Positions 1 through 64,000 of a stretch of 64,000 nucleotides of DNA are shown piece by piece; within the stretch, counting starts at the first letter, position 1, and the number at the start of each line of letters is the position of its first letter. This DNA comes from Streptomyces sp. 846.5. GTDB taxonomy: Bacteria > Actinomycetota > Actinomycetes > Streptomycetales > Streptomycetaceae. The stretch is from contig NZ_SOBN01000001.1 in the NCBI RefSeq assembly GCF_004365705.1, positions 1,814,555 through 1,878,554 of the forward strand, given 5' to 3'. The position numbers were made by a program, and so were the translations under genes. A model generated the notes under the pieces. It was not told the origin of the DNA and ran no database searches. It saw nothing but the letters and a program-made list of their open reading frames with translations.

Positions 1-289
1 GTGGGACGGCGGCACTCGCCGTCGGGGCGGCCTTCACGGCGGGTACGACCGGATGCGCCGCCACCGAAGTCTGCCGGGCCGGGTGCAGGTGCAGATATCC
101 GAGCCGGTACGCCCCGCCGGCCGCGACCAGCAACAGGCAGCCCACCAGGGCTACCCAGGGCCACCGCCGCCTCCGCCGCGCCGGCGGGAGGGCCCGCTCG
201 ACCGCACTGGGTTCATGGGGCGCGTTCTGCTTCTCGAATTCCTTGACGAACGAGTCCCACAGCTCGTCCCCGCCCGAGTCCTTGGTCAC
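1..289 (-). CDS. Hypothetical membrane protein, C-terminus beyond window
   Basis: The reverse strand is open from a GTG at 287-289 to the left edge, giving 96 residues. An in-frame TAG lies four codons upstream, so this GTG is the only nearby start. The N-terminus (MTKDSGGDELWDSFVKEF) is acidic and cytoplasmic-looking. An Arg-rich stretch at about residues 38-42 precedes one membrane segment at about 45-61, and an Ala/Pro/Val-rich outside linker runs to the edge. This is the layout of a single-pass membrane protein with an external C-terminal domain. No family can be named because the functional part is outside the window. Codon use is strongly GC3-biased on this strand only, which supports it as real coding. 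Confidence 0.72.
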   Translation of the reverse strand, partial: MTKDSGGDELWDSFVKEFEKQNAPHEPSAVERALPPARRRRRWPWVALVGCLLLVAAGGAYRLGYLHLHPARQTSVAAHPVVPAVKAAPTASAAVP

Positions 290-480
290 GGGCGGACTCT
301 AGTGATCGACCCCACAGCATGCAAGATTCGTCCGAACACCACTCATTGGTCACTTGGCTCACCCGAGTCCCAAGAGTCATCAGCTGTTCGGATGCTCCCT
401 GTTCACGACGGCAGTTGCTTCGCACACTGACGTCGTACCGCTGTTCGTGACGTGCGATTCGCGGCCCTGGGGGGATGCCG
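290..480. other. Divergent intergenic region
   Basis: This stretch lies between the leftward membrane-protein gene and the rightward beta-family gene. It is less GC-rich than its surroundings and must hold both promoters. I see no convincing -35/-10 pair. A GGGGGG at 469-474 is the probable ribosome site for the next gene. Confidence 0.4.
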
Positions 481-1521
481 ATGGAGTACGTACCGCTGCT
501 GCGCGGCCGGGAAGGGGAACTGAAGGCCCTTGGTGAGATCAGCCCGGAGGTCCGCACGCGCATCCGCCCCGTGCTGGAAGTCGTCCTGGACGGGACGCCG
601 CGCCGGACGGTGCAGAAGTTCTTCCGTCAGGCAGGCAATCACCTTCCCGCAGACCTGACCATCACGCTGGACTGCGGCAGCCTGATCCAGTACGGACCCA
701 TCGGCACCGGGTACACGGGGGCCGCCAATGGCTGGCTCAGCGAGGCATTCGACCAGTTCAAGTTCAGCATCATCCCTGTCGTCAGAACGACCGATCCGCC
801 GGCCGCTCTCGCCGAAGCGAGGGATGCACAGCTGCTCCACCGACAGGGGATCTGCCTGCGCATCGACATCCAGGATCCGTCCGCCTCCTCCGCGCGACGG
901 CGCCGACTCGTGGACAGCGTGCTGGAAACCCTCGACCTGGGCCCGGTCCACATCGACCTGCTGCTTGACGTCGGCTACCTGCCGGATGCCCGGGCAGTCA
1001 CCTGGGCCGCCCGGAGCGCGCTCGGCCTTCTGGACTGGTCACGCGCCTCACCCTGGCGCAGCACCGCCCTGGCGGCAGGCTCGTTCCCCAGGAGCGTCGC
1101 CGATCGACCCAAGGCGCGCCGCCTGCGGCTGCACCGTTGGGAGACCGACCTGTGGCACCACGTCGCCCAGCACTGCGGAGGCGACCCGCCTGCTTTCGCC
1201 GACTACGGCGTAACCCATCCCGTCCACCCGACCAATCCACGCCCGGGGAAGCCGAACCTGCGCTACACCAACGGTCGCGACTGGGATGTCCTGGTCGCCA
1301 ACTCCTATGACAACGATGAGTTCTACGACCTCTGCGAACTCCTCCTCGGCTCTCCCGCGTGGCCACCGACGGCCATGCCGCTTTCCTGGGGCGACCGCGA
1401 ATTCGCCCTTCGCGCCGGCACCCGCCCCGGCCCGGGAGCCGGGCGCGAGTGGCGCGCCTGGGCAACCTCCCACCATCTCGCCCACGTCAGCGACCGTATC
1501 CACACCTACGGCACGCCCTGA
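481..1521 (+). CDS. Beta family protein (PF14350-like)
   Basis: The protein has 346 residues and starts MEYVPLLRGREGELKAL, the characteristic opening of the family named after the phage T4 beta protein. It also carries the family-like segment around PVLEVVLDG. I preferred the ATG at 481 over the in-frame ATG at 475 because GGGGGG at 469-474 is then six bases upstream; for 475 it would touch the start codon. No signal peptide or membrane helix is visible, so it should be cytosolic. The biochemical function of the family is not established. Members are found in phages and, in bacteria, often near mobile or defence genes, but here it stands alone beside a convergent mpaB-like gene. Assignment to the family is fairly secure; any defence role is inference. 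Confidence 0.75.
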   Translation: MEYVPLLRGREGELKALGEISPEVRTRIRPVLEVVLDGTPRRTVQKFFRQAGNHLPADLTITLDCGSLIQYGPIGTGYTGAANGWLSEAFDQFKFSIIPVVRTTDPPAALAEARDAQLLHRQGICLRIDIQDPSASSARRRRLVDSVLETLDLGPVHIDLLLDVGYLPDARAVTWAARSALGLLDWSRASPWRSTALAAGSFPRSVADRPKARRLRLHRWETDLWHHVAQHCGGDPPAFADYGVTHPVHPTNPRPGKPNLRYTNGRDWDVLVANSYDNDEFYDLCELLLGSPAWPPTAMPLSWGDREFALRAGTRPGPGAGREWRAWATSHHLAHVSDRIHTYGTP

Positions 1522-1542
1522 GCAGGCCACGAACCCTTGGCG

Positions 1543-2487
1543 TCAGACGTCCGGCGCGTAGTGTTGGGGATCGCTGCGGCGGCCGGGCGGGGGCAGGTTC
1601 CGTGGTGGGGTCTCCACCGGGGGTACGGACAGGCCGCGCGCCCGCTGCCGGGCGGCGCGAGCGCGAGGGTGGTAGCGCCGGTCGGGCGGCACCAGGTGCC
1701 AGCCCAGCGCGACCGCGCGGCCCAGCAGCCACAGGGCGAGGGCGCTGCGCCGCGACCAGCGGTAACCCAGCGTCGCCCGTATCGTCGGCGGGTACAGCCC
1801 GACGGTGAGCCATACGAAGGACCGCGCCACCGGGACGCGGGTCACGCGCCATACGGCGTCCGGCAGCCACGCCAGCGCAGGCGGCTTGCCGATGCGTCGC
1901 AGATCCAGCACGGCGCGCGCGGCCCAGTTGTCCTCCAGCACCTCGGCGCACATCCGGTCGAAGTACGCCTGGAAGCCGCGCCAGTCCGCCGGGGCCGGGC
2001 GGTCGCTCACCCCGTACAACCGGTACCACTGCAGGCTCTCGGCGTAGAGCTGCTCCTTCTGACTCTCCGTCAGCGGGCGGCCGAAGTACTGGCAGACCAG
2101 CACCGGAACCATGACGAAGGTCGCGTGGGCCCAGAAGAAGGTGTCCGGGTCGAGCGCGTGGTACGGGCGGCCCCGGCGGTCCGTGCCCTTGATCCCGAGG
2201 TGGTAGTCGCGCACCGCGCGGGCGGTACGGGCGGCGTCCGGGCCGTCGTACACCACCCCGGCGATCGGGTAGAGAGAACGGAACAGCCGTTCCCAGCGCT
2301 CGTCGAAGAACTGCGAGTGCTCCTCCACCCCGGCGCCGAGGGCGGGGTGCATGTTCTGCATCGACCCGGCCCACAGGCCCACCAGCATGCCCCGCCAGTC
2401 GCTGAAGTACCGCCAGGCCAGCGAGGTCGGGCCGAGAGGCTCGGGCGTCGACCTCTCGCTGCGCGAGTCGAACGACGGCACGGTCAT
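1543..2487 (-). CDS. Oxygenase MpaB family protein (DUF2236)
   Basis: This 314-residue protein has the helical, Trp/Tyr/His-rich composition of the MpaB/DUF2236 family, including a central HALDPDTFFWAHATFVMVPV segment and the downstream YAESLQWYRLYGV region. Family members are heme-containing oxidases or oxygenases; the fungal MpaB cleaves a terpenoid chain and the bacterial latex-clearing protein Lcp is related. A weakly hydrophobic stretch near residues 225-235 and 250-265 could associate with the membrane. It ends 22 bases from the convergent beta-family gene. No Shine-Dalgarno is visible before the ATG at 2487. A palindrome (TGACG-GTT-CGTCA) lies 36-48 bases upstream and is shared with the tetR-P450 promoter near 21740. 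The substrate is unknown. Confidence 0.85.
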   Translation of the reverse strand: MTVPSFDSRSERSTPEPLGPTSLAWRYFSDWRGMLVGLWAGSMQNMHPALGAGVEEHSQFFDERWERLFRSLYPIAGVVYDGPDAARTARAVRDYHLGIKGTDRRGRPYHALDPDTFFWAHATFVMVPVLVCQYFGRPLTESQKEQLYAESLQWYRLYGVSDRPAPADWRGFQAYFDRMCAEVLEDNWAARAVLDLRRIGKPPALAWLPDAVWRVTRVPVARSFVWLTVGLYPPTIRATLGYRWSRRSALALWLLGRAVALGWHLVPPDRRYHPRARAARQRARGLSVPPVETPPRNLPPPGRRSDPQHYAPDV

Positions 2488-2522
2488 GCCGTCATGATGC
2501 CAGCGGGTTCTGTGCGATGCAT

Positions 2523-2535
2523 TGACGGTTCGTCA
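2523..2535. promoter_or_regulatory. Palindrome TGACG-N3-CGTCA, probable TetR-type operator
   Basis: TGACG, GTT, CGTCA forms a 5-3-5 inverted repeat in the divergent space between the mpaB-like gene and the GH43 gene. The extended match ATTGACGG-NN-CGTCA recurs at 21733-21747 ahead of a tetR-P450 operon, with only the two central bases different. Confidence 0.5.
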
Positions 2536-2544
2536 TGGGCTCTG

Positions 2545-2575
2545 TTGACTTCTGCTGGTAACCGCAGCTTAACGT
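2545..2575 (+). promoter_or_regulatory. Candidate promoter of the GH43 gene
   Basis: TTGACT (2545-2550) and TAACGT (2570-2575) are spaced by 19 bases and fit a relaxed sigma-70-like promoter, about 85 bases before the ATG. The spacing is at the long end, so this is tentative. Confidence 0.3.
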
Positions 2576-2659
2576 TCCATCGCCCGCTTGAAATTGTTCA
2601 GGCTTGCGCGATTGCCTCGGCTTCACGGCCCACCCAGCCGGAAGGGAACACGGATCACC

Positions 2660-4132
2660 ATGGTCGAAAGTCTCCAGCATGCGGGAGGGCAGGCGCGGCG
2701 GGCGCTGAGCCTGGCTCTGGCAGTCGTCACCGGATTCGCTCTTCTGCTTCTGCCGACCACTCAGGCGCACGCCGCCACCGTCTCGTTCACCCTCGGCGCC
2801 GCCCGGACCGACACCAGTGGCAACACGCTCCAGTTGCACGGTCTCGGCATCATCAAGGTCGGCAGCACCTGGTACGGCTTCGGCGAGGACAAGGCCGGGG
2901 AGAGCAGCTCGAACACGTCCTTCCAGGACATCCCCTGCTACAGCTCTACCGATCTGCAGACCTGGACCAGGGCGGGAACCGCCCTGACGCGGCAGAGCAG
3001 CGGCGATCTCGGTCCGAGCCGGATCGTGGAGCGGCCCAAGGTCATCTACAACTCCTCGACCGGCACATACGTGATGTACATGCACATCGACAGCCTCTCC
3101 TACGCCGAGGCCAAGGTCGGGGTGGCGACCAGCAGCACCCCCTGCGGGCCCTACACCTACCAGGGCAGCTTCCAGCCGCTCGGTCACCAGAGCCGGGACC
3201 TGGGTCTCTACCAGGACACCGACGGCACCGCCTACCTGCTCAGCGAGGACCGCGCCAACGGCCTGCGGATCGACAGGCTCTCCGCCGACTACCTGTCCGT
3301 CGCGAGCTCGGTGGCCCTGTTCGCCGACTACGAGGCGCCGGCGATGTTCAAGGCCAACGGCACCTACTACCTGTTCGGCTCCCACCTGACCGGCTGGTCC
3401 AGCAACGACAACGTCTACGCCACCGCCACCTCCCTGACCGGGACCTGGTCCTCGTTCCGCGACTTCGCGGCCCCCGGCACCAACACCTACAACTCCCAGA
3501 CCGCGAACGTCATCACGGTCCAGGGCAGCAGCGGCACCAGTTACCTGTACGCCGGCGACCGCTGGACCACCGGCGACCTGGGCTCCTCCCCGCTGATCTG
3601 GCTGCCGATCACCATCAGCGGGACCACGGTGAACGTGGGCCAGTACCCCTCCTGGTCACTCGACGTCAGCGCGGGCACCTGGACCGCCAACTCCGGTCTC
3701 CCGTCGGCAGGAACGCGTACGCTGACCAACTCCAACAGCTCGGATCTGATGGATGTCGTCGGCGCGTCCACGGCCGCCGGCGCCAAGGTCGACCAGTGGC
3801 CTTCCAACGGCGGAACCAACCAGCAGTGGACGCTCACCCGGGTGTCGGACAACGTCTACACGCTCGCCAGCGTCAAGAGCGGTCTGTGCCTGGACGTTCC
3901 GGGCGCGGCGACCACCAACGGCCTGCAGCTGGAGCAGTGGACCTGCACCGGGGGAACCAACCAGCAGTGGGCCGCCGACCTGGTCGGCAGTCTCACCGGC
4001 TCCACCTACGTCCTGGTCGGCATCGGCAGCGACCTGGCCGTCGGCGTCTCCGGCAGCTCCACCGCCTCCGGCGCCCAGGTCGTGCAGCAGAGCGGCACCG
4101 GCGCGGCCAACCAGAAGTGGACCATCGGCTGA
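2660..4132 (+). CDS. Secreted GH43 hydrolase (exo-beta-1,3-galactanase-like) with ricin-type CBM
   Basis: The 490-residue protein begins at ATG 2660. An in-frame TTG at 2588 is possible but would bury the signal peptide. A Sec signal runs to about residue 38 (cleavage after AHA). The catalytic region (about 40-345) carries the pattern of GH43 subfamily 24: LHGLGIIKVGSTWYGFGEDK, SRIVERPKVIYN, SRDLGLYQDTDG, LISED-like LLSEDRANGLRI and GSHLTGWSSNDN. Characterised members remove galactose from beta-1,3-galactan side-chain backbones of arabinogalactan proteins, using an unusual catalytic base. Residues about 355-490 form a ricin B/CBM13 beta-trefoil with three QW-type repeats (NQQWT, NQQWA, NQKWT). 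It is exported to digest plant polysaccharide. The subfamily is likely; the exact linkage is inferred. Confidence 0.9.
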   Translation: MVESLQHAGGQARRALSLALAVVTGFALLLLPTTQAHAATVSFTLGAARTDTSGNTLQLHGLGIIKVGSTWYGFGEDKAGESSSNTSFQDIPCYSSTDLQTWTRAGTALTRQSSGDLGPSRIVERPKVIYNSSTGTYVMYMHIDSLSYAEAKVGVATSSTPCGPYTYQGSFQPLGHQSRDLGLYQDTDGTAYLLSEDRANGLRIDRLSADYLSVASSVALFADYEAPAMFKANGTYYLFGSHLTGWSSNDNVYATATSLTGTWSSFRDFAAPGTNTYNSQTANVITVQGSSGTSYLYAGDRWTTGDLGSSPLIWLPITISGTTVNVGQYPSWSLDVSAGTWTANSGLPSAGTRTLTNSNSSDLMDVVGASTAAGAKVDQWPSNGGTNQQWTLTRVSDNVYTLASVKSGLCLDVPGAATTNGLQLEQWTCTGGTNQQWAADLVGSLTGSTYVLVGIGSDLAVGVSGSSTASGAQVVQQSGTGAANQKWTIG

Positions 4133-4144
4133 GAGCGCTGCAAA

Positions 4145-4188
4145 CCGGGTGTCCTCGTCCGCGAGCAGTCGTGGACGGGGACACCCGG
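4145..4188. terminator. Strong bidirectional hairpin terminator
   Basis: A 16-bp stem (CCGGGTGTCCTCGTCC at 4145-4160 with 4173-4188, one G-U wobble) and a 12-base loop lie between the convergent GH43 gene and the membrane-protein gene. There is no T-run, which is normal for actinomycete terminators. Confidence 0.8.
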
Positions 4189-4204
4189 CGTCGGTACACG
4201 GGAG

Positions 4205-4708
4205 TCATTTGCCGGCCATGAAGGTCCTGCCGTCCTTCTCGGGGGCGAAGGGGATGCCAGCCGCCATGGCGCGCGGGACGATGACGGCGGCCTGGGCGAG
4301 GCGGTTGAGGCCCAGGGCGAACAGCAGGGTCGCGCTCGATGCGGCGACGTGGGCGTGCATGGCGGCCGCGGGCAGGTAGACGATGCCGCGCCAGGCCACC
4401 AGGGCGAGCCACAGCCACAGTCCGCGCACCGGCATCCTCGCCCACAGCGTGCCGTCGCGGGACTCCAGGTGCATGATCGCGCCGAAGCCCAGGCCGATCG
4501 CGATCGAGCCCGCAGCACCGACGGCCAGCCATACGATGTCGACCGCCTGGAGGTGCCGGCCACCGCCGGTCAGGTCGGTGAACCCGATGACCGTGAGGAC
4601 CGCCGGCAGCAGCACCACGCGTTTGCCGCGCAGCGACTGCCCGCTCAGCTGCTGGTAGATCACCAGTCCGATGACGCCGATGACGGCGAGGATCTCGAAT
4701 CCGGACAC
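4205..4708 (-). CDS. Small integral membrane protein (DUF1453-like)
   Basis: Start is GTG 4708, preceded by GGGAG at a good distance. A longer frame upstream is Arg/Pro-rich and unlike coding sequence. The 167-residue product has about four to five hydrophobic helices (residues about 4-18, 32-47, 60-80, 95-118, 125-145), short loops, and a charged C-terminus ending EKDGRTFMAGK. The helix pattern and the KRVVLLPAVLTVIG segment resemble actinobacterial DUF1453/CcdC-like membrane proteins. No enzymatic motif is visible and the function is unknown. It is a single gene between a terminator and the chitinase promoter region, transcribed divergently from the chitinase gene. Confidence 0.6.
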   Translation of the reverse strand: MSGFEILAVIGVIGLVIYQQLSGQSLRGKRVVLLPAVLTVIGFTDLTGGGRHLQAVDIVWLAVGAAGSIAIGLGFGAIMHLESRDGTLWARMPVRGLWLWLALVAWRGIVYLPAAAMHAHVAASSATLLFALGLNRLAQAAVIVPRAMAAGIPFAPEKDGRTFMAGK

Positions 4709-4787
4709 GACGGGCTCCCTTGGTCTGCGCCTCCGCCGACCGTGGACCGGCCGGCTCGACGACACACCCGACGCTAGGGAGCAGGGC

Positions 4788-4849
4788 GGTACCAGGGCGT
4801 CCAACCCAGGGCTGGTCGGCGGTACGAGAGCGGGGACGGCCCTGGTACC
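4788..4849. promoter_or_regulatory. Long-spaced inverted repeat upstream of chitinase gene
   Basis: GGTACCAGGGC (4788-4798) is exactly complementary to GCCCTGGTACC (4839-4849), 40 bases apart. It could be a paired operator or a loose hairpin. It lies between two divergent genes, so a regulatory role is more likely than termination. Confidence 0.35.
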
Positions 4850-4881
4850 GGGCCGCGGGCCGACCCGTCGCGCGAACTGTT

Positions 4882-4932
4882 TGGTCTAGTCCTCTTGACG
4901 TGAACGCGCGCAGGTTGTTTGGTATGTACCAA
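4882..4932 (+). promoter_or_regulatory. Two dre-like (DasR) sites in the chitinase promoter
   Basis: TGGTCTAGTCCT (4882-4893) matches ten of twelve bases of the DasR element core TGGTCTAGACCA found in streptomycete chitinase promoters. A second perfect palindrome, TTGGTA-TG-TACCAA, lies at 4919-4932 and is a weaker match. A TTGACG (4895-4900) between them may be the -35. This implies repression by a GntR-family N-acetylglucosamine regulator encoded elsewhere. Confidence 0.55.
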
Positions 4933-5003
4933 CGCCAGGCCTGCGTGGCACCACTCCCCCACACCTCCCCGCTCGACGGGCATCCCCGAGAGGGATCACT
5001 GTC

Positions 5004-6713
5004 ATGCACCTGGCAAAACTTGCCGCTTCTGCCTGCGCTCTCGCACTCACGACCACCGGCGCGGTCGCCGCTCTGGCCCCCACCAGCAGCGCCGCCGCAA
5101 CCAGCGTCTACTCCGTCGCCCCCTACGTCGACATGTCCAACGGCCAGGAAGGCATGCTGGACACCGCAATCACCGGACACGGCCTCAAGGCCTACACCGC
5201 GGCCTTTGTACTCGGCGAGGGCTGCACCCAGATCTGGGGCGACACCCTCCCCATCGGCGCCGACTCCTACACCGACCCCCTGATCGCCAAGGCGAAGTCC
5301 GAGGGCGCCTCCGTCATCATCTCCTCCGGCGGATCGGCCGGTGAGCCGCTCGCCTGGACCTGCACCACGCAGAGCAGCATCGACGCCGGGTACCAGGCCA
5401 TCATCAACGACTACGGGGTCACCCAGCTCGACTTCGACGTCGAGGGCGCCGCGATCGCGGACACCGCCGCCGCGGCCCGCCAGATGCAGGCGATGAAGGA
5501 CCTCAAGGCGTCCAACCCCAACCTGCAGTTCTCGATGACCCTGCCGGTGCTGGCCAGCGGCCTGACCAACGACGGCGTCAACATCCTCAAGGCGGCCAAG
5601 TCCGCGGGCATCAGGATCGACGTGGTCAACCTGATGACCATGGACTACTACTCCGGCACCGGGACCAAGATGGGCCAGGGCTCGGTCGCCGCCGCCCAGG
5701 CCACGCTGGCGCAGATGCAGTCCGTCGACTCCGGCTACACCTACGCCAACGTCGGGATAACCCCGATGATCGGCAAGAACGACGACGGCTCCACCTTCAC
5801 CCTCGCCGACGCCCAGACGGTGGAGAGCTTCGCCGTGCAGCACAGCGTCGGGCGGCTGGCGTTCTGGTCGGTCGACCGCGACCAGCCCTGCAGCGGAACC
5901 GCCAACTCGCTGTCCACCTGCAGTGAGATCAGCCAGAGCAGCCTCGCGTTCACCAGCGCGTTCGTCCCTTACGAGGGCAGCTCGGGCGGTGGCGGCGGCA
6001 CCACCAGTGACTTCTCGCTGTCGCTCTCGCCGGGCTCCGCATCGGTCGCCCAGGGCGGTTCCGCCACCGCGACCGTCTCCACGGCGGTCACCTCCGGCAG
6101 CGCCGAGACGGTCAGCCTCTCCGCGTCCGGAGCGCCGTCCGGCGTCACCGTCTCGCTCAGCCCGACCTCCGTCTCCTCCGGCGGCAGCTCGACGCTGACG
6201 GCGACGGTCGGCTCGTCCGTGGCCGCGGGCAGCTACCCGATCACCGTGACCGGAACCGCCTCCACCGGCAGCCACACCGCGACCTACACGCTCACCGTCA
6301 CCAGCACCACCGGCGGCGGCGGGGGCGGCGGCGGTTCGCTGACCAACGCCGGCTTCGAGACCGGCAGCCTCAGCCCGTGGACCTGCACCGGCGGCAGCAG
6401 CGTGGTCTCCAGCCCGGTCCATTCCGGCAGCCACGCCCTCCAGGTCACCCCCAGCGCCAGCAGCACCGGCGAATGCGACCAGACGCTCACCCTGTCCCCC
6501 AACCACACCTACACCCTGACCGGCTGGGTCCAGGGCCCCTACGCCTACATCGGCGTCAGCGGCGGAGCCAGCGCCAGCACCTGGTCCAACAGCAGCAGTT
6601 GGAACCAGCTGACGGTCTCGCTGACCACCGGCAGCAGCGGAACCGTCACCGTCTTCGTCCACGGCTGGTACGGCCAGGCCAACGTCTACGCGGACGACTT
6701 CACGCTCAGCTAG
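5004..6713 (+). CDS. Secreted GH18 chitinase with C-terminal carbohydrate-binding module
   Basis: The protein has 569 residues and starts at ATG 5004 behind GAGAGG. The Sec signal peptide ends near residue 32. The GH18 barrel spans about 34-325, with the catalytic DxDxE as QLDFDVEG (D143, D145, E147); E147 is the expected proton donor. It belongs to the compact GH18 type with [14 protein letters not shown] at the first strand and LMTMDYY later. A Gly-rich linker (about 328-334) leads to an Ig-like Ser/Thr-rich domain (about 337-435), a second poly-Gly linker (about 438-445) and a CBM4/9-like domain ([17 protein letters not shown]). It hydrolyses chitin outside the cell. The dre-like sites upstream fit chitin/GlcNAc control. 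The modular order is normal for streptomycete chitinases. Confidence 0.9.
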
Positions 6714-6723
6714 GCACCACTCA

Positions 6724-6758
6724 CACGGCCGCGCGTGGCTCCACCACGCGCGGCCGTG
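6724..6758. terminator. Perfect 15-bp hairpin terminator
   Basis: CACGGCCGCGCGTGG (6724-6738) pairs perfectly with 6744-6758 across a five-base loop, ten bases after the chitinase stop and before the convergent gene end at 6769. Confidence 0.85.
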
Positions 6759-6768
6759 CCGGCCGCCG

Positions 6769-8304
6769 TCAGTAGTAGGTCGCGATGTTGTCGTGCGGCG
6801 CCGGCAGGTGTCTGCCGGCCGGGCCCTTGGCGAAGGCGGTGAGCAGGTTCGAGGTCGACCTGGTCACGAAGGCGCCGGTACGGGCGTCCATGCCGTGGTC
6901 CCGGTGGTCGTCGTGGGTGCCCGCCATCAGCCCCTCCACCCAGCGCATGGTCCCGGACGCGAAGACCCCGGCCCCGCTGGGGACGGTGTAGTAGGCCGTG
7001 TCGGAGTGGCTGGCACTGCCCTGGCAGACCAGCGGCGAGTGGGCCAGGATCTGCAGCGGGCGCGGGGTCGGCTGGTCCGGGGTCACCCGGTCGTACTCGA
7101 CACCGACCAGGTGCGCGAAGGAGTCGCCGGCCTTGACTCCGGTGCCCGCGTACAGCCAGTGGTCGGCGGCGCGGACCACATAGGGCGCGTCGGTCGGGAA
7201 GCCCTCGTAGAGGACGCCGGTGAGCGAGGACTCGGGGTCCGCGCCGGGCGCCGCCCGGAAGTCGGTGGTGGCCACGCCGGTGCTCGGCCGGTAGCCGGGG
7301 TCGTCCGCGTAGGCGGTCTTGTAGCAGACGACGGTCCGCCCGCCGTCCTCGTAGCGAATCCGGCGGTAGCAGGTGTTGGCGCCGAGGAAGGCGATGTTCG
7401 ACCCGGCGTCCCTGGCCTTGGTCACCGCGGCACGCTGCTGCGGGGTCCAGTACTCGTCGTGGCCGAGCGAGAGCAGCGTGGTGGCACCGTGCAGCAGCTC
7501 CGGCTGCCGGTGCACGTCATAGCCGGTGGTGTAGGCCAGCGGGATGCCGAGCCGCTCGGCGAGCACCACCAGGGCCCGTTCGTAGACCAGGAAGAGCTCG
7601 GCGCCGGTGTCGTCGTAGGGGCGGTCGAACGAGACCGCGAGCGAGCGGGTCGCGTAGGAGCCGTTCTCGCCCTGGTAGAGGCTGCGGCCGCCCCAGAGGT
7701 TGTACGCCTGCCAGGTCGCCGGGGCGTGCATCAGCAGCGTACGGCCGACCGCGCTCGGGCTTCTGACGATCAGTGGGACGTAGCGCTGGTGGCCGTTCTC
7801 GGCGTCCAGGCGCAGCAGGTAGGCACCGGGCGGCCAGCCGTCCGTGTTGACCCGGAGGCTCGGCTGCCAGTCCGCCCTGACCGTACGGGTGGCCTGAACG
7901 ACCCGGGTGGCCGACTGCTGCCGACCCGCGATGCGGCCCGAGCGCCAGACCCGGCGGGCCTGGGCGCCGCCGTACCAGCCGACGCGGTAAGCCGACACGG
8001 TGAAGCCGGGTGCGGTGGTGGAGACGTACAGGGTGAACGATTCGCCCGGGTCCACACTGACCTGATCGGCGTAGCCCTGGACGGCCTCCGGGGCGCCCTG
8101 GTCGCGCAGTCTCCAGTCGGCGTCGCCGGGGCGGGCCTGCTCGATCTGCTCCGCTGTCAGTGACGCGGTCGGCGCGGGCGTGGCCTCCGCCGAACCGGTC
8201 CTGGCGGCGGTCGCCGAATGGTGCGGAGCGGCGCATCCGGACAGCACGGTGAGGCCCGCGGCCGCGGTGCCGCCCAGGAACGTCCGTCTGTCCAGCCCGT
8301 CCAC
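6769..8304 (-). CDS. Tat-exported lipoprotein, N,N-dimethylformamidase beta-subunit-like
   Basis: A 511-residue protein with a twin-arginine motif (RRTFLGG, residues 6-12) and a lipobox (VLSGC, Cys24), so it should be Tat-exported and lipid-anchored. After a Thr/Ala/Pro-rich linker comes the region conserved in proteins annotated as N,N-dimethylformamidase beta subunit family: YRVGWYGG, the LLLRLD-like YLLRLDAENGHQ, PYDDTGAELFLVYERALV, YTTGYDVH, LSLGHDEYWT and LGANTCYRRIRY. True dimethylformamidase needs a separate small subunit that is absent here, and most actinobacterial lipoproteins of this type have no tested function. It stands alone, downstream of a convergent terminator. Family confident; DMF hydrolysis should not be assumed. 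Confidence 0.82.
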   Translation of the reverse strand: MDGLDRRTFLGGTAAAGLTVLSGCAAPHHSATAARTGSAEATPAPTASLTAEQIEQARPGDADWRLRDQGAPEAVQGYADQVSVDPGESFTLYVSTTAPGFTVSAYRVGWYGGAQARRVWRSGRIAGRQQSATRVVQATRTVRADWQPSLRVNTDGWPPGAYLLRLDAENGHQRYVPLIVRSPSAVGRTLLMHAPATWQAYNLWGGRSLYQGENGSYATRSLAVSFDRPYDDTGAELFLVYERALVVLAERLGIPLAYTTGYDVHRQPELLHGATTLLSLGHDEYWTPQQRAAVTKARDAGSNIAFLGANTCYRRIRYEDGGRTVVCYKTAYADDPGYRPSTGVATTDFRAAPGADPESSLTGVLYEGFPTDAPYVVRAADHWLYAGTGVKAGDSFAHLVGVEYDRVTPDQPTPRPLQILAHSPLVCQGSASHSDTAYYTVPSGAGVFASGTMRWVEGLMAGTHDDHRDHGMDARTGAFVTRSTSNLLTAFAKGPAGRHLPAPHDNIATYY

Positions 8305-8347
8305 GTGCCGGACCTCCCGTCCGCAGCTGCTCTCCCGGAGGGCCAGC

Positions 8348-9151
8348 CTATGCGGTCCACCGCCCGCCGTTCAGCGCCAGACGGCCGTTCGTGCTCTCCC
8401 GGACCAGCTCCCGCGAGAGCGAGAGCGCCGCGGTGCGCACCGCCGGTGCCAGTCGTTCGAGATCGAGGCGGTGCGAGCCTCCGGTGATCGACACGGCCGC
8501 GATCACCCGGCGCCGGTGGTCGTAGATCGGTGCGGCCACTGCGGTCACCCCGATCTCCGACTCCTCGCGGTTGAGCCCGTACCCGCGGTCGAGGGTTCTG
8601 GCCAGGTCGGCGCGGAGCATGCCCGGGGTGATGATGGTGCGCGGGGTCAGCCGGGCCAGCCCGGCCTGCACCGCGTGGCGCAGGTGCTCGGGCGGGCCGA
8701 GGGCGAGGAAGAGCTTTCCGGTCGCGGTGCAGTGCGCGGGCAGCCGACTGCCGACCCGGGACATGATCGGGGTGGACCGACGACCGGACACCTTGTCCAG
8801 GAAGAGCGTGTCCGTACCGTCCTGGACGGCGAGATGGACGTTCTCATGGGTGGCCTCGTAGAGGTCCTCCAGGTACGGCAGGGCCGCCTCGCGCAGGCTG
8901 CGCTGGCGCGGGGCGCGCTGGCCGAGCAGGAACAGGCTCAGGCTGAGCCGGTAGCCACCGCGGGTGCCGCGCTCGACACCGCCCCAGGCGACGAGCTGCG
9001 CCAGCAGCCGGTGCGCGGTCGGCTTGGCCAGCCCGGTGCGGGCCGACAGTTCGGCGAGGGTGAGCTCGGCGTCGCTCGGGCCGAAGGCGTCGAGCAGCAG
9101 AAGTCCGCGGGCCAGCACGGACTTCGGTACGACGGCACGGTGCTCGTCCAT
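8348..9151 (-). CDS. IclR-family transcriptional regulator
   Basis: The 267-residue protein starts at ATG 9151 (MDEHRAVVPKSVLARGLLLL). An N-terminal winged helix-turn-helix (about 12-70, with LTLAELSARTGLAKPTAHRL) is followed by the IclR ligand-binding domain (about 85-255), including LPAHCTATGKLFLA and the closing AAPIYDHRRRVIAAVSITG. IclR proteins sense small acids or aromatic intermediates and control nearby catabolic genes. It follows the ThDP-enzyme gene by ten bases on the same strand, so it is probably the last gene of the GMC-decarboxylase operon and its local regulator. A palindromic GAAC-rich element at 12812-12834, in the divergent promoter, is the likely target. The effector is unknown. 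Confidence 0.88.
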   Translation of the reverse strand: MDEHRAVVPKSVLARGLLLLDAFGPSDAELTLAELSARTGLAKPTAHRLLAQLVAWGGVERGTRGGYRLSLSLFLLGQRAPRQRSLREAALPYLEDLYEATHENVHLAVQDGTDTLFLDKVSGRRSTPIMSRVGSRLPAHCTATGKLFLALGPPEHLRHAVQAGLARLTPRTIITPGMLRADLARTLDRGYGLNREESEIGVTAVAAPIYDHRRRVIAAVSITGGSHRLDLERLAPAVRTAALSLSRELVRESTNGRLALNGGRWTA

Positions 9152-9161
9152 GTCAGGATCA

Positions 9162-10895
9162 TCACCCGCGCCGGGAGAAAAGGGAACGGTCGGCGACCGG
9201 GTAGCCGTGCTCCTCGGAGTGACTGGTGACCGGGACGTCGACCAGCAGCGGCGCGTCGAGTTCGCCGACCGTCGCGGCGACACCGCGCAACTGCTCGGCG
9301 CTGTCGATCCGGACGGCCTCGATGCCGAAGAATCGCGCGGCGTAGGACCAGTCCAGCCGCCCGTCGGCCTGGGACGGCACCCCCAGGTCGAGGCCGACGT
9401 AGCTGCGGGCGGCCGTGGACCGGCTCGGCCCGGCGTCCAGGGTCTCCTTAAGGGTGCGGTACTCGCCGTTGTTCATCACGAAGAACGCGACCGGGACCCG
9501 GTAGCGGGCCGCGCTCCAGAGCCCCTGGACCCCGAACATGGCGCACCCGTCCCCGAGCACCGCGGCCACCGGTCGCCCCGGCGCGCCGAGGCGGCTGCCG
9601 ACGGCCGCGCCGATGCCCCAGCCCAGGCCGCCGCCGACGGTGTGCACATAGGACCGCGGCAGGTCCCGGCGCAGCACGGTGCGCAGCTTCAGACCGGCGG
9701 TGATCGCCTCCTCGACGACGACGGTGTAGCGGGGCAGACCCGCCGCGAGCGCGTGCACGGCGGCCAGCGGGTCGAGCGGGGCGGGTCCGTAGCGGGCCAG
9801 CGCGTCCCGGTCCAGCGCGTCGCGCTCGGCGGCGTGCGCCGCGCCGAGCCGGGCGATCCGCTCCGCCGCGGCGGCCACCGGACGCGCCCGCAACTCCCCG
9901 GCGAGCGCTGCCAGCGAGGGCGCGAGCGCCCCGGCCAGGCCCAGCCGGACCGCGAAGTTGCGGCCGATCTCCTGGGGGTCGGAGTCGAGTTGAACGACCG
10001 TCAGCTCGTCCGGGACGGCCGGCCCCGGCGAGTAGTGGTGCGGCATGAAGGCCCGGCAGCCGACCAGGAGCAACGCGTCGTACGGGCGCAGCAGTTCGCG
10101 GATGGCCGCGTTGCGCGGGGGCAGCATGCCCCCGTAGAGGGGATGGCTGCCGGGGAAGTCGACGCCGTCGTTCATCGGCTGGTGGTGCACGGTCGCCCCC
10201 AACTGTTCGGCAACCTCGACCAGTTCGGCGACCGCGCCGTCGCGCCCGACGCCGTCGCCGGCCACGATCACCGGGCACCGGGCGCCCGCCAGCAGGGCGG
10301 CCGCCTCGGCGAGCCCGGTCGCCGGTCCCTGCGGGGCTCGTGACGACCGACCCGGCAGGTCGACGGGTTCCTCCTCGGCCAGCAGGTCCATCGGGATCGC
10401 CACGAAGACCGGCCCGGTCGGGGGCTGTGCCGCCAGCGCGAAGGCGCGCCGCAGCACGATGGGCAGGTCGGCGGCATGGTGCACCTCCACGGCGGACTTG
10501 GCCACCGGGGCGGCCATGGCCACCAGATCCCCGCTGAGCATCGGGTCCTGGACCAGGTGGCCGCGGTGCTGCTGGCCGGCGGTGACCACCATCGGGGTCC
10601 GCGAGCGCCCGGCGTTGAGCAGGCCGATCAGGCCGTTGGCGAGGCCGGCCGCGATGTGCAGGCTCACGAACGCGGTCCGGCCGGTGGCCCGGGCGTAGCC
10701 GTCGGCCATCGCGACCGCCGACCCCTCCTGCAGGGCCAGCACGTACCGCAGGTCGGGTGCGTCCACCAGGGCATCGGTGAACGGCAGTTCGGTGGTGCCC
10801 GGATTGCCGAAGATCCGGTCGACCCCTTCCTCCCGGAGGACGGCGAGCAGCGCGTCCACCGGTCTGACGCGAACCGTGCGGGGCGGGGCGTTCAC
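9162..10895 (-). CDS. ThDP-dependent decarboxylase, benzoylformate decarboxylase-like
   Basis: GTG 10895 overlaps the stop of the upstream GMC gene by four bases (GTGA), giving 577 residues. The N-terminal half matches benzoylformate decarboxylase closely: GNPGTTELPF, LALQEGSAVAMADGYA (catalytic Glu) and FVSLHIAAGLANG, whose His corresponds to the active-site His70 of the Pseudomonas enzyme. The known active-site Ser26 is replaced by Thr (GNPGT). The C-terminal ThDP/Mg motif is GDGCAMF with NN about 26 residues later. The reaction is probably non-oxidative decarboxylation of an aryl or branched 2-oxo acid to an aldehyde, though carboligation is possible. Neighbours (GMC oxidoreductase, SDR, sugar-type ABC transporter, IclR) suggest a catabolic pathway for an oxidisable hydroxylated substrate. 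The substrate is inferred, not shown. Confidence 0.85.
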   Translation of the reverse strand: MNAPPRTVRVRPVDALLAVLREEGVDRIFGNPGTTELPFTDALVDAPDLRYVLALQEGSAVAMADGYARATGRTAFVSLHIAAGLANGLIGLLNAGRSRTPMVVTAGQQHRGHLVQDPMLSGDLVAMAAPVAKSAVEVHHAADLPIVLRRAFALAAQPPTGPVFVAIPMDLLAEEEPVDLPGRSSRAPQGPATGLAEAAALLAGARCPVIVAGDGVGRDGAVAELVEVAEQLGATVHHQPMNDGVDFPGSHPLYGGMLPPRNAAIRELLRPYDALLLVGCRAFMPHHYSPGPAVPDELTVVQLDSDPQEIGRNFAVRLGLAGALAPSLAALAGELRARPVAAAAERIARLGAAHAAERDALDRDALARYGPAPLDPLAAVHALAAGLPRYTVVVEEAITAGLKLRTVLRRDLPRSYVHTVGGGLGWGIGAAVGSRLGAPGRPVAAVLGDGCAMFGVQGLWSAARYRVPVAFFVMNNGEYRTLKETLDAGPSRSTAARSYVGLDLGVPSQADGRLDWSYAARFFGIEAVRIDSAEQLRGVAATVGELDAPLLVDVPVTSHSEEHGYPVADRSLFSRRG

Positions 10896-12775
10896 CGTGG
10901 GAGTTCCTTTGCGAGGTGGTCGGCGACCTTGGCGGCGAGCGCCATCACGGTCAGGGAGGGATTGACCGAGAGCGACGCCGGGACCAGCGAGGCGTCGCCG
11001 ACGTAGAGCCCGTCGACACCGCGCACCCGTCCGTTGCCGTCGACGACCGAGCGGTTCGGGTCGTCGCCCATCGGCACGCTGCCCTGGACGTGTGAGCTGG
11101 AGAGCCCGCTCCAGACCACCTCGCGGGCCCCGGCCGCCCGCAACGCCGCTACGGCGAAGGCAAGTCCACGGTCGATTCGGTGGCGCTCTGTCGCGGAGAG
11201 GCGCTTGGTGAACACCGCCTCGCCGCGCGGGTCCAGATCCACCGTGCCGGTGTTGTCGTCGGTGGCCATCACCAGCAGCCCGGCCCAACGGCGGTACGCC
11301 GCAACGGTCGAGCTGAGTTCGGCGCCCCACAGCGGGCGGTCCCCGGCGTCCACCAGGGACTGGGCGAAGGAGACCGGGTCCTGGATGGTGGTGCCCTCGA
11401 TCACGAATCCGCCGTCGGAGTCGCGCTGGTGGTCCAGGCTGTGCGCGGTGATCGGGTAGACCATGTGGCAGTCCTGGGCCTCGTCGAAGAGCCCGTGGAC
11501 CAGGCGGGCCGGATGCAGGCCGAGCGTCCGGCCGACCAATCTGCTGGACGGGGTGTCGAGTGCGGTGAACTCCGGGCTTCTGAACAGGATCTGAGGGGTG
11601 TTCAGAGCACCTGCCGCAAGGACGACAGTGTCGGCCCCGATGGTGTCGCTGGATCCATCGGGACCGGTGACGGCGACACCGCAGGCCCTGGCCCGGCCAC
11701 CGGAGCGCTCGATGAGCACCCGGTCCACGACCGTGCCGGTCCGCAGTCGGATCGTGCCGCGTCCCAACGCCGGGGCGATGAACGTGTTGAGCGCGGACTT
11801 GCCCGCGTTGCTGGGACAGCCGGTCAGGCATGCGCCGCAGCGGGTGCAGTTGTGGTCGGTGTACGAGTCCACCGGCTCCCAGGACGCTCCGAGCGCGGCG
11901 AATCCGCGTCCGACCCGGCGGACGCTGGGGGTCCAGTCCGCGCGGGGACGGACGCCGAGCCAGGACTCGACTCGGTCGTACCAGGGTTCGAGATCGGCCG
12001 GGGCGAAGGGACGCCCGGACGGGCCGAGCAGTCCGGTACGGGCGTGGAACTTGGCGATGTCCTCGGGGTGGGCCCGCATCGCCACCTTGGTGTTGATCAC
12101 TGTCGAGCCACCGACGCACCGGCCGGCCAGCAGCGCGATCTGCCCGGCCGGATCGTCCGGGTCCCCCGCGAAGCGGGCGGGCCACCACAGCCGCTGGCGC
12201 GCCTGGAGCTCGAACCGGGTGTGGGAGTCCGCCTGGTGCAGCCCGCCGGCCTCGACCAGCAGGACGTCGTGGCCGTGGGCACCGAGCTCGGCGGCGATGA
12301 GGCCGCCGCCGGCGCCGGAGCCGACGACGACCACCGCGGCCCTGCCCCCGTCACTGCCCTGATCGCCGAACTGCTCCGGCGGAGACGGGTCCAGGAACGT
12401 CCAGTCCTTGCGCAACCGCGCGGCGGCGGGCGGGTTGAAGCCGATGGCGGCGTGCCCGCCGGGTTCTGGGCGACCCGGCGCCAGATAGTCGCCGTAGTAC
12501 GCCTCCACGGCCAGGCTGCGCAGCAGCTCAAACGCCCTGGTGTCGACCATGCGGTCCGGTGTCCTCGCATCGGCGACGACGCCGATCGCCGCGTGCAGCG
12601 CGTCCTCCTCGGACAGCGACATCCGCTCCAGCGCACGCTCGATGTAGTCGACCACGCCGATACCTGCCGAGCCGGGGACCACACGGTCGCAGAAGCGCGC
12701 AAGCACCCGTGCTTCGGTTTCACCCAACCCCGCGGGCTGCGGCGGCTGCTGCGGCTGCGGCTGCGATTGCGACAT
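10892..12775 (-). CDS. GMC-family FAD oxidoreductase with fused N-terminal Gluconate_2-dh3-like region
   Basis: The 627-residue protein starts at ATG 12775 (MSQSQPQPQ). Residues about 18-110 resemble the small gluconate 2-dehydrogenase subunit 3 fold, usually a separate polypeptide. The FAD Rossmann motif VVVGSGAGGG is near residue 145, followed by CVGGSTVINTKVAMR. A Cys-rich CTRCGACLTGCPSNAG segment sits in the middle, and the C-terminal GMC signature includes the SSHVQGSVPMG active-site His and VNPSLTVMALA. Such enzymes oxidise alcohols or sugars and pass electrons to the respiratory chain or cytochromes. The four-Cys segment looks like a ferredoxin-type ligand set and is common in this GMC subgroup. 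It starts a probable three-gene operon with the ThDP enzyme and iclR genes. The N-terminus has low-complexity CAG/CCG codons. Confidence 0.88.
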   Translation of the reverse strand: MSQSQPQPQQPPQPAGLGETEARVLARFCDRVVPGSAGIGVVDYIERALERMSLSEEDALHAAIGVVADARTPDRMVDTRAFELLRSLAVEAYYGDYLAPGRPEPGGHAAIGFNPPAAARLRKDWTFLDPSPPEQFGDQGSDGGRAAVVVVGSGAGGGLIAAELGAHGHDVLLVEAGGLHQADSHTRFELQARQRLWWPARFAGDPDDPAGQIALLAGRCVGGSTVINTKVAMRAHPEDIAKFHARTGLLGPSGRPFAPADLEPWYDRVESWLGVRPRADWTPSVRRVGRGFAALGASWEPVDSYTDHNCTRCGACLTGCPSNAGKSALNTFIAPALGRGTIRLRTGTVVDRVLIERSGGRARACGVAVTGPDGSSDTIGADTVVLAAGALNTPQILFRSPEFTALDTPSSRLVGRTLGLHPARLVHGLFDEAQDCHMVYPITAHSLDHQRDSDGGFVIEGTTIQDPVSFAQSLVDAGDRPLWGAELSSTVAAYRRWAGLLVMATDDNTGTVDLDPRGEAVFTKRLSATERHRIDRGLAFAVAALRAAGAREVVWSGLSSSHVQGSVPMGDDPNRSVVDGNGRVRGVDGLYVGDASLVPASLSVNPSLTVMALAAKVADHLAKELPR

Positions 12776-12811
12776 GCCGTCGAGACTGCGCCGCGCCGGA
12801 GTGCTGCACAA

Positions 12812-12834
12812 GAACGGCATTCCGTTCAGTGGAA
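12812..12834. promoter_or_regulatory. Palindromic element, candidate IclR operator
   Basis: GAACGG (12812-12817) and CCGTTC (12822-12827) form a perfect inverted repeat with a four-base gap. An overlapping TTCC-N7-GGAA (12820-12834) adds a second dyad. The element is midway between the divergent GMC and ABC-permease genes. IclR-family operators often have such TTCC/GGAA symmetry. Confidence 0.5.
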
Positions 12835-12918
12835 CGCGATCCTTGCCGCCGCACCGAACCGGGCGGAACCTTCCAGCCAGCCCACCCGCCGCCCACCCGC
12901 GCCGACAGGAGCAGTCCC

Positions 12919-13989
12919 ATGACCCAGCCGGTCACCGTCGACGAGACCGCAGCGGACCGCTCGCGCGGCGCGGGATCGCAGCGGGGGGCGTGGCGGCGCC
13001 GTCTGCTGCGCGACGAGCTCGGTGTGAGCCTGGTGCTGGTCCTCATCGTCGTGGCCGCCGGAATCGCCCACCCGGATTTTGTGCGCAAGGACAACCTGCT
13101 GTCGATCGCGCAGAGTTCGTCCTACGTCGGCCTGATGGCGGTGGGGATGGTCTTCGCCCTGGCCATGCGCGAGGTCGACCTTTCCGTGGGCGGCACCTAC
13201 ACCCTGTGCCTGGTCGTCGGTGCCGTGCTGATCCGGGACGGCACCGATCCTTGGCTCTCGCTACTGGTCACCCTCCCGCTGGCGGCCCTGCTCGGCGCGT
13301 TCAACGGCCTCGTCACGACCGTCCTCAAACTCCCGTCGTTCATCGTGACGCTGGCGACGGCGATGCTCTACCGCGGCATGGCGCTGGCCCTGGCCAACGG
13401 ACGGCAGATCGGGAACCTGCCGGCGGGCAACTCGTTCTTCACCGTCCTGGGCGGCAATGTGCTCTCGGTGCCCACCTCCGTGTGGGTGCTGCTGGTCGCC
13501 CTGGTCGCCCTCACCGTGGTGCTGACCCGTACCCGGTTCGGGGCGCAGGTCCGGGCGATCGGCTCCAACCCGGACGCCGCACGCTTCAGCGGTCTGCCGA
13601 TCACCCGCACCCGGATCAAGGCGCTCGCGCTGACCGGTCTGATGTCCGGCGTCGCCGGAGCCCTGGCGCTGGCGTTCTTCATCGCCGGGGACCCGACCGT
13701 CGGGCAGGGCTACGAACTGACCGCGATCGCCGCCTGCATCATCGGCGGAACCTCGCTGGCGGGCGGACGCGGATCGGTGCCCGGCGCGGTCTTCGGCTCG
13801 CTGATCCTGTCGGTGGTCGCGGCCGCCCTGGTGTTCTTCCAAGTCCCCATCAACTGGACCACGTTCGCCACCGGCGCGGTGATCCTGCTGGCCGTGGCCC
13901 TCGACAGCGCACTGCGCCGCTCACGCGGGGTGGGCCTGCGGCAGGGCGCGGCAGCGGTGGCCTCCCGGCTGGTCCGCCGAACCACCTGA
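12919..13989 (+). CDS. Sugar-type ABC transporter permease (RbsC family)
   Basis: ATG 12919 is preceded by AGGAG, giving 356 residues. About ten hydrophobic helices begin at residue 35, with the family signatures MREVDLSVGGTYTL and the cytoplasmic coupling loop around RAIGSNPDAARFSGLP, then CIIGGTSLAGGRGSVPGAVFG. These are typical of the BPD_transp_2 family that imports ribose, xylose, inositol and autoinducer-2. It forms the membrane channel with the binding protein and ATPase encoded immediately downstream (18-base gap, then an 11-base overlap). Transcribed divergently from the GMC-decarboxylase-IclR operon, it likely takes up that pathway's substrate. Confidence 0.92.
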   Translation: MTQPVTVDETAADRSRGAGSQRGAWRRRLLRDELGVSLVLVLIVVAAGIAHPDFVRKDNLLSIAQSSSYVGLMAVGMVFALAMREVDLSVGGTYTLCLVVGAVLIRDGTDPWLSLLVTLPLAALLGAFNGLVTTVLKLPSFIVTLATAMLYRGMALALANGRQIGNLPAGNSFFTVLGGNVLSVPTSVWVLLVALVALTVVLTRTRFGAQVRAIGSNPDAARFSGLPITRTRIKALALTGLMSGVAGALALAFFIAGDPTVGQGYELTAIAACIIGGTSLAGGRGSVPGAVFGSLILSVVAAALVFFQVPINWTTFATGAVILLAVALDSALRRSRGVGLRQGAAAVASRLVRRTT

Positions 13990-14007
13990 GACGACAGGAG
14001 AAGTGAC

Positions 14008-15114
14008 GTGAGACGCACCGACCCACACCTTCCAGGGCGCAGAACCCGCTGGTCCGCAGCGCTGGCCGGGACCGCCGCGGCCGCACTCGTGCTGAGCGCG
14101 TGCTCAAGCGGCGGGGGGAGCAGCAGCAGTAGCTCCTCCGGTTCCGGCGCCAAGCTGAAGATGGGCATCGCGGTCGCCAACATCAGCCTCAACTTCGCGC
14201 ACGAGATGGTGCTCGGCGCCCAGTCCGCGGCCGACCACGCCACCGGCGTCGACTGGAGCACGGTCGGCCCGCCGAACACCGACGGTCCCGCCGAGCAGCA
14301 GCTCTTCCAGAGCCTGACCACCACCGCGCACGACGGCGTGGTGCTGGAGAACCTGGACCCGCCGATCTTCACCCGCCCCGCAGCCCAGGCGGTCGCCAAG
14401 GGCGTGCCGATCGTGGCGCTCGACACCTCGCCGACCCCGGGATCCGGCGTCACCTTCTACGTCGGCAACGACAACTACCAGCTCGGCGTGACACTCGCGG
14501 AGGAGACCCTCAAGCGGCTGGGCGCCAACCCGCACGGCACGGTGGTGATCGGCGTCCCGAACCCCGGCACCCCGGTACTGGACTCCCGGGCGAAGGGCAT
14601 CAAGGACACGCTGAACGCCAAGGCGCCCGGGATCACCGTGCTCGGCCCGTTCCAGACCTACAGCGACCCGGCGCAGAACTACAGCGCCTGGCTCTCCCAA
14701 GTGCACGCGCAGCCGCACGCGCTGGCCTTCCTCGGTGTAGGCGACGCGGACTCCTACGACCTCGCCAGGATCAAGCAGCAGGAGAAGGGCGCCTACCTGG
14801 TCGCCGGAATGGACGTGGACGCCAAAACACTTGAGGACGTCAAGGCGGGGCTCGACTTCGTCACCATCGACCCGGAGCACTTCCTCAAGGGGTACATCGC
14901 CACCGCCCTGCTGATCGACTCCGTGAAGCAGCACAAAGCCCTGCCCCAGGGCTGGTTCGAGACTCCCGGGCTCGTGGTCGACCAGTCCAACATCGACGCG
15001 ATCATCCAGCGCCAGACCTCCCCGCAGGCCGCCTACACCTGGTACAAGTCGCAGATCGACTCGCTGCTCGGCAATGTCACCGCCAATCTGAAACCCCTGG
15101 CCAATGCCCGCTGA
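14008..15114 (+). CDS. Substrate-binding lipoprotein of sugar-type ABC transporter
   Basis: The 368-residue product has a GTG start behind AGGAG. The lipobox is LVLSAC with Cys32, followed by a Gly/Ser linker. The mature part is a Peripla_BP_4-type two-lobed domain (about 50-350) with LKMGIAVANISLNFAHEM at the first strand, DGVVLENLDPPIF, VGNDNYQLG and LDSRAKGIKDTL. It captures the substrate outside the membrane and delivers it to the permease. The ligand cannot be read from sequence; the fold is that of sugar, polyol and AI-2 binders. Its stop lies 11 bases inside the next gene, so translation is coupled. Confidence 0.9.
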   Translation: MRRTDPHLPGRRTRWSAALAGTAAAALVLSACSSGGGSSSSSSSGSGAKLKMGIAVANISLNFAHEMVLGAQSAADHATGVDWSTVGPPNTDGPAEQQLFQSLTTTAHDGVVLENLDPPIFTRPAAQAVAKGVPIVALDTSPTPGSGVTFYVGNDNYQLGVTLAEETLKRLGANPHGTVVIGVPNPGTPVLDSRAKGIKDTLNAKAPGITVLGPFQTYSDPAQNYSAWLSQVHAQPHALAFLGVGDADSYDLARIKQQEKGAYLVAGMDVDAKTLEDVKAGLDFVTIDPEHFLKGYIATALLIDSVKQHKALPQGWFETPGLVVDQSNIDAIIQRQTSPQAAYTWYKSQIDSLLGNVTANLKPLANAR

Positions 15115-16627
15115 CCGAGTCGGCCCGCAGACCGTACTGACCGCGACCGGCGTGACCAAGCGCTACGACGGGGTCCCCGTCCTGGCCGACGCGGCGGTCA
15201 CCCTGCGCGCCGGCGAGGTGCACGCGCTGGTCGGCGAGAACGGAGCCGGCAAGTCGACCCTGGTCAAGATCCTCTCCGGGGTGGTCCACCCGGATGCCGG
15301 ACGGGTGATGCTGGACGGCCGGGAGGTCGCCTTCGCCACGTCCCGTCGGGCCTCCGAGGCCGGTATCGCCCTGGTCTCCCAGGAGTTGGCCATCTTCGGC
15401 GACCTCAGCGTCGCCGAGAACCTCTTCCCGCACGGCCTGCCCCGGCGCAGGGGGTTGACCAGCAAGGCCGAGGCCGAACGGCGAGCCCGGCCGGTGCTGG
15501 ACGAGCTCGGCCTGCGGGTCCGGCTCGACGCCAGAACCGGCGACCTCGACCTGGCCGACCGCCAACTGCTGGAGATCTGCCGGGCCCTGCTGACCGAGCC
15601 CCGGGTGCTGATCCTGGACGAGCCCACCTCGGCGCTGCCGAAAGAGGCGGTCGACCGGCTGGCCGCCGTACTGCTGCGGACCGGCGGCCGGGGCATCGCG
15701 ATCCTCTACATCTCGCACTACCTGGAGGAGGTGCTGCGGTTCTCCCAACGGGTCACCGTGCTGCGCGACGGCAGGGTCACCCTGAGCGGCGCCGAGATCG
15801 CCGACGTGGACCTGACCACCCTGGTGACCGCGATGCTGGGCGACGGCCACGCCGCGACCGCCGCACCCGAGCCCGCCCCGGGGACCGGCGCACCCGGCGC
15901 ACCGGCCGTGGTCCTGGAGTCCGTGACCGTCCCGGGCCGACTGGACAGGATCTCGCTGACCGCGCACCGCCGCGAGGTCGTCGGGCTCGCCGGGTTGCAG
16001 GGCGCGGGCCACCTCACGGTGCTCGAAGTGATCAGCGGCCAGGCTCGCCCGGCGTCCGGTACTGTGCGGCTGGCCGCCGGAAAGGCGCCACGCTCATTCC
16101 GGCAGGCGATAGGCCAGGGCGTCGCATTCGTTCCCAGTGACCGCAAACGCTACGGGCTGATGCTCGACCGGCCGGTGTGGGAGAACATCACCTCGGTGAG
16201 CTGGCTAGGCCTCAATCGCGGCAGTCCGATGCTGCACCGCCGCGAACTGGTCGACCGGGCCGCGCGCAGCGCCCGGAGCCTGCGTGTCAACGGCGGCGTG
16301 CACCGCCGGACCGGCGAGCTGTCGGGCGGCAACCAGCAGAAGGTGGTGTTCGCCAAGTGGCTGGACACCGACCCCTCGATCATGCTGCTGGACGATCCGA
16401 CCCGCGGCGTCGACGTCCGCGCCCGCGCCGAGATGCACGCCGTCATCCGGGCCCTGGCCGACGAGGGCAGAGCCGTCCTGATCACCTCGACGGACCTGTC
16501 CGAACTCGTCGACCTGTGCGACCGTGTGCTGGTCCTCCAGCGCGGCCGGGCCGTCGACGAGCTCAGCGGCGAGCGGCTGACCCAGCAGGCGCTGAGCGTG
16601 TCCATGAACGCCGGCTTCGCCGGATGA
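15104..16627 (+). CDS. Sugar-type ABC transporter ATPase (RbsA-like, two ATPase domains)
   Basis: A 507-residue tandem ATPase. Domain 1 (about 8-245) has Walker A GENGAGKST and Walker B VLILDEPTSALP, with the signature region LDLADRQLLEICRAL. Domain 2 (about 265-500) lacks a classical Walker A, as usual in the RbsA family, but has the signature LSGGNQQKVVFAKWL and Walker B IMLLDDPTRGVDV. The ATG at 15104 overlaps the binding-protein gene by 11 bases. It powers import with the upstream permease and binding protein. Expression is expected to follow the divergent IclR-controlled promoter. Confidence 0.92.
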   Translation: MPADRVGPQTVLTATGVTKRYDGVPVLADAAVTLRAGEVHALVGENGAGKSTLVKILSGVVHPDAGRVMLDGREVAFATSRRASEAGIALVSQELAIFGDLSVAENLFPHGLPRRRGLTSKAEAERRARPVLDELGLRVRLDARTGDLDLADRQLLEICRALLTEPRVLILDEPTSALPKEAVDRLAAVLLRTGGRGIAILYISHYLEEVLRFSQRVTVLRDGRVTLSGAEIADVDLTTLVTAMLGDGHAATAAPEPAPGTGAPGAPAVVLESVTVPGRLDRISLTAHRREVVGLAGLQGAGHLTVLEVISGQARPASGTVRLAAGKAPRSFRQAIGQGVAFVPSDRKRYGLMLDRPVWENITSVSWLGLNRGSPMLHRRELVDRAARSARSLRVNGGVHRRTGELSGGNQQKVVFAKWLDTDPSIMLLDDPTRGVDVRARAEMHAVIRALADEGRAVLITSTDLSELVDLCDRVLVLQRGRAVDELSGERLTQQALSVSMNAGFAG

Positions 16628-16652
16628 CTGTGGAGAGAGCAGGGATGCCCGG

Positions 16653-17411
16653 ATGGATCGGCTCAGGGGCAAGGTGGCGCTGATCACCGGCGGCGAGAGC
16701 GGCATCGGCCTGGCCACCGCCCGGCGGTTCACCGCCGAGGGCGCGCAGGTCCACCTGGTCGGCCTGGACGAGGAACGGCTGCGCCGCGCCGTGGCCGAGC
16801 TCGGCCCGGAGCAGGCGGCGTACTCGGTCGCCGACGTCACCGACGAGACCGCCGTCCAAGCCGCCGTGCGCGCTGCGCTCGACCGCTTCGGCACCCTGGA
16901 CGTGGTGTTCAGCAACGCCGGTGTCAGCGGCCCGATCGCGCCGATCACCGAGTATCCGACCGAGGCGTTCCGTCGCGTGCTCGACGTGCACGTGCTGGGC
17001 GCTTTCCTGGTGCTCAAGCACACGCTGCCGGTGCTGGCCGACGGCGGCAGCGTCATCATCAACTCCAGTGTCGTCGGCCTCACTTCGGATCCGGGCATCG
17101 CCGGCTACGCGACGGCCAAGCACGCCCAGGTCGGCCTGGCGCGCACCGCCGCCAAGGAGGCGGCCGCCCGCGGCACCCGGGTCAACACCATCCACCCCGG
17201 CCCCACCGACACCCCGTTCCAGACCGCGATCGAAACCGCCGCGACCGGCCTGCCCCCGGCAGCGGCCGCCACCGCGTTCGAGCAGATGATCCCGCTCCAC
17301 CGGCACGCCTCCCCCGAGGAGATCGCCGCATCGGTGCTCTACCTCGCCTGCGACGACTCCCGCTTCGTCACCGGCAGCGCCCTCCGCGTCGACGGCGGAA
17401 TGAGCATCTGA
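16653..17411 (+). CDS. Short-chain dehydrogenase/reductase
   Basis: The protein has 252 residues. The classical SDR features are TGGESGIGLA (cofactor loop near residue 13), NAG at about 90, a catalytic Ser in INSSVVG, YATAKH (Tyr and Lys of the active site), PGPTDTPF and the closing FVTGSALRVDGGMSI. The Asp/Glu region after the second strand (VGLDEERL) favours NAD over NADP. It ends the transporter operon, 25 bases after the ATPase gene, and probably oxidises the imported polyol or hydroxy acid before the ThDP or GMC steps. The substrate is inferred only from context. Confidence 0.88.
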   Translation: MDRLRGKVALITGGESGIGLATARRFTAEGAQVHLVGLDEERLRRAVAELGPEQAAYSVADVTDETAVQAAVRAALDRFGTLDVVFSNAGVSGPIAPITEYPTEAFRRVLDVHVLGAFLVLKHTLPVLADGGSVIINSSVVGLTSDPGIAGYATAKHAQVGLARTAAKEAAARGTRVNTIHPGPTDTPFQTAIETAATGLPPAAAATAFEQMIPLHRHASPEEIAASVLYLACDDSRFVTGSALRVDGGMSI

Positions 17412-17426
17412 CGGCGGTCCCGCGGT

Positions 17427-18602
17427 TCATCCGAGCCCGGCCGTGAACTTCCCGAGCCGGGTGAGTCCTTCGCGGAGGTCGTCCGTCGACGCCGCGTAGG
17501 AGAGACGGACGTGCGTCTCCGCCGTGTGCTCGCCGAAGTCCCTCCCTGGGGTGAGGGCGACGTGCGCCTCCTGGAGCGCTCGCTCGCAGAACTCCCAGGA
17601 GCTGAGCCCGGTGCCGCTCACGTCGAAGTAGACGTAGAACGCACCGTCGGGCGGAACGGGGACCGGCAGTCCGATCCGCGCCAGGCCGTCCAGGACCAGC
17701 GCACGCCGCTCACCGAACTCGACCCGGCGCGCCTCGCAGACCGCGAGGGACTCGGGGGTGAAGCAGGCCAGGGCGGCGTGCTGCGCAGGGGCGGAGGCGC
17801 AGAGGAAGTAGTTCTGGGCCAGCCGCTCCATCGCCGGCACCAGGGCCTCGGGGACGACGCACCAGCCCAGCCTCCAACCGGTCATGCCGAAGTACTTCGA
17901 GAAGCTGTTGATGACCACGGCGTCGGGGTCGGACGACAGCACGCTGCGCGGTGGCCTGCCCCGGTCGTCGTGGTCGCTCAGGTCGAGGTAGATCTCGTCG
18001 ACGATGCGCCACGCGTCGCGCTCGCGCGCCAGGCTGCAGATCGCGGCCAGTTCCTCGGCCGGGACCGAGGTGCCGGTCGGGTTCGACGGAGTGGCGATCA
18101 TGATCCCGCGGGTCCGGTCCGTCCAGCCCGACCGCACCGACCCGGCGTCCAGTTGAAACCGTGTCGCTGCGGTGGTCGGAGCGAGCGTGACGCGGCCGCC
18201 GAAGCTCTCGATGATCTGCCGGTTGCAGGGGTACGATGGGTCTCCGATGATCACCTCGTCACCCGGGTCGACCAGGACGGCGGCGGCCAGCACCAGGGCG
18301 GCGGACGCCCCCGCGGTCACCACGACCCGGGCCGGGTCGACCTCGACGCCATGCCGGTCGCGGTAGAACCCCGCGATCGCCTGCCTCAACGCGGGCAGCC
18401 CGAGGGCCGCCGTGTAGGTCATCGGCCTTCCGTCCATGACCTCGCGCATCGCCTCCCGGACGGCCGGGGGCGCGCCGAAGTCCGGTTCGCCGATGCTGAG
18501 TTTGACGACGTGGTGCCCCTGGGCCTCCAGCGCCGCGGCCTGTTTGCCAAACTCCATCGCATGGAACGGGGCGACGGCCTCCGCGCGTTGCGAGATCCTC
18601 AT
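17427..18602 (-). CDS. PLP-dependent aminotransferase, class I/II
   Basis: ATG 18602 overlaps the stop of the upstream gene (ATGA), giving 391 residues. Fold-type I motifs are LSIGEPDFGAPPAVR near residue 35, YTAALGLPALR, TAGASAALVLA, the TPSNPTG cofactor segment, DEIYLDLS, and the PLP lysine in INSFSKYFGMTGWRLGW. The C-terminal LSYAASTDDLREGL carries the carboxylate-binding Arg region. It resembles aspartate, alanine or aromatic aminotransferases of the AspC subgroup. Co-transcription with a ketopantoate-reductase-like gene and a divergent AsnC regulator points to amino-acid metabolism, but the substrate is unknown. Confidence 0.9.
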   Translation of the reverse strand: MRISQRAEAVAPFHAMEFGKQAAALEAQGHHVVKLSIGEPDFGAPPAVREAMREVMDGRPMTYTAALGLPALRQAIAGFYRDRHGVEVDPARVVVTAGASAALVLAAAVLVDPGDEVIIGDPSYPCNRQIIESFGGRVTLAPTTAATRFQLDAGSVRSGWTDRTRGIMIATPSNPTGTSVPAEELAAICSLARERDAWRIVDEIYLDLSDHDDRGRPPRSVLSSDPDAVVINSFSKYFGMTGWRLGWCVVPEALVPAMERLAQNYFLCASAPAQHAALACFTPESLAVCEARRVEFGERRALVLDGLARIGLPVPVPPDGAFYVYFDVSGTGLSSWEFCERALQEAHVALTPGRDFGEHTAETHVRLSYAASTDDLREGLTRLGKFTAGLG

Positions 18603-19510
18603 GCCACGGCCTCCGTGTCGATCGCTGCCAGCAGTGCCAGGACGAACCGGTTGGCCGGAACGTCGACGCCATGACGTTCGGCGGCTCGCACCACGGCTCC
18701 GGTGAGGGCATCGGATTCGAGGGGGCGACCGGCGAGGCGGTCCTCCCGCATCGAGGTGGTGCTGCCCTCGGGTACGTGCTGGAGCCAGTGCACGGCGCGT
18801 TCGACATGATCGTCGGTCAGCGCGGCGCCGTCCGCCCGGCCGACTTCGACGGCCTCGGTCATGATACGTCGGGCGATGCGCTCGATTCCGGGGTCGCGCA
18901 TGACCTCCGCACGCCGGCCGGTCAGGGCGGTCAGCGGGTTCGCGGTGATGTTGGTGAGCAGCTTCGCCCACGCGACGGTCTTCAGGTCGGCCTCGGTGGA
19001 GGTGCGCATCCGGCCGGCGTTCAGCTCGGCGGCGAGTGCGGCAGCGGCCGAATCGTCCGGCAGAGCGAGGTCGAGCGCGCCGACCCGCCGCAGGACCGCC
19101 CGTCCGGGTGCCGTGCGCTCGACGTTGAGGTAGACGACGCCCGGCACGATGCGGGCCGGCCCGACGTAGGGCAGGACCCGCTCGCGGTGCTCCACGCCGT
19201 TCTGTGCGACCAGCACCGTGGCGCCGGGGTGCGCGAGGGCGCGCAACCAGTCCGCGACCGCTGCGGTGTGGTGCGCCTTCACAGCGACGATCGCGGTGCC
19301 GTGCCCGGCGATGTCCGCCGGTTCGGTCGCATGGCGAACGGGCCAGGCCTCCGTGCTGCCGTCCTCGGTGATCTCGATGCGGTCGACGGGCTGCCGCCCG
19401 CCACAGAGGGTGACCGACCGGCCCGCCCGGGCCAGCGCGGAGGCCAGGGACAGGCCGATCGCGCCCGCTCCGATGACCGCCACGGGTCGCTCGCTCGGGA
19501 GTGGGTTCAT
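18599..19510 (-). CDS. Ketopantoate reductase-like protein (PanE/ApbA family)
   Basis: Start ATG 19510 (MNPLPSERPVAVIGAGAIGL) gives 303 residues. The N-terminal NADPH Rossmann motif is VIGAGAIGLSLASALARAG. VAVKAHH and AQNGVEHRE follow the pattern of 2-dehydropantoate 2-reductase, and the all-alpha C-terminal domain includes AWAKLLTNITANPLTAL with the catalytic Lys. STTSMREDRLAGRPLE is close to the family SSMLQD segment. It could make pantoate or be one of the many ApbA-family reductases with other 2-oxo acids; the coupled aminotransferase makes a linked amino/oxo/hydroxy acid conversion plausible. It starts the two-gene operon opposite the AsnC regulator. Confidence 0.86.
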   Translation of the reverse strand: MNPLPSERPVAVIGAGAIGLSLASALARAGRSVTLCGGRQPVDRIEITEDGSTEAWPVRHATEPADIAGHGTAIVAVKAHHTAAVADWLRALAHPGATVLVAQNGVEHRERVLPYVGPARIVPGVVYLNVERTAPGRAVLRRVGALDLALPDDSAAAALAAELNAGRMRTSTEADLKTVAWAKLLTNITANPLTALTGRRAEVMRDPGIERIARRIMTEAVEVGRADGAALTDDHVERAVHWLQHVPEGSTTSMREDRLAGRPLESDALTGAVVRAAERHGVDVPANRFVLALLAAIDTEAVA

Positions 19511-19620
19511 GGTGTCTTCCCTCCATGTCGTCCTGACAAGAAGGAAGAGTAGGCAGATTCCGCCCAAAATTGTTCCTGTCTTTGCCCCATAATCCCGACC
19601 CATAGGGAAGAATCTTCTCC

Positions 19621-20073
19621 ATGGATGCCATGGATCGGAAGATTCTTGCTGAGCTGCAGCAGGACGGCCGCCTGACCGTGACCGAGCTGGCCGCCCGGGT
19701 GCAGCTGAGCGTCTCGCCATGCCACCGGCGCGTGCGCGATCTCGAACGCAGCGGCGCGATCCGCGGCTACCGAGCGGTCGTGGACCCGTCCGCCGTCGGT
19801 CTGGACTTCGAGGCCCTGGTCTTCGCCACCCTGCGGTGGGAGGACCGCGACACCGTCGCCAACTTCGAGCAGGCCGTATCCGCGATCCCGCACGTACTCC
19901 AGGCGCAGCGCCTGTTCGGCGAACCCGACTACCTGCTGCGCGTGGTGACCGCCGACCTGGCGGCCTTCCAGCAGCTCTACGACCAGCAGCTGACCATCCT
20001 CCCGGGCGTCCAGCGCCTCACCTCCACCCTCGTCATGAAGGACGTCGTCAACGACCGCCCACTCCCCGGGTAA
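19621..20073 (+). CDS. Lrp/AsnC-family transcriptional regulator
   Basis: The 150-residue protein has an AsnC-type helix-turn-helix (about 4-60: LAELQQDGRLTVTELAARVQ, LSVSPCHRRVRDLERSGAI) and a C-terminal RAM domain (about 70-140) with GEPDYLLRVV, the ligand-sensing loop. It is transcribed away from the reductase/aminotransferase pair across a 110-base gap that is AT-richer than its surroundings, so it very likely controls that pair in response to an amino acid. GAAGA-A-TCTTC (19607-19617) overlaps its ribosome site and could allow autoregulation. An alternative ATG at 19630 would remove three residues. Confidence 0.9.
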   Translation: MDAMDRKILAELQQDGRLTVTELAARVQLSVSPCHRRVRDLERSGAIRGYRAVVDPSAVGLDFEALVFATLRWEDRDTVANFEQAVSAIPHVLQAQRLFGEPDYLLRVVTADLAAFQQLYDQQLTILPGVQRLTSTLVMKDVVNDRPLPG

Positions 20074-20101
20074 CTCGCGGGTCCGGTGAAGCGTGGGCCC
20101 G

Positions 20102-21625
20102 TCACGGTCGTCCGAGGCCCCGCGCGGGAGTGTCGCCGTAGAGCGCGGCCAGGTCGATCAGGAGCAGGTCACTGCGTCGGGTCGCGGCTTGCAGCACGTC
20201 GGAGTGGAAGCCGTGGAGGGAGTACAGAGCCAGGGCGGCGTCCTTGGTGTGGTGGCCCAGGTCGGCCATGCGGGTACGGATGTATTCAAGCCGTTCCACG
20301 TCGTGCAGGCCGCGGGGTTGGATGGTCGCCTTGGCCTCTCCGATCAAGGAGATCCGGGCATGGGCCGACTGGGGGCGCTCTCCCGGTGCGAGCCCCAGGA
20401 CGTCGACCTCGTGCTTGGTCCGCCCCGCCGGGTCGGGCACTTCGGTGGAACCCACGGCACCGAGGTGCAGTGAGGTCTCGTCGGGGGCGTAGGCGCGAGT
20501 CCAGTGGCGAGCCAGCTCCTCGAAATGCGGTCCGAGGATCTTGGAGTGAAACGTCGGGCGGGACTCCTGCCATGCCTGCCCGGCACGGCCATGCTCGACC
20601 ATATCCACCAACGGCAGCGTGACCAGCTGGTTGAATCGGATGACCGGGTCGGCGACGGTGATCACGGGATTGCGCGCCTTCAGGAGGTCCTGCTCCTTGC
20701 GCAGGTAGCCGGTCGACTCCAGTACCTCCAACGGTGCTACCACAGCAGAACGTTGACGCTCCAGCAGACCACCGATGCGCGCCGGGGTCGAGGCGCCGTT
20801 CGCGACCGCGGAAAGCAGGTCGTAGTACAGGGTGCGGTGGGTGATCCGCGGGTCCTCACGCAGCAGGAACTCCGCCTCCACCCGCGAATACAGCGCACGT
20901 CCCGGGTCGAGCAGCGTGCGCTGGACCCAGCCGTCGAACTCCGCCAGGCTCTGTGGACTCGCCCCGGGCGCCAGCGGCCGGTACCCGGGAGCGCCGCCCA
21001 GGCAGGCATCCACCAGCAGCGCCGTCTCCGCGTCCTGGATCTGCCAGTGCGACCGTGAGGTGCGGTAGTCGAACGCGGGCATGCGCAGGTCCAGCACCGC
21101 TCGGCCACGCAGCGGCTTGGTCCCCGACAGCAGCTCGCTCATCACGCTCATCGCCGACCCGCACAGGACGATCCGCCCACCAGGAGCCTTCAGCGACTGC
21201 GAGCGGTCGTAGAGCAGCTGCAGCAACCCGGGAATCTCCGGGGAGTGCTGCAGCAGGTACGGCAGCTCGTCGATCACCAGCAGAGGCGCGCCGGGCGCAC
21301 GGTTGACCACATCCAGGGCCGTGGCCAGCACCTCCTCCCAGCCGCCCAGCCGCAGGGCCCCCGCCGGCACGCCTGCATGCGCTGCCACCGCCTCACTGAA
21401 CCGCTGCAGCGAAAGGACCCGCCCCTCCTCCTGCACCGCTGCCAGATACAGCCCCCCAGCAGCCTCTGTGAGCGCCTCCAATAGGAACGACTTCCCGTTG
21501 CGCCGCCGCCCCGACACAATCGCCAACCGCAATTGCGAGGCGGGGTCCTGCACGAACTCCTGCAGCAGCCCCCACTCCCGGTCCCGATCCAGGACCCGCG
21601 CCGGTTTCCGCAGCAGTTCACTCAT
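20102..21625 (-). CDS. AAA ATPase with C-terminal nuclease-like region (ATPase_2/DUF234 type)
   Basis: ATG 21625, with GGAG eight bases upstream, gives 507 residues; a GTG at 21646 is an alternative. The N-terminal ATPase has Walker A SGRRRNGKSFLL (near residue 37) and Walker B LLVIDELPYLL. The middle holds a helix-turn-helix-like segment (ARIGGLLERQRSAVVAPLEVLESTGYL). The C-terminus (about 380-500) has HFEELARHW, EVDVLGL and LIGEAKAT, the D...ExK spacing of a PD-(D/E)xK nuclease. These archaeal-type ATPases are common in mobile or stress-related islands, and their role is not known. A second member is at 26202. It lies between AsnC and TetR genes with an AT-rich upstream region. Confidence 0.8.
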   Translation of the reverse strand: MSELLRKPARVLDRDREWGLLQEFVQDPASQLRLAIVSGRRRNGKSFLLEALTEAAGGLYLAAVQEEGRVLSLQRFSEAVAAHAGVPAGALRLGGWEEVLATALDVVNRAPGAPLLVIDELPYLLQHSPEIPGLLQLLYDRSQSLKAPGGRIVLCGSAMSVMSELLSGTKPLRGRAVLDLRMPAFDYRTSRSHWQIQDAETALLVDACLGGAPGYRPLAPGASPQSLAEFDGWVQRTLLDPGRALYSRVEAEFLLREDPRITHRTLYYDLLSAVANGASTPARIGGLLERQRSAVVAPLEVLESTGYLRKEQDLLKARNPVITVADPVIRFNQLVTLPLVDMVEHGRAGQAWQESRPTFHSKILGPHFEELARHWTRAYAPDETSLHLGAVGSTEVPDPAGRTKHEVDVLGLAPGERPQSAHARISLIGEAKATIQPRGLHDVERLEYIRTRMADLGHHTKDAALALYSLHGFHSDVLQAATRRSDLLLIDLAALYGDTPARGLGRP

Positions 21626-21734
21626 GCCAGCTCCGAATCCGTTCACTCATACATATACGCATTTCGTTAGGGTCTACCTTAACATGATGAGAGGGATGGT
21701 GGCGACACCACCGGCGACGCCCTGCGACACATAT
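21626..21734. other. AT-rich promoter region of the ATPase gene
   Basis: About 100 bases with much lower GC than average, including ACATATACGCATTTCGTTAG near 21650-21670. It separates the leftward ATPase gene from the rightward tetR gene. The region before the second ATPase gene (27639-27700) has similar composition and shares a TATACATA/ACATATAC-like stretch near the start. Confidence 0.4.
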
Positions 21735-21747
21735 TGACGGAGCGTCA
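21735..21747. promoter_or_regulatory. TGACG-N3-CGTCA palindrome, TetR-type operator
   Basis: TGACG, GAG, CGTCA: the same 5-3-5 palindrome as at 2523-2535, with an identical ATTGACGG left flank. It lies upstream of the tetR-P450 operon and can overlap a TTGACG -35 element. Confidence 0.55.
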
Positions 21748-21765
21748 GGTATGCGGGAGTCTGGA

Positions 21766-21789
21766 TTTATATCGGGGACCCGATATAAA
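21766..21789. promoter_or_regulatory. Perfect 11-bp-arm palindrome at tetR promoter
   Basis: TTTATATCGGG (21766-21776) is followed after two bases by its exact complement (21779-21789), a 24-base perfect dyad just before the tetR start. An AT-rich operator of this size and place is typical for TetR autoregulation. It argues against translation starting at the upstream ATG 21751, which would put the operator inside the gene. Confidence 0.7.
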
Positions 21790-21813
21790 CCGCTCGACCC
21801 GGGGATGCCGCCC

Positions 21814-22446
21814 ATGGCCCGCAGCCAGGAGCAGCGCAAGTCGGAGACCAGGGCGCGGCTGATCGACGCCGCCGCCGAGCTCTTTGCCCGTAAGGGGTTC
21901 CATGCTGTCTCGGCCGAGGCGGTGGGCGAGGCGGCGGGGCGGACGACCGGTGCGCTGTACAGCCACTTCGGCGGCAAGGAAGGGCTGCTGCTTGCCCTGC
22001 TGGAAGTCTGGAAGGAGCGCACCGCCGAGGAGTTGTCGATGCGGCTGGCCGGGCGGGCCGACCCGGCGGAACACTTCGGCGCGATGTGGGGCAGCATCGT
22101 CCGGCCCGTGGCCGACCGCGGGGACGCCTGGCTGCTTCTGGAGCTGGAGCTCTGGCTGAACGGCGCCCGCGGCGGGCCGGGCGGCGACGACCTCGCGCAG
22201 CGGTACGCCGCGACCCGTGCCCAGCTCGGCGAGGGGCTGGCCGACTGGGCGCGGACGGTCGGCCGTCCGCTGCCGTACCCGCCCGCCGAGACCGGGGCCC
22301 TGGTTCTGGGCGTCCTGCTGGGCTGCGCCCTGCAGCACCGGCTCGAGCCCGCGAGCGTTCCCGACGAGATCGTCGTCGGCGCCCTGCGCACCCTGCTCCG
22401 ACTCGACGACCCACCCGACCCGAGGGGAGAGACACGATCGCCATGA
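21814..22446 (+). CDS. TetR-family transcriptional regulator
   Basis: ATG 21814 is nine bases after GGGG; ATG 21805 is also possible. The 210-residue protein has a TetR helix-turn-helix (about 10-56: RLIDAAAELFARKGFHAVS, AVGEAAGRTTGALYSHFGGK) and a helical ligand domain with a TetR_C-like region. Its stop overlaps the P450 start (ATGA), so regulator and enzyme are co-translated. It probably binds one or both palindromes at 21735-21789 and represses the operon until a hydrophobic substrate appears. It may also act at the matching palindrome before the mpaB-like gene near 2523. Confidence 0.9.
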   Translation: MARSQEQRKSETRARLIDAAAELFARKGFHAVSAEAVGEAAGRTTGALYSHFGGKEGLLLALLEVWKERTAEELSMRLAGRADPAEHFGAMWGSIVRPVADRGDAWLLLELELWLNGARGGPGGDDLAQRYAATRAQLGEGLADWARTVGRPLPYPPAETGALVLGVLLGCALQHRLEPASVPDEIVVGALRTLLRLDDPPDPRGETRSP

Positions 22447-23657
22447 CCACCACCACCGGCATCAACCTGCTCGAAGACACCTGGGCCCGCGAGATACCCC
22501 ACGACCAGTTCGCCCGACTCCGTCACGAGGACCCGGTGCACTGGCACGAAATCCCCGGCCACCAGGGCTTCTTCGCGGTCACCCGGCACGAGGACATCAT
22601 CGCCGCGAGCCGCAATCCGGAGCTCTGGTCCGTCGAGACGGGCTCGTTCTTCATCCGCGACCAGACCCCGGAGGCGCTGGAGAGCCTGGCGCTGACCCTC
22701 GTCGGCATGGACCCGCCCAAGCACACCCGGATGCGGCAACTGGTGAGCACCGCCTTCTCACCGCGGATGATCCGCAAACTCACCCGGGACATCGAGCGGC
22801 GGGCCGCCCTGCTCGCCGAGTCCGTCGCCGCCAAGGGCGGACGGGTCGAGTTCGTCGAGGAGATCGCGGCCCGGCTGCCGCTGCAGATCATCTGCGAGAT
22901 GGTCGGCGTCCAAGCCGCCGACGAGGACCGGATCTTCGACTGGAGCAACCGGATGGTCGGCTTCCAGGACCCGGACTTCCGCACCAGCGAGGAGGACGGC
23001 CAGAACGCGGCAGTCGAGATCTACGCCTACTGCGACGCCTTGGCCGCCGACCGCCTCAAGGAACCCCGCGACGACATCATCAGCGCGCTGGTGCACGCCG
23101 AGGTGGACGGGGAGCGGATGAGCACGCACGAGATCGACATGTTCTTCGTGACGCTCTGCGTCGCGGGCAACGAGACCACCCGCAACCTGCTCGCCGGCAC
23201 CCTGCTCAGCCTGATCCAGCACCCCGCCGCCCGCGCCGAACTCGTCGCCGGCATCGACGACGACGCGCTGTGGACCACCGCCACCGAGGAGTTCCTCCGC
23301 TGGAACGGCTCGATCCACAACTTCCGGCGCACCGCCACCCGCGACACCGAGATCCGCGGAATACCGGTCAAGGCCGGACAGAAGGCCGTCCTCTACTACA
23401 CCTCGGCCAACCGCGACGAGTCCGTCTTCATCACCCCCGACGTCTTCGACATCCGCCGCACCCCCAACGAGCACCTCACCTTCGGCGGCGGCGGACCGCA
23501 CTACTGCCTGGGAGCCGGCCTCGCCCGGACCCAGATCAAGTCACTCACCCGGGAGTTGCTACGCCGCCATCCGCACGTCGAGCTGACGGGCGAGCCCCGC
23601 CGGATGCGCTCCGACTTCATCAACGGCATCAAGTACCTCCCTGTCCAGTTTAGTTGA
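22443..23657 (+). CDS. Cytochrome P450 monooxygenase
   Basis: The 404-residue protein has all P450 landmarks. The I-helix oxygen-binding segment is LCVAGNETTRN (near residue 240), the ExxR pair is in TEEFLRW, the meander follows, and the heme loop is FGGGGPHYCLG with Cys near 355. DPPKHTRMRQLVSTAFSPRMI is the conserved C-helix region. The pattern is close to the CYP124/125/142/268-like group that hydroxylates sterol side chains and fatty acids, but assignment to one family needs comparison. No ferredoxin gene is adjacent, so redox partners come from elsewhere. It is translationally coupled to the tetR gene. Confidence 0.93.
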   Translation: MTTTTGINLLEDTWAREIPHDQFARLRHEDPVHWHEIPGHQGFFAVTRHEDIIAASRNPELWSVETGSFFIRDQTPEALESLALTLVGMDPPKHTRMRQLVSTAFSPRMIRKLTRDIERRAALLAESVAAKGGRVEFVEEIAARLPLQIICEMVGVQAADEDRIFDWSNRMVGFQDPDFRTSEEDGQNAAVEIYAYCDALAADRLKEPRDDIISALVHAEVDGERMSTHEIDMFFVTLCVAGNETTRNLLAGTLLSLIQHPAARAELVAGIDDDALWTTATEEFLRWNGSIHNFRRTATRDTEIRGIPVKAGQKAVLYYTSANRDESVFITPDVFDIRRTPNEHLTFGGGGPHYCLGAGLARTQIKSLTRELLRRHPHVELTGEPRRMRSDFINGIKYLPVQFS

Positions 23658-23677
23658 TGCGGCATCACCCAGCGTCA

Positions 23678-23700
23678 CTGGTCGATTCCCCGTCGACCAG
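23678..23700. terminator. Hairpin after the P450 gene
   Basis: CTGGTCGA (23678-23685) pairs perfectly with TCGACCAG (23693-23700) over a seven-base loop, 20 bases after the P450 stop. The remaining space to 23820 holds no gene I can support. Confidence 0.55.
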
Positions 23701-23820
23701 CCGATCGTCACCGACTGGCACACCTCCGCCTCCCAGGCCGTCCCCCGATCGTGCCGACCTTCAGGGAGACCGGGTTCGGGTCGCTGTTGCCGATAGCGAA
23801 GGGCCTGGGCGTCGACGACG

Positions 23821-25113
23821 CTATGGCGCCCGAAGGGTGAGCAGGGTGATCTCGCTGGGCGCGAAGATGCGGAAGGGAGGGCCCCAGAAGCCAGTGCCCC
23901 GGCTGGTGTAGAGCTGGGTCCGCTCGCCGTGCCGGCTCAGGCCGTGCACCACCGGCTGGTCGATCCGGACCAGGAAGTTGAACGGCCAGATCTGCCCGCC
24001 GTGGGTGTGCCCGGAAATCTGCAGGTCGATCCCGGCTCTCGCGGCCTGTCCGACGTACTTGGGCTGGTGGGCGACGAGCAGGACCGGCAGCTCCGGGTCC
24101 GCCCCCGCCAGCGCGCCGACCAGGTTCGCCCGGTGTCCGGCCAGCCCGGAGGACGCCGCGGTCACGTCGTCCACACCGGCGAGCACGAGGCTGTCGCCAC
24201 CCCGCTCGACCACCACATGGCGGTTGTGCAGCGGCTCCCACCCGAGCTCCGCCATGTGGTCGAGCCAGCCCTGGGCCTCGCCGAAGTACTCGTGGTTCCC
24301 GGTGACGTACACCTTGGCCAGCCGTGACCGCATCGTCCCGAGCGGTGCGGCCTGCCCTCGGCGCTGGTCCAGGGTGCCGTCGGCGATGTCGCCGGCGTGG
24401 CAGACCACGTCGGCGTCCAGTTCGTTGACCGCCTCGGCGACCCGGGCCGACCATCCGGCCCGGTCGATCGGTCCGTAGTGGGTGTCGGCCAGCACCACGA
24501 CCCGCGTTCCGTCCAGGCCGTGTCCGAGTCGCGGGACGGTGACGTCCAGCAGCTTGATCCGGGGCAGGCGCATGGCCTCGCCGTACCCCCAGACCAGCAG
24601 TCCGACGGCGACCACCGCGACCACGACGGCCACGATCCTGGACCGGGCCGGGTCGCCGACACCGAGCGCGAACAGCACCAGCCGCAGCAGACCGCCCAGC
24701 GCCGACCAGGCGAACAGCACCCAGACCACCCCGAGCGTGGTGTCCGCGACCCGCGCCGCCCGGTCCAGCCGCCTGCGCCCGTGCCCCCTGACCATCAGCA
24801 CCGGGAAGCCCAGCAGGGCAGCGGCGGCGAAAGCCGTACCGACCAGGACCACTGGGAACGGCCAGTCGGTGCCGGAGGAGAACAGCGTCCACCAGGGCAG
24901 GAAGAATAGGAGCACGAGCACGCCCAGGACGACGAACCCGCCCAGCCACCGCCGCAGACTCCCGACGCCGCCTCCGCCGTCCGCCGCCTGCGACGGCCCG
25001 GTGTCGACCGAAATGTCGGCCTCGGCCGAGGGTCCGAGCACAACGGTGTCTGGTCCTCCGACGCGGGCCGTCCGTGCGACCGGCTCCGACCAGTGGGATT
25101 CGTTGTCTGTCAC
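23821..25113 (-). CDS. Membrane-anchored metallophosphoesterase
   Basis: GTG 25113, behind GAGGGGCAGGG, gives 430 residues. The N-terminus (1-45) is polar. Four to five membrane helices follow (about 55-80, 88-105, 125-150, 160-185). A calcineurin-type phosphoesterase domain then starts at about 205 with the metal motifs VLADTHYG (D, H), CHAGDIADG (GD), TGNHEYFG (GNHE), VAHQPKY and SGHTHGGQIWPF (GHTH). This is the YkuE/YaeI-like membrane phosphodiesterase architecture; some relatives act on lipid-linked phosphates such as UDP-diacylglucosamine. The active-site position relative to the membrane is not certain. It is a single gene, convergent with the P450. Confidence 0.9.
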   Translation of the reverse strand: MTDNESHWSEPVARTARVGGPDTVVLGPSAEADISVDTGPSQAADGGGGVGSLRRWLGGFVVLGVLVLLFFLPWWTLFSSGTDWPFPVVLVGTAFAAAALLGFPVLMVRGHGRRRLDRAARVADTTLGVVWVLFAWSALGGLLRLVLFALGVGDPARSRIVAVVVAVVAVGLLVWGYGEAMRLPRIKLLDVTVPRLGHGLDGTRVVVLADTHYGPIDRAGWSARVAEAVNELDADVVCHAGDIADGTLDQRRGQAAPLGTMRSRLAKVYVTGNHEYFGEAQGWLDHMAELGWEPLHNRHVVVERGGDSLVLAGVDDVTAASSGLAGHRANLVGALAGADPELPVLLVAHQPKYVGQAARAGIDLQISGHTHGGQIWPFNFLVRIDQPVVHGLSRHGERTQLYTSRGTGFWGPPFRIFAPSEITLLTLRAP

Positions 25114-25187
25114 TGCCCTGCCCCTCACATCCGCTGCCCCGCTGATCCCAATCATCCGGCATGCGGGGCCGACACTTGGACGCTCAC

Positions 25188-26120
25188 CTACAAACGCCTG
25201 CGCGACGACGCGGGTGGCAGGCCGCGTAGTTCCCTGGCCAGCGACCGCAACCAGCTTGCCCGGAAGGCTGGTTCGGCAGCCATCCTACGCACCAGCCCTG
25301 TGCGCACCTCAGCGCTGCGTCCGGCGGAGACCAGTGCTCGTGCTTCGGCGAGCGCCGCCCGGTTGTGCGCCCCGCGCTGAGCGGCCAGCACCGAGCGCTG
25401 CCCGCTGTCCTGCTCCTGTCGGAGGTTGTCGTCGTCCAGGTGCCAGCGGGCAGGCGGGAAGCTGTCGGCGGTCTTGTGCTGCACGTTGCCGAGCAGGTGC
25501 CACACGCTACCGTCCAGCGAGATGCTGCTGACCCCCGCGGCCGGCAGGTCCCGCGTCCAGGAGAGGTGCTGATGCCAGCGGCAGGTGTTCGGACTGGTCC
25601 GCTTGCGCGAGGTGACACCCAGGTAGCGCAGCTTGAGGCGGACCGCCGACCACGGCTCGCGAACCTCCTCGACCCAGTCGCGAATCACAGTGTGCAGGGT
25701 GGTGAACGTCCTGCCCATCCACACCAGATCGACCAGCGCTACGGGACGCTGCCGTCGAGCCAGCGCCCGCGGCCCCAGCCCTGCGGCGGCCAAGTGCTCC
25801 CGCAGGCGGCGAAGGTCGCGCGGGGACAGGTCAGCCGGGTCGCGGGTGCAGGACAGGGGGAGCCGCTCCAACCGCCCCTGCCACGATGTCCCGTCCAACG
25901 CGCCACCCAGCAGGTCGAACACACTGTCAGCTGAGCGGCCCACGAACCGCAGGTCCGCGTCCCCGCTGCGCGCCACGACCTTGGCCGCACAGTCCGTCAA
26001 CTCGTCGAGGTACCACAGGCTCGGCATGGGCACCCCGTCCAGCAACACCCCCAACCGATCCGGACGCAGCAGATCCCAGCGGTAGGGCTGCGGCGGAACG
26101 GGCGAATGAGACAGCGGCAT
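25188..26120 (-). CDS. Conserved actinobacterial hypothetical protein
   Basis: The 310-residue protein is assigned a start at ATG 26120 (MPLSHSPVPPQPYRWDLLRP). GTG 26126 is an equally good start by ribosome-site spacing. No signal peptide or helix is seen. Notable segments are LWYLDELTDCAAKVVARSGD, LRFVGRSADSVFDLLGGAL, RPVALVDLVWMGRTFTTLH, LRYLGVTSRKRTSPNTCRW and SLDGSVWHLLGN. The VDLVWMGRTF stretch is faintly like the PRPP loop of phosphoribosyltransferases, but that is a guess. I believe similar proteins are widespread and uncharacterised in streptomycetes. It lies just after the second nuclease-like ATPase gene on the same strand, with an 81-base gap, so co-expression is possible. Confidence 0.72.
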   Translation of the reverse strand: MPLSHSPVPPQPYRWDLLRPDRLGVLLDGVPMPSLWYLDELTDCAAKVVARSGDADLRFVGRSADSVFDLLGGALDGTSWQGRLERLPLSCTRDPADLSPRDLRRLREHLAAAGLGPRALARRQRPVALVDLVWMGRTFTTLHTVIRDWVEEVREPWSAVRLKLRYLGVTSRKRTSPNTCRWHQHLSWTRDLPAAGVSSISLDGSVWHLLGNVQHKTADSFPPARWHLDDDNLRQEQDSGQRSVLAAQRGAHNRAALAEARALVSAGRSAEVRTGLVRRMAAEPAFRASWLRSLARELRGLPPASSRRRL

Positions 26121-26201
26121 GACCACGAGTCCACCACCCGACCGAAGACCGCGCACCCCGTTTTCCGGTGTACCCCATCCAGCAGTCGGCTACGGATCGC
26201 C

Positions 26202-27638
26202 TCAGCCCTGCCAGGCGGCGAGGAGGTCTTCCGGTCCCCAGTGAGCGGCGAGTGGGACGTTGTCGGTGACTCCACAGCGCGATACCGCCACCAAGGGCGT
26301 GTCGGGGTTGGTGCCGGGGACGGCGAGGAGGTCCCGGACCAGAGCGTCGTACTCGCGCCGTCCGAAGGGCTGGGTCTCCAGCCACTTGACGGATCCGAGG
26401 AAGTGGATCTGCTTGGCGACCGGGTCGCGGTCGGCGCCGACGATGTCGATCTCGGGGTTGTTCTGACGGTTCCACCAACCGCCGACGGCCTCGGTCCCGG
26501 GCCACCGGTTATCTGGCAGCAGCCGCAGCAGAGCCTCGCGAATGACGGGTTCGACGGCTCGCCCACGCCAGCTCGTCCATGAGGCCTCGATCCGACGCAG
26601 GGCGACATCGCCGCGGCCTCGTTCGATCAGCGGGATGCCGCGTTGCAGGAAGGCGAGCCAGAAGCGCAGGTAGGGGTCGGCGACGCGGTAACGCTTGTTC
26701 TTCGTGTCGGGCTTGGTGGACAGCGGGCTGTCAGTGGCCAGGACCCGTTTGTCCAACAGCGTGTTCAGGATCGGCGACAGCGTGCCCGAGGCGAGCGGGG
26801 AGGCCCCGCCGGCCTGCGTGGCGACGGCGGTGAAGGTACGCTCACCGCTGCCGACGGCCTCCAGAACCGCGCGGGAGTGGGATGCCTCGGGGAACTCCCC
26901 GAGCAGCGACAGCTCGCCCGCCATCAGCAGGGGCGACAGCGGGTTCGCGACGGACGCCTTCAGGTAGTCGATGCGGCTCATCCCGGGCCGCCAGGCCTGA
27001 ACAACCTCGGGGAAACCCCCTGTGATCAGCAGGGCGTCCATTGCTTCGGCGGCGTCCAGGCCGGTCATCTGGGCCACGTCGGCCAGATGAAGCGGCTGGA
27101 CGGTCATCTTCGCGGCCCGGCCGAAGAACGGCCGACCGTGGGACTGCAGGGCCTCCATGACCGACATGTCGCTGCCCACCAGGATCAGCAGCACCGGCTT
27201 GGCAGACAGGTTCCGGTCCCACACCGTCTGCAGAGCGCCTTCAAACTCGCGGTCCTGCTCCACGAGCCAGGGCACCTCGTCGATGACCGCGATGCTGGGA
27301 GCGTTGTCGGGGAGAGCCAGGGCCAGGGTCCGCAGCGTCTGGTTCCAGTCCGTGCTCTGCAGGCCGATCACCGCCTCGGCCCCGCTCAGGCCGGACTGGG
27401 CCAAGGCTGCGGCGAACTCGGCGCGCTCCGCCACCGGATTGCGCCCCCGTGTCGCCTGGAAGACCACGTACGGTGCCCGGGAGCGGTCGCAGAACTCCTG
27501 GACCAGTCGGGACTTCCCAACGCGCCGCCGCCCGGTCACGATCACCGCGCGCCCGCGCGTCCCGCCACGTCCTTCACGGATCTGCAGCAACTGCCCGTCG
27601 AGCAGCTCAAGGTCTGCGGTCCTGCCCCTGAAGTCCAT
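26202..27638 (-). CDS. AAA ATPase of the DUF234/ATPase_2 type, second copy
   Basis: A 478-residue protein related in plan to the one at 20102. Walker A is TGRRRVGKSRLV (near residue 36), Walker B is IAVIDEVPWLV, and a sensor-like LLILVGSDMSVMEAL follows. The middle has a winged-helix-like part (FTAVATQAGGASPLASGTLSPILNTL). The C-terminal DUF234-like domain has KRYRVADPYLRFWLAFL and a nuclease-like core with EIDIVGAD followed by FLGSVKWLE, where the usual ExK acidic residue is replaced by Ser. Catalysis by that domain may therefore be lost or altered, unlike the first copy (GEAK). The function of these ATPases is unknown. An AT-rich promoter lies upstream. Confidence 0.82.
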   Translation of the reverse strand: MDFRGRTADLELLDGQLLQIREGRGGTRGRAVIVTGRRRVGKSRLVQEFCDRSRAPYVVFQATRGRNPVAERAEFAAALAQSGLSGAEAVIGLQSTDWNQTLRTLALALPDNAPSIAVIDEVPWLVEQDREFEGALQTVWDRNLSAKPVLLILVGSDMSVMEALQSHGRPFFGRAAKMTVQPLHLADVAQMTGLDAAEAMDALLITGGFPEVVQAWRPGMSRIDYLKASVANPLSPLLMAGELSLLGEFPEASHSRAVLEAVGSGERTFTAVATQAGGASPLASGTLSPILNTLLDKRVLATDSPLSTKPDTKNKRYRVADPYLRFWLAFLQRGIPLIERGRGDVALRRIEASWTSWRGRAVEPVIREALLRLLPDNRWPGTEAVGGWWNRQNNPEIDIVGADRDPVAKQIHFLGSVKWLETQPFGRREYDALVRDLLAVPGTNPDTPLVAVSRCGVTDNVPLAAHWGPEDLLAAWQG

Positions 27639-27720
27639 CAGTATCCCATATACATAGATTACATCTAACGTAGATTGACTCTTACATTAACCATCCTACT
27701 CTGAAACGGGCCGCACGGCC
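27639..27720. promoter_or_regulatory. AT-rich promoter region with ATCTA-ACG-TAGAT dyad
   Basis: This is the least GC-rich stretch of the left half. The inverted repeat ATCTA-N3-TAGAT is at 27663-27675, with CATATACATAGATTACATC next to the start of the leftward ATPase gene. It probably carries that gene's promoter and an operator. Confidence 0.45.
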
Positions 27721-27729
27721 TGAAAGACG

Positions 27730-27758
27730 GCAGGGCCCGCGTGATCCGAGGGCCCTGC
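27730..27758. terminator. Hairpin terminator after alcohol dehydrogenase gene
   Basis: GCAGGGCCC (27730-27738) pairs perfectly with GGGCCCTGC (27750-27758) over an 11-base loop, about 38 bases beyond the stop of the leftward gene ending at 27796. Confidence 0.65.
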
Positions 27759-27795
27759 AGTTCGGGCTCCTGGCCCGCCTTCCCTGCGCAGCCGG

Positions 27796-28899
27796 TCAGA
27801 ACCGGAGCACCGGCTTGACGACCGAGCCGGAGAGCATGTCGGCGACCGCGCGCTGGATCTCCTCGAACTTGTAGTGCCTGACCAGGCGTTCGACCGGCAG
27901 CCGTCCCGAGGCCACCAACTCGGCCAGGACCGGGATCAGCGATTCGGTCTCGGCGTCACCGAGGGTCACGCCGACGACCCTGCGGCCCGGCAGCATGAAG
28001 TTGACGTCCAGGGGGACGGTCGAGCCGAACGGGGGTGCGCCGACCAGCGCGGCGGTGCCACGGGCGGCGAGGGTGGCGATGGCCGCGCCGGCGACCGCGG
28101 TGTTGCCGGTGGACTCCACCAGGCCGTCGGCACCCCGGCCGCCGGTGATCTCGGCGACGGCCTCGGCCAGGTCGGTCGTGGTGGTGTCGACGGTGTGGGT
28201 GGCGCCGAGCTCGCGCGCCAGGTCCAGCCGGGCCGCCACCCGGTCCACCACGATGACCTTGGTGGCCGGGGTGAGCCGGGACGCCATCACCGCGGACAGG
28301 CCGACGGCACCGGCCCCGGTCACCAGCAGACTGGCGCCGGGACGCGGCCGAAGGACGTTCCAGACCGCCCCCACCCCGGTCAGCACGCCGCAGCCGAGCG
28401 GGGCCAGCAGGTCCAACGGCGCGCCGTCGGGGACCTTGACCAGGCTGCGCTCGTCGACGAGCGCGTGCCGGGCGAAGCAGGACTGCCCGAAGAAGTGCCC
28501 GCCGATCGCCTCGCCGCCTCGGCCGATGGTGGGCGAGCCGTCGGCGCGGGCTCCGCCGAGGAGGTTCAGCGGGAGCCAGGTCGCGCAGTAGGCGGGGTGC
28601 CCGTCCCGGCAGTTGGCGCAGCTCCCGCACGAGGTGAAGGACAGCAGCACCTGGTCACCGGGCCGGACCCGGGTCACCGCGGAGCCGACCGCCTCCACCA
28701 CGCCGGCGCCCTCGTGGCCGAGGACGCCGGGGAGCGGGAAGGGCAGTCCGCCGCCCGCGACCCCGAGGTCGGTGTGGCACAACCCGGCCGCGACCATGCG
28801 GACGAGCACCTCGTCCGGGCGGGGGGCGGCCAGGTCGACCTCGGTCAGCGAGAAACCGGCGCCGGCGGACTCGACTACGGCGGCAGTGGTGGTGGTCAT
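27796..28899 (-). CDS. Zinc-dependent alcohol dehydrogenase, aryl-alcohol type
   Basis: ATG 28899 gives 367 residues. Catalytic zinc ligands are in GLCHTDLG (Cys) and GHEGAG (His), and the structural zinc has four Cys in CGSCANCRDGHPAYC. The NAD Rossmann motif is VTGAGAVGLSAVMA, with VIVVDRV at the end of the second strand (Asp, favouring NAD). The closing HYKFEEIQRAVADMLSG is typical of the benzyl-alcohol dehydrogenase subgroup. It should oxidise an alcohol to the aldehyde that the upstream aldehyde dehydrogenase converts to the acid. It is 14 bases downstream of that gene and under the divergent MarR regulator. Confidence 0.9.
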   Translation of the reverse strand: MTTTTAAVVESAGAGFSLTEVDLAAPRPDEVLVRMVAAGLCHTDLGVAGGGLPFPLPGVLGHEGAGVVEAVGSAVTRVRPGDQVLLSFTSCGSCANCRDGHPAYCATWLPLNLLGGARADGSPTIGRGGEAIGGHFFGQSCFARHALVDERSLVKVPDGAPLDLLAPLGCGVLTGVGAVWNVLRPRPGASLLVTGAGAVGLSAVMASRLTPATKVIVVDRVAARLDLARELGATHTVDTTTTDLAEAVAEITGGRGADGLVESTGNTAVAGAAIATLAARGTAALVGAPPFGSTVPLDVNFMLPGRRVVGVTLGDAETESLIPVLAELVASGRLPVERLVRHYKFEEIQRAVADMLSGSVVKPVLRF

Positions 28900-28913
28900 G
28901 ACGAACGCGCCTT

Positions 28914-30377
28914 TCAGGCAAGGGAGATGACGACGGACTTGACCCTGGTGTAGGACTCCAGCGCCTCGGGGCCGTACTCGCGGCCGAAGCCGGACTGCTT
29001 CACGCCGCCGAAGGGGATCGCCGGGTCGAGCATCGCCCAGTCGTTGACCCAGACGATGCCCGCCTGCAGGCGCGCCGCGACCCGGTGGGCCCGGGCCAGG
29101 TCCCTGGTCTGCAGGCCCGCCGCGAGCCCGTAGGGCGTGCTGTTGGCCAGGGCCACCGCCTCGTCCTCGGTGTCGAAGGGCTGCACGGTCAGCACCGGGC
29201 CGAAGATCTCCTCCTGCACGGCGCGGGAGTCGTTGCCCAGGTCGGCGATGACAGTCGGCCGGTAGTAGTAGCCGCCGTCGAGGTCGAGGCGCTCGCCGCC
29301 GGCGACGATCCGGCCGCCCTCCTCCCGGGCGATGCGCACGTACTCCTCGACCTTGGCGAGGTGCCGCTCGCCCGCCATCGGGCCGATGACGGTCCCGGGG
29401 TCGAACGGGTCGCCGAGCGGCACCCCGGCGACGGCACCGGCCAGGATCTCCAGGACCGTGCCGTACAGCGAGCGGTGCACCAGCAGCCGTGGTCCGCCCA
29501 TGCAGAACTGGCCGGTGTTGAAGACGAAGCCCTTGATCGCCGAACCGATCGCCTTGTCCAGGTCCGCGTCCTCGAAGACGATCTGCGCCGCGTTGCCGCC
29601 GAGTTCCATGGTGACCGGCTTGAGCGCCTCCCCCGCCGCGCTCGCCGCGTGCCGTCCGATCGCCGTGGAGCCGGTGAAGGCGATCTTGTCGACGCCGGGG
29701 TGGCGCAGCAGCGCCTCGCCGACGACCGGGCCGCTGCCGGTCACCACGTTGACCACGCCGTCCGGCACCCCTGCCTCGGCCAGGATCTCCGCCATCAGCA
29801 GCGCGCTGAGCGGGGTGTCCTCCGCGGGCTTGTGGACGACAGTGTTGCCGGCGGCCAGGGCCGGGGCGAGCTTGGAGGTGCTCAGGATCAGCGGGAAATT
29901 GAAGGGGGTGATCGCGCCGACCACGCCGAGCGGTTCGCGGCGGGTGTAGGCGTGCACGGGGAGCGGGATCTGCCGGGCCGAGCCGTCCCCGCCCTGAGCC
30001 AGCGCGGCGAAGTACTCGTACACCTCGGCGGCGGTGGTCACGTCGACGGCGCGGCACAGGCTCACCGGCTTGCCGACGTCGAGGCTCTCGACCGCGACCA
30101 GTTCGTCCTCGCGCCGCCGGATCAGCTCGGCGACCCGGTTGAGGACGCGCGAGCGCTCGCGCCCCGAGGTCCGCCCCCAGGGACCCTCGTCGAACGCCTT
30201 CCGGGCTGCGGCGACCGCGGCGTCGAGGTCCGTGGCGTCGGCCTCGGCCACCGAGGTGACGACCCTCCCGGTGGACGGATCGATCACGTCCCGGCGTCCC
30301 TTGGCGTCGGCCTCGCGCCAACGGCCGTCGATGAAGAGCCTGCCCGGCTCAAGGTGCGGCCTGCTCACAGGGGTCAT
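28914..30377 (-). CDS. NAD(P)-dependent aldehyde dehydrogenase
   Basis: ATG 30377, with GGCGGG upstream, gives 487 residues. Aldehyde dehydrogenase signatures are ITPFNFPLILSTSKLAPALA, HKPAEDTPLSA, FTGSTAIGRH, the catalytic Glu in MELGGNAAQIV and the catalytic Cys in NTGQFCMGG, then EEIFGPVLTV and FGGVKQSGFGREYG. It resembles betaine, benzaldehyde or phenylacetaldehyde dehydrogenases. It is the first gene of a two-gene operon with the alcohol dehydrogenase, so the pair converts an alcohol to an acid. The MarR gene on the other side suggests induction by an aromatic or phenolic compound. Confidence 0.92.
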   Translation of the reverse strand: MTPVSRPHLEPGRLFIDGRWREADAKGRRDVIDPSTGRVVTSVAEADATDLDAAVAAARKAFDEGPWGRTSGRERSRVLNRVAELIRRREDELVAVESLDVGKPVSLCRAVDVTTAAEVYEYFAALAQGGDGSARQIPLPVHAYTRREPLGVVGAITPFNFPLILSTSKLAPALAAGNTVVHKPAEDTPLSALLMAEILAEAGVPDGVVNVVTGSGPVVGEALLRHPGVDKIAFTGSTAIGRHAASAAGEALKPVTMELGGNAAQIVFEDADLDKAIGSAIKGFVFNTGQFCMGGPRLLVHRSLYGTVLEILAGAVAGVPLGDPFDPGTVIGPMAGERHLAKVEEYVRIAREEGGRIVAGGERLDLDGGYYYRPTVIADLGNDSRAVQEEIFGPVLTVQPFDTEDEAVALANSTPYGLAAGLQTRDLARAHRVAARLQAGIVWVNDWAMLDPAIPFGGVKQSGFGREYGPEALESYTRVKSVVISLA

Positions 30378-30423
30378 GTCCAACCCGCCTTCACTGATGC
30401 CGGCCGCGCCGATGCGACCAACA

Positions 30424-30486
30424 GGTTTCCTGATGATTGCGCCCCCGCGACAGGGAAGGCAAGACCTTGGAGATAATCAGGAAGCC
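30424..30486. promoter_or_regulatory. Paired inverted elements, candidate MarR operators
   Basis: GGTTTCCTGAT (30424-30434) and ATCAGGAAGCC (30476-30486) are complementary at ten of eleven bases and flank the divergent promoter region. The second nearly touches the marR start. Two half-sites or two weak operators for the local MarR are likely. Confidence 0.45.
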
Positions 30487-30489
30487 TGA

Positions 30490-30996
30490 ATGTCGAACAT
30501 GGAGGAAAAAGTGGCGCGTGCAGCGAGCAGGGACAGTGCCGGCGAGCCCGCGAGCGTCGCGGCGGGGCCGCGTCCGTCGCTGATGTACGCCATCAAGCAG
30601 GTCGAGCTGGCCGCCCGGGCGCACATGGACGAGCTGGTCAAACCGGTGGGGATCACCGCCCTGCAGTACACCGCGCTCACCGTGCTGCGCCGACACGACG
30701 GGCTCAGCTCCGCCCAGCTCGCCCGGAACTCCTTCGTCACCGCGCAGTCCATGGCCGACATGGTCACCGCGCTGGAACGGCGCGGCCTGATCGTCCGCCG
30801 CCGCGACCCGGACAACCGGCGGGCCCTGCTGATCAGCCTCACCTGCGCCGGTCACGAGCTGCTCGCGGCGCAGGACGCGGCGATGACCGCCCTGGAGGAG
30901 CGGATGCTCGCGGACCTCAGCGAACGCCAACGCCTCGACCTGGAGGACTACCTCAACCGCTGCCGCGCCGCGCTCTCGGACCGGCCGTCGCACTGA
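30490..30996 (+). CDS. MarR-family transcriptional regulator
   Basis: The 168-residue protein has the MarR winged helix: ALQYTALTVLRRHDGLSSAQLARNS-type helices, then SMADMVTALERRGLIVRRRD (recognition helix and wing with the DPDNRR loop) and a C-terminal dimerisation helix. The first 25 residues are a low-complexity extension; an internal ATG (MYAIKQVEL) is possible but the first start is kept. It is divergent from the aldehyde/alcohol dehydrogenase operon and most likely represses it. MarR proteins typically respond to phenolic ligands or oxidation. Confidence 0.88.
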   Translation: MSNMEEKVARAASRDSAGEPASVAAGPRPSLMYAIKQVELAARAHMDELVKPVGITALQYTALTVLRRHDGLSSAQLARNSFVTAQSMADMVTALERRGLIVRRRDPDNRRALLISLTCAGHELLAAQDAAMTALEERMLADLSERQRLDLEDYLNRCRAALSDRPSH

Positions 30997-31020
30997 CCTC
31001 GGATAAGCTCGTCCCTATCC

Positions 31021-31045
31021 GAGGCGTCGGACTGCCCGACGCCTC
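31021..31045. terminator. Hairpin terminator after marR
   Basis: GAGGCGTCGG (31021-31030) pairs with CCGACGCCTC (31036-31045), a perfect ten-bp stem with a five-base loop, 24 bases after the marR stop. Confidence 0.75.
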
Positions 31046-31062
31046 ACCGGGAGGGAACCCCT

Positions 31063-31449
31063 TTGAGCTCCAAGCGCAACCAGACCATCGCACTGCCCAC
31101 CCTCGCCGACGCCTACCGACTCGCGGCTGTGGAGGCGACCGACGCCGACGCCCGCGACTTCGCCGCGCAGCTCGCCACCACCGAGCTGCGCCGCGCCTCG
31201 CACCCGGGCCGGGCCACCTGGTCCCCCACCGACCAGACCGAGCCCGACCCGGTCCCGCAGACCGTGGTCGACGGCGACGAGGATCTGTGGCTGCGCACCC
31301 CCGCCACCGGGACCTGGACCATGCCGAGCTTCGACCCCGCGCACGACGCGCCCCGCTGCGGCGACGCGCTGACCTGGCAGGAGCTCGCCCACGAGTACGG
31401 CCCGCTGACCTCGCTCGCCGACGACCGCCGCGCCGGCGGACGCCGCTGA
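31063..31449 (+). CDS. Hypothetical protein, 128 aa
   Basis: The start is TTG 31063, placed nine bases after a strong GGGAGGG, giving MSSKRNQTIALPTLADAYRL. The protein is acidic, soluble and has no Cys-rich or membrane region apart from one Cys. An N-terminal helix about residues 12-45 (LADAYRLAAVEATDADARDFAAQ) is followed by a Pro/Asp-rich segment and a Trp-containing C-terminus. GC3 bias supports it as coding. No family is recognised and no partner is suggested by the neighbours. Confidence 0.6.
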   Translation: MSSKRNQTIALPTLADAYRLAAVEATDADARDFAAQLATTELRRASHPGRATWSPTDQTEPDPVPQTVVDGDEDLWLRTPATGTWTMPSFDPAHDAPRCGDALTWQELAHEYGPLTSLADDRRAGGRR

Positions 31450-31500
31450 CGGTTCAGCGGCGTCGGATTCCAGCGGCGTCGATCTCCAGCGCCGTCGGTC

Positions 31501-32136
31501 TCACCCGGTTCCGCCGAGCAGGTGTCGGCCCCGGCCGAAGAAGTCGGCCACGGCGCCCACGCCGCCCAGCTCCCGGATCGTCCGCGCGGCGCCGAACGGC
31601 GCGTTCCAGAACTCCCCGTGCCCGTCCTGCTGGTCGTGCGGGCCGACGTAGGCGTACGGCTCCGGCTGGAAGCCGTCACCCGGCGAGACGCCGTAGTTCG
31701 CCGCGTCGACGGTCACGGCGACGTCGAAGTGTTCGGGCCAGATGACCGGGTCCGCGTCGGGGAAGGTCCCGCGCAGCGCGGCATCGCCGATGGCGAAGCA
31801 GCGGGCCAGCCATTCGGCGGCAGCCGGATCCACGTCGATGACCTCCTCGCTGCCGACGCCCGCGCCGTCCTGGTACAGCCCGGCCGGAGCGCCGACCGCG
31901 ACCCCCAGCTCCGCGGCGAGCCCGGCACAGGTGGTCCGCTGCAGCGACAGGCACCGTCCGGCCGCCACCAGCTCGGCGCCGACCACGCGCAGCCGCGGCT
32001 CGGAGCGGGTGGCGAAGCCGCCCGGGCACGCCTGCAGCCTGATCGTGCCGCTGGTCCGGTACTGCGGGCCGGCCAGCAGCGTCTCCGCCACCGCGTGCAG
32101 GGCCCGGCGCGTGCGTACGACAGTCTCGGAGTCCAT
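31501..32136 (-). CDS. Conserved hypothetical protein, 211 aa
   Basis: Start ATG 32136 (MDSETVVRTRRALHAVAETLL). Soluble, no signal peptide. Conserved-looking segments are GPQYRTSGTIRLQACPGGFAT, the LGVAVGAPAGLY region, DVDPAAAEWLARCFAIGDAAL, WPEHFDVAVTVD and YAYVGPHDQ. The pattern IWPEHFDVA with a following NYGVSPGD is typical of uncharacterised actinobacterial proteins of about 200 residues whose function I cannot name. It lies between two small unrelated genes and converges with the 128-residue gene. Confidence 0.72.
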   Translation of the reverse strand: MDSETVVRTRRALHAVAETLLAGPQYRTSGTIRLQACPGGFATRSEPRLRVVGAELVAAGRCLSLQRTTCAGLAAELGVAVGAPAGLYQDGAGVGSEEVIDVDPAAAEWLARCFAIGDAALRGTFPDADPVIWPEHFDVAVTVDAANYGVSPGDGFQPEPYAYVGPHDQQDGHGEFWNAPFGAARTIRELGGVGAVADFFGRGRHLLGGTG

Positions 32137-32205
32137 CGACCCATCCTCGCCGACAGACGGCCCTCGCGCCGCCGCGCCGCGCCGCACCCCTCCGTTGCCG
32201 GGTGC

Positions 32206-32532
32206 TCAGCAGATACAGGCGACCGTCAGGGTGATGCTCGGGGGCGGGGGCGGCGAGTTGAGGTAGGGGGCGGTCCAGGCGCCGATGCCATCGCCTCCCT
32301 CGATGACCGTCCAGCGCCATCGCTGGTCCTTGCCGAGCGGGGTGCCGTCGCCGTTGGTGATGGTGAAGTGGTTGTCCGGGTGCAGGCCGTGGGGGCAGAT
32401 GGCGGTCACCCCGCCCGGGGAACCGGTGACGGACACGGTCTCGGGGAGGCTGTCGGCTCCGGCTGGGCCGGCGAGGATGGCCGTCAGTGCCACCGCTGCC
32501 AGGCCCGCACCGACGAGTCGTCCGGGTCGCAT
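32206..32532 (-). CDS. Small secreted protein
   Basis: ATG 32532 is preceded by GAGAGGA, giving 108 residues. A Sec signal (MRPGRLVGAGLAAVALTAIL) is cleaved about residue 27 (AGADS). The mature part of about 80 residues has a VSVTGSPGGVTAICPHGLHP segment and ends ITLTVACIC, with three Cys that could form disulphides outside the cell. The composition (beta-rich, Gly/Pro loops) suggests a small beta sandwich. No family recognised. Confidence 0.65.
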   Translation of the reverse strand: MRPGRLVGAGLAAVALTAILAGPAGADSLPETVSVTGSPGGVTAICPHGLHPDNHFTITNGDGTPLGKDQRWRWTVIEGGDGIGAWTAPYLNSPPPPPSITLTVACIC

Positions 32533-32698
32533 GGATGTCCTCTCGCTGAGCGGCCCCTCCCATGGGGCCGAGCGAACACATCCGTTGCCATAACACGGCA
32601 CGGCTCACACCACTTCCGCCGCACTCCACTCTTCTGCGCCAGGCGGGGGGACGGTTCACAGGCGGCGGATAGACTCCCGGAGATCACCGGGGGAAACC

Positions 32699-33271
32699 AT
32701 GACACCGTCAATACGCACGGCCCTCTGCCTTGTCGCGCTGGGCCTACTGCCGCTGCCTCTGGCGGCCTGCGCTGCGGGCGGCAACACCAGCAGCGCCGCG
32801 AGTGCTACGGCTGGCGCCGTCACGCACCCGAGCGGCACGGTCTACCCGACGCGTGTCGTCGGCCCGAGCGGAATCGGTCCCCTGCACCTCGGCATGACGA
32901 TCCAACAGGCCCAGGCCACCCACCTGTTCGGGCAGCTCAACGTACCCACGACCGCCTGCGCGGGAGCGTCGAACCAGGACCTCACCATCCACTACTCGGT
33001 CAAGTACGGTGTCACCCTCATCGCGGCCGAGCGTGGCCGCACCCCCGAGGGCATCGGCGCGGGTTCGACGTTCGCCGAGGTCAAGCGCGCCTACCCGCGC
33101 TCGGCGGAGCCAGAACTGGGCACCCTGGACGAACAGTTGTCGCTGTTCGGCGATGTCGAGGCCCAGGTGCCGGACAACCCCGCGGCCGACTACACGATCG
33201 TCTTCGACCGCCCCGGACACCACCGGGTCCTCTACGTGTTCCTCAAACTCAAGGCGGAGCAGGACTGCTGA
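32699..33271 (+). CDS. Lipoprotein of unknown function
   Basis: ATG 32699 gives 190 residues with a lipobox PLAAC (Cys24), followed by an Ala/Ser/Thr linker. The mature part contains GPSGIGPLHLGMTIQQAQAT, a motif seen in many streptomycete lipoproteins and secreted proteins, then a pair of Cys and a C-terminal FDRPGHHRVLYVFLKLK strand. It is anchored on the outer face of the membrane. The role is unknown. It ends 50 bases from the convergent GT39 gene, with a strong terminator between. Confidence 0.72.
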   Translation: MTPSIRTALCLVALGLLPLPLAACAAGGNTSSAASATAGAVTHPSGTVYPTRVVGPSGIGPLHLGMTIQQAQATHLFGQLNVPTTACAGASNQDLTIHYSVKYGVTLIAAERGRTPEGIGAGSTFAEVKRAYPRSAEPELGTLDEQLSLFGDVEAQVPDNPAADYTIVFDRPGHHRVLYVFLKLKAEQDC

Positions 33272-33274
33272 GCA

Positions 33275-33311
33275 GGGAGGCCCGCCGGTTGTGGCAACCG
33301 GCGGGCCTCCC
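33275..33311. terminator. Bidirectional 16-bp hairpin terminator
   Basis: GGGAGGCCCGCCGGTT (33275-33290) pairs perfectly with 33296-33311 over a five-base loop, between two convergent genes. Confidence 0.85.
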
Positions 33312-33320
33312 CTGGGGCCA

Positions 33321-35465
33321 TCAGCTGACGTCGGAGGCGTCGAGCCGGTAGAGGCCCGAACTGGTGCTCGACGAGGTGCTGGTGGACGTGGTGCTGCTGC
33401 TGTCGTAGGCGGAGGCCTTCACCGCCGTGCCATGGGCCTTGACCCAGGCGGCGATCTCCGAGTTGGTGCCCTGGCCTCCGCTGGTGCTGATCACGATGTA
33501 GTGCAGCTTGCCCGCCGCCACCAGGGCCTTGAGCTTGGCCAGCGTCATCGCGTTGTCGCTGCCGCTCCAGCCGCCCATCGAGATGACCGGCTCACCGGAC
33601 TGCAGGATGATCGAGGAAGCGGTCTGGTCGGTGGCGACCGCCACCAGCCAGGTGGCGCCGTCCTGATGCGCCTTCAGGTAGCTGATCATCGCGGACGAGA
33701 CCTCAGTGCCGCCGCCCATCCCGCCGCCCCCGGTCGGGGCCGACGTCGACCCGCCGGCCGCGGCACTACCGCCCGATGCCGCACCGCTTGGCGCGGTGCC
33801 GCTGGGTGCGGTCCCGCTGGGCTTGGTGCCGCTGGGCATGGTGCCGGTCGGGGCGCTGCCGCCCATACGGGCTCCGCCTCCGCCCATTCCCCCGCCCATC
33901 CCGCCGGTGCTCGGCCCGGCGGTCGGGTTGGTGCCGTTGGTCTGGCTGGTGGCGGCGGAGACGCTGTACGCGGCCGGTCCGGCCAGCAGTGCGACGACCG
34001 CGGTCAGGGCGGCGACGCCCATCAGCCGCTGCCGCTTGGTGAACCGTCCGACCAGCAGGCCGATCACCGCGATCGCCGCACCGGCGACGACCGCCACCTC
34101 GGCGACCGTGTAGATCGTCCCGCTGCCGGAGGCCCGCCGCAGCAGCACGACCGCCCAGACCGCGCTGCCCGCGACCGCGGCCGGCAGGACCCAGCCCCAC
34201 CTGGCCGCCGAACGCTCGCGGAACGCCTGGTACATCGCCACGCCGCCGGCGCCGGCCAGGGCGGCGACACCGGGGGCCATCGCGGTGACGTAGTAGGGGT
34301 GGAAGGTGCCCTCGGCGAGGGAGAAGGTCAGGTAGTGCAGCAGGAACCAGCCGCCCCAGAGCAGCAGCGCCGCGCGCCGGGAGTCCGTGCGCGGAGCCCG
34401 TCCGCGCAGCAGCAGGCCGGAGACCAGGGCGATCGCGGCGAACGGGATCAGCCAGGAGATCTGGCCGCCCATGATGGAGTTGAACATCCGGTAGATGCTC
34501 GCGGTGCCACCGAAGCTGGCGCCGTTGCCCGCGCCGCCGGTACCGGCGCTCGCGCCGAAGATGCGGCCGAAGCCGTTGTACCCGATGACCAGGTCCCACA
34601 CCGTGTTGTCGGTCGAACCGCCGATGTAGGGGCGGGAGGACGCCGGGATCAGGTCGACGATCACCATCCACCAGGCGCTGCTCACGACCAGGGCGACGGT
34701 GGCGACGGCGAGATTGCGGATCCGCTTGCCCAGCGAGAGCTTGGCGGCGAAGAGGTAGACCACGAAGAAGGCCGGCAGCACCACGTACGCCTGCATCATC
34801 TTGGTGTTGAAGGCGAAGCCGATCGCGACCGCCGACCAGACCAGCGGGGCGAGCCTGCCGCCGCGGACGGCCTTGAGCAGCCCGGCGGCGCCCAGCAGCA
34901 TCAGCAGGACCAGCACCGGGTCCGGGTTGGTGTCCCGGGTGATGGCGACGGTGATCGGGGTGAGCGTCAGCACCAGCGCGGCGATGGTCGCGGCGACATG
35001 GCCGAAGTCCTTGCGGACCATGCGGTAGAGCAGGGCCACCGAGCCCACGCCCGCCGCGACCATCGGCAGTGCCAGCTGCCAGTCGCCGTAGCCGAAGATC
35101 CGGGCGGAGATGCCCATCACCCAGAGGGCGCCCGGCGGCTTGTCGACGGTGATGAAGCTCCCGGAGTCCAGGGCGCCGAAGAAGAACGCCTTCCAGCTCT
35201 TGGTGCCGCTGTAGACAGCGGCGTTGTAGAACGAGTTGCCGGTGAGGCTGGACAGGTTCCAGGCGTACAGCCCGGTGGCCAGGACCAGGATCGCCCACAG
35301 CGCGGGGCGGGCCCAGCGCGGGTCCTCCGGGCGGCCGAGGAACAGTCGGCGGCCCCGCGCCGCGAGCCCGCCGCCGTGCTCGGGGGCCGGAGCACGGTGG
35401 GAGGAGGGTCCGCCGCCCTGGGCGGGCGCGGCAGGTCGGAACGTCTGGGTGCTCATATCGCTCAT
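33321..35465 (-). CDS. Polytopic GT39-type glycosyltransferase (dolichyl-mannosyltransferase-like)
   Basis: The protein has 714 residues; starts at ATG 35465 or 35456 are equally good. A Gly/Pro-rich cytoplasmic tail (1-45) precedes ten to twelve membrane helices from residue 53. The first large outside loop has YNAAVYSGTKSWKAFFFGALD and SFITVDKPPGALWVMG, the DKPP motif of the ArnT/PMT-like family that uses lipid-linked sugars. TRDTNPDPVLVLLMLLGAAG and FNTKMMQAY are also typical. Residues about 500-585 are low complexity, with GMGGGMGGG and PSGT repeats, followed by an outside C-terminal domain (about 590-700). It probably moves mannose or another sugar from polyprenyl phosphate to a cell-surface acceptor. 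Confidence 0.85.
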   Translation of the reverse strand: MSDMSTQTFRPAAPAQGGGPSSHRAPAPEHGGGLAARGRRLFLGRPEDPRWARPALWAILVLATGLYAWNLSSLTGNSFYNAAVYSGTKSWKAFFFGALDSGSFITVDKPPGALWVMGISARIFGYGDWQLALPMVAAGVGSVALLYRMVRKDFGHVAATIAALVLTLTPITVAITRDTNPDPVLVLLMLLGAAGLLKAVRGGRLAPLVWSAVAIGFAFNTKMMQAYVVLPAFFVVYLFAAKLSLGKRIRNLAVATVALVVSSAWWMVIVDLIPASSRPYIGGSTDNTVWDLVIGYNGFGRIFGASAGTGGAGNGASFGGTASIYRMFNSIMGGQISWLIPFAAIALVSGLLLRGRAPRTDSRRAALLLWGGWFLLHYLTFSLAEGTFHPYYVTAMAPGVAALAGAGGVAMYQAFRERSAARWGWVLPAAVAGSAVWAVVLLRRASGSGTIYTVAEVAVVAGAAIAVIGLLVGRFTKRQRLMGVAALTAVVALLAGPAAYSVSAATSQTNGTNPTAGPSTGGMGGGMGGGGARMGGSAPTGTMPSGTKPSGTAPSGTAPSGAASGGSAAAGGSTSAPTGGGGMGGGTEVSSAMISYLKAHQDGATWLVAVATDQTASSIILQSGEPVISMGGWSGSDNAMTLAKLKALVAAGKLHYIVISTSGGQGTNSEIAAWVKAHGTAVKASAYDSSSTTSTSTSSSTSSGLYRLDASDVS
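33722..33925. repeat. Low-complexity coding repeats inside the GT39-like gene
   Basis: Reiterated 12-15-base units encode PSGT/APSG and GMGG repeats in the outside linker of the glycosyltransferase. Length variation between strains is likely. Confidence 0.6.
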
Positions 35466-35683
35466 GGCAGCGACTCTGGCGACGGACTTTGGGCCAACCG
35501 TGAGGCTGGTCTAGAGCCGGGATGAGAAGCGAACTCACAGCTTTCCGACAGGATCGGACTCCGGTCGGCCCAGCAAGCGCACGCAGATGTGCAGCGCCCC
35601 CGGCCGCTTCGCCACGACTGCGGTGGTCAGAAGCTCGGCACGGGGACGCTGCGCACGGGAGATTCGGGGTGCGAAGGACAGAA
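35466..35683. other. Intergenic region without recognisable gene
   Basis: 218 bases between two leftward genes. It must contain the promoter of the GT39-like gene; no clear promoter elements, hairpin or small gene were found. Confidence 0.4.
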
Positions 35684-37729
35684 CTAGCGGAAGTCCTCCA
35701 GCTGGTTGCTGAAGAATCCCTGAGCCCGGGTAAGGCCCCGCGCCACGGTGGTCTCCGCCGTCGCGGTCGGGCGGACGCCCCGCTTCAGGCTGCCCGCGCC
35801 GCCGACCAGCGGCAGGGAGAGCGAGGAGTGGGCCAGGTCGACGGTGACGGTCGGGGTGGTGGAGGCCGGGTTGAGCAGCCCGTTGTCGGTGCCGGCCACG
35901 ATCAGCGCCAACCGGTGCCCGGCGGGGACCACATGGTCGGTGCCGGCCAGGTTGAATGTGATCGAGTAGGACTTGCCGGGAGTGATGGTGGAGGTGCTGT
36001 TCAGGCTCGCGTAGTGGCCCAGGTCTGCCCAGCCGCGGCTGAAGATCGTGTAGCCGACCTGCGAGGTGTCGGCCGCCGTGTCCAGGAAGCAGGCGCTGTC
36101 GCCGGCGGTGCTGTCACCCCAGCAGGAGCGGGTGGTCAGCGTGGTGATGCCCTCGCCCGCGCCCTCGTAGTTGCGGATGGAGGCAGGGCCGAGGTCGACC
36201 AGCACGGCGCTCAGACGCGCGCTCCTGGTGGACGACTTCACGCTCAGCGTGATCGAGCCCTGGCCCGACATCCGCAGGTCGCTGCCCAGCACCCCGGTGC
36301 TGAACACGGTCTTCTCCGAGGTGGTGCTGCCCGCCTCGGACGCCCAGGTATCCTCGCCGACGCTGGGATCGTCGGTGAAGCTCGCGGTGCCGCTGCCGGC
36401 CGCCGTGGTGAGCGCGCCGGGCTTCAGGTGCAGCGTGCTGGTGACCGTGCCCGGGGCGGGCCAGGTCGCTGAGGTGGTCCACTGGTCGGGGGTCCGCTCG
36501 ATGTCCGCGACCGGGGCGGACTGGATGCCGTTGTCGACGCCCAGCAGGTAGTGGTCGAACCAGCTGTGCAGGGTGTCCACCCAGGCGCTGCGCCGGAAGT
36601 CGAAGGGGTCGACATGGCCGGTCTGGGACAGCCAGATCTTGCGGTCCACGCCGGTCTGCGCGAGCGCCGTCCACCACTGGGAGAAGTTGATGTCGCGGAC
36701 GTTGAGGTCCTGCATGCCGTGCACCACGAAGACGCTCGCGTGGACGTTGGCGGCCGAGGCGACGTAGTCGCGCTGCTGCCAGAGGGCGGACCAGTTGCCG
36801 TTGGACGGCGATCCGGCAGCCAACTGCGTCTGAACCGCGCCGCAGTTCGACGCGGCGGTCGAGCTCTCCACATAGGACGCCAGGTCGGCCGGCGTGCCGT
36901 CGTAGAGGGGCGCGCCGTCGGAGCGGTAGTAGTCGTACCAGGAGCTGATCGCGGAGATCGGCACGATGGTCTTCAGGCCCTGGACGCCGGTCGCCGCCAC
37001 GCCGTTGGCGATCGTGCCGTCCCAGGACTTGCCGATCATGCCGACGGAGCCGTTGGTCCAGCTCGGCGTGACGCTGCTGCCGCCGGTGCGGGCGCTGTAA
37101 CCGGTGGCGCGGCCGTTCAGCCAGTCGACCACGGCCTTGGCCGAGGTGACGTCGGACGGCCCGCCGACGTCGACACACCCGTCCGAGCGGTTGGTGCCGG
37201 CCAGGTCGACCAGCACCACCGCGTAGCCGCGGGAGACGAAGTAGTTGTCGTAGAAGAGCGGGAACTGGACCGGCTTCCCCTGCGCGTCATGGGTCTTGAG
37301 CTGGCTCTCATTGCCCCGCCCGCAGCAGGAGTAGTACGGGCTTGCGTCCATGATGACCGGGATCTTCAGCCCGGCCGCCGCAGGTTCACTCGGCCGGATG
37401 ATGTCCGCGGCCACCCGGTCGGTACGGCCGTCGCCGTCCCCGTCCAGCCCGGTGTCGACCCAGACGGTCTCCCGGACGGCGTTGGCATAGGAGTAGAGGG
37501 GCTGACTGACACCGTGCCGGACCGTGCCCGGATGAGCGGTGGAAGCGGCGGCGGCAGTGGTGGTCACGGGGGCGGCGGAACTCGCTCGGGCGGTTGGTGA
37601 GCCGAGCACCGCCACGGTGAGCGTGACCAGGATCGTGGTGACGACGGCGGTCGCGCGGGATCTACGTGTAATCACAAGCGTCGAAGGTAGTTCGTGGGGA
37701 GCCCCGTCAGAAGAGTTTTGACGAGACAT
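35684..37729 (-). CDS. Secreted Xaa-Pro dipeptidyl-peptidase (S15 family)
   Basis: The start chosen is ATG 37729 (681 aa). GTG 37675 would give a tighter signal peptide (MITRRSRATAVV). The Sec signal ends near residue 50. The S15 alpha/beta-hydrolase domain shows DASPYYSCCGRGNES, VLVDLAGTNRSDGCVDVGG, the nucleophile in GMIGKSWDGTIANGVA (Ser), Asp in VVHGMQDLNV and His in LSQTGHVDPF. The C-terminal PepX_C jelly roll starts at about residue 430. It releases X-Pro dipeptides outside the cell. No Shine-Dalgarno is visible and a TAAAAT (37738-37743) sits just upstream, so a leaderless transcript starting at the ATG is plausible. Confidence 0.88.
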   Translation of the reverse strand: MSRQNSSDGAPHELPSTLVITRRSRATAVVTTILVTLTVAVLGSPTARASSAAPVTTTAAAASTAHPGTVRHGVSQPLYSYANAVRETVWVDTGLDGDGDGRTDRVAADIIRPSEPAAAGLKIPVIMDASPYYSCCGRGNESQLKTHDAQGKPVQFPLFYDNYFVSRGYAVVLVDLAGTNRSDGCVDVGGPSDVTSAKAVVDWLNGRATGYSARTGGSSVTPSWTNGSVGMIGKSWDGTIANGVAATGVQGLKTIVPISAISSWYDYYRSDGAPLYDGTPADLASYVESSTAASNCGAVQTQLAAGSPSNGNWSALWQQRDYVASAANVHASVFVVHGMQDLNVRDINFSQWWTALAQTGVDRKIWLSQTGHVDPFDFRRSAWVDTLHSWFDHYLLGVDNGIQSAPVADIERTPDQWTTSATWPAPGTVTSTLHLKPGALTTAAGSGTASFTDDPSVGEDTWASEAGSTTSEKTVFSTGVLGSDLRMSGQGSITLSVKSSTRSARLSAVLVDLGPASIRNYEGAGEGITTLTTRSCWGDSTAGDSACFLDTAADTSQVGYTIFSRGWADLGHYASLNSTSTITPGKSYSITFNLAGTDHVVPAGHRLALIVAGTDNGLLNPASTTPTVTVDLAHSSLSLPLVGGAGSLKRGVRPTATAETTVARGLTRAQGFFSNQLEDFR

Positions 37730-37779
37730 CAACAATGATTTTACAGCGAACGGCCCATTCCCCAGGAGCGAGCGCGGAG

Positions 37780-37995
37780 TCAGATGCGGGGCCAGTCCTG
37801 GCCGGCTGTCACCTCGCCTGCGATGCGCCGCCACTGGTCCGCCCCGCCAGGCAGGGGCCAGGCCCAGGTCGGCTGTTCCGCGGTGTCCAGGTCGTGGAGG
37901 AGGCGGACAAGACGTGGGCCGGCGGTGGCAGCGCCGTCCGGGACGGCGGGGCCGTGGACGGCGCGCAGTTCGGCGAGGCGTGCCAGTTCGTCCTC
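37780..37995 (-). pseudogene. Remnant of a gene 3-prime end (minus strand)
   Basis: Strong GC3 coding bias on the minus strand from about 37995 to a TGA at 37780 encodes a plausible C-terminus (YEDELARLAELRAVHG, then LHDLDTAEQPTWAWPLPG and QDWPRI). Upstream of about 38000 the frame loses coding character, because it enters the opposite remnant. No start with a ribosome site is visible. The parent family is not recognised. Confidence 0.45.
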
Positions 37996-37999
37996 GTAG

Positions 38000-38220
38000 A
38001 GGCCCGTACGGCCGCACGGGTCGGCGCCGTTCCCCTGCGCCGCTGCATGACACTGTGCACTCTGGCGCTCGCCCTCCACCGGGCCCAACGTCCCGACGCG
38101 GCCCACAAGGCTCTCGCACGCGCACGGAAGCTGGCCCCGGAGGTGGCCCGGGTGGGCTTCGTCGGGCGCGTCCTGGAACTCGGCCGCGAAGCGACGCGTC
38201 AGGAAACCGCCACGAGTTGA
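38000..38220 (+). pseudogene. Remnant of a TPR-like regulator tail (plus strand)
   Basis: GC3 bias switches to the plus strand from about 38000 to the TGA at 38220. The encoded tail (CMTLCTLALALHRAQRPDAA, then HKALARARKLAPEVARVGFV) is helical and TPR-like, as in the C-terminus of actinobacterial helix-turn-helix proteins. It has no N-terminal part. It meets the minus-strand remnant head to head, which suggests a deletion or old insertion joined two broken genes. Confidence 0.4.
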
Positions 38221-38240
38221 CCGCCGCGGGCCGGCTGTGA

Positions 38241-38627
38241 CTACTGGCTGTAGGTCCAGGTAGGGCGCACGGCGACGGCTACGCGGTCGGCTGCGTCCCT
38301 GGGGGTCACCGGGGTGCCGTCGTAGCGCTCGGACAGGCGCTGGTAGAGCTTGGCCTCGGGGTCGGGGTCGATGTGGTCGACGACGCCGCGGATCTCGACG
38401 TAGCCGTACTTCTCCTCGGGGTCGAAGATCGCGATCGAGACCCTTGGCTCATGGGCGAAGTTCTTGTACTTCTGCCGGACGTTGGTGTGGGTGAACCAGA
38501 TGAACTCGCCGTCCCAGACGAACCACATCGGGTTCACCTGCGGAGCGCCGTCCGGGCGGACCGTTCCCAGGGTCACCAGGACCGGACGCTCCAACAGCCT
38601 GCGGACGCCCTCGGGGATCTCCACCAT
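38241..38627 (-). CDS. PPOX-class F420/flavin-dependent oxidoreductase
   Basis: ATG 38627, with GGGAG eight bases before it, gives 128 residues; ATG 38642 is an alternative. It is a single split-barrel domain: VTLGTVRPDGAPQVNPMWFV, FIWFTHTNVRQKYKNFAHEP and VSIAIFDPEEKYGYVEIRG. These are typical of the small actinobacterial PPOX-class F420-dependent enzymes. Members reduce diverse substrates with F420H2 or bind biliverdin or FMN. The Lys/Arg-rich loop after the second strand is consistent with cofactor phosphate binding. Single gene; substrate unknown. Confidence 0.88.
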   Translation of the reverse strand: MVEIPEGVRRLLERPVLVTLGTVRPDGAPQVNPMWFVWDGEFIWFTHTNVRQKYKNFAHEPRVSIAIFDPEEKYGYVEIRGVVDHIDPDPEAKLYQRLSERYDGTPVTPRDAADRVAVAVRPTWTYSQ

Positions 38628-38678
38628 CGATGTCACTCCCATACTCAGCTCTGGAAACGGTAGGTGCGGTTGCGCTGT

Positions 38679-39497
38679 TCATGCCCGCGGGGGCGGTTGG
38701 CGTCGTGCGTTGAGCCATTCGGCCGGGTTCCATGCGACGGGCATCGCTCCGACGGGCTCAAAGGTGATGCCCGGGTCGTCGCTGTGGACCAGGCAGAGTA
38801 CGCGGATGCCGAACACCGCCGCGTTCCGGCTGCGGTCGGCCAGGATGTCGAGGACGATCTGGGCTTCGCGGGGGCAGGCACGGGCGAAGTGGTCGTAGTG
38901 GGTGAAGCCGAGGACGAAGCCGGTGCTGTCCGCCGGGATGCCGTATTCACCGTCGACGACGTCGCGCAGGCAGTCGTTGAGCGCGTCGAGGTTGCGACCG
39001 TAGTAGTCCGGGAAGTCCAGGGCCGTGGCGATGGACTGGTGCATTGCGGCCGGGGTCGTCCAGTTGGAGGCGTCCACTTCCACGACCGCGAAGTGCTGCT
39101 CGCGAAGTCGCCCGGCCGTCCGGTCGAAGAGCTCTCGGCGCCAGTAGAGCGTGACGAAGGTGTTGGCCGCCAGTTCCCGGTAGAGGCGCTGGGGGGACAT
39201 TCCCTCGGTGAGCTTGGCCCTGACCTGGTGGTTGTGTTCCGCGTGGTCGATGACCTCGCCGGTCACCCGTTCCCCGATCGCCGGCAGGACCGCGTCCTTG
39301 GGCATCGTGGTGATCTCCACCAGGCCGATGGCGTCGGGGTGCCCGTCGATACGGAGGAAGACCCCGAAGGGCTGTCGGCCGATGACTTCGCCGGTGATCG
39401 CGGCGCCGACGGGCAGCTCTCGGCGCGTTGCCGACCAGGCCGCTCGGACCCGAGTCGCGCGTGCGGCGTCGCCTTCGGGCCACGAGAACTCGCTCAT
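38679..39497 (-). CDS. S1-like domain fused to barstar-like domain
   Basis: Start ATG 39497 (MSEFSWPEGDAARATRVR) gives 272 residues; ATG 39509 is possible. Residues about 30-105 form an S1/OB-like fold (AITGEVIGRQPFGVFLRIDG, then GERVTGEVIDHAEHNHQVRA). Residues about 120-205 match barstar, the barnase inhibitor: FAVVEVDASNWTTPAAMHQS, then ALDFPDYYGRNLDALNDCL. The rest is a short barstar-associated C-terminal part with LVHSDDPGITFEPVG. Barstar-like proteins neutralise toxic RNases and are often orphan immunity genes. No barnase-like toxin gene is adjacent. The fused S1-like domain could contact RNA or the toxin. It is the last gene before the lanthipeptide region and divergent from it. Confidence 0.8.
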   Translation of the reverse strand: MSEFSWPEGDAARATRVRAAWSATRRELPVGAAITGEVIGRQPFGVFLRIDGHPDAIGLVEITTMPKDAVLPAIGERVTGEVIDHAEHNHQVRAKLTEGMSPQRLYRELAANTFVTLYWRRELFDRTAGRLREQHFAVVEVDASNWTTPAAMHQSIATALDFPDYYGRNLDALNDCLRDVVDGEYGIPADSTGFVLGFTHYDHFARACPREAQIVLDILADRSRNAAVFGIRVLCLVHSDDPGITFEPVGAMPVAWNPAEWLNARRQPPPRA

Positions 39498-39571
39498 GTC
39501 TCCGATCATGGCATGGAGCGGTGAACGTTTGCGCAACTCCCCGCGCCGGGTTCGGGACCGGGACTGCCGAC

Positions 39572-39624
39572 ATACCCGTCGCATACCAGCCGTGGGCGAA
39601 CTCTGAACCGGGGGTTCCTACCGT
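39572..39624 (+). promoter_or_regulatory. SARP-type operator and -10 element of lanKC
   Basis: The heptamers ATACCCG (39572-39578) and ATACCAG (39583-39589) are 11 bases apart. GAACCGG (39605-39611) lies exactly two further turns on, with one position skipped. TACCGT (39619-39624) follows after seven bases as the -10. This is the same register as the peptide promoters near 60 kb, except for the missing repeat. Confidence 0.7.
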
Positions 39625-39706
39625 TGACCGCGGTGGGTGTGGGGGACCAGCCCGGTCCGAATGACTTCCGGCCACGGTCGACCTGCCCACGATGAGGAGG
39701 GATCTC

Positions 39707-42340
39707 GTGCTCGACGCCCTCGCCGAGTCGCTCGCGAACGAGGAGTACTACGCTCCGCTCGCGACGATGGCCGATCCGGGCCCGCGCTTCTCCCCCAGCC
39801 GGTCGGCACCCGGCTGGCTCCGGGTGGAGCAGTCCATCTGGACGGTGTGGAGCGAGCCGCGCTCCCAACATCCCGAACAGGGCTGGAAGATCCATGTGTC
39901 GGCGCGGCTCGACCGTGCCCAGCAGGTGCTGGACCGGGTGGCGGAGGTCTGCTTCGCGCAGGGGGTGCCCTTCAAGCACGTCTCCGCCCGGACCTTCTTC
40001 CTGGTGCTGCACCACAAGCACGCCCACCGGGCCCAGTCGGGCAAGTTCTGCGCGATCTACCCGCCGGACACCGCGACCGCGCGGCGGCTGCTAGGTCTGC
40101 TGTCCGAGGCACTGCGTGACGAGGACGGGCCCTACATCCTCTCGGACCGCCGCTTCGGCGACTCCAGGACCGTCCACTACCGCTACGGGGCGTTCGGCGC
40201 CCGGAGCAGGCTGCTGCCCGACGGCACCCGGCAGGGGCTGGTCCGCGACGGCTCAGGGCGCGATGTCGCGGACGAGCGGCGGCCGTACTTCGTCCTGCCC
40301 GCCGGGATCACCGATCCCTTCGTCACGGAGGAACCCGCACCGCACTCCGGCGCGATCCTGATCCGCGACTACCAGGTCGTCTCGGCGCTGCAGCCGAGCA
40401 ACGCCGGTGGGACGTACCAGGCGCGGGACACCCGCACCGGACGCCGCGTCTTCATCAAGGAGGCACGCGCCCACAACGGCCTCACCTGGGACGGCGCCAG
40501 TGCGCAGCAGCGGCTGCGGCACGAGTACGACGTCCTGACCGCCGTGCACGCGGCGGCTCCCGGTGTGTGCCCGGAGCCGCTGGAGTACTTCACGGAGTGG
40601 GAACACGACTTCCTCGTCACCGAGTTCGTCGAGGGGGATCCGCTGCGGACCTGGCTGACGCGTACGTCCCCGCTGATGAGGAGCGGGCGAGCGGCCGCGG
40701 ACCATCCGGCGTTCTTTGAACTCTGCCGGGGCGTGCTGAGCGACCTGGACCGGTCCCTGGACCAACTCCACGCCCTGGGTTACCGGTTCGGGGACATCAA
40801 CCTCGGCAACGTCATCGTCACGCCGTCGGGTGACGCCAGGCTCGTCGACTTCGAGGCCGCCACCGCGCTGGACGGCCCCCCGGCGACGATGGGCACCACG
40901 GGCTTCGCGCCGCCCGCCGCTCTGCTGCGCGACAGCGACGACCCGCTGCTGACGGACCGTTACGGCATGGCCGCGCTCGCCCTCGCCTTCCTCGCGCCCC
41001 TCCACGAGGTCGCCGAACGGTCCCCGGCCGCGCTCACGTTGCTGCGCCACGACCTTTCGACCGCCGCCGCGCCGCCACCGGACGACCTGTGGACCCGGGC
41101 GACCGCCTTCCACCGGGCCGACGGGACTCCCTCCCCCGCCGAGGTGGACGCCGATCCACTGGGCTGCCTGGGACGGTTCGCCGGCCAGGTTGCGGAGGGC
41201 CTGCTGGCGACGGCCGACGCCGGCCGGCCGGACTGGGTCTTCCCGCCGCCACCGGAGGCGTTCGCCACCAACACCGTGTGTGTGGCCTACGGCACCGCCG
41301 GTGTGGTGCACGCCCTGCACCGGGCCGGAGTGCCGGTACCGGACGAGATCGAGAAGCGGCTGCGCCACGACGCACTGGCCCGCCGCGAGGAACTGCCTCC
41401 CGGCCTGAACACGGGCACCGCGGGGATCGCCCGGGTCCTGGCCGCGCTCGGCCATCCGGACGAGGCGGTCGACCTCGCCGGGCACGCCGACGGCCACCCC
41501 CTCACCGCGTCCTGCACCACCCTGGCCGGCGGCCGGGCCGGGGTCGGCCTGACCTGGCTGGCCCTGCACCGGCTGACCCGCGACAGCCGCCACCTGGAGC
41601 GGGCCGCCGCCGCGGGCGACGCCATTCTCGGCACCGCCGACCTGGTGCCCACCCTCGGCGCCGACGACGCCCGCGGACTGTTCCACGGCCGCTCCGGACT
41701 GGCCCTGTTCCTGCACCACTTGGGCGCCGAGACCGGCGACGACCGCTACCGCGCGGCCGGAGTGCGGCTGCTGCACCAGGAGTTGGACCGGGCGATCGCC
41801 ATGGACGACGGCACCCTGTCCTTCGCGGACAACGCCGTGATCAGGCGCGCCATGCCCTATCTGGCCATCGGCGCGGCGGGCGTGGGGACGGCGCTGACCC
41901 GGTACGCCGCCACCGGCGAGGACGAACGCATCGCCGCGGCACTGCCGTTGGTGGCGGCAGGCACCTCCGTGACGACCTGGACCAAGGAGGCGGGCCTGTT
42001 CGGCGGGCTGGCCGGACTGACCTGGTTCCTCGCCGACCACGCCGACCATGCCGGCCTCGCGGACCACGCCGAGCCCGGCGGCGGCAGCCCCGCCCGCGAG
42101 GCCGCCGTACGGTCCGCCATCGGCCTGCTCAAGTACGCCGTCCCGCACACCCGCGGCGTCCGCTTCCTCGGCTCGCATGCGCACCGCTTCAGCGCCGATC
42201 TGTGCAGCGGTGCAGCCGGAGTGCTGGTGGCCCTGGGCCGTGTCCTGCACGGCCCCGGGGACGAGATGTTCACCCTGGACCCCGCCGCCGGAACCCCCGT
42301 GTGCGGACGAACCACAACCGAGAAGGAGAAGCACCCATGA
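39707..42340 (+). CDS. lanKC: Class III lanthipeptide synthetase LanKC
   Basis: GTG 39707 is six bases after AGGAGGG; an in-frame ATG at 39692 would place that motif inside the gene. The protein has 877 residues in three domains. The first is an N-terminal phospho-Ser/Thr lyase (about 1-200; GWKIHVSARLDRAQQVLDRV, KHVSARTFFLVLHHKHAHRA). The second is a Ser/Thr-kinase-like domain (about 215-470; RRVFIKEAR lysine, RFGDINLGNVIV catalytic loop, VDFEAA metal site). The third is a LanC-like cyclase (about 500-870; GTAGIARVLAAL, GLFHGRSGLALFL, ADLCSGAAGVLVAL) without the usual CHG zinc ligands, as in class III. It phosphorylates, eliminates and cyclises Ser/Thr and Cys of the precursor whose gene overlaps its stop. 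A SARP-like operator stands upstream. Confidence 0.95.
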   Translation: MLDALAESLANEEYYAPLATMADPGPRFSPSRSAPGWLRVEQSIWTVWSEPRSQHPEQGWKIHVSARLDRAQQVLDRVAEVCFAQGVPFKHVSARTFFLVLHHKHAHRAQSGKFCAIYPPDTATARRLLGLLSEALRDEDGPYILSDRRFGDSRTVHYRYGAFGARSRLLPDGTRQGLVRDGSGRDVADERRPYFVLPAGITDPFVTEEPAPHSGAILIRDYQVVSALQPSNAGGTYQARDTRTGRRVFIKEARAHNGLTWDGASAQQRLRHEYDVLTAVHAAAPGVCPEPLEYFTEWEHDFLVTEFVEGDPLRTWLTRTSPLMRSGRAAADHPAFFELCRGVLSDLDRSLDQLHALGYRFGDINLGNVIVTPSGDARLVDFEAATALDGPPATMGTTGFAPPAALLRDSDDPLLTDRYGMAALALAFLAPLHEVAERSPAALTLLRHDLSTAAAPPPDDLWTRATAFHRADGTPSPAEVDADPLGCLGRFAGQVAEGLLATADAGRPDWVFPPPPEAFATNTVCVAYGTAGVVHALHRAGVPVPDEIEKRLRHDALARREELPPGLNTGTAGIARVLAALGHPDEAVDLAGHADGHPLTASCTTLAGGRAGVGLTWLALHRLTRDSRHLERAAAAGDAILGTADLVPTLGADDARGLFHGRSGLALFLHHLGAETGDDRYRAAGVRLLHQELDRAIAMDDGTLSFADNAVIRRAMPYLAIGAAGVGTALTRYAATGEDERIAAALPLVAAGTSVTTWTKEAGLFGGLAGLTWFLADHADHAGLADHAEPGGGSPAREAAVRSAIGLLKYAVPHTRGVRFLGSHAHRFSADLCSGAAGVLVALGRVLHGPGDEMFTLDPAAGTPVCGRTTTEKEKHP

Positions 42341-42441
42341 CCCAGATCCTCGCCCTGCAGGCCCTCGACACCGAGCCCGAAGAGGTCGCCGAGTTCTGCA
42401 TCAGCGGCAGCTGGAGCCACTGGAGCATCCACACGGCCTGA
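42337..42441 (+). CDS. Class III lanthipeptide precursor with N-terminal core Cys
   Basis: The ATG overlaps the lanKC stop (ATGA) and AGAAGGAG is well placed upstream. The product is 34 residues. The leader carries ILALQALD, matching the class III ILxLQ recognition motif, then TEPEEVAEF. The core is CISGSWSHWSIHTA. It has one Cys (residue 21), four Ser (23, 25, 27, 30) and one Thr (33), all after the Cys. Known class III cores have Ser before Cys and form labionin or lanthionine in that direction, so here any thioether must be reversed or absent. The order synthetase then precursor resembles ramC-ramS. No ABC exporter gene follows, unlike the ram cluster. Confidence 0.88.
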   Translation: MTQILALQALDTEPEEVAEFCISGSWSHWSIHTA

Positions 42442-42516
42442 TCCAAAACAGCGCAGGTCTCGGCCGGGCTACGTATGAGATTTGCGTAGTTTCACGGATG
42501 CTTCCGGGCTCTGCGA

Positions 42517-42804
42517 TTGGAAAACTCACCACAAGCAGGACACACCGAACACTATGGAGATCCGGATGGGCCTGGCGCGCTGGTGCACGCGTTGAGCGCG
42601 GTCGCAGTCGACGACATGGGCAAGGACGCGTTCCGCGAGGGCGTGACGAAGGTCGTCATCAGGAACACCGGTCGGTTCTCCAGCCCGTCGGGGATCGCCC
42701 TCGCCGACGGGCTGCTGACGTTCGATCACATGTCGGACACCAACACCCACCATGTCGAGGAGCGCACGAAGCACCTCCGGGATGTCCTCGAATCCGGGCT
42801 CTGA
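42517..42804 (+). CDS. Small hypothetical protein
   Basis: The open frame is 95 residues from a TTG; a GTG at 42583 could be the true start (about 73 residues). No good ribosome site is seen for either. The supported part reads DDMGKDAFREGVTKVVIRNT, GIALADGLLTFDHMSDTNTH and ends KHLRDVLESGL. It is acidic-neutral, soluble, and has no Cys. No family recognised. It lies between the precursor gene and the first LuxR-type gene, in a region with somewhat lower GC, and may be transcribed with either. Confidence 0.5.
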   Translation: MENSPQAGHTEHYGDPDGPGALVHALSAVAVDDMGKDAFREGVTKVVIRNTGRFSSPSGIALADGLLTFDHMSDTNTHHVEERTKHLRDVLESGL

Positions 42805-42871
42805 CAGCCGCAGCTGAGGCGGCGTCAACGCGTCCTGGGCCCTGCAGTAGATCCCCTGGAAGGGAGCACCA

Positions 42872-45610
42872 GTGGTCCAGGCGCACGGCGGCTCAGCGGG
42901 GCAGGCAGAACCCGCCGACAGGGCCGAACTGGTCTCGCTGACCGCCCGCGAACGGCAGGTGGCCGGTCTCGTCGCGGAGGGTCTCAGCAGCGCGGCAATC
43001 GCCCAGGAGCTCTATCTCAGCCCTCGCACCGTCGAAACCCATATCGCCAGGATCTATCGCAAGACCGGGGTGTCCTCCCGCGCCGCACTGGCCTCCATCG
43101 TGACCCGCAGCGAGGCCCGGGACGGCGCACTCCGCCAGGCGCAGACCCCGCGGGCGGCCCGGGCACGCCGACTGGTCGGGCGGGACGTCGAAGTCGACTC
43201 GGTGATAGGGGCGTTGGCGGATCTCCAGGCGGGGACGGGCCGGGCGATCGCGCTGGTCGGGGAGCCGGGCATCGGCAAGAGCTCGCTGCTGCGGACCGCC
43301 GCGGCGCACGCCCGGGACGGGGGAATCCCGGTGCTCACCGCCCATGGCAGCAGCTCGGCCCTGCCAGCCCTTCCCGGCGGGCCGGGCCACGTGGACCACG
43401 CGGAGGTCACAGCGCACGCCGCTGACCGTGCTGCCGTCATGGCAGTGGTGGATGACCTGCATGATCTCGCTGCCGACCGCAGCGCCGACATCGAGCGGCT
43501 CATAGCGACGACAACTGCCGGTCCGGTGTTGTGCCTGCTCTCCTATCGGCAGCGCCAGCTCTCCCCGGCGCTCGCGGCAGTGCTCTCCCGGGCGTCGTCC
43601 GCCGGGTTCCTCGAGGTGTGGAACCTGGGGCCGCTCTCCCAGGAGCAGGCCCGCGAACTGCTCGGCGATCGGCCGAACCTGGACGAAGTGCACCGCGAGG
43701 CCGAGGGCAATCCCCAGTACCTCCAGATCATGGCTGCCGACGACAGCACAGCAGTTGAGGCCGAGACCGCAATCCTGGGTGAACTCACCGGCCTTGACGC
43801 CCCGTCACTGACCGTGGTGCAGGCGGCGGCCGTCCTCGACGGACCGTTCCACCCGGAACTCCTGGCCGGCGTCGCGGGCCTGGAGCTGTCGGCGGTCATG
43901 GCCGCGTTGGACACACTGGCCCGGCTGGACCTGGTCCGCCCGGCCAAGCCCGCGTCGCAGCTGTCGCTGCGCCATCCGGCGATCGGGAAGGTCGTCTACA
44001 GGCGGCTCGAACCGGGTCGCCGCACCGAACTGCACCACATGGCCGAGGCCGAACTGGCCAAGCGGGCGGCGCCGATCGCAGAACGCGCCCACCATGTCGC
44101 GCGGGCCGCGGATCCGCGGCGGCCGGGACACGCGACGACCCTGATCGCAGCGGCCCGTGGCATGGTCTACACCTCCCCGGCCGTCGCGAAAGGCCATCTG
44201 CAGGCGGCACTGTCGCTGCTCCAGGAGGACAGCGCGCACTGGTACGAGGCCAAGGTCCTGCTCGCCCGCACCCGGCTGCTCACCGGGGACGCCTCCGAGA
44301 GCCGGGCGCTGCTGGAGGCGCTGCGGTCGGACATCCCCGGTGGGCCGCGCAGTGACGCGACCGCACTGGCCGACTCCAGCCGGATCGAACGGCGCCTGGG
44401 CCGGTACACCGAAGCCGGCGCCCTCGCCCGCGCCGGACTCGCGGCGCTGACCGACGACGACTCGGCGACGGCTGCGGCTCTGCATGCCGAACTGGCCGAG
44501 TACGCCTACGACGTGCAGGACTTCGAGACGTCGCGGCAGCACGCCGAGACAGCGGCGGCGCTGGCGCACGGGCACGGGGACCGGGTCGGCGAGACCCACG
44601 CCCTGGGCCAGGCGGCCCTCGGCCATCTGTTCACCGGCGACCAGGACAGTGCACTGGCGACGCTGACCAGGGCCGCCGAGCTCCTCGACGCCGTCCCCGA
44701 CCGGACTCTCGTGGCCAACCTGGAAGCCGTGTTCCAAGTGGGCATGGCGGAAGGAATGGTGGGCCGCCTGGTGGACTCCGAACGCCATCTCGCCCGTGGC
44801 GCGGTCCTGTCCCGGCGCACCGGGCAGACCTACATCCATCCGCAGATGCTGACCGTCCTCGGCAATGCCCAGCTGCGTTCAGGGAACCTGCACGGCGCCC
44901 TGGCGACCCTGGACGAGGCCGACCACCACGTCAGACGGATCGGCGACGTGGCGACGGAGGCGGTGCTGACGACACTTCGGGCCGAGGCCCTGTTCTGGCG
45001 CGACGGCCCCGGCGACCTGGAGGAGGCGACCGCCACGGCCGAACGCGCCATGGCAACCGTCGGCTCCAAGCTGACCTCGTGGGCGGTCTCCGTCCGCTGC
45101 ACCAACGCCGAGTTCGTCCTGCACACCGGCGACCCGGCGCGCGCCGGATGGCTGCTGCTGGACGCCGCAGGCGGCGACGGGCTGCCCAGGTTCACCGCCT
45201 GGCGCCGACCCCGCTGGTGCGAGAGCCTGGCCCAGGTCGCAGCTGCCGAGGGCGACCAGGCCGCGGTCGACCGCTGGACCCGGCTCGCCGAGGAGAGCGT
45301 CGCGCAACTCCCCTCCGCGGGCCGACGGGGTTTCGCCCTGCGGGCGCGGATGCGAGCCCATGTGCTGCGAGGGAACACCGACGCAGCACTCCGCAGCGCA
45401 GCGGACGCGATAGCCGACTTCTCCACCTGCGGCGAACGCCTTGAGCTGGCTCGCACCCTGCTCACGGCGGCCGCGCTGGCCCAGGACGCCGGCCGGACCG
45501 ACCCGGTGGGCGGTTGGCTGGACCGGGCCGCGGTCCTGGCCGGCCAGTGCGGCTCGGCCCGTCTGGCAGCCGGTGTCACCACCCAGCGGGCGCGGCTCGC
45601 CGAGGGGTAG
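42872..45610 (+). CDS. Large LuxR-family ATPase regulator with N-terminal HTH
   Basis: GTG 42872 behind GGAAGGGA gives 912 residues. The LuxR helix-turn-helix is at the N-terminus (about 22-75: LTARERQVAGLVAEGLSSAA, LSPRTVETHIARIYRKTGVS), followed by a STAND-type ATPase (Walker A VGEPGIGKSSLL near 130; Walker B AVMAVVDDLHDL) and a long TPR region (about 450-905). In the usual LAL family the HTH is C-terminal, as in the next gene, so the order is reversed. The ATPase core is shortened (PALPGGPGHVDHAEVTAHAA replaces the usual segment between the Walker motifs). It probably activates part of the RiPP locus. It ends 13 bases from the convergent second regulator. Confidence 0.85.
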   Translation: MVQAHGGSAGQAEPADRAELVSLTARERQVAGLVAEGLSSAAIAQELYLSPRTVETHIARIYRKTGVSSRAALASIVTRSEARDGALRQAQTPRAARARRLVGRDVEVDSVIGALADLQAGTGRAIALVGEPGIGKSSLLRTAAAHARDGGIPVLTAHGSSSALPALPGGPGHVDHAEVTAHAADRAAVMAVVDDLHDLAADRSADIERLIATTTAGPVLCLLSYRQRQLSPALAAVLSRASSAGFLEVWNLGPLSQEQARELLGDRPNLDEVHREAEGNPQYLQIMAADDSTAVEAETAILGELTGLDAPSLTVVQAAAVLDGPFHPELLAGVAGLELSAVMAALDTLARLDLVRPAKPASQLSLRHPAIGKVVYRRLEPGRRTELHHMAEAELAKRAAPIAERAHHVARAADPRRPGHATTLIAAARGMVYTSPAVAKGHLQAALSLLQEDSAHWYEAKVLLARTRLLTGDASESRALLEALRSDIPGGPRSDATALADSSRIERRLGRYTEAGALARAGLAALTDDDSATAAALHAELAEYAYDVQDFETSRQHAETAAALAHGHGDRVGETHALGQAALGHLFTGDQDSALATLTRAAELLDAVPDRTLVANLEAVFQVGMAEGMVGRLVDSERHLARGAVLSRRTGQTYIHPQMLTVLGNAQLRSGNLHGALATLDEADHHVRRIGDVATEAVLTTLRAEALFWRDGPGDLEEATATAERAMATVGSKLTSWAVSVRCTNAEFVLHTGDPARAGWLLLDAAGGDGLPRFTAWRRPRWCESLAQVAAAEGDQAAVDRWTRLAEESVAQLPSAGRRGFALRARMRAHVLRGNTDAALRSAADAIADFSTCGERLELARTLLTAAALAQDAGRTDPVGGWLDRAAVLAGQCGSARLAAGVTTQRARLAEG

Positions 45611-45623
45611 TGCGGCTGCCCTG

Positions 45624-48563
45624 TCACGGAGCGTCCGGGAGCTGAGCCAGGACACTGATCAGGGCGGAGCGTGAACTCACGTCGAGTTTGCGGAAGATGC
45701 GGGTGAGGTGGCCCTCGACGGTCTTGACCGACACGAACAGGCTTGCCGCGATGTCGCGGTTGGACAAACCGCGGGCCACCATGCCGGAGATGTGGCGCTC
45801 CTGCTCGGACAGCGTACGGTCGGTCGCGTCGACGCTCCGGGCCGGACGCGGGCGGCGGGCGCCGAGCTGGCGCTGGGCGTTGACCGCGAGGGCGCCGAGG
45901 TGTGCCGAGCCGTGGGTGTCGGCGATCTGCTTGGCGCGGCCGATCGCGGTGACGGCCTCGTCGGTTCGGCCGGCAGCGGCCAGTGCCCGGCCGAGCAGGA
46001 GCCGGGCGCGGGCCTCGGCCGGCGCCAGGCCACTGGCCGCGAAGGAGTCGGCTGCGGTCGAGAAGAGGTCCGCGGCAGCGACCGGGTCGTCCTGGACACA
46101 TGCGGTGGCCAGGGCGGCATGGCCCTGCTGTCCCGGAAGCCCCACCGCCTCGGCCGCCCCGGTGGCGTGTTTCGCCCAGTCGCGGGCCGCCACAACGTCG
46201 CCCCGGGCCATCTCGGCCTGGGCCGCGGTGCAGTACCACATGGCTCTCAGCGCGTGCGTGGTCTCCGAGCGGTCGGTACCGGTGATGCTCCGCAGCAGTT
46301 CGATGCAGTCGTCGGGCCGCCCCTGGTCGAGCCGGACGGAGGCGAGCACCGCGGTCGAGAGTTCCCACAGCCGTCCACGCCGGCCCACCGCGTGCACGGC
46401 GCGCTCGGCAGCCTCGACGGCGGCCGCGGGACTGTCCCGCAGCGCGATGGCCGCGGCGCGCAGCGTCAGCGCGTACCCGATGAGGTCCGGCCGGTCGAGC
46501 AGGTGGGCCATCTCCTCGGCGCCCGCCGCCGACGCGATTCCGCCCGCGAGGTCGCCGCTGGCCTGCTGCGCGTACGACTGGCAGAGCAGCAGGTAGGGCA
46601 TCATGTAGCTCTGCCCGGTCGCGCCGGCTGTGCGGATGCCGCGGGCCATGTGCCGGATCGCGTCGTGATGGCGCTCGGCCAGGACCTCGGCCCAGCCGAG
46701 TTGGCCGACCTCCTCAAGGAAGGTCGCCAGTTCCTCGTCCTCCATCAGGTCGATCGCGGCCGCCGCCTCGCTGGCGTACGCACGCAGCGGCGCGGTCCTC
46801 CCGCTGTACGCGGCGCCCAGTGCGCGGCAGGCGGCCACGGAGGTGAGCGTGGAGCGGTCGACCGGCGCGGGAGTGCGGGCGAGGAGGGCGTCGAGGAGGC
46901 GGTCCGCCTCCTCGAACCTGCCTTGGCCCATGAGCGTGGTGGCCAGCTGCAACCGGAGCGGATTCGCCCGCGCGTCCGTTGTCGGCCAGAGGGTCAGTTC
47001 GTCTTCCAGTACGGTCCCCGACACCTTGACGCTGCCGATGGTCCGTTCGACGGCCGAGCGGAGCACCACGATGGGGATGCGCCGGTCGGGCCGGTCGGGC
47101 GGCACCAGGTCCAGGGCCTGTCCGAGGGCGTCGCGGCAGGCGGCGAGATCACCGGTCAGCCCGCAGGCGTTGGCCAGGCCGAGCAGCATCCCGTGCCGGT
47201 CCAGGGTCGACTCCTCGGAGCCGTCCGGGACGGACAGGTACAGGGCCGCGCGCAGCCAGGCGGCCGCGGTCGCGGGCGCGGAGTGGACGGTGAGCTTAGC
47301 CGCTTCGGCCAGGACACGGACGGCCGCGGTGTCGCCCACGTGCGCCGCACGTGCGATGTAGGGTGCGCGTTCCACAGCGCTCGCCCCGCTCCTGCGCAGG
47401 GCCTCGTCGGCGCGGGCGTTGGCGGCCAGCCGCCAGCCGGGTGGTGTGTCACGGGACACCACCTCGCGGAGCAACGGGTGCCGGAACTGGAGAAGTTGGC
47501 GGATGTCCGGTCGAGGACCGGTCGGGGGGCAGGACCGGATCAGGTCGGTCTCGGCAAGGACGTCGAGGGCCTCCAGCGCAGGCCCGGCGGCCAGGCCGGA
47601 TATCGGGGCGAGCAGCATCGGGTCGAAGGGGTCGCCGAGCACCGCGGCGGCGCGCAGCACGGCCAGCTCGTCCGTCGTCAGCAGCGCGATCTCGCGCGCC
47701 AGCGCCGCCCGCAGGGTGTCCGGCAGGTCGGTGAAGCCGGTGGCGCCTTCGGTGGTGAGCTCGGAGAGCACCTCCAGGTAGAGCGGATTGCCTCCGCTCA
47801 CCGTGGCGAGCTGTTCGCGCTGGGCAGGGGTGTGCACCGTGCCGAGCAGGCTTTCGCAGGACTGCCGGTCCAGCGGGGAGAGCGGGAGCAGGGCGGTGCG
47901 GTAGTCGGCGGTCGCGTGGTGGAAGGAGGCCAGCAGCTTCGCCGGTGCCTGCCGGGGCCGGTGGCCGCACGCGAGGATCAGCGCCGCTTGCGGCGGCTGC
48001 CGCAGGAGGTGGTGCAGCAGTTCCACCGTGCCGTCGTCGGCCCAGTGCAGGTCGTCGAGGCAGAGCAGCACCCCGCGGCCGCGATCGGCGTCCGCGAGGA
48101 GCCGGCCGAAGGCATGGTGGAGCCGGTAGCGCTCCACGCCCGGGGACTGCGGCTGCCCGGCACGCGAGCCCGCCGTACGGGGAAGCATCAGGTCCAGCAG
48201 CGCCGCGGTCTCCTCGTCCAGGGTCTCGTGCCGGCGCTCCGCCAGTCGGCCGACGCACCACCGGACGGGGTCGGCGAACGCCCCGAAGGAGCGTTGCTGC
48301 TCGAACTCGGAGGCTCGGCCGGAAAGCACGGTCAGCCCCTCGGCCCGGGCCAGGTCGCCGAGTTCGGCGAGCAGTCTGGACTTGCCCAGCCCGGGGTCAC
48401 CGGTGATCTCGATGACCGTCGAGGCGCCGTCGGCGCATGCGGTGACGGCGGACCGGAGGACGGACATCTCGTGCTCCCGACCGGTCAACGGCCGGGGAGC
48501 GGTCGCCGACGATGAGCTCCGTGCCGGTCGCGCCTCGGGCTGCTGTTGGCTCTGCTTGCTCAT
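45624..48563 (-). CDS. LuxR-family ATPase regulator (LAL type)
   Basis: ATG 48563, with AGGAGG just upstream, gives 979 residues. An N-terminal STAND ATPase has Walker A GDPGLGKSRLL (near residue 60) and Walker B VLLCLDDLHWADDG. A long helical TPR region follows, then a C-terminal LuxR helix-turn-helix (LSEQERHISGMVARGLSNRD, FVSVKTVEGHLTRIFRKLDV). This is the classical MalT/LAL layout, typical of pathway-specific activators in natural-product clusters. It is the leftmost gene of the minus-strand block, 121 bases after the GAF gene, and convergent with the N-terminal-HTH regulator. The ligand is unknown. Confidence 0.92.
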   Translation of the reverse strand: MSKQSQQQPEARPARSSSSATAPRPLTGREHEMSVLRSAVTACADGASTVIEITGDPGLGKSRLLAELGDLARAEGLTVLSGRASEFEQQRSFGAFADPVRWCVGRLAERRHETLDEETAALLDLMLPRTAGSRAGQPQSPGVERYRLHHAFGRLLADADRGRGVLLCLDDLHWADDGTVELLHHLLRQPPQAALILACGHRPRQAPAKLLASFHHATADYRTALLPLSPLDRQSCESLLGTVHTPAQREQLATVSGGNPLYLEVLSELTTEGATGFTDLPDTLRAALAREIALLTTDELAVLRAAAVLGDPFDPMLLAPISGLAAGPALEALDVLAETDLIRSCPPTGPRPDIRQLLQFRHPLLREVVSRDTPPGWRLAANARADEALRRSGASAVERAPYIARAAHVGDTAAVRVLAEAAKLTVHSAPATAAAWLRAALYLSVPDGSEESTLDRHGMLLGLANACGLTGDLAACRDALGQALDLVPPDRPDRRIPIVVLRSAVERTIGSVKVSGTVLEDELTLWPTTDARANPLRLQLATTLMGQGRFEEADRLLDALLARTPAPVDRSTLTSVAACRALGAAYSGRTAPLRAYASEAAAAIDLMEDEELATFLEEVGQLGWAEVLAERHHDAIRHMARGIRTAGATGQSYMMPYLLLCQSYAQQASGDLAGGIASAAGAEEMAHLLDRPDLIGYALTLRAAAIALRDSPAAAVEAAERAVHAVGRRGRLWELSTAVLASVRLDQGRPDDCIELLRSITGTDRSETTHALRAMWYCTAAQAEMARGDVVAARDWAKHATGAAEAVGLPGQQGHAALATACVQDDPVAAADLFSTAADSFAASGLAPAEARARLLLGRALAAAGRTDEAVTAIGRAKQIADTHGSAHLGALAVNAQRQLGARRPRPARSVDATDRTLSEQERHISGMVARGLSNRDIAASLFVSVKTVEGHLTRIFRKLDVSSRSALISVLAQLPDAP

Positions 48564-48684
48564 CGGCCTCCTCAACTCCAGTCCCCGCACGGGCGGTTGG
48601 TGTGGTGAAGCCGGGTGCTCCCCGGGCCGCTCCGATCATCGGACATGACGTGGGCTGCGGGCGTCCGGGGAACTACGTACTCTG
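48564..48684. promoter_or_regulatory. Intergenic region upstream of the LAL regulator
   Basis: 121 bases between two leftward genes with the dyad CCGAT-C-ATCGG near 48630-48645. It probably carries the LAL gene promoter. No SARP-type repeats were seen here. Confidence 0.35.
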
Positions 48685-49278
48685 CTACTGAATCTCCAGC
48701 AGGCGTTCCAGCTCACGGATCAACTGGGCCGCCGCGGTGCGCCGACCTGGTGACATGGCGTGGGCATCGGTCGTGGTGGCGGCCCGGTCGGCGGTGACGA
48801 TGCGCAGCGCGATCGCGGCCTGGCGGGCGAACATCGAGAGCAGGTCGAGTTCGGGCAGGCCCGACCGCGCCTGGGCGGAGGGGTCGAGGATCTCCAGGAC
48901 GCCCAGTACCTGGTCGCCGTGCACCAGCGGGGCCGCCATCAGGGCGTCAGGCACGAACTGGGTGGACTGGGCCAGGGAGCGGTCGAAGGCGCTGTTGGCG
49001 GTGAGGTCGTCGACCACGATCGACTCGCCGGAGACCGCCACCCAGCCGGCGATCCCCTGCCCGGCCGGGAAGCGCCGGCCCACCAGGAACTCCTCGCCCT
49101 GGCCGGAGACCGCCCGGAAGACCAGTTCGCCGGTCTCCTCGTCCAGCAGGAACACGGAGCTGGCCTGGGCGCCGAAGATGGCGCGAGCCACGTCGACGAT
49201 CGACTGGAGCAGTTCCAGTGCGACCGGGTGGGCGGGGTCGGCCGCCGGGACTGCGATGGGTTCGATGTCGGAGGACAC
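48685..49278 (-). CDS. GAF-domain protein
   Basis: The 197-residue protein consists of one GAF domain (about 20-165): ARAIFGAQASSVFLLDEETG, PAGQGIAGWVAVSGESIVVD, LMAAPLVHGDQVLGVLEILD. A C-terminal helix (RTAAAQLIRELERLLEIQ) could form a coiled coil. No output domain is present. GAF domains sense small ligands, light or redox state, or bind cyclic nucleotides. It follows the subtilisin-like protease gene by 13 bases and is likely the end of the operon that includes the cyclase-ATPase. A cyclic-nucleotide link with that cyclase is possible but unproven. Confidence 0.88.
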   Translation of the reverse strand: MSSDIEPIAVPAADPAHPVALELLQSIVDVARAIFGAQASSVFLLDEETGELVFRAVSGQGEEFLVGRRFPAGQGIAGWVAVSGESIVVDDLTANSAFDRSLAQSTQFVPDALMAAPLVHGDQVLGVLEILDPSAQARSGLPELDLLSMFARQAAIALRIVTADRAATTTDAHAMSPGRRTAAAQLIRELERLLEIQ

Positions 49279-49291
49279 AGTGACAACCTTT

Positions 49292-50167
49292 CTAGCGGCC
49301 GCGGCCCGCGGCCACGGGCCGGCCGTCGGCGGGACTGGGGTCGGCGGGACTGGGGTCGGCGGGACTGGTGTCGCAGACGTTGGCTGCGGAGAGATAGAGC
49401 GCGCTCTTCAGCTGAAAGGGCGTCATCCGCGGTTGCTCGGAGAGAATCCGGGCGCAGAGCCCGGTGATGAAGGGCGTGGCGAAGCTGTTTCCGCTGGTGC
49501 GGATGGTCCTGCCGCCGAGCCAGGCCACCTCGACGTTCTGACCGGGTGCGAAGAACTCCACCGGCGGCCTGGGGTTGTAGAGGTGCAGGTCGGGGTCGTC
49601 CTCCTGGTGGCTGCCGACCGAGACCACCGACGCGAACCGCCAGGGGAAGCTCTCCACCGGGGTGTTGTGCGCCGAGGCGACGATCACCGTGCCGTTGAAG
49701 TAGGCCTCGTCGGCCAGTGCGTGCAGTTCCTCGGCGAAACGCATCCGTGTGGTGGACAGGCTCAGGTTCACCACGTCGAATCCCTGCCGCACCGCCCAGC
49801 GCAGCCCTTCGAGCAGCACCTCCCCGGTGCCGGAGAAGCGCTCGCCCAGGACCCGGACGCTGTGCAGCTCGCAGTGCGGCGCGACCCGGCGGACGATGCC
49901 GGCGCAGGCCGTGCCGTGACCGCAGGAGTCACCGGTGTCGGTCGGATCCACGCGGATGCCGGTGTCGTCCTTCACCACGACCCAGGAGCCGTCCACCCGG
50001 CCGACCCCAGGATGGTCCCGTTCGACGCCGGAGTCGACCACGCAGACCCGCACCCCCTTTCCCCCGGCCCCCGGTTCGGACAGGCCGCCGGTCACCACCT
50101 GGATGTCGTCGGGGTGCTTTCCGCGCAGGCTCCAGGTGAGGCCGGGGTCCGGCGTGGCCGTGGTCAT
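49292..50167 (-). CDS. Subtilisin-like serine protease (S8), no export signal
   Basis: ATG 50167 overlaps the stop of the cyclase-ATPase gene (ATGA), giving 291 residues. The S8 triad is complete: Asp in VCVVDSGVERDH, His in CGHGTACAG, Ser in SGNSFATPFITG. VNLSLSTTR and VIVASAHNT with the oxyanion Asn region are also present. There is no signal peptide, membrane anchor or long propeptide, so it should act in the cytoplasm. It ends with a SPADPSPADPSPADG tail made by short DNA repeats. In a RiPP locus a cytosolic subtilase is a candidate leader peptidase, as S8 proteases serve some lanthipeptides. Coupling to the cyclase-ATPase suggests regulated activity. Confidence 0.9.
   Translation of the reverse strand: MTTATPDPGLTWSLRGKHPDDIQVVTGGLSEPGAGGKGVRVCVVDSGVERDHPGVGRVDGSWVVVKDDTGIRVDPTDTGDSCGHGTACAGIVRRVAPHCELHSVRVLGERFSGTGEVLLEGLRWAVRQGFDVVNLSLSTTRMRFAEELHALADEAYFNGTVIVASAHNTPVESFPWRFASVVSVGSHQEDDPDLHLYNPRPPVEFFAPGQNVEVAWLGGRTIRTSGNSFATPFITGLCARILSEQPRMTPFQLKSALYLSAANVCDTSPADPSPADPSPADGRPVAAGRGR
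49317..49368. repeat. Short tandem repeats in the protease C-terminus
   Basis: Three copies of a GTCGGCGGGACTGGG-type 15-base unit encode the PADPS repeats at the end of the subtilase gene. Confidence 0.7.
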
Positions 50168-53100
50168 CGCTGCTCGCTTCCGTCGGCGGCCGCCTGGCGC
50201 AGCCGGGTCGCCCAGCGCACGCCGGGCCGGTGCCCCTTGGCCTCGAAGGCCGCACCGGCCAGGGCCGCTGATGATGCCGCCGCCTCGGCGTCGCCGAGCA
50301 GCAGGTGGGTGTGGCCCTGGTCGAGTGCGGCAAGGGCCCGCACGACCGGGGAGTCGGTACGGTCCGCCGCCTGCACGGCGCGGGCGGCGGACCGCAGGGC
50401 GGTGGCGCGGTCGCCCCGTGCGGCGGCGATCCGGCCCTGCAGGCCGTCGTGCTCCGCCTTGTCGGCGTACGGGCGCCCGGTGGTCGGTCCGGCCTGTTCC
50501 AGGAGTTCCGCCGCGGTGGACCACCGGCGACGGTCCACCAGGATCCTGGCGGACTCCAGCGCGGTGCTGCCCAGCAGGCTCGCCGCGCCGAGCCGGCGGG
50601 CCACGTCACCTGCTGCGGCGAGCAGTTCGAGGGCCTGGTCGGGCTCGTCGGCCAGGGTCTCCACGGTGGCCGCGAACAGCGGCAGGAACACCTGCGCCTC
50701 CGCGTAGCCCAGCTCGTCGGCCAGCGCGCCGGCCTCCGCCAGGCTCGCACGGGCCGCGTCCCAGTCCTCCTGGAGCGCCAGGAGGACCGCCAGCGGGCAG
50801 TTCAGGGTCACCCGTACGGTGCGCCGTCCGCGTCCGTGCTCGGCGAGCAGGGTCCGGCAGCGGGCCACCGCCGAGGGGACCGGTTCCGGGCCGCGCCACA
50901 GCGAGATGCCCATCGCGCCCAGGGCCGCGGCCCGTTCCGGCTCGCCGTCCGCACGTACCGCGTGGGCCAGGGCCCGGGTCAGAAAGCTGTCCGCCTCGCC
51001 GTGCCGGCCCTGCGCCTGATTCCGCTGCCCGAGCCGCAGGCAGGCCCGGGCCTGCCCGAGTTCGTCCCGGGCGGCTTCGAAGACGGGCAGTGCGGCCAGT
51101 GCCGCGTCGGCCGGCGGCTCCCCGTCGGCGTCCGCAGTCGCCAGGGCCAGCCGGGCGTGGGCGGTCTCGGCCGGGTCGGCCGGGCCGGCCAGGACGCCCC
51201 GGAGCAGGGTGCGGCCCTCGTCGGTGCGCCCGAGGGCCAGCCGGACCTCGCCCAGCCTGCGGGCGGCGGCCATCGCCCCCGGCTCGTCGGGGCGGCCCAG
51301 AGCGACCGCCCGGGCCAGCAGGTCGTCCGCCCAGGGGAGGTCCGACCTGGCGCAGGCCTGGGCCCCGGCACGCCCCAGTTCCCGGGCGGCCCGGCCGCGC
51401 AGCTGCTCGCTCGCGGCGTCGAGCAGTCCGAGTTCGTTGCGGTAGCGGTGCGCACGTTCCAGGTGGCCGCCCACCGCCGCCGGTCCGGCGGCGCGGACGG
51501 ACGGCAGTCCGGCGGCCTTCTCGTGGCCCTCGGCCCTGGCCCGCTTGGACATGCAGGCGTAGGTGACCTCCTGGACCAGACCGCTGCTGAACCGGAAGGC
51601 GACCTGTCCGGGCCGGTTCCGGCGGTCCGGTTCCACCAGCCGCCGTCGGCTGAGCCGGAGCAGGGCGTCGCGCACCCCCTCCGGCACGCCCGCGGGTCCC
51701 GTGCCGCACAGTCCGGCCAGCTCACCCGGCGCGAACTCGCGGCCGATCACCGACGCCAGGTCAAGCGCGCTGCGGTCGCCGGGTTCGAGTGCGTCGATCC
51801 GGGCGCCGAGCACGGCCTGGACCGTGAGCGGCAGCCCGTCCGGCGACCCGGTCTCGGCCTCGGCCGCCAGCAACTGCTCCAGGTGCAGTGGATTGCCGCC
51901 GGCCCGCTCCAGCAGCCGCGTCGGCGCAGCGCACAGGTGGGCGCTGACGTCCGCCAGTTCGGCGGCCAGCAGCGCGGACTCGTCGTCCGAGAGGCCGGAC
52001 AGCAGCAGCGACCGGTTCGGGGCGCTGACCGGTTCGGGCCGGGCGTCCGGTGGTTCGGGCCGGGACAGGCAGACCACCAGGACGGCGGCCGGGCCGAGTT
52101 CGACCACCAGCCGGTCGAGCAGGTCCAGCAGCAGCGGCCCGGCCCAGTGGCAGTCGTCGACCACCAGCACCACCGGCCGCCGGGCTGCCAGCACCGTCAG
52201 CATCCGGACCAGTGCGGCGCTGGTCTCCTCCACCGAGGGGTTCGGCGTGCCGTCGAGCAGCAGTCCGGCGGACAGCACCTGCAACGCCTCGGTCACCTCC
52301 GGCTGCCCGCCGGATCCGACCGGGTCGTCCGGACCGCCGACCGCGAGCAGCGCCGCCACCGCGTCGGCCAGCGGCTGCAGGCTGCCCCGCTCGCCGTACG
52401 GCCGGCAGCGGCCGGCGCCGTGCAGCACCGGCCGGGCGGTCCGCTGGAGCCACTCCCTGAGCAGCCGGGTCTTGCCCTGCCCGGCCTCGCCGTGCACCAG
52501 GACGCGCTGCGCTCCGTGCCCGCGTGCGGCGTCGTCCAGCGCCTGGTCCAGTGCCGCGAGTTCGGAGCGCCGGCCGACGAACCGGACGTCGAAGCGGCGC
52601 AGCAGTTCCGGGTCGTCCTCGCCGAGGCCGAGCAGCCGGTACGCGAGCACCGAGTCGGTCTTCCCCTTCAGCAGCAGCGGCCCGACCGGCTCCGCGCGCA
52701 CGGCGGACCCGGCGGACAGCAGGGTGTCGGCGCCGATCAGGATCTGACCGGCGGCGGCGTTCTGCTCCAGCCGGGCAGCGACGTTGACGGTCTCGCCGGA
52801 GACCAGTGCCTGCCGGGTCGAGGTGTCCGAACCGGCCACCACCTGGCCGGTGTTGATCCCGATCCGGACGTCGAGCCGGACCCCCAGGGTGAGCTGCAGC
52901 TCGGCGTTGAGGGAGTCGAGGGCTTCGAGCATGTCCAGGGCTGCGCCGAGGGCACGGCGGGAGTCGTCCTCGTGCACGGTCGGCACTCCGAACACGGCCA
53001 TCACCGCGTCTCCGATGAATTTCTCCACCGTTCCGCCGTGCACTTCGATCTGATGTTCCATCAGATCGAAGTAGCGCAGGGTGACGGTGCGCAGGGTCTC

Positions 53101-53274
53101 CGGGTCCAGGACGCCGGACAGCGCGGTGGAGCCGACCAGGTCGCAGAACAGCACGGTGACCATCTTCCGGCCCTCCGTCGCCGCGGCCGCGGGGGCCGGT
53201 GCGTACGGTGTCCCGCACGAGGGGCAGAAGCGGGCGTCGGGCGGCAGCGCGAGCCGGCAGGCTGAGCAGGGCAT
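50164..53274 (-). CDS. Zinc-ribbon/class III nucleotide cyclase/STAND ATPase/TPR protein
   Basis: ATG 53274, with GAGGA nine bases upstream, gives 1036 residues; ATG 53289 has no spacing to its purine run. Domains are: a zinc ribbon (C3, C6, C17, C20), a class III adenylate/guanylate cyclase (about 37-215: VLFCDLVGSTALSG and KFIGDAVMAVFG with the two metal Asp, RIGINTGQVVAG), a STAND ATPase (about 230-560: Walker A HGEAGQGKTRLL, Walker B VLVVDDCHWAGP), and helical repeats to the end. This fusion is known in actinobacteria as a cyclase-type signalling ATPase. It sits between the sixth precursor gene and the subtilase gene and may gate protease or maturation activity by ligand sensing. Confidence 0.9.
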   Translation of the reverse strand: MPCSACRLALPPDARFCPSCGTPYAPAPAAAATEGRKMVTVLFCDLVGSTALSGVLDPETLRTVTLRYFDLMEHQIEVHGGTVEKFIGDAVMAVFGVPTVHEDDSRRALGAALDMLEALDSLNAELQLTLGVRLDVRIGINTGQVVAGSDTSTRQALVSGETVNVAARLEQNAAAGQILIGADTLLSAGSAVRAEPVGPLLLKGKTDSVLAYRLLGLGEDDPELLRRFDVRFVGRRSELAALDQALDDAARGHGAQRVLVHGEAGQGKTRLLREWLQRTARPVLHGAGRCRPYGERGSLQPLADAVAALLAVGGPDDPVGSGGQPEVTEALQVLSAGLLLDGTPNPSVEETSAALVRMLTVLAARRPVVLVVDDCHWAGPLLLDLLDRLVVELGPAAVLVVCLSRPEPPDARPEPVSAPNRSLLLSGLSDDESALLAAELADVSAHLCAAPTRLLERAGGNPLHLEQLLAAEAETGSPDGLPLTVQAVLGARIDALEPGDRSALDLASVIGREFAPGELAGLCGTGPAGVPEGVRDALLRLSRRRLVEPDRRNRPGQVAFRFSSGLVQEVTYACMSKRARAEGHEKAAGLPSVRAAGPAAVGGHLERAHRYRNELGLLDAASEQLRGRAARELGRAGAQACARSDLPWADDLLARAVALGRPDEPGAMAAARRLGEVRLALGRTDEGRTLLRGVLAGPADPAETAHARLALATADADGEPPADAALAALPVFEAARDELGQARACLRLGQRNQAQGRHGEADSFLTRALAHAVRADGEPERAAALGAMGISLWRGPEPVPSAVARCRTLLAEHGRGRRTVRVTLNCPLAVLLALQEDWDAARASLAEAGALADELGYAEAQVFLPLFAATVETLADEPDQALELLAAAGDVARRLGAASLLGSTALESARILVDRRRWSTAAELLEQAGPTTGRPYADKAEHDGLQGRIAAARGDRATALRSAARAVQAADRTDSPVVRALAALDQGHTHLLLGDAEAAASSAALAGAAFEAKGHRPGVRWATRLRQAAADGSEQR

Positions 53275-53289
53275 GGTCGGCGTCCTCAT

Positions 53290-53345
53290 TCCTTCGTCCC
53301 GTTGCGGGCGTCCTGTTGCGGGCGTCCTGTTGCGGCCGTCTCGTT
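53290..53345. repeat. Tandem 15-base repeats in a short leader
   Basis: About three imperfect copies of a CGTCCTGTTGCGGG unit lie between the precursor stop (53362) and the cyclase start. They could form a spacer affecting translation of the cyclase gene. No terminator hairpin is obvious. Confidence 0.5.
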
Positions 53346-53361
53346 GCCGGGCGGGCCGGCC

Positions 53362-53562
53362 TCAGAAGAGCGCGCCGCCGGCGATCTCGCTGTGCGCCTG
53401 CACCTCTGGCCCGAGCTCGTCGAGTCGGCCCTTGATGTCGATGAGGACGGCGAGTTCCTGCGGGGTGAGGGCCCGGAGCACCTCCCGCTGTTCGTCGTTG
53501 AGCGCGTCCAGGGCGAAGCCCGCCGTCTGCAGACGGTCGAGCGTGGTGTCGTGGTTGTTCAT
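53362..53562 (-). CDS. RiPP precursor peptide with PEVQAH motif
   Basis: ATG 53562 overlaps the upstream HDO-gene stop (ATGA) and GGGAGG is six bases before the start, giving 66 residues. The long helical leader reads ALNDEQREVLRALTPQELAV, then IDIKGRLDELGPEVQAH. A nine-residue tail SEIAGGALF follows PEVQAH. PEVxAH is shared with the five peptides at 59-60 kb, but this core has no Cys and only one Ser. It is probably the substrate of the radical SAM and HDO-like enzymes encoded immediately upstream, with chemistry at Leu, Phe, Ala or Gly rather than at Cys. That it is a precursor is inferred from size, motif and position. Confidence 0.75.
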   Translation of the reverse strand: MNNHDTTLDRLQTAGFALDALNDEQREVLRALTPQELAVLIDIKGRLDELGPEVQAHSEIAGGALF

Positions 53563-54242
53563 CGTGAACCTCCCGGCTGGGCTGCGAGTTGGCGGAACAG
53601 CTGGGTGACGCCGTGTGCCGTCCGCAGGGCGCTGACGGCCACCGCGGCCTCCTGCTCCGGCGTCAGCGGCAGGGCGTCCAGCAGGCCGTACAGCGAGGCG
53701 ACATGCCCGGAGTCGAGTGCGGCGTGGTCGCGCACGGTACGGAACGCCGCGCCGGGCAGGCCGGTCTGCCGGGTGAGCCGGTCGGCGAGCCAGGGCGCCG
53801 GGGCGTTGCCCTCCAGGACCAGGATGTAGCCGAGCAGCGTGACCGGGTGGTGGTGCTCGATCCAGTAGTACTGCGCGCCGGCCAGCTCGGCGACGACCGG
53901 GGCGGGCAGCCGGCTCAGCACCGCCGCCGGATCGGCTCCGGCCGCTGCCAGGTCGTCCAGCAGCCAGGCGTCGTGGCCGCGTTCCTCCCCGGCGTGCTCC
54001 TCGAAGTACCGCCGCAGCGGGTCCGCCAGCGGGTCGCCGGGCGGCAGTTCGGCACAGCGCAGGGCGGCCCGTTCCAGCAACGGCACCGAGGCGCGGATCA
54101 GCGCGTGCATGGTGCAGAGGTACTCGACATAGCGCGGGCGGAGGCCGGTCGGCCGCCACAGCGCGGCGCTCGCGGCGCGCAGCGAGGGTGCGGTCAGGCC
54201 GAGTTTGATCCGCAGTGCGGTGGAGGCGGCCGGCCGGCTCAT
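53559..54242 (-). CDS. Heme-oxygenase-like putative diiron enzyme (HDO superfamily)
   Basis: ATG 54242 overlaps the stop of the radical SAM gene, giving 227 residues. It is all-helical with the metal-site pattern of HO-like diiron oxidases: Glu40 in RYVEYLCTMHALIR, Glu87-x2-His90 in AGEERGHDAW, Glu144 in YILVLEGN, and Asp177-x2-His180 in HAALDSGHVASLYG. YYWIEHHHPVTLLG sits between them. Members cleave or oxidise amino-acid side chains and C-N or C-C bonds. Placed between a radical SAM gene and a precursor gene with ATGA overlaps on both sides, it very likely modifies that precursor. The exact reaction cannot be predicted. Confidence 0.82.
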   Translation of the reverse strand: MSRPAASTALRIKLGLTAPSLRAASAALWRPTGLRPRYVEYLCTMHALIRASVPLLERAALRCAELPPGDPLADPLRRYFEEHAGEERGHDAWLLDDLAAAGADPAAVLSRLPAPVVAELAGAQYYWIEHHHPVTLLGYILVLEGNAPAPWLADRLTRQTGLPGAAFRTVRDHAALDSGHVASLYGLLDALPLTPEQEAAVAVSALRTAHGVTQLFRQLAAQPGGSR

Positions 54243-55315
54243 GCCTGGCTCCCGGCGCCCGACAGGGCCACCAGGTCGGCGTACGGCGCGCATCCGTGCC
54301 GCCTCATCAGCTCCACCGGGCCCGCTTCGGCCTGCCGCCTGGCGGCCTCCCGGTCCAGCAGCTCGCCGACCGGGCCGGAGGCGTCGCGCACGGCGCCCGC
54401 GATCACCTCGGGATGCTCGGACAGGCTCCGGCACCCGGCGCAGTAGCCGGTCGTGCTGGGCTCGGCGCCGTAGCGGGCGTAGAGGTGGGCGGGCCCGACG
54501 GTACGGACCAGCCGCAGCACCGGCGAGGTCAGCGAACGGCGGCGCACCGTGCCCCAGTCGTCCTCGGCGATGTGGCCGAGGACCAGGTGGTCCGGGGCCG
54601 GCCTGCGGTCGACGGTCTGCTGGTTGCAGCAGGCCAGCACCGTCCCGTCGAAGGCCACCACGGGCCAGGCGGCCATCGCGCACGGCAGTGCGCGGTCCGG
54701 GTCCGGGCGGTGGGCGGTCGCCGCGGCCCAGGATGCGGCCCGGCCCACCGGGCGGATCTGATTGACCAGCATGGGCACCCGGTCGTCGAACTCCCGCCGG
54801 ACGGCGGCGGTCACGTCGGCGAGGTAGGGGTCCTCCGGTCCGGTGCCGGTGAGATGGAAGCTGGCGGGGATCCCCGCGTCGAGCACCCGGTGCACCGCGC
54901 TGAAGACGTCCGCGCGGGGCACCTCCCGTTCGTGGAAGGCGTCCAGGCTCGCCGAGAAGTGGTCGACGGCGCTGATCGCCCGCATGATCCGTGCCGGGAT
55001 CCGTCCGCCCCGGGCGAAGAACATCCCGCTCAGCAGGGCGCTACGGGCGCCGGCTGCCCGGACCAGGGCGGCCAGTTCGCCCACCAGGCCGGGGAGCAGC
55101 AGCGGCTCCCCACCGGTCAGCAGCACCACCTCGGGCCGGTCCTCGGCGCTGAACGAGTCGGCGAACCTCAGCAGCTGCACCGGGTCGGGCCCCTCACCGG
55201 CCATGGTGGACGACGTGGAGCAGTGCGCACAGCTCAGCGGGCAGCTCCGGGTGAGCGTGAGCAGCAGGCCCGCACCGGGGACGGGGCGCAGCCCGACCAG
55301 CTCGGCAAGTTCCAT
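54239..55315 (-). CDS. Radical SAM enzyme with SPASM-like C-terminus
   Basis: The start chosen is ATG 55315, where GGAAGG is six bases upstream, giving 358 residues. ATG 55360 is possible; GTG 55417 lies inside the SARP-like repeats and is unlikely. The cluster motif is TRSCPLSCAHCSTSS (C25, C29, C32), with VVLLTGGEPLLLPG. The C-terminal third has CAMAAWPVVAFDGTVLACCN and GYCAGCRSL, Cys that could hold an auxiliary cluster. It is the first gene of a coupled set (radical SAM, HDO, precursor) and should install a radical-derived link or epimerisation on the PEVQAH peptide. It is distinct in sequence from the radical SAM at 57910. Confidence 0.88.
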   Translation of the reverse strand: MELAELVGLRPVPGAGLLLTLTRSCPLSCAHCSTSSTMAGEGPDPVQLLRFADSFSAEDRPEVVLLTGGEPLLLPGLVGELAALVRAAGARSALLSGMFFARGGRIPARIMRAISAVDHFSASLDAFHEREVPRADVFSAVHRVLDAGIPASFHLTGTGPEDPYLADVTAAVRREFDDRVPMLVNQIRPVGRAASWAAATAHRPDPDRALPCAMAAWPVVAFDGTVLACCNQQTVDRRPAPDHLVLGHIAEDDWGTVRRRSLTSPVLRLVRTVGPAHLYARYGAEPSTTGYCAGCRSLSEHPEVIAGAVRDASGPVGELLDREAARRQAEAGPVELMRRHGCAPYADLVALSGAGSQA

Positions 55316-55394
55316 GAGCCGCCTTCCAGGTCGATCGGTGCGCCGCTCGGGTTGTGACATCTCGCCCCACAGCGTGCGGAACCGGAGTTGGGAT

Positions 55395-55423
55395 CGGGTT
55401 GGCCGACGGTTTGTCACCGGTAT
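55395..55423 (-). promoter_or_regulatory. SARP-type triple repeat before the second radical SAM gene
   Basis: On the minus strand ATACCGG (55417-55423), AAACCGT (55406-55412) and CAACCCG (55395-55401) lie at exact 11-base steps, matching the peptide promoters near 60 kb. The expected -10 position (55382-55387) reads CTCCGG, a poor match, so the promoter may be weak or strictly activator-dependent. Confidence 0.6.
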
Positions 55424-55432
55424 GTCCCAAGC

Positions 55433-56575
55433 TCACCAGGGGGCGACGGCTCGACGTCCGGTCACCGCGCCCTCGACGAGGTCGGCGGCGACCGCCTCGC
55501 TCTTGCAACGGCGGAGCCAGGCGCCCGCCTCGCCCACGCGCCGCCGCAGCACCGGGTCCGCCGCGGCCGAGGCGACGGCCGCGGCCCCACCTGTCCCGGG
55601 AACGCGGACGGCCGTGCCGGCCCGTACGCAGGCCGCGGCGAGGACGAACTGCTCCGAGCCCTCCGGCGCCAGCAGCAGCGGGCGGTCGGCGAGCAGCGCA
55701 CCCAGGACAGGTGCGGTGGTCCCGTTGGTGACCACCGCACAGGAACGGCGGATCAGCGGGGCCATCCAGGGCTTGCGGACCACGGTGATGTCGGCACCGT
55801 CGGCCCGTTGGGCCGGACCGGACCGGCCCAACTCGACCACGGCCTGGTACGGGCCCGCAGTGAAGGTCTCGTTCAGCCAGGGCCAGAGACCGCTGCGGCC
55901 GAACGTCCGCCCCAGATGGACGTAGACGACCGGTTTGCCGACCCGGTCCAGCGCCGCATCGATCGCCGCATCGGCGGCGCCGTCGGGTGCGGGCTCCCAA
56001 CTGCACGGCCCGACGCGGTGGATGCCCGCAGGCAGCCGCGCGTCCGGGACCTCGAAGTCGGGGTGGCCGCGCAGCAGCAGCCCCGCTCCGGACAGGTCAC
56101 GCTGCCGCGAGCGGACCGACCGCGCGCCGAGCCCCGCCTCTGCGCGCAGCTCGGTGTAGCCGCGGTGGGTCTCCCGGAGTCTCCACTGGCGCAGCTCCAG
56201 GTCGCCCGGCGCGTCGCGGCCACCGCCCCGGTACGGCCACAGGTGCGCCGCCAGTCCGAGCACCACGACCGGGACGTCCAGGACTTCGGCCGCGACCAGG
56301 GCTCCGTGGCAGAGCACGCTGGTCACCAGCACATCGGCGCGCGAGGCACGGGCCGCCACCACGACGGAGCGGTACTGCTCGACGCCGTGGCGGTACCAGC
56401 GCGAAGCCAGGAACGCCTCCGGTTCGGCGGCCTGGACGGTCGGCAGCCCGGCCTCGGGAGTCTCAGGGCCGAGCAGCTGCACATCGTGGCCGCGACGCCG
56501 CAGTTCCCGGCCGACGGCGACGGCCGGATACCGGAAGCCCGGATCGCCGAGTGGGCAGAGCAGTACGTTCATCAC
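55433..56575 (-). CDS. GT-B glycosyltransferase (GT1/MGT-like)
   Basis: The 380-residue protein starts MMNVLLCPLGDPGFRYPAVA, the N-terminal acceptor domain of a GT1 enzyme. The C-terminal sugar-nucleotide half has VVYVHLGRTFGRSG, KPWMAPLIRRSCAVVTNGTT and ALLADRPLLLAPEGSEQFVL, which parallels the GT1 donor motif. The usual HGG triad before the Thr is altered (TNGTTAPVLGA), so the catalytic details may differ. It sits between the exporter and the second radical SAM genes on the same strand, implying glycosylation of a modified peptide or of an intermediate. RiPP glycosyltransferases of this fold exist but are uncommon. Confidence 0.85.
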   Translation of the reverse strand: MMNVLLCPLGDPGFRYPAVAVGRELRRRGHDVQLLGPETPEAGLPTVQAAEPEAFLASRWYRHGVEQYRSVVVAARASRADVLVTSVLCHGALVAAEVLDVPVVVLGLAAHLWPYRGGGRDAPGDLELRQWRLRETHRGYTELRAEAGLGARSVRSRQRDLSGAGLLLRGHPDFEVPDARLPAGIHRVGPCSWEPAPDGAADAAIDAALDRVGKPVVYVHLGRTFGRSGLWPWLNETFTAGPYQAVVELGRSGPAQRADGADITVVRKPWMAPLIRRSCAVVTNGTTAPVLGALLADRPLLLAPEGSEQFVLAAACVRAGTAVRVPGTGGAAAVASAAADPVLRRRVGEAGAWLRRCKSEAVAADLVEGAVTGRRAVAPW

Positions 56576-56621
56576 CCGTCCTGTGTGTGTCGCACGCCGC
56601 GTTCCTCCGGTCCCCTGCGCA

Positions 56622-57881
56622 CTACACGACGGGCTCCGGCGCCCGCTGCTCGGCAGCGTCCGGGCTGCCGCCCGAACCGCTGAGGAACGTGCTGCTCCGG
56701 AGCATCGCCGGGCCGTTCACCAGCGTGACGAGACCGATGAGCAGGGCCAGCAGCAGCCAGGTCGGGGCCTGCCCCACGAGTTCAAAGCCCGTCCCGGCCA
56801 GAACCGGGCCGAGTGCGGACAGCCCGGCCATCATCAGGCTCGCGGCGGCGCTGACCCGTCCTATCAGCTCCTTGGGCACCCCGCCCAGCAGAGCCTGGCC
56901 GATGACCACGACAGCGGCCGGGGAGAGCGCCAGCAGCAGCACCAGGACCGTCCCGGCCCCCCAGGCGGACAGGGGGAACACCGCGAAGAGGACGAGACCG
57001 CCGGTCCAGCAGGCCCCGATGACCACCAGCAGCCGGGCCGGGCCCAGCAGCCGCACCAGACGGGAGGAGACCGCTGCTCCGGCCAGCCCGCCGACTCCGG
57101 CGCAGGCCATCACCGCGCCGATCACGGTGCCGCTCGTGCCGTGGTCGCGCAGGGAGACCACGATCGCCACGTCGGTCGCCGCGCCGACCAGGTTGATCAC
57201 CGCGGCGAACAGCAGGACCCGCTGCAGCATCGGCTGGCGGGCCAGCCAGCGCAGGCCCGCAGTCAGCCGCCGGTCCGCCGGACCGCCCACCGCCGCCTCG
57301 GCCGGCCGTCGGGACACGCCCAGGATCAGCACGGCGGACAGACCGTAGGAGGCCGCGTCGCAGGCGAACGGCACCACGGGGCCGACCGTGAACAGCCACC
57401 CGCCGAGCAGCGGACCGATCAGCGACGCCGCCGCACTGTTGGTCTGGCTGCGCCCGAGCGCCTCGGGGAGCTGGTTCTCGGACACCAGGTCGCGGACCAT
57501 GACGCTCGCCGCCGGCGAGAAGAAGGTGTCCGACACCGTGCAGACCACGGCGGCCAGGAGCAGCAGCGGGAAGTAGGCGGCGTGCACGACCACCATCAGT
57601 GCGACACCTCCCATGGCGGCCAGGCAGACCAGGTCGCAGCCGAGCAACAGGCGGCGCCGGTCGACGTGGTCGGCCACCTGCCCGGCCGGGAGTTGGCACA
57701 GGGTGCGGGCGAGCAACGTGCAGGAGGCGATCAGACCCGCCTGGGCGGCGCTCCCGTGCAGGCTGAGCACCAGCAGCGGGAACGCGAGGAAGGACAGGTA
57801 GGAGCCGAGGATCGAGACGGCCCGGGCCGCCGAGTAGCGCTGGAAGTCGCCATTGCGGCGCAGGCCGTTCATCGAGCTCAT
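56622..57881 (-). CDS. MFS exporter
   Basis: A 419-residue major-facilitator protein with twelve hydrophobic helices (first at about 22-42, last near 375-395). Family landmarks are RAVSILGSYLSFLAFPLLVL at helix 1, QLPAGQVADHVDRRRLLLGC at the loop between helices 2 and 3, LVSENQLPEALGRSQTNSAA after helix 4, and GAVMACAGVGGLAGAAVSSR in helix 8. This is the subgroup of multidrug-like antiporters. It is 28 bases after the radical SAM gene and 46 bases before the glycosyltransferase gene, so it is the likely exporter of the RiPP product or a self-protection pump. No peptidase-containing ABC transporter is present in the window. Confidence 0.9.
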   Translation of the reverse strand: MSSMNGLRRNGDFQRYSAARAVSILGSYLSFLAFPLLVLSLHGSAAQAGLIASCTLLARTLCQLPAGQVADHVDRRRLLLGCDLVCLAAMGGVALMVVVHAAYFPLLLLAAVVCTVSDTFFSPAASVMVRDLVSENQLPEALGRSQTNSAAASLIGPLLGGWLFTVGPVVPFACDAASYGLSAVLILGVSRRPAEAAVGGPADRRLTAGLRWLARQPMLQRVLLFAAVINLVGAATDVAIVVSLRDHGTSGTVIGAVMACAGVGGLAGAAVSSRLVRLLGPARLLVVIGACWTGGLVLFAVFPLSAWGAGTVLVLLLALSPAAVVVIGQALLGGVPKELIGRVSAAASLMMAGLSALGPVLAGTGFELVGQAPTWLLLALLIGLVTLVNGPAMLRSSTFLSGSGGSPDAAEQRAPEPVV

Positions 57882-57909
57882 CGTTTCGGTTCTCCCGGGT
57901 TCGGGGCGG

Positions 57910-59103
57910 TCAGAGCCGTCCGGTCGCGTGGAGGTGGTCCATCAGGGCCGCGTCGACGGTGTCCCGGAACTCGGCCAGGGCCGCCTTGGACTCGCTGTAC
58001 TGGTAGTCGTCGCCGCAGGCGACCCAGCGCCCCTCGGTCTGTGCGGACGGCAGGTAGCCGTCACCGACCGTGCCGACCTCCCAGCCCGGCTTGCCCGCCG
58101 TCTCCCAGCAGCTGTAGAGGGTGCCGTCGGCGTTCACGACGGCGCCGTGCCGGCCGTTCTCGGCCGAGCAGAAGGTGCACGGCGTGTGTGCCTGCGGCCG
58201 CCGCACGGTGAAACCGTGCTCCAGCGCCCGGATCTGCCACTGCGTCATCAGCGCGGCGAACTCGCCGGTGCGCATCAGCTCGTTGGCGTAGCCCAGGCCC
58301 ACGTCGCCGACCAGTTCGAAGTAGAGGGAGCAGCGCGAGGTGTCGAGCGAGGCGGCGAGCCGGTCGACCAGCTCCGCCATGCCGAGGTAGTTGAGGTGCG
58401 AGACATTGACCCGCAGACTCCAGTGCAGGTCGGTGACGTCCATGCTCCGGGCCATGTTGGCGACGATGGTGTCGAAGGTGCCGCCCCCGGACCGCCGGAC
58501 CCTGATCGAGTCGTGCTCGGAGCGGTCGCCGTCAAAGGTGATCTGAACCGACGTCAGGCCCGCGTCCGCCAGCTGCCGGGCCAGAGCCGGGCTGAGCAGC
58601 GTGCCGTTGCTGGTCATGCTGGCGGCGACCAGGCCGAGGTCCGCGGCACGGGTCAGCAGTTCGGCGCAGCCGCGTGGGTTCAGCAGCGGCTCGCCGCCGA
58701 AGAGCAGCAGCGAGAGCCGGCTCTGCCCGGCCTCGGCCATCCGCCGCGCGGTGAAGTCGAGGACCGAGCCGATCGTCTCCGAGGTGAGCCTGGAGTGCGT
58801 GATCCGGGGCGGCCGGGTCCCCCCGGTGGGGTCCTGGGCCGTGTTCTGGAAGCAGTAGCCGCAGCCGAGGTTGCAGTCGGTGCTGGTCAGCACGGTCAAT
58901 CCGTAGGCACGGCGGTCGTGTTGGTCGTACAGGCCCGCCTCGCGCAGATGGCGCTCGGTCCCCGGATTGATGCTGCCGTCCGGACCGACCTGGTGGGGCT
59001 TGAGCCGGGCGTACCCGCCCCCGGCTCCCAGGCACCACCACCCCTGGGAGGACTTCAGCAGGCGTACCGGGCTGTCGGCCTGCACTGTCTCTGTTGCGTG
59101 CAA
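57910..59103 (-). CDS. Radical SAM/SPASM peptide-modifying enzyme
   Basis: The start is TTG 59103 with GGAGG six bases upstream, giving 397 residues. The N-terminal 65 residues (LLKSSQGWWCLGAGGGYARL) are outside the barrel and may bind leader peptide. The cluster motif is STDCNLGCGYCFQN (C77, C81, C84), then LLLFGGEPLLNPRG and SMTSNGTLLS. The SPASM region has CTFCSAENG and VVNADGTLYSCWE near residues 310-340. It resembles enzymes that make thioether or C-C bonds in RiPPs. It lies 31 bases after peptide 1, whose core has one Cys, so the five Cys-containing peptides are its expected substrates, shared or in competition with LanKC. Confidence 0.92.
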   Translation of the reverse strand: MHATETVQADSPVRLLKSSQGWWCLGAGGGYARLKPHQVGPDGSINPGTERHLREAGLYDQHDRRAYGLTVLTSTDCNLGCGYCFQNTAQDPTGGTRPPRITHSRLTSETIGSVLDFTARRMAEAGQSRLSLLLFGGEPLLNPRGCAELLTRAADLGLVAASMTSNGTLLSPALARQLADAGLTSVQITFDGDRSEHDSIRVRRSGGGTFDTIVANMARSMDVTDLHWSLRVNVSHLNYLGMAELVDRLAASLDTSRCSLYFELVGDVGLGYANELMRTGEFAALMTQWQIRALEHGFTVRRPQAHTPCTFCSAENGRHGAVVNADGTLYSCWETAGKPGWEVGTVGDGYLPSAQTEGRWVACGDDYQYSESKAALAEFRDTVDAALMDHLHATGRL

Positions 59104-59134
59104 GGAGAACCTCCATTCGAGGTGACAGAGATCG

Positions 59135-59266
59135 TCACGTTTCCAACATGAGCGGGCACTTCAGGTTGAAGGAGTCGTCCTCGCCGAGGACGCCGTGGGC
59201 GACGACCTCGGGTTCGTCGTCCGTCCCGTCCTCGATCCGGGGCTTCTCGTCATCCGTGTACGCCAT
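59135..59266 (-). CDS. PEVVAH precursor peptide 1
   Basis: ATG 59266, with GAGAGGA at a normal distance, gives 43 residues. The leader MAYTDDEKPRIEDG and the motif EPEVVAH match the other peptides. The core is GVLGEDDSFNLKCPLMLET, with Ser-x4-Cys and Cys seven residues from the end. It is the copy nearest the radical SAM gene (31-base gap). Unlike copies 2-5 it has no SARP-type promoter of its own; a strong hairpin (59311-59347) separates it from peptide 2, so it and the radical SAM gene may depend on read-through. Confidence 0.82.
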   Translation of the reverse strand: MAYTDDEKPRIEDGTDDEPEVVAHGVLGEDDSFNLKCPLMLET

Positions 59267-59310
59267 CGCGGTGTCCTCTCGGTGCTGTCGCCGTCGGTGA
59301 GCAGGTGCGG

Positions 59311-59347
59311 CCGGGCCGCCGGACGGAGGGTCCGTTCGGCGGCCCGG
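59311..59347 (-). terminator. Hairpin between peptides 2 and 1
   Basis: A 17-bp stem with one mismatch or wobble (59311-59327 with 59331-59347) and a three-base loop. As a partial terminator it would set the ratio of peptides to downstream enzymes. Confidence 0.75.
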
Positions 59348-59368
59348 GCCGAGGGAGATGAGCGATCG

Positions 59369-59509
59369 TCAGATCTTGACGTAGACCGTGCACTTGCCGT
59401 CTGCGTCGAGTGTGGCGTCGTCGATCCCGTGGGCGACGACCTCGGGCGCTTCCTGTCCCTCCAGCGCCTCGTCCTCGACCTGGGGCTTCTCGTCGTCGAT
59501 GTGCGCCAT
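59369..59509 (-). CDS. PEVVAH precursor peptide 2
   Basis: ATG 59509 gives 46 residues. The leader MAHIDDEKPQVEDEALEGQE is followed by APEVVAH, and the core is GIDDATLDADGKCTVYVKI. A single Thr precedes the single Cys (Thr-x6-Cys), and six residues follow Cys, ending in a hydrophobic residue. It has its own SARP-type promoter at 59561-59602 and a terminator after it. The core tail CTVYVKI alternates polar and hydrophobic residues like a beta strand. Confidence 0.85.
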   Translation of the reverse strand: MAHIDDEKPQVEDEALEGQEAPEVVAHGIDDATLDADGKCTVYVKI

Positions 59510-59560
59510 GGTTCCGTCCTCTCATTGCTGTCGCGGACGGCCGTCCGCCGACTGCCAGCA

Positions 59561-59602
59561 ACGCTAGGAGCCACCGGTTCGGCGACGGTACGACGTCGGT
59601 AT
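59561..59602 (-). promoter_or_regulatory. SARP-type operator/promoter of peptide 2
   Basis: Minus strand: ATACCGA (59596-59602), GTACCGT (59585-59591), GAACCGG (59574-59580) at 11-base steps, then seven bases and the -10 TAGCGT (59561-59566). The last repeat to -10 distance is that described for SARP activators. Confidence 0.8.
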
Positions 59603-59642
59603 GCGAGGGCTTAACACCCGACCCCGCGGCAGACAGAGACAG

Positions 59643-59683
59643 AGCCGGGCCGTCGGACGGAGGTTCCGTCCGACGGCCCGGCT
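59643..59683 (-). terminator. Perfect 18-bp hairpin after peptide 3
   Basis: AGCCGGGCCGTCGGACGG (59643-59660) pairs perfectly with 59666-59683 over a five-base loop, just after the peptide 3 stop. Confidence 0.85.
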
Positions 59684-59702
59684 TGCGTGTACCTCGCGCC
59701 TG

Positions 59703-59831
59703 CTAGATCTCGACGAAGATCTTGCACTCGAATTCGGAGAGCTCAGCGTCGTCGACCGCGTGGGCGACGACCTCCGGCGCATCCTGCGCCTCGTCCTCGA
59801 CCTGGGGCTTCTCGTCATCGGTCTGCGCCAT
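59703..59831 (-). CDS. PEVVAH precursor peptide 3
   Basis: ATG 59831 gives 42 residues. The leader MAQTDDEKPQVEDEAQD is identical to that of peptide 4. APEVVAH is followed by the core AVDDAELSEFECKIFVEI, which has Ser-x3-Cys and the CKIFVEI tail, Cys at position -7. It is preceded by its own SARP-type promoter and followed by a perfect hairpin. Confidence 0.86.
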   Translation of the reverse strand: MAQTDDEKPQVEDEAQDAPEVVAHAVDDAELSEFECKIFVEI

Positions 59832-59882
59832 GGTGCCGTCCTCTCGTCACTGCCGCCGACGGCCGTCCGCCGACTGCCAGCA

Positions 59883-59924
59883 ACGCTAGGAGCCACCGGT
59901 TCGGCCACGGTACGACGCCGGTAT
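59883..59924 (-). promoter_or_regulatory. SARP-type operator/promoter of peptide 3
   Basis: ATACCGG (59918-59924), GTACCGT (59907-59913), GAACCGG (59896-59902), then seven bases and TAGCGT (59883-59888) on the minus strand. Confidence 0.82.
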
Positions 59925-59964
59925 GCGAGGGCTTAACACCCGACCCCGCGGCAGACAGACACAG

Positions 59965-60005
59965 AGCCGGACCGTCGGGGAGAGGTTCCGACCGACGGCC
60001 CGGCT
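59965..60005 (-). terminator. Hairpin after peptide 4
   Basis: AGCCGGACCGTCGG (59965-59978) pairs with 59992-60005 with one mismatch across a 13-base loop. It is the diverged counterpart of the hairpin after peptide 3. Confidence 0.65.
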
Positions 60006-60023
60006 TGGGTGTGCCCGCGCCTG

Positions 60024-60155
60024 CTAGAGCTCGACGAAGATCTTGCAGTCCATTTCGCCGAGTGTGGCGTCGTCATCGACCCCGTGGGCGACGACCTCCG
60101 GCGCATCCTGCGCCTCGTCCTCGACCTGGGGCTTCTCGTCATCGGTCTGCGCCAT
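60024..60155 (-). CDS. PEVVAH precursor peptide 4
   Basis: ATG 60155 gives 43 residues. The leader is the same as in peptide 3. The core is GVDDDATLGEMDCKIFVEL: Thr-x5-Cys, with the tail CKIFVEL one residue different from peptide 3. Its promoter region is almost identical to that of peptide 3, showing recent tandem duplication followed by divergence concentrated in the core. Confidence 0.86.
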   Translation of the reverse strand: MAQTDDEKPQVEDEAQDAPEVVAHGVDDDATLGEMDCKIFVEL

Positions 60156-60206
60156 GGTGCCGTCCTCTCGGTCCTGTCGCCGACGGCCGTCCGCCGACTG
60201 CCAGCA

Positions 60207-60248
60207 ACGCTAGGAGCCACCGGTTCGGCCACGGTACGACGCCGGTAT
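60207..60248 (-). promoter_or_regulatory. SARP-type operator/promoter of peptide 4
   Basis: ATACCGG (60242-60248), GTACCGT (60231-60237), GAACCGG (60220-60226), then seven bases and TAGCGT (60207-60212) on the minus strand. Confidence 0.82.
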
Positions 60249-60274
60249 GCGAGGGCTTAACGGGTCCGCTGCGA

Positions 60275-60433
60275 CTAGAACTCGTTGTAGTAGTTGCACT
60301 GCGGAATGCCGATGGCGCTCGTCATGTGCGCCTCGACCTCCGGCCGTTCGTCAGCGCCTTCGACTTCCTCCAGCGCCGGGACGGCCTGGTTCTCGGGCTG
60401 GTCGGTGCTGGAGGGCTGGGTGTTCTCCGCCAC
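60275..60433 (-). CDS. PEVEAH precursor peptide 5
   Basis: The start is GTG 60433, six bases after AGGAG; ATG 60448 (MQEIT) would bury that motif. The product has 52 residues. The leader differs from the others (AENTQPSSTDQPENQAVPAL) but keeps ERPEVEAH. The core is MTSAIGIPQCNYYNEF: Thr-Ser then six residues to a single Cys at -7, tail CNYYNEF with two Tyr. It is the most diverged member, next to the SARP gene, whose 3-prime end overlaps this peptide's operator. Confidence 0.84.
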   Translation of the reverse strand: MAENTQPSSTDQPENQAVPALEEVEGADERPEVEAHMTSAIGIPQCNYYNEF

Positions 60434-60482
60434 GGTGATCTCCTGCATGCTCGTCAGAAAGGTTTCCGGACCCCGCGGCGAG

Positions 60483-60524
60483 ATGCTAGAAGCGGCAGGT
60501 TCGACAACGGTCAACCACCGGTAT
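60483..60524 (-). promoter_or_regulatory. SARP-type operator/promoter of peptide 5
   Basis: ATACCGG (60518-60524), TGACCGT (60507-60513), GAACCTG (60496-60502), then seven bases and the -10 TAGCAT (60483-60488). The sequence around it is unrelated to the tandem units, so the shared geometry is not just duplication. It overlaps the last codons of the SARP gene. Confidence 0.8.
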
Positions 60525-62340
60525 GGCAGCAGTGGCGTGCGTAGAGATGCGTGAAGTGCGGCAGTGAGTACAACGCGGCGTGCGCCGTCACTTCGGCCTC
60601 CGGTGAGACGACCGCCCCCTGCTCGATCAGCCACTCCAACTGCCGCTGCGCCCGGACGTGATCGCGCCCCAGTGCCGCAGAGGCGTCTCGCACGGTGAAC
60701 GCCTGCGCCAACGGCACCGTCGCCAATTGCAGCAGAGCGGACCGGGCCGATTCGTCGAACTGCCGCCACTCGTCGGCGACACGCGATCGTACGTCGTTGT
60801 CGCCGACCACCAACTCGCCGAGCACGGAGCGGGGATCGGCCAGCCGGGCGGCGTACTCGTCGAGCGGCAGGTGTCGCAGCACGGCGAGCTTGAGGCCGGC
60901 CACCCGGACCGCCAGCGGCAGCAACCCGCAGGCCGCGACGATGCGTTCGGCGGCTGTGACGTCGCCGTTCACCCTGTCTCCTCCGACGATGCGGCCCAGC
61001 AGCTCCAGGGCTTCGGCCGGGGCGTACGGCGGCACGTCGATCCGGTGGGCCGAGGCGAGCCCGGCGAGCCGGGTTCGCGCGGTGACGATGGCCGCGCTCG
61101 GTCCGGTGCCTGCCAGCAGGTGCCGGACGGCCGCCTCGTCGGGCGCGTCGTCGAGCACCAGCAGAACCTTTCGGTCCGCCAGCCAGGTCCGCCAGATCGC
61201 GGCGGCCTGCTCCGCGGTGGCCGGCATCGCCCCGGCCAGGCCCGCGTACTGAAGCAGCTCGGCGGTCAGCGAGGCGAGCGGCCGAGGACTCCCGTCGTCC
61301 GCGCGGAGCCGTACGCAGATCCGGCCGTCGGGGAACTCGGACTCCAGCCGGTGCGCCGCACGCACGGCGAGCGAGGTCTTGCCCACCCCCGCCGGACCGA
61401 CGGCCACACTGACCGTGCCGCCACTGGCGGCCTGCTCCGTCAACTCCCGCATCTGGCACTCGCGGCCGGTGAAGTCCGGGACGTCAGGCGGCAGTACGAC
61501 CGGCGCGCTGCGCCGCCTGCCCGCACGGGCCGGCACCGGACCGGCGACGGAACCGCCCTCGTCGGCCAGGATCGAGCGGTACACGGACTCCAGTGCCGGG
61601 CTCGGTGACAGACCCAGACTGTGGGAGAGGTGCTGGCGTATGTCGTCGTAGGCGGCCAATGCCTCGGCCCGGCGCCCCGAGCGGTGCAGAGCCGTCATGT
61701 GCACGGCGCGCAGGCGCTCCCGCAACGGATGCGCCTCCACCAGGTCACTGGTCACCTCGGCGACCTGCTGGGGTTGCCCCGCGGCCAGTGCGGCCTCGGC
61801 CCAATCCTCGCTGACCGCGAGGTAGCGGACGGTCAGGCGGTCGGCCTCCTCCCGGAGCGGCTCCGAGCAGCCCAGCTCCATCAGCGGCTGCCCTGTCCAC
61901 AGATTCCGTGCCTGCCCCAGGAGTTGGGCAGCGCTGGTGGTGTCGCCCCCGGCAGCCGCCGCACGGCCGGCTCGGACCAGCCCACTGAACTGCAGGGAAT
62001 CCAGCTCCGATTCGGCCGGGCGGATCAGATAGCCCCCCGACCGGTGCTGGATCCGGTCGTCTGCTCCTGCACCGGCTTCGGCCAGCGTCCTGCGCAGCGC
62101 GGAGATGTACACCTGGAGGTTCTTGCGGGCGGTGCGCGGGGGTTCGTCGGCCCACACCGCCTCGGTCAGCAGGTCGACGGAGACCACCACGCCGGGGCGG
62201 CACAGCAGCATGGCCAGGACCAACCGCTGTTTGAGTGGCCCGAGTTCAAGCGGGTGACCGTCGGCCTCGGCGGACAGCGGGCCCAGAATGGAGAACCGCA
62301 GTGCCCCCGGACACGGCTCGGGGTCCGGCAGGTCAGGCAT
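60511..62340 (-). CDS. SARP/AfsR-type regulator with NB-ARC ATPase
   Basis: The 609-residue protein overlaps the upstream TPR gene by eight bases. The N-terminal OmpR-type winged helix (about 14-100: LRFSILGPLSAEADGHPLEL, VDLLTEAVWADEPPRTARKN) and the BTAD helical domain (about 105-255) define a SARP. An NB-ARC ATPase follows (Walker A VGPAGVGKTSLAV, Walker B VLLVLDDAPDEAA, GLLPLAVRVAG). The C-terminus ends soon after the ATPase, without the long TPR part of AfsR. It is the obvious activator for the five 11-bp-periodic operators nearby and at 55.4 kb, and perhaps for lanKC at 39.6 kb. Binding is inferred from geometry. Confidence 0.92.
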   Translation of the reverse strand: MPDLPDPEPCPGALRFSILGPLSAEADGHPLELGPLKQRLVLAMLLCRPGVVVSVDLLTEAVWADEPPRTARKNLQVYISALRRTLAEAGAGADDRIQHRSGGYLIRPAESELDSLQFSGLVRAGRAAAAGGDTTSAAQLLGQARNLWTGQPLMELGCSEPLREEADRLTVRYLAVSEDWAEAALAAGQPQQVAEVTSDLVEAHPLRERLRAVHMTALHRSGRRAEALAAYDDIRQHLSHSLGLSPSPALESVYRSILADEGGSVAGPVPARAGRRRSAPVVLPPDVPDFTGRECQMRELTEQAASGGTVSVAVGPAGVGKTSLAVRAAHRLESEFPDGRICVRLRADDGSPRPLASLTAELLQYAGLAGAMPATAEQAAAIWRTWLADRKVLLVLDDAPDEAAVRHLLAGTGPSAAIVTARTRLAGLASAHRIDVPPYAPAEALELLGRIVGGDRVNGDVTAAERIVAACGLLPLAVRVAGLKLAVLRHLPLDEYAARLADPRSVLGELVVGDNDVRSRVADEWRQFDESARSALLQLATVPLAQAFTVRDASAALGRDHVRAQRQLEWLIEQGAVVSPEAEVTAHAALYSLPHFTHLYARHCCHTGG

Positions 62341-62836
62341 GGGTCAGCTCCGGCATCAGTTCGTGCACGCGTGCGAGGTATCCCGGGCCGGCCGCCAGGC
62401 AGACCAGCAGATCCGCCCGGGCGTCCTCGGCCCTCCCCAGGTCGATCAGACAACTGGCGCGCTGCAACCGGGCGTCCGGGTCCTCGACCTCGGCCAGGAT
62501 CGCGTCCAGCAGCTCCACGGCCAGGTCGTGCCGGGTGATGGCGTGATAGACGACAGCCAGGTCGAAGCGGATCCCCGGAGCATCGGACAGCGTTCGGGCG
62601 CGCTCCAGGTCGGCGATGGCTCCCGCCGGATCACCGCTCCGGTGGGCCAGCGCGCCCCGCAGTGCCCACGCCCTGGCGCAGCCGGGATCCACGGCCAGGG
62701 CCGCCGAGAACGCGGCCGCCGCTCCGGCGGGTTCGTCGTTGGCCTCCAGCAACTGACCCCTGAGACAGAGCAGATCAGGGTCGCCCGGATGCGCGCCGGT
62801 CATGAGTGCGGCATGCGGTTCGTCGCCGTCGGTCAT
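62333..62836 (-). CDS. TPR protein
   Basis: ATG 62836 gives 167 residues made almost entirely of tetratricopeptide repeats (about residues 18-155): PDLLCLRGQLLEANDEPAGA, CARAWALRGALAHRSGDPAG, RFDLAVVYHAITRHDLAVEL. No enzyme domain or signal is seen. Its stop lies eight bases inside the SARP start, so the two are co-translated; it may be a detached TPR module that works with the SARP, which lacks the usual C-terminal TPRs. This split of an AfsR-like protein is an inference from order and domains. Confidence 0.8.
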   Translation of the reverse strand: MTDGDEPHAALMTGAHPGDPDLLCLRGQLLEANDEPAGAAAAFSAALAVDPGCARAWALRGALAHRSGDPAGAIADLERARTLSDAPGIRFDLAVVYHAITRHDLAVELLDAILAEVEDPDARLQRASCLIDLGRAEDARADLLVCLAAGPGYLARVHELMPELTHA

Positions 62837-62928
62837 GCGGATGCCTTTCGCTCGGTGCGGGGAGAGCCGATGGGGACAACTCTGCCGAGTGCGGCGATCC
62901 CTAGCATCGGGGGTTTCCCTGCGCCGGT
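62837..62928 (-). promoter_or_regulatory. Gap between second lanKC and the TPR-SARP pair
   Basis: 92 bases with a GCTAGGGATC stretch that could be a -10 but no clean 11-bp triple repeat. It may hold a separate promoter for the TPR-SARP pair, or the genes may be read through from lanKC. Confidence 0.3.
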
Positions 62929-64000
62929 TCAGCCCACGCCGACCGGGAGCAGCGCGTCCAGGCTGCCCTTGCCCTCGAAGACGGTGTGCAGGGCGAGCAG
63001 GATGCCTGCCGAGCCGGAAGCGAGGTCGGCGGAGAGCCGGGTCAGGCCGGCCCCGGGAAAGAACAGGCCGCCCTCCCTGCGCACCGCGTGCCAGGAGAAT
63101 CTGCGGATCGACCTCAGCAGCTCCTGGTCCTGACCGGGTTCGCCGAGCAGGCCCAGGATCGCGACCAGCCCCGCCCGGCCCCCGAACAATCCCGGCTCCC
63201 GGACGAACTCGGAGGCGCAGACCGGACGGACGGACGCCACCAGCAAGCTGAGCACGGGGTCCTCGGCATGGGTCAGGTACTCCCGCGCCACCAGCGCGAT
63301 CCCACCGCTGCCCGTTTTCAGGTAGGCCAGGTGGCGGTGGCCGTACTTCGCCTGGACCGTGCCGTCGGGCATGGTGACGCAGTGCCCGAGGTCCCACGCC
63401 AGGGCGGCCCGCGCCGCCGCCAGGTACCGCTGCTCCCCGGTGATGCGGTGGAGCCGGAGCTGGAGCAGGGCGGAACCGCTGAAGCCGTCCAGGAATCCGG
63501 CGGTGGACGGAAGCCGCAGGCCGTCCTGGACTCCCTCCCGCAGCAGGGTGTCGAGTCGTTCCGCGGTTCGTACGGCCTCGTCGAGCAGTGTCGCGTCGCC
63601 GGTGCGCTGGGCGAAGTGGCACAGGTTGAGCGCCACTCCGGCCTGTCCGCCGAGGAGTCCGACCCGTATCGGGTCGCCGGCCGCCCGGGCTCGCGCGAGC
63701 ACCTCCAGGGCCTCCTCGCGACGGCCGAGTTCCTCCAGCACGGCGGCGGCGCCGTGCAGTCCGTCGTACAGCCCGTAGCCCCGCTCGGCCCGGGCGCGCC
63801 GGGCCGAGTCCACCAGCCAGTCGACGTACTGCTCGGGCACCGTGCCGCCGGCCCGGTGCAGCGCGAGCAGCACGCCGGCCGCGCCGTGCGCGAGGGTGTG
63901 GCCGCCGGAGGCGAAGACCGACCAGTGGGCCGGGAACAACCGGTCGGCGCGGTCCGGGGTCGCGCAGGCGTGGATGCCCGCGACCAACTCATCGCGTACG
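62929..64000 (-). CDS. Second LanKC-like synthetase, C-terminal cyclase part (cut by window edge)
   Basis: The minus-strand frame is open to the right edge; 356 residues are visible and the N-terminus lies outside. The visible part is the LanC-like alpha/alpha toroid, with repeated GxxG turns: GGHTLAHGAAGVLLALHRAG, GLYDGLHGAAAVLEELG, GLLGGQAGVALNLC, GFLDGFSGSALLQL, YLKTGSGGIALVA, GLFGGRAGLVAIL and ADLASGSAGILLAL. The Cys-Cys-His zinc site of class I, II and IV enzymes is absent, as in class III LanKC. The lyase and kinase domains are presumed to precede it. It lies upstream of the SARP and the Cys-containing peptides, which are its likely substrates. Confidence 0.82.
   Translation of the reverse strand, partial: VRDELVAGIHACATPDRADRLFPAHWSVFASGGHTLAHGAAGVLLALHRAGGTVPEQYVDWLVDSARRARAERGYGLYDGLHGAAAVLEELGRREEALEVLARARAAGDPIRVGLLGGQAGVALNLCHFAQRTGDATLLDEAVRTAERLDTLLREGVQDGLRLPSTAGFLDGFSGSALLQLRLHRITGEQRYLAAARAALAWDLGHCVTMPDGTVQAKYGHRHLAYLKTGSGGIALVAREYLTHAEDPVLSLLVASVRPVCASEFVREPGLFGGRAGLVAILGLLGEPGQDQELLRSIRRFSWHAVRREGGLFFPGAGLTRLSADLASGSAGILLALHTVFEGKGSLDALLPVGVG

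Follow-up and report, generated by a model that had tools for sequence, protein, structure and literature searches.

The 64,000-nucleotide stretch of the Streptomyces sp. 846.5 genome analyzed here (the window) carries five tandem ORFs on the reverse strand at positions 59135 to 60433, which we term P1 to P5, lying next to a radical SAM/SPASM-type enzyme gene (rSAM1) in a larger neighborhood of reverse-strand genes (Table 1). All five encode short peptides with a PEV(V/E)AH motif and exactly one Cys, and four of the five share an acidic DDEKP leader. The Cys is followed by six residues in each case and is preceded by a Ser or Thr at a distance that is not constant, with 4, 6, 3, 5, and 6 residues lying between the two from P1 to P5. 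The spacers of the array are near-copies of each other (176/192 and 116/118 aligned positions identical), and in P3 and P4 the leaders are identical over 72/72 nucleotides and the cores match at 46/57. Thus, short genes adjoin a radical SAM maturase and combine a conserved leader with a variable core, in keeping with the proposal of the sequence-only reading that they constitute a ribosomally synthesized and posttranslationally modified peptide (RiPP) precursor family with diversifying cores. That reading did not recognize the family, and indeed no fitting model for P1 to P5 was found in Pfam, NCBIfam, or PHROGs. In PHROGs, one precursor with repeated cores gave weak short matches that were disregarded.

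Table 1. Features of the precursor locus and its surroundings (window positions unless L071, the overlapping stretch, is named)
Feature	Coordinates	Strand	Remarks
GAF-domain protein	48685..49278	-	relatives in 39/47 full-flank loci
S8 subtilase	49292..50167	-	candidate leader protease (putative role); relatives in 39/47 full-flank loci
Adenylate/guanylate cyclase + AAA ATPase protein	50164..53289	-	
Aroma-sacti peptide (NF045560)	53362..53562	-	PEVQAH, then tail SEIAGGALF
Haem-oxygenase-like iron enzyme (PF14518)	53559..54242	-	
rSAM2 of aroma-sacti module	54239..55315	-	
SARP-operator-like triple repeat	55397..55422	-	upstream of rSAM2
Putative glycosyltransferase (GT)	55433..56575	-	weak MGT and Glyco_transf_4 matches, below cut-offs
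MFS exporter	56622..57881	-	MFS matches in 41/47 full-flank rSAM1 loci
rSAM1, radical SAM/SPASM-type maturase	57910..59103	-	397 aa
P1 precursor peptide	59135..59266	-	43 aa; core ...CPLMLET
Hairpin after P2	59311..59347	-	17-bp arms
P2 precursor peptide	59369..59509	-	46 aa; core ...CTVYVKI
SARP-operator-like triple repeat	59576..59601	-	upstream of P2; 0 mismatches
Perfect hairpin after P3	59643..59683	-	19-bp arms
P3 precursor peptide	59703..59831	-	42 aa; core ...CKIFVEI
SARP-operator-like triple repeat	59898..59923	-	upstream of P3; 0 mismatches
P4 precursor peptide	60024..60155	-	43 aa; core ...CKIFVEL
SARP-operator-like triple repeat	60222..60247	-	upstream of P4; 0 mismatches
P5 precursor peptide	60275..60433	-	52 aa; GTG start; core ...CNYYNEF
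SARP-operator-like triple repeat	60498..60523	-	upstream of P5; 11-bp period; 1 mismatch
AfsR/SARP-type regulator (BTAD, Trans_reg_C, NB-ARC)	60511..62340	-	
TPR protein	62333..62815	-	between LanKC and SARP gene; stretch searched, start approximate
LanKC class III lanthionine synthetase, C-terminal part	62929..64000	-	whole gene L071 1484-4123
Further precursors	L071 5365-5520, 5546-5653, 5691-5807	-	upstream of MFS gene and LanKC

The array extends past the window, with three more single-Cys precursors about 3 kb beyond its end, one of which terminates in CAIYYHS, again a Cys plus six residues. The placement of the Cys seven residues from the C terminus, which had been taken to be fixed, nevertheless proved to be a trait of this window: when the last peptide of each of 41 compiled sources was compared, six residues followed the last Cys in the window's alone, and the remaining sources had 5 to 13, with a mode of 8. 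This spread rules it out as a rule of the family.

The rSAM1 protein has a CxxxCxxC motif (C77, C81, and C84) and the further cysteines C258, C309, C312, C332, and C363, all of which are retained in 61/61 family members except C332 (58/61); these are predicted to bind Fe-S clusters. A predicted N-terminal β-β-β-α stretch may bind the leader. The protein scores far below the cutoff of every NCBIfam model among the best 25 of 65 families, the highest being TIGR04463 with 116 bits versus a cutoff of 525 bits, and has no match in a plasmid collection at 1e-40. The closest sequence match in the PDB is CteB (4.3e-9). An AF2 model (pLDDT 89.1; pTM 0.88), compared using Foldseek and VIA-align, likewise has CteB as its top match (Z score of 24.9 over 348 residues; rmsd 4.7), in a list that runs CteB (24.9 and 23.6), anSME (23.4), ChlB (22.6), and DesII (19.4) and is restricted to Foldseek-ranked entries, so that absence from it carries no meaning. 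Because enzymes that form no thioether rank close behind CteB, the fold is not in itself proof of thioether formation.

To place P1 to P5 in a wider context, we collected 65 loci by their rSAM1 relatives alone and found short acidic V-x-A-H peptides with a Cys in 53 of them, an association that argues against the pattern in P1 to P5 being due to chance. Fifty-two of these have rSAM1-type peptides and one (L052) has a peptide of the LanKC type; another locus (L017) is left out of the count since its repeats fail the start-site filter. In the compiled set, the Cys is present in 84/84 V-x-A-H units, and precursors with repeated cores have V-x-A-H in every unit. The Cys is also retained in loci where GT, DUF6895, or LanKC was not found. 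Among 71 distinct core units, position +2 after the Cys is V, I, or L in 58 and position +3 is N, H, Y, Q, or F in 69; +3 is Y, F, or M in P1 to P5 and mostly N, H, or Q elsewhere. Its full range is wide (N, H, Y, Q, F, M, and S, with R, V, L, and T also in distant peptides). V-x-A-H is missing from the Cys-core peptides of three loci (L054, L055, and L058). In three distant loci (L093 to L095), the V-x-A-H stretch lies C terminal to the Cys core and is followed by no Cys, which suggests that V-x-A-H may not be the recognition site of rSAM1.

A reciprocal search of 297 genomes with a precursor profile yielded matches in 45, of which 30 encode rSAM1, indicating that precursor and maturase co-occur, and one more has rSAM1 at a contig end; 13 instead carry relatives of the class III lanthipeptide type, and one match looks spurious. 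Conversely, 8/38 rSAM1-positive genomes gave no profile match, and the four of these that were read (G005, G090, G107, and G120) have diverged precursors. The sequence-only reading had held that homologues without the Cys, or without modifying enzymes, would speak against it: the Cys is universal in the compiled units but missing after the V-x-A-H stretch of the three distant loci, and the maturase accompanies most profile matches but is replaced in the lanthipeptide-type set. The V-x-A-H peptides beside rSAM1 are a widespread and apparently undescribed actinobacterial family. Neither a paper tied to it nor its leader-motif and core strings were found in the open-access literature.

The array is interspersed with SARP-operator-like sites, five of which were observed in the window against 0.02 expected, and the same triple 11-bp repeat also occurs ahead of the LanKC array (P8) outside the window. 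By sequence pattern, the adjacent SARP regulator is a candidate to bind these sites. P1 has no such site of its own, and a precursor is preceded by one at a distance of up to 300 bp in only 22 of the 53 related loci. The repeat upstream of rSAM2 suggests that this gene starts at 55315 rather than 55417; alignments with its relatives begin near residue 35 of the longer version.

On the basis of these observations, we favor, with a slight balance of confidence, the view that P1 to P5 are precursors of the adjacent rSAM1, in which the single Cys is thioether-linked to a nearby downstream residue. Weighing against this view are the low NCBIfam scores of rSAM1 and the non-thioether enzymes close to it in fold, the breadth of residues at +3, the loci in which V-x-A-H is displaced or missing, the rSAM1-positive genomes that gave no profile match, and the small share of loci with an operator-like site ahead of a precursor. 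We infer the thioether, its acceptor, the glycosylation, and the cleavage site in P1 to P5 as follows. The SARP regulator would turn on P2 to P5 from separate operators, and P1 may be co-read with rSAM1. The acidic/PEVxAH leader would be recognized by rSAM1, perhaps through its small N-terminal domain, whereupon a 5′-deoxyadenosyl radical together with an auxiliary Fe-S site would forge a thioether from the Cys to a residue just C terminal to it, most likely that at +3, so that C-x-[VIL]-Z would close into a ring of some four residues. The peptide may be glycosylated by the GT; cleavage near PEVxAH would fall to a protease, for which the S8 subtilase is a plausible candidate, and the MFS protein would export the product.

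The sequence-only reading had offered two chemistries for the Ser/Thr and Cys pair, a (methyl)lanthionine or a radical thioether, and the latter emerges as the likelier. A class III lanthipeptide route, in which P1 to P5 are LanKC substrates whose upstream Ser/Thr is dehydrated and joined to the Cys, is what one might expect from a same-strand LanKC gene some 2.5 kb upstream of P5, from the Ser/Thr that precedes every Cys in P1 to P5 with 3 to 6 residues between, and from the PEVxAH that they share with LanKC-type precursors. We nevertheless consider it quite improbable: LanKC lies near rSAM1 in 1/65 loci (counting flanks of at most 10 kb, less on short contigs) while the Cys is retained, so the common chemistry of the family is not lanthionine; and in 28/71 distinct units, the stretch from the motif (plus one residue) to the Cys contains neither Ser nor Thr. 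Moreover, LanKC-linked precursors differ in having V-L-D-L-Q and mostly C-x-S-x-x-S cores, and P1 to P5 lack the LxLQ-type leader motif (VLDLQ), a trait of class III lanthipeptides. The cluster also has a LanKC-type peptide of its own (L071 5365-5520), upon which LanKC probably acts as a sister module. Dual maturation of one precursor set by rSAM1 and LanKC, yielding mixed products, is likewise improbable. It would accommodate the two peptides with C-x-I-Y cores that sit in the LanKC array (L071 5546-5653 and 5691-5807), a locus where LanKC and rSAM1 adjoin and the sole precursor found combines VLDLQ and DVEAH with two Cys residues (L052), and another that holds all three modules (L082). Against it, LanKC was not found at the other rSAM1 loci, and rSAM1 was not found in the stretches fetched for the 11 LanKC loci with VLDLQ-type precursors.

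A more serious contender, though still one we regard as doubtful, is that rSAM1 acts on these peptides without forming a thioether, by epimerization or by a C-C bond near +2/+3, with the Cys serving another purpose, such as S-glycosylation by the neighboring glycosyltransferase. Relatives of the latter occur in 36/47 full-flank loci, rSAM1 has its fold in common with EpeE, an epimerase, and with other enzymes that form no thioether, and +3 is Asn, His, Gln, or an aromatic residue in 69/71 units. However, no GT was found in the remaining 11 full-flank loci, including L016 to L018, L048, and L066, all of which have a Cys in their cores, and a thioether synthase is the closest match to rSAM1 by both sequence and structure. 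The frequent regulator-like neighbors (SARP, cyclase-ATPase, and GAF proteins) might even suggest a signaling or regulatory role for the unmodified peptides; the co-occurrence with rSAM1, the conserved Cys, the multicore repeats, and the exporter make this very improbable. No convincing DUF6895 match emerged from the window, L071, or L072, the best E value being 1.2; in the open-access literature, the name was found in one paper, within a cited title.

PEVxAH is present in three kinds of peptides: P1 to P5, the class III lanthipeptide precursors, and the aroma-sacti peptide of the window, a similar example of which lies near rSAM1 in 32/47 full-flank loci. P1 to P5 have their leader motif, and here their probable genetic switch, in common with two other product kinds. 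We tentatively entertain the further possibility, itself rather unlikely, that PEVxAH is a single processing address in actinobacteria, served by one SARP regulon and one S8 subtilase, for three unrelated maturases in the locus (the thioether-forming rSAM1, LanKC, and rSAM2 with its haem-oxygenase-like partner), with rSAM1 linking the Cys to an N, H, Q, Y, or F at +3 in a thioether ring of four residues. We know of no named radical maturase with such an acceptor range. The seeming use of one leader motif by three maturation chemistries in a natural system makes the sharing of leader and protease directly testable. More generally, our analysis defines a broad actinobacterial RiPP family with no precursor model in the libraries searched, provides a rule by which to find it (V-x-A-H ... 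C-x-[VIL]-[NHQYF] with an rSAM1-type enzyme alongside), and points to the tandem diversified cores as a ready set of substrates with which to study a radical enzyme that probably forms thioethers.

Among characterized systems, the class III lanthipeptides share the PEVxAH leader and the gene neighborhood with P1 to P5 but not the V-L-D-L-Q and C-x-S-x-x-S elements. The aroma-sacti peptide (NF045560, a model with no match in P1 to P5) carries PEVQAH where its leader domain ends but differs in its Cys-less tail and in having its own rSAM2 and haem-oxygenase-like enzyme; the term aroma-sacti was found in no paper of the open-access literature. The C terminus of the mycofactocin precursor MftA is Cys-Gly-Val-Tyr, which is similar to the core pattern, but the best 25 of 65 NCBIfam matches for rSAM1 include no MftC model. 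As in ranthipeptides and sactipeptides, a radical SAM motif with auxiliary cysteines is coupled to a Cys in every core (84/84). The sactionine reported for streptosactin (Cys31-Gly34) offers a precedent for a small Cys-to-+3 thioether ring like that proposed here (PMC8172795), although the presumed acceptor class differs. The ranthipeptide/SCIFF maturases CteB and PapB are similarly radical SAM/SPASM enzymes, CteB being the nearest solved structure, and, as presumed for P1 to P5, a Cys in their substrates is the donor to a later residue. However, rSAM1 falls far below the cutoffs of the PapB and SCIFF models, its family occurs in actinobacteria with GT, MFS, and SARP neighbors, and its peptides mostly have one Cys per core unit and N, H, Q, Y, or F at +3 rather than Cys-x3-Asp. 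The latter motif, reported as strict for PapB, is absent from P1 to P5, which argues against a PapB-like linkage in them; an Asp at +4 is seen in 3/71 distinct units, and distant relatives with CGVYDK-type cores have it too.

The window (G000:C1:1814555-1878554 of the 9.03-Mb genome) carries five ORFs coding for acidic peptides of 42 to 52 aa (P1 to P5), each with a PEV(V/E)AH motif and a single Cys followed by six residues; four of the five start with M-A-x-x-DDEKP. The spacers between them are nearly identical (176/192 and 116/118), and P3 and P4 share an identical leader over 72 nt, with diverging cores (46/57). Comparison of the ORFs and spacers thus bore out the sequence-only reading, which had described five ORFs with this motif, a single Cys followed by six residues, near-identical spacers, and diverging cores. 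GC-rich hairpins follow P3 and P2. No model in NCBIfam, Pfam, or PHROGs describes these peptides, the lone Pfam match (E 0.2) being noise.

All genes of the surrounding cluster lie on the minus strand and, in the direction of transcription and starting beyond the window, code for P8, P7, P6, an MFS exporter, LanKC (a class III lanthionine synthetase), a TPR protein, an AfsR/SARP regulator, P5 to P1, rSAM1 (a radical SAM/SPASM-type maturase), a second MFS exporter, a putative glycosyltransferase (profile support weak), a second radical SAM enzyme (rSAM2), a haem-oxygenase-like enzyme, an aroma-sacti peptide, a cyclase-ATPase, an S8 subtilase, and a GAF protein.

Coordinates of precursors, enzymes, and related features (L071 is a stretch that reaches beyond the window end; other L-numbers are comparison loci)
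Feature	Location	Strand	Remark
P1 to P5	window 59135-60433	-	tandem precursors
rSAM1	window 57910-59103	-	adjoins P1
P6	L071 5365-5520	-	single-Cys precursor, beyond window
P7	L071 5546-5653	-	single-Cys precursor, beyond window
P8	L071 5691-5807	-	single-Cys precursor, beyond window
Aroma-sacti peptide	window 53362-53562	-	ends PEVQAHSEIAGGALF, no Cys
Second LanKC	window 39692-42340	+	NF038151, 729 bits
34-aa ORF	window 42337-42441	+	MTQILALQALDTEPEEVAEFCISGSWSHWSIHTA
Distant relative	L093 8133-8291	-	V-x-A-H after Cys core
Distant relative	L094 8676-8819	-	V-x-A-H after Cys core
Distant relative	L095 8450-8602	-	V-x-A-H after Cys core
DUF6895 protein	L021 8931 onward		beside rSAM1

A scan based on rSAM1 gave 65 loci, chiefly from Streptomyces, Kitasatospora, and other actinobacteria, the distant members being L063 (34%), L069 (23%), and L070 (26%). 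By script, acidic peptides with V-x-A-H and Cys were recovered at 53 of these, one of which (L052) is of the LanKC type (VLDLQ). Outside the 53, L017 has V-x-A-H/Cys repeats that fail the start-site filter, L013 has V-V-A-Q in place of V-x-A-H, L062 has V-V-L-H-A, and L054, L055, and L058 have Cys cores lacking the motif; the contigs of L026, L029, and L050 are short or truncated, and the script found no such peptide at L063, L069, or L070. In L054 and L055, both from Micromonospora, CG[IV]QIGA cores occur three times per precursor upstream of rSAM1, and the stretches examined yielded no S8 subtilase.

Many precursors repeat the V-x-A-H stretch and its Cys core two or more times (e.g., PEVVAHSASNVAWCGVHQE). 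In a set compiled from the window and 40 loci (84 such units, 71 distinct), Cys is present in all 84, and the second position after it (+2) is V, I, or L in 58 of the 71. The +3 position is unusually varied (N 32, H 18, Y 8, Q 7, F 4, M 1, S 1). More distant rSAM1 loci show CGVYDKE and CPLY cores, and in 16 Cys stretches from distant rSAM1 loci, P7, P8, and two peptides of L082 (same genus as the window), +3 is Y in 12 and F in 1. In a tree built from 57 rSAM1 proteins, the +3 label requires 8 changes versus a shuffled mean of 20.0 (0/200 shuffles as low), a pattern consistent with co-evolution that relatedness alone could also yield. In three distant loci, the V-x-A-H stretch lies C terminal to the Cys core, where a follower or cleavage signal would be placed; its role may therefore be that of a cleavage or spacer signal and not of a leader.

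Because the 65 loci were chosen via rSAM1, an independent test in whole genomes was needed. Of 297 family genomes, 38 have rSAM1 (E≤1e-60), as do 2 of 14 from the genus, including the window's own. The precursor profile matches 45 of the 297, 30 of which have rSAM1. We inspected the loci of all 15 profile-positive genomes lacking an rSAM1 call: in G137, rSAM1 is present, truncated by the contig end; in 11, LanKC adjoins precursors of the PEVEAH type that carry VLDLQ and, for the most part, C-x-S-x-x-S cores; in G135, PEVEAH/VLDLQ-type precursors occur, with LanKC not found within the 12 kb examined; in G001, a related PEVEAH...LGLQ peptide lies close to a LanKC of weak similarity (35%); and the G149 match looks spurious. 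Among the 38 genomes with rSAM1, in turn, 8 have no profile match, and the four of these inspected (G005, G090, G107, and G120) carry diverged precursors. As the profile-positive genomes without rSAM1 mostly carry LanKC-type precursors, at least two types of precursor share the PEVxAH leader; in the window's aroma-sacti peptide, too, the leader domain has PEVQAH at its end. The family typified by P1 to P5 is real and widespread and, as a radical SAM RiPP, ordinary; the precursor class, the core rule, and the leader sharing are new, so far as our searches reach.

Among 47 rSAM1 loci of at least 20 kb (tblastn, E≤1e-4), neighbours comprise MFS (41), cyclase-ATPase (40), S8 and GAF (39 each), glycosyltransferase (36), aroma-sacti (32), SARP (30), DUF6895 (25), and rSAM2 (19). 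LanKC is found in just 1 of the 47 and is therefore dispensable for the Cys peptide family; among the loci examined, it accompanies rSAM1 only in L052, the window cluster, and L082. Moreover, 28 of the 71 units have no Ser or Thr between motif and Cys. The LanKC module of the window probably has a substrate of its own, since P6 (VEAHSILDYQ...CLSNISS) resembles the LanKC-linked VLDLQ...CISVLS peptides and the L082 peptide GSVLDLQGLGKDMDKSEMSCISFVSS. In the same array, P7 and P8 have PEFIAA in place of PEVxAH, yet C-x-I-Y cores as in the rSAM1 peptides. All three modules co-occur in L082, whose rSAM1 precursors hold several CGVFDKD-type cores per peptide. The aroma-sacti peptide is accompanied by rSAM2 and the haem-oxygenase-like enzyme, and the ORF directly following the second LanKC looks like that enzyme's precursor.

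C77, C81, C84, C258, C309, C312, and C363 are conserved in 61/61 aligned rSAM1 members and C332 in 58/61. The nearest NCBIfam models (best 25 of 65) are RiPP maturases (TIGR04463, CefB, geopeptide, PapB, and Clo7bot), all scoring well under cut-off. An AF2 model from a 43-row alignment (pLDDT 89.1, pTM 0.88) has N-terminal strands at 13-18, 21-26, and 31-34 and a helix at 47-55, followed by the radical SAM barrel. CteB is closest by PDB sequence search (5wgg, 4.3e-9), Foldseek (5why, E 1.9e-15), and VIA-align (Z 24.9, 348 residues aligned, rmsd 4.7, spanning residues 10 to 393; next, another CteB entry at 23.6 and anSME at 23.4). These sequence and model comparisons make thioether formation the best-supported chemistry, not a demonstrated one, as a fold match leaves the chemistry unfixed. 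The +3 residue is an unproven candidate acceptor, with a precedent for a Cys-to-+3 ring in the Cys31-Gly34 link described for streptosactin (PMC8172795). PMC13352647 cites a paper whose title names a DUF6895 protein as an epimerase in lasso peptide modification, which hints at D-residues in products of the DUF6895-bearing loci; the window, L071, and L072 have no convincing DUF6895 match (best E 1.2).

The window holds five copies of a triple WACCG repeat with an 11-bp period, ahead of P5, P4, P3, P2, and rSAM2 (0.02 expected; five reached in 0/100 shuffles). A further site precedes P8, the precursor that opens the LanKC array; this single site was matched by 4/200 shuffles. The SARP PimR is described as binding three directly repeated heptamers set 4 nt apart, 11 bp being the classical SARP unit (PMC5930380). 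Related loci gave 75 raw matches, overlaps counted separately, versus none in reversed sequences. In a strict scan, 31 of the 53 loci had no operator-like site within 300 bp upstream of a precursor and 22 had one; 22 of the 36 merged sites fall within that distance.
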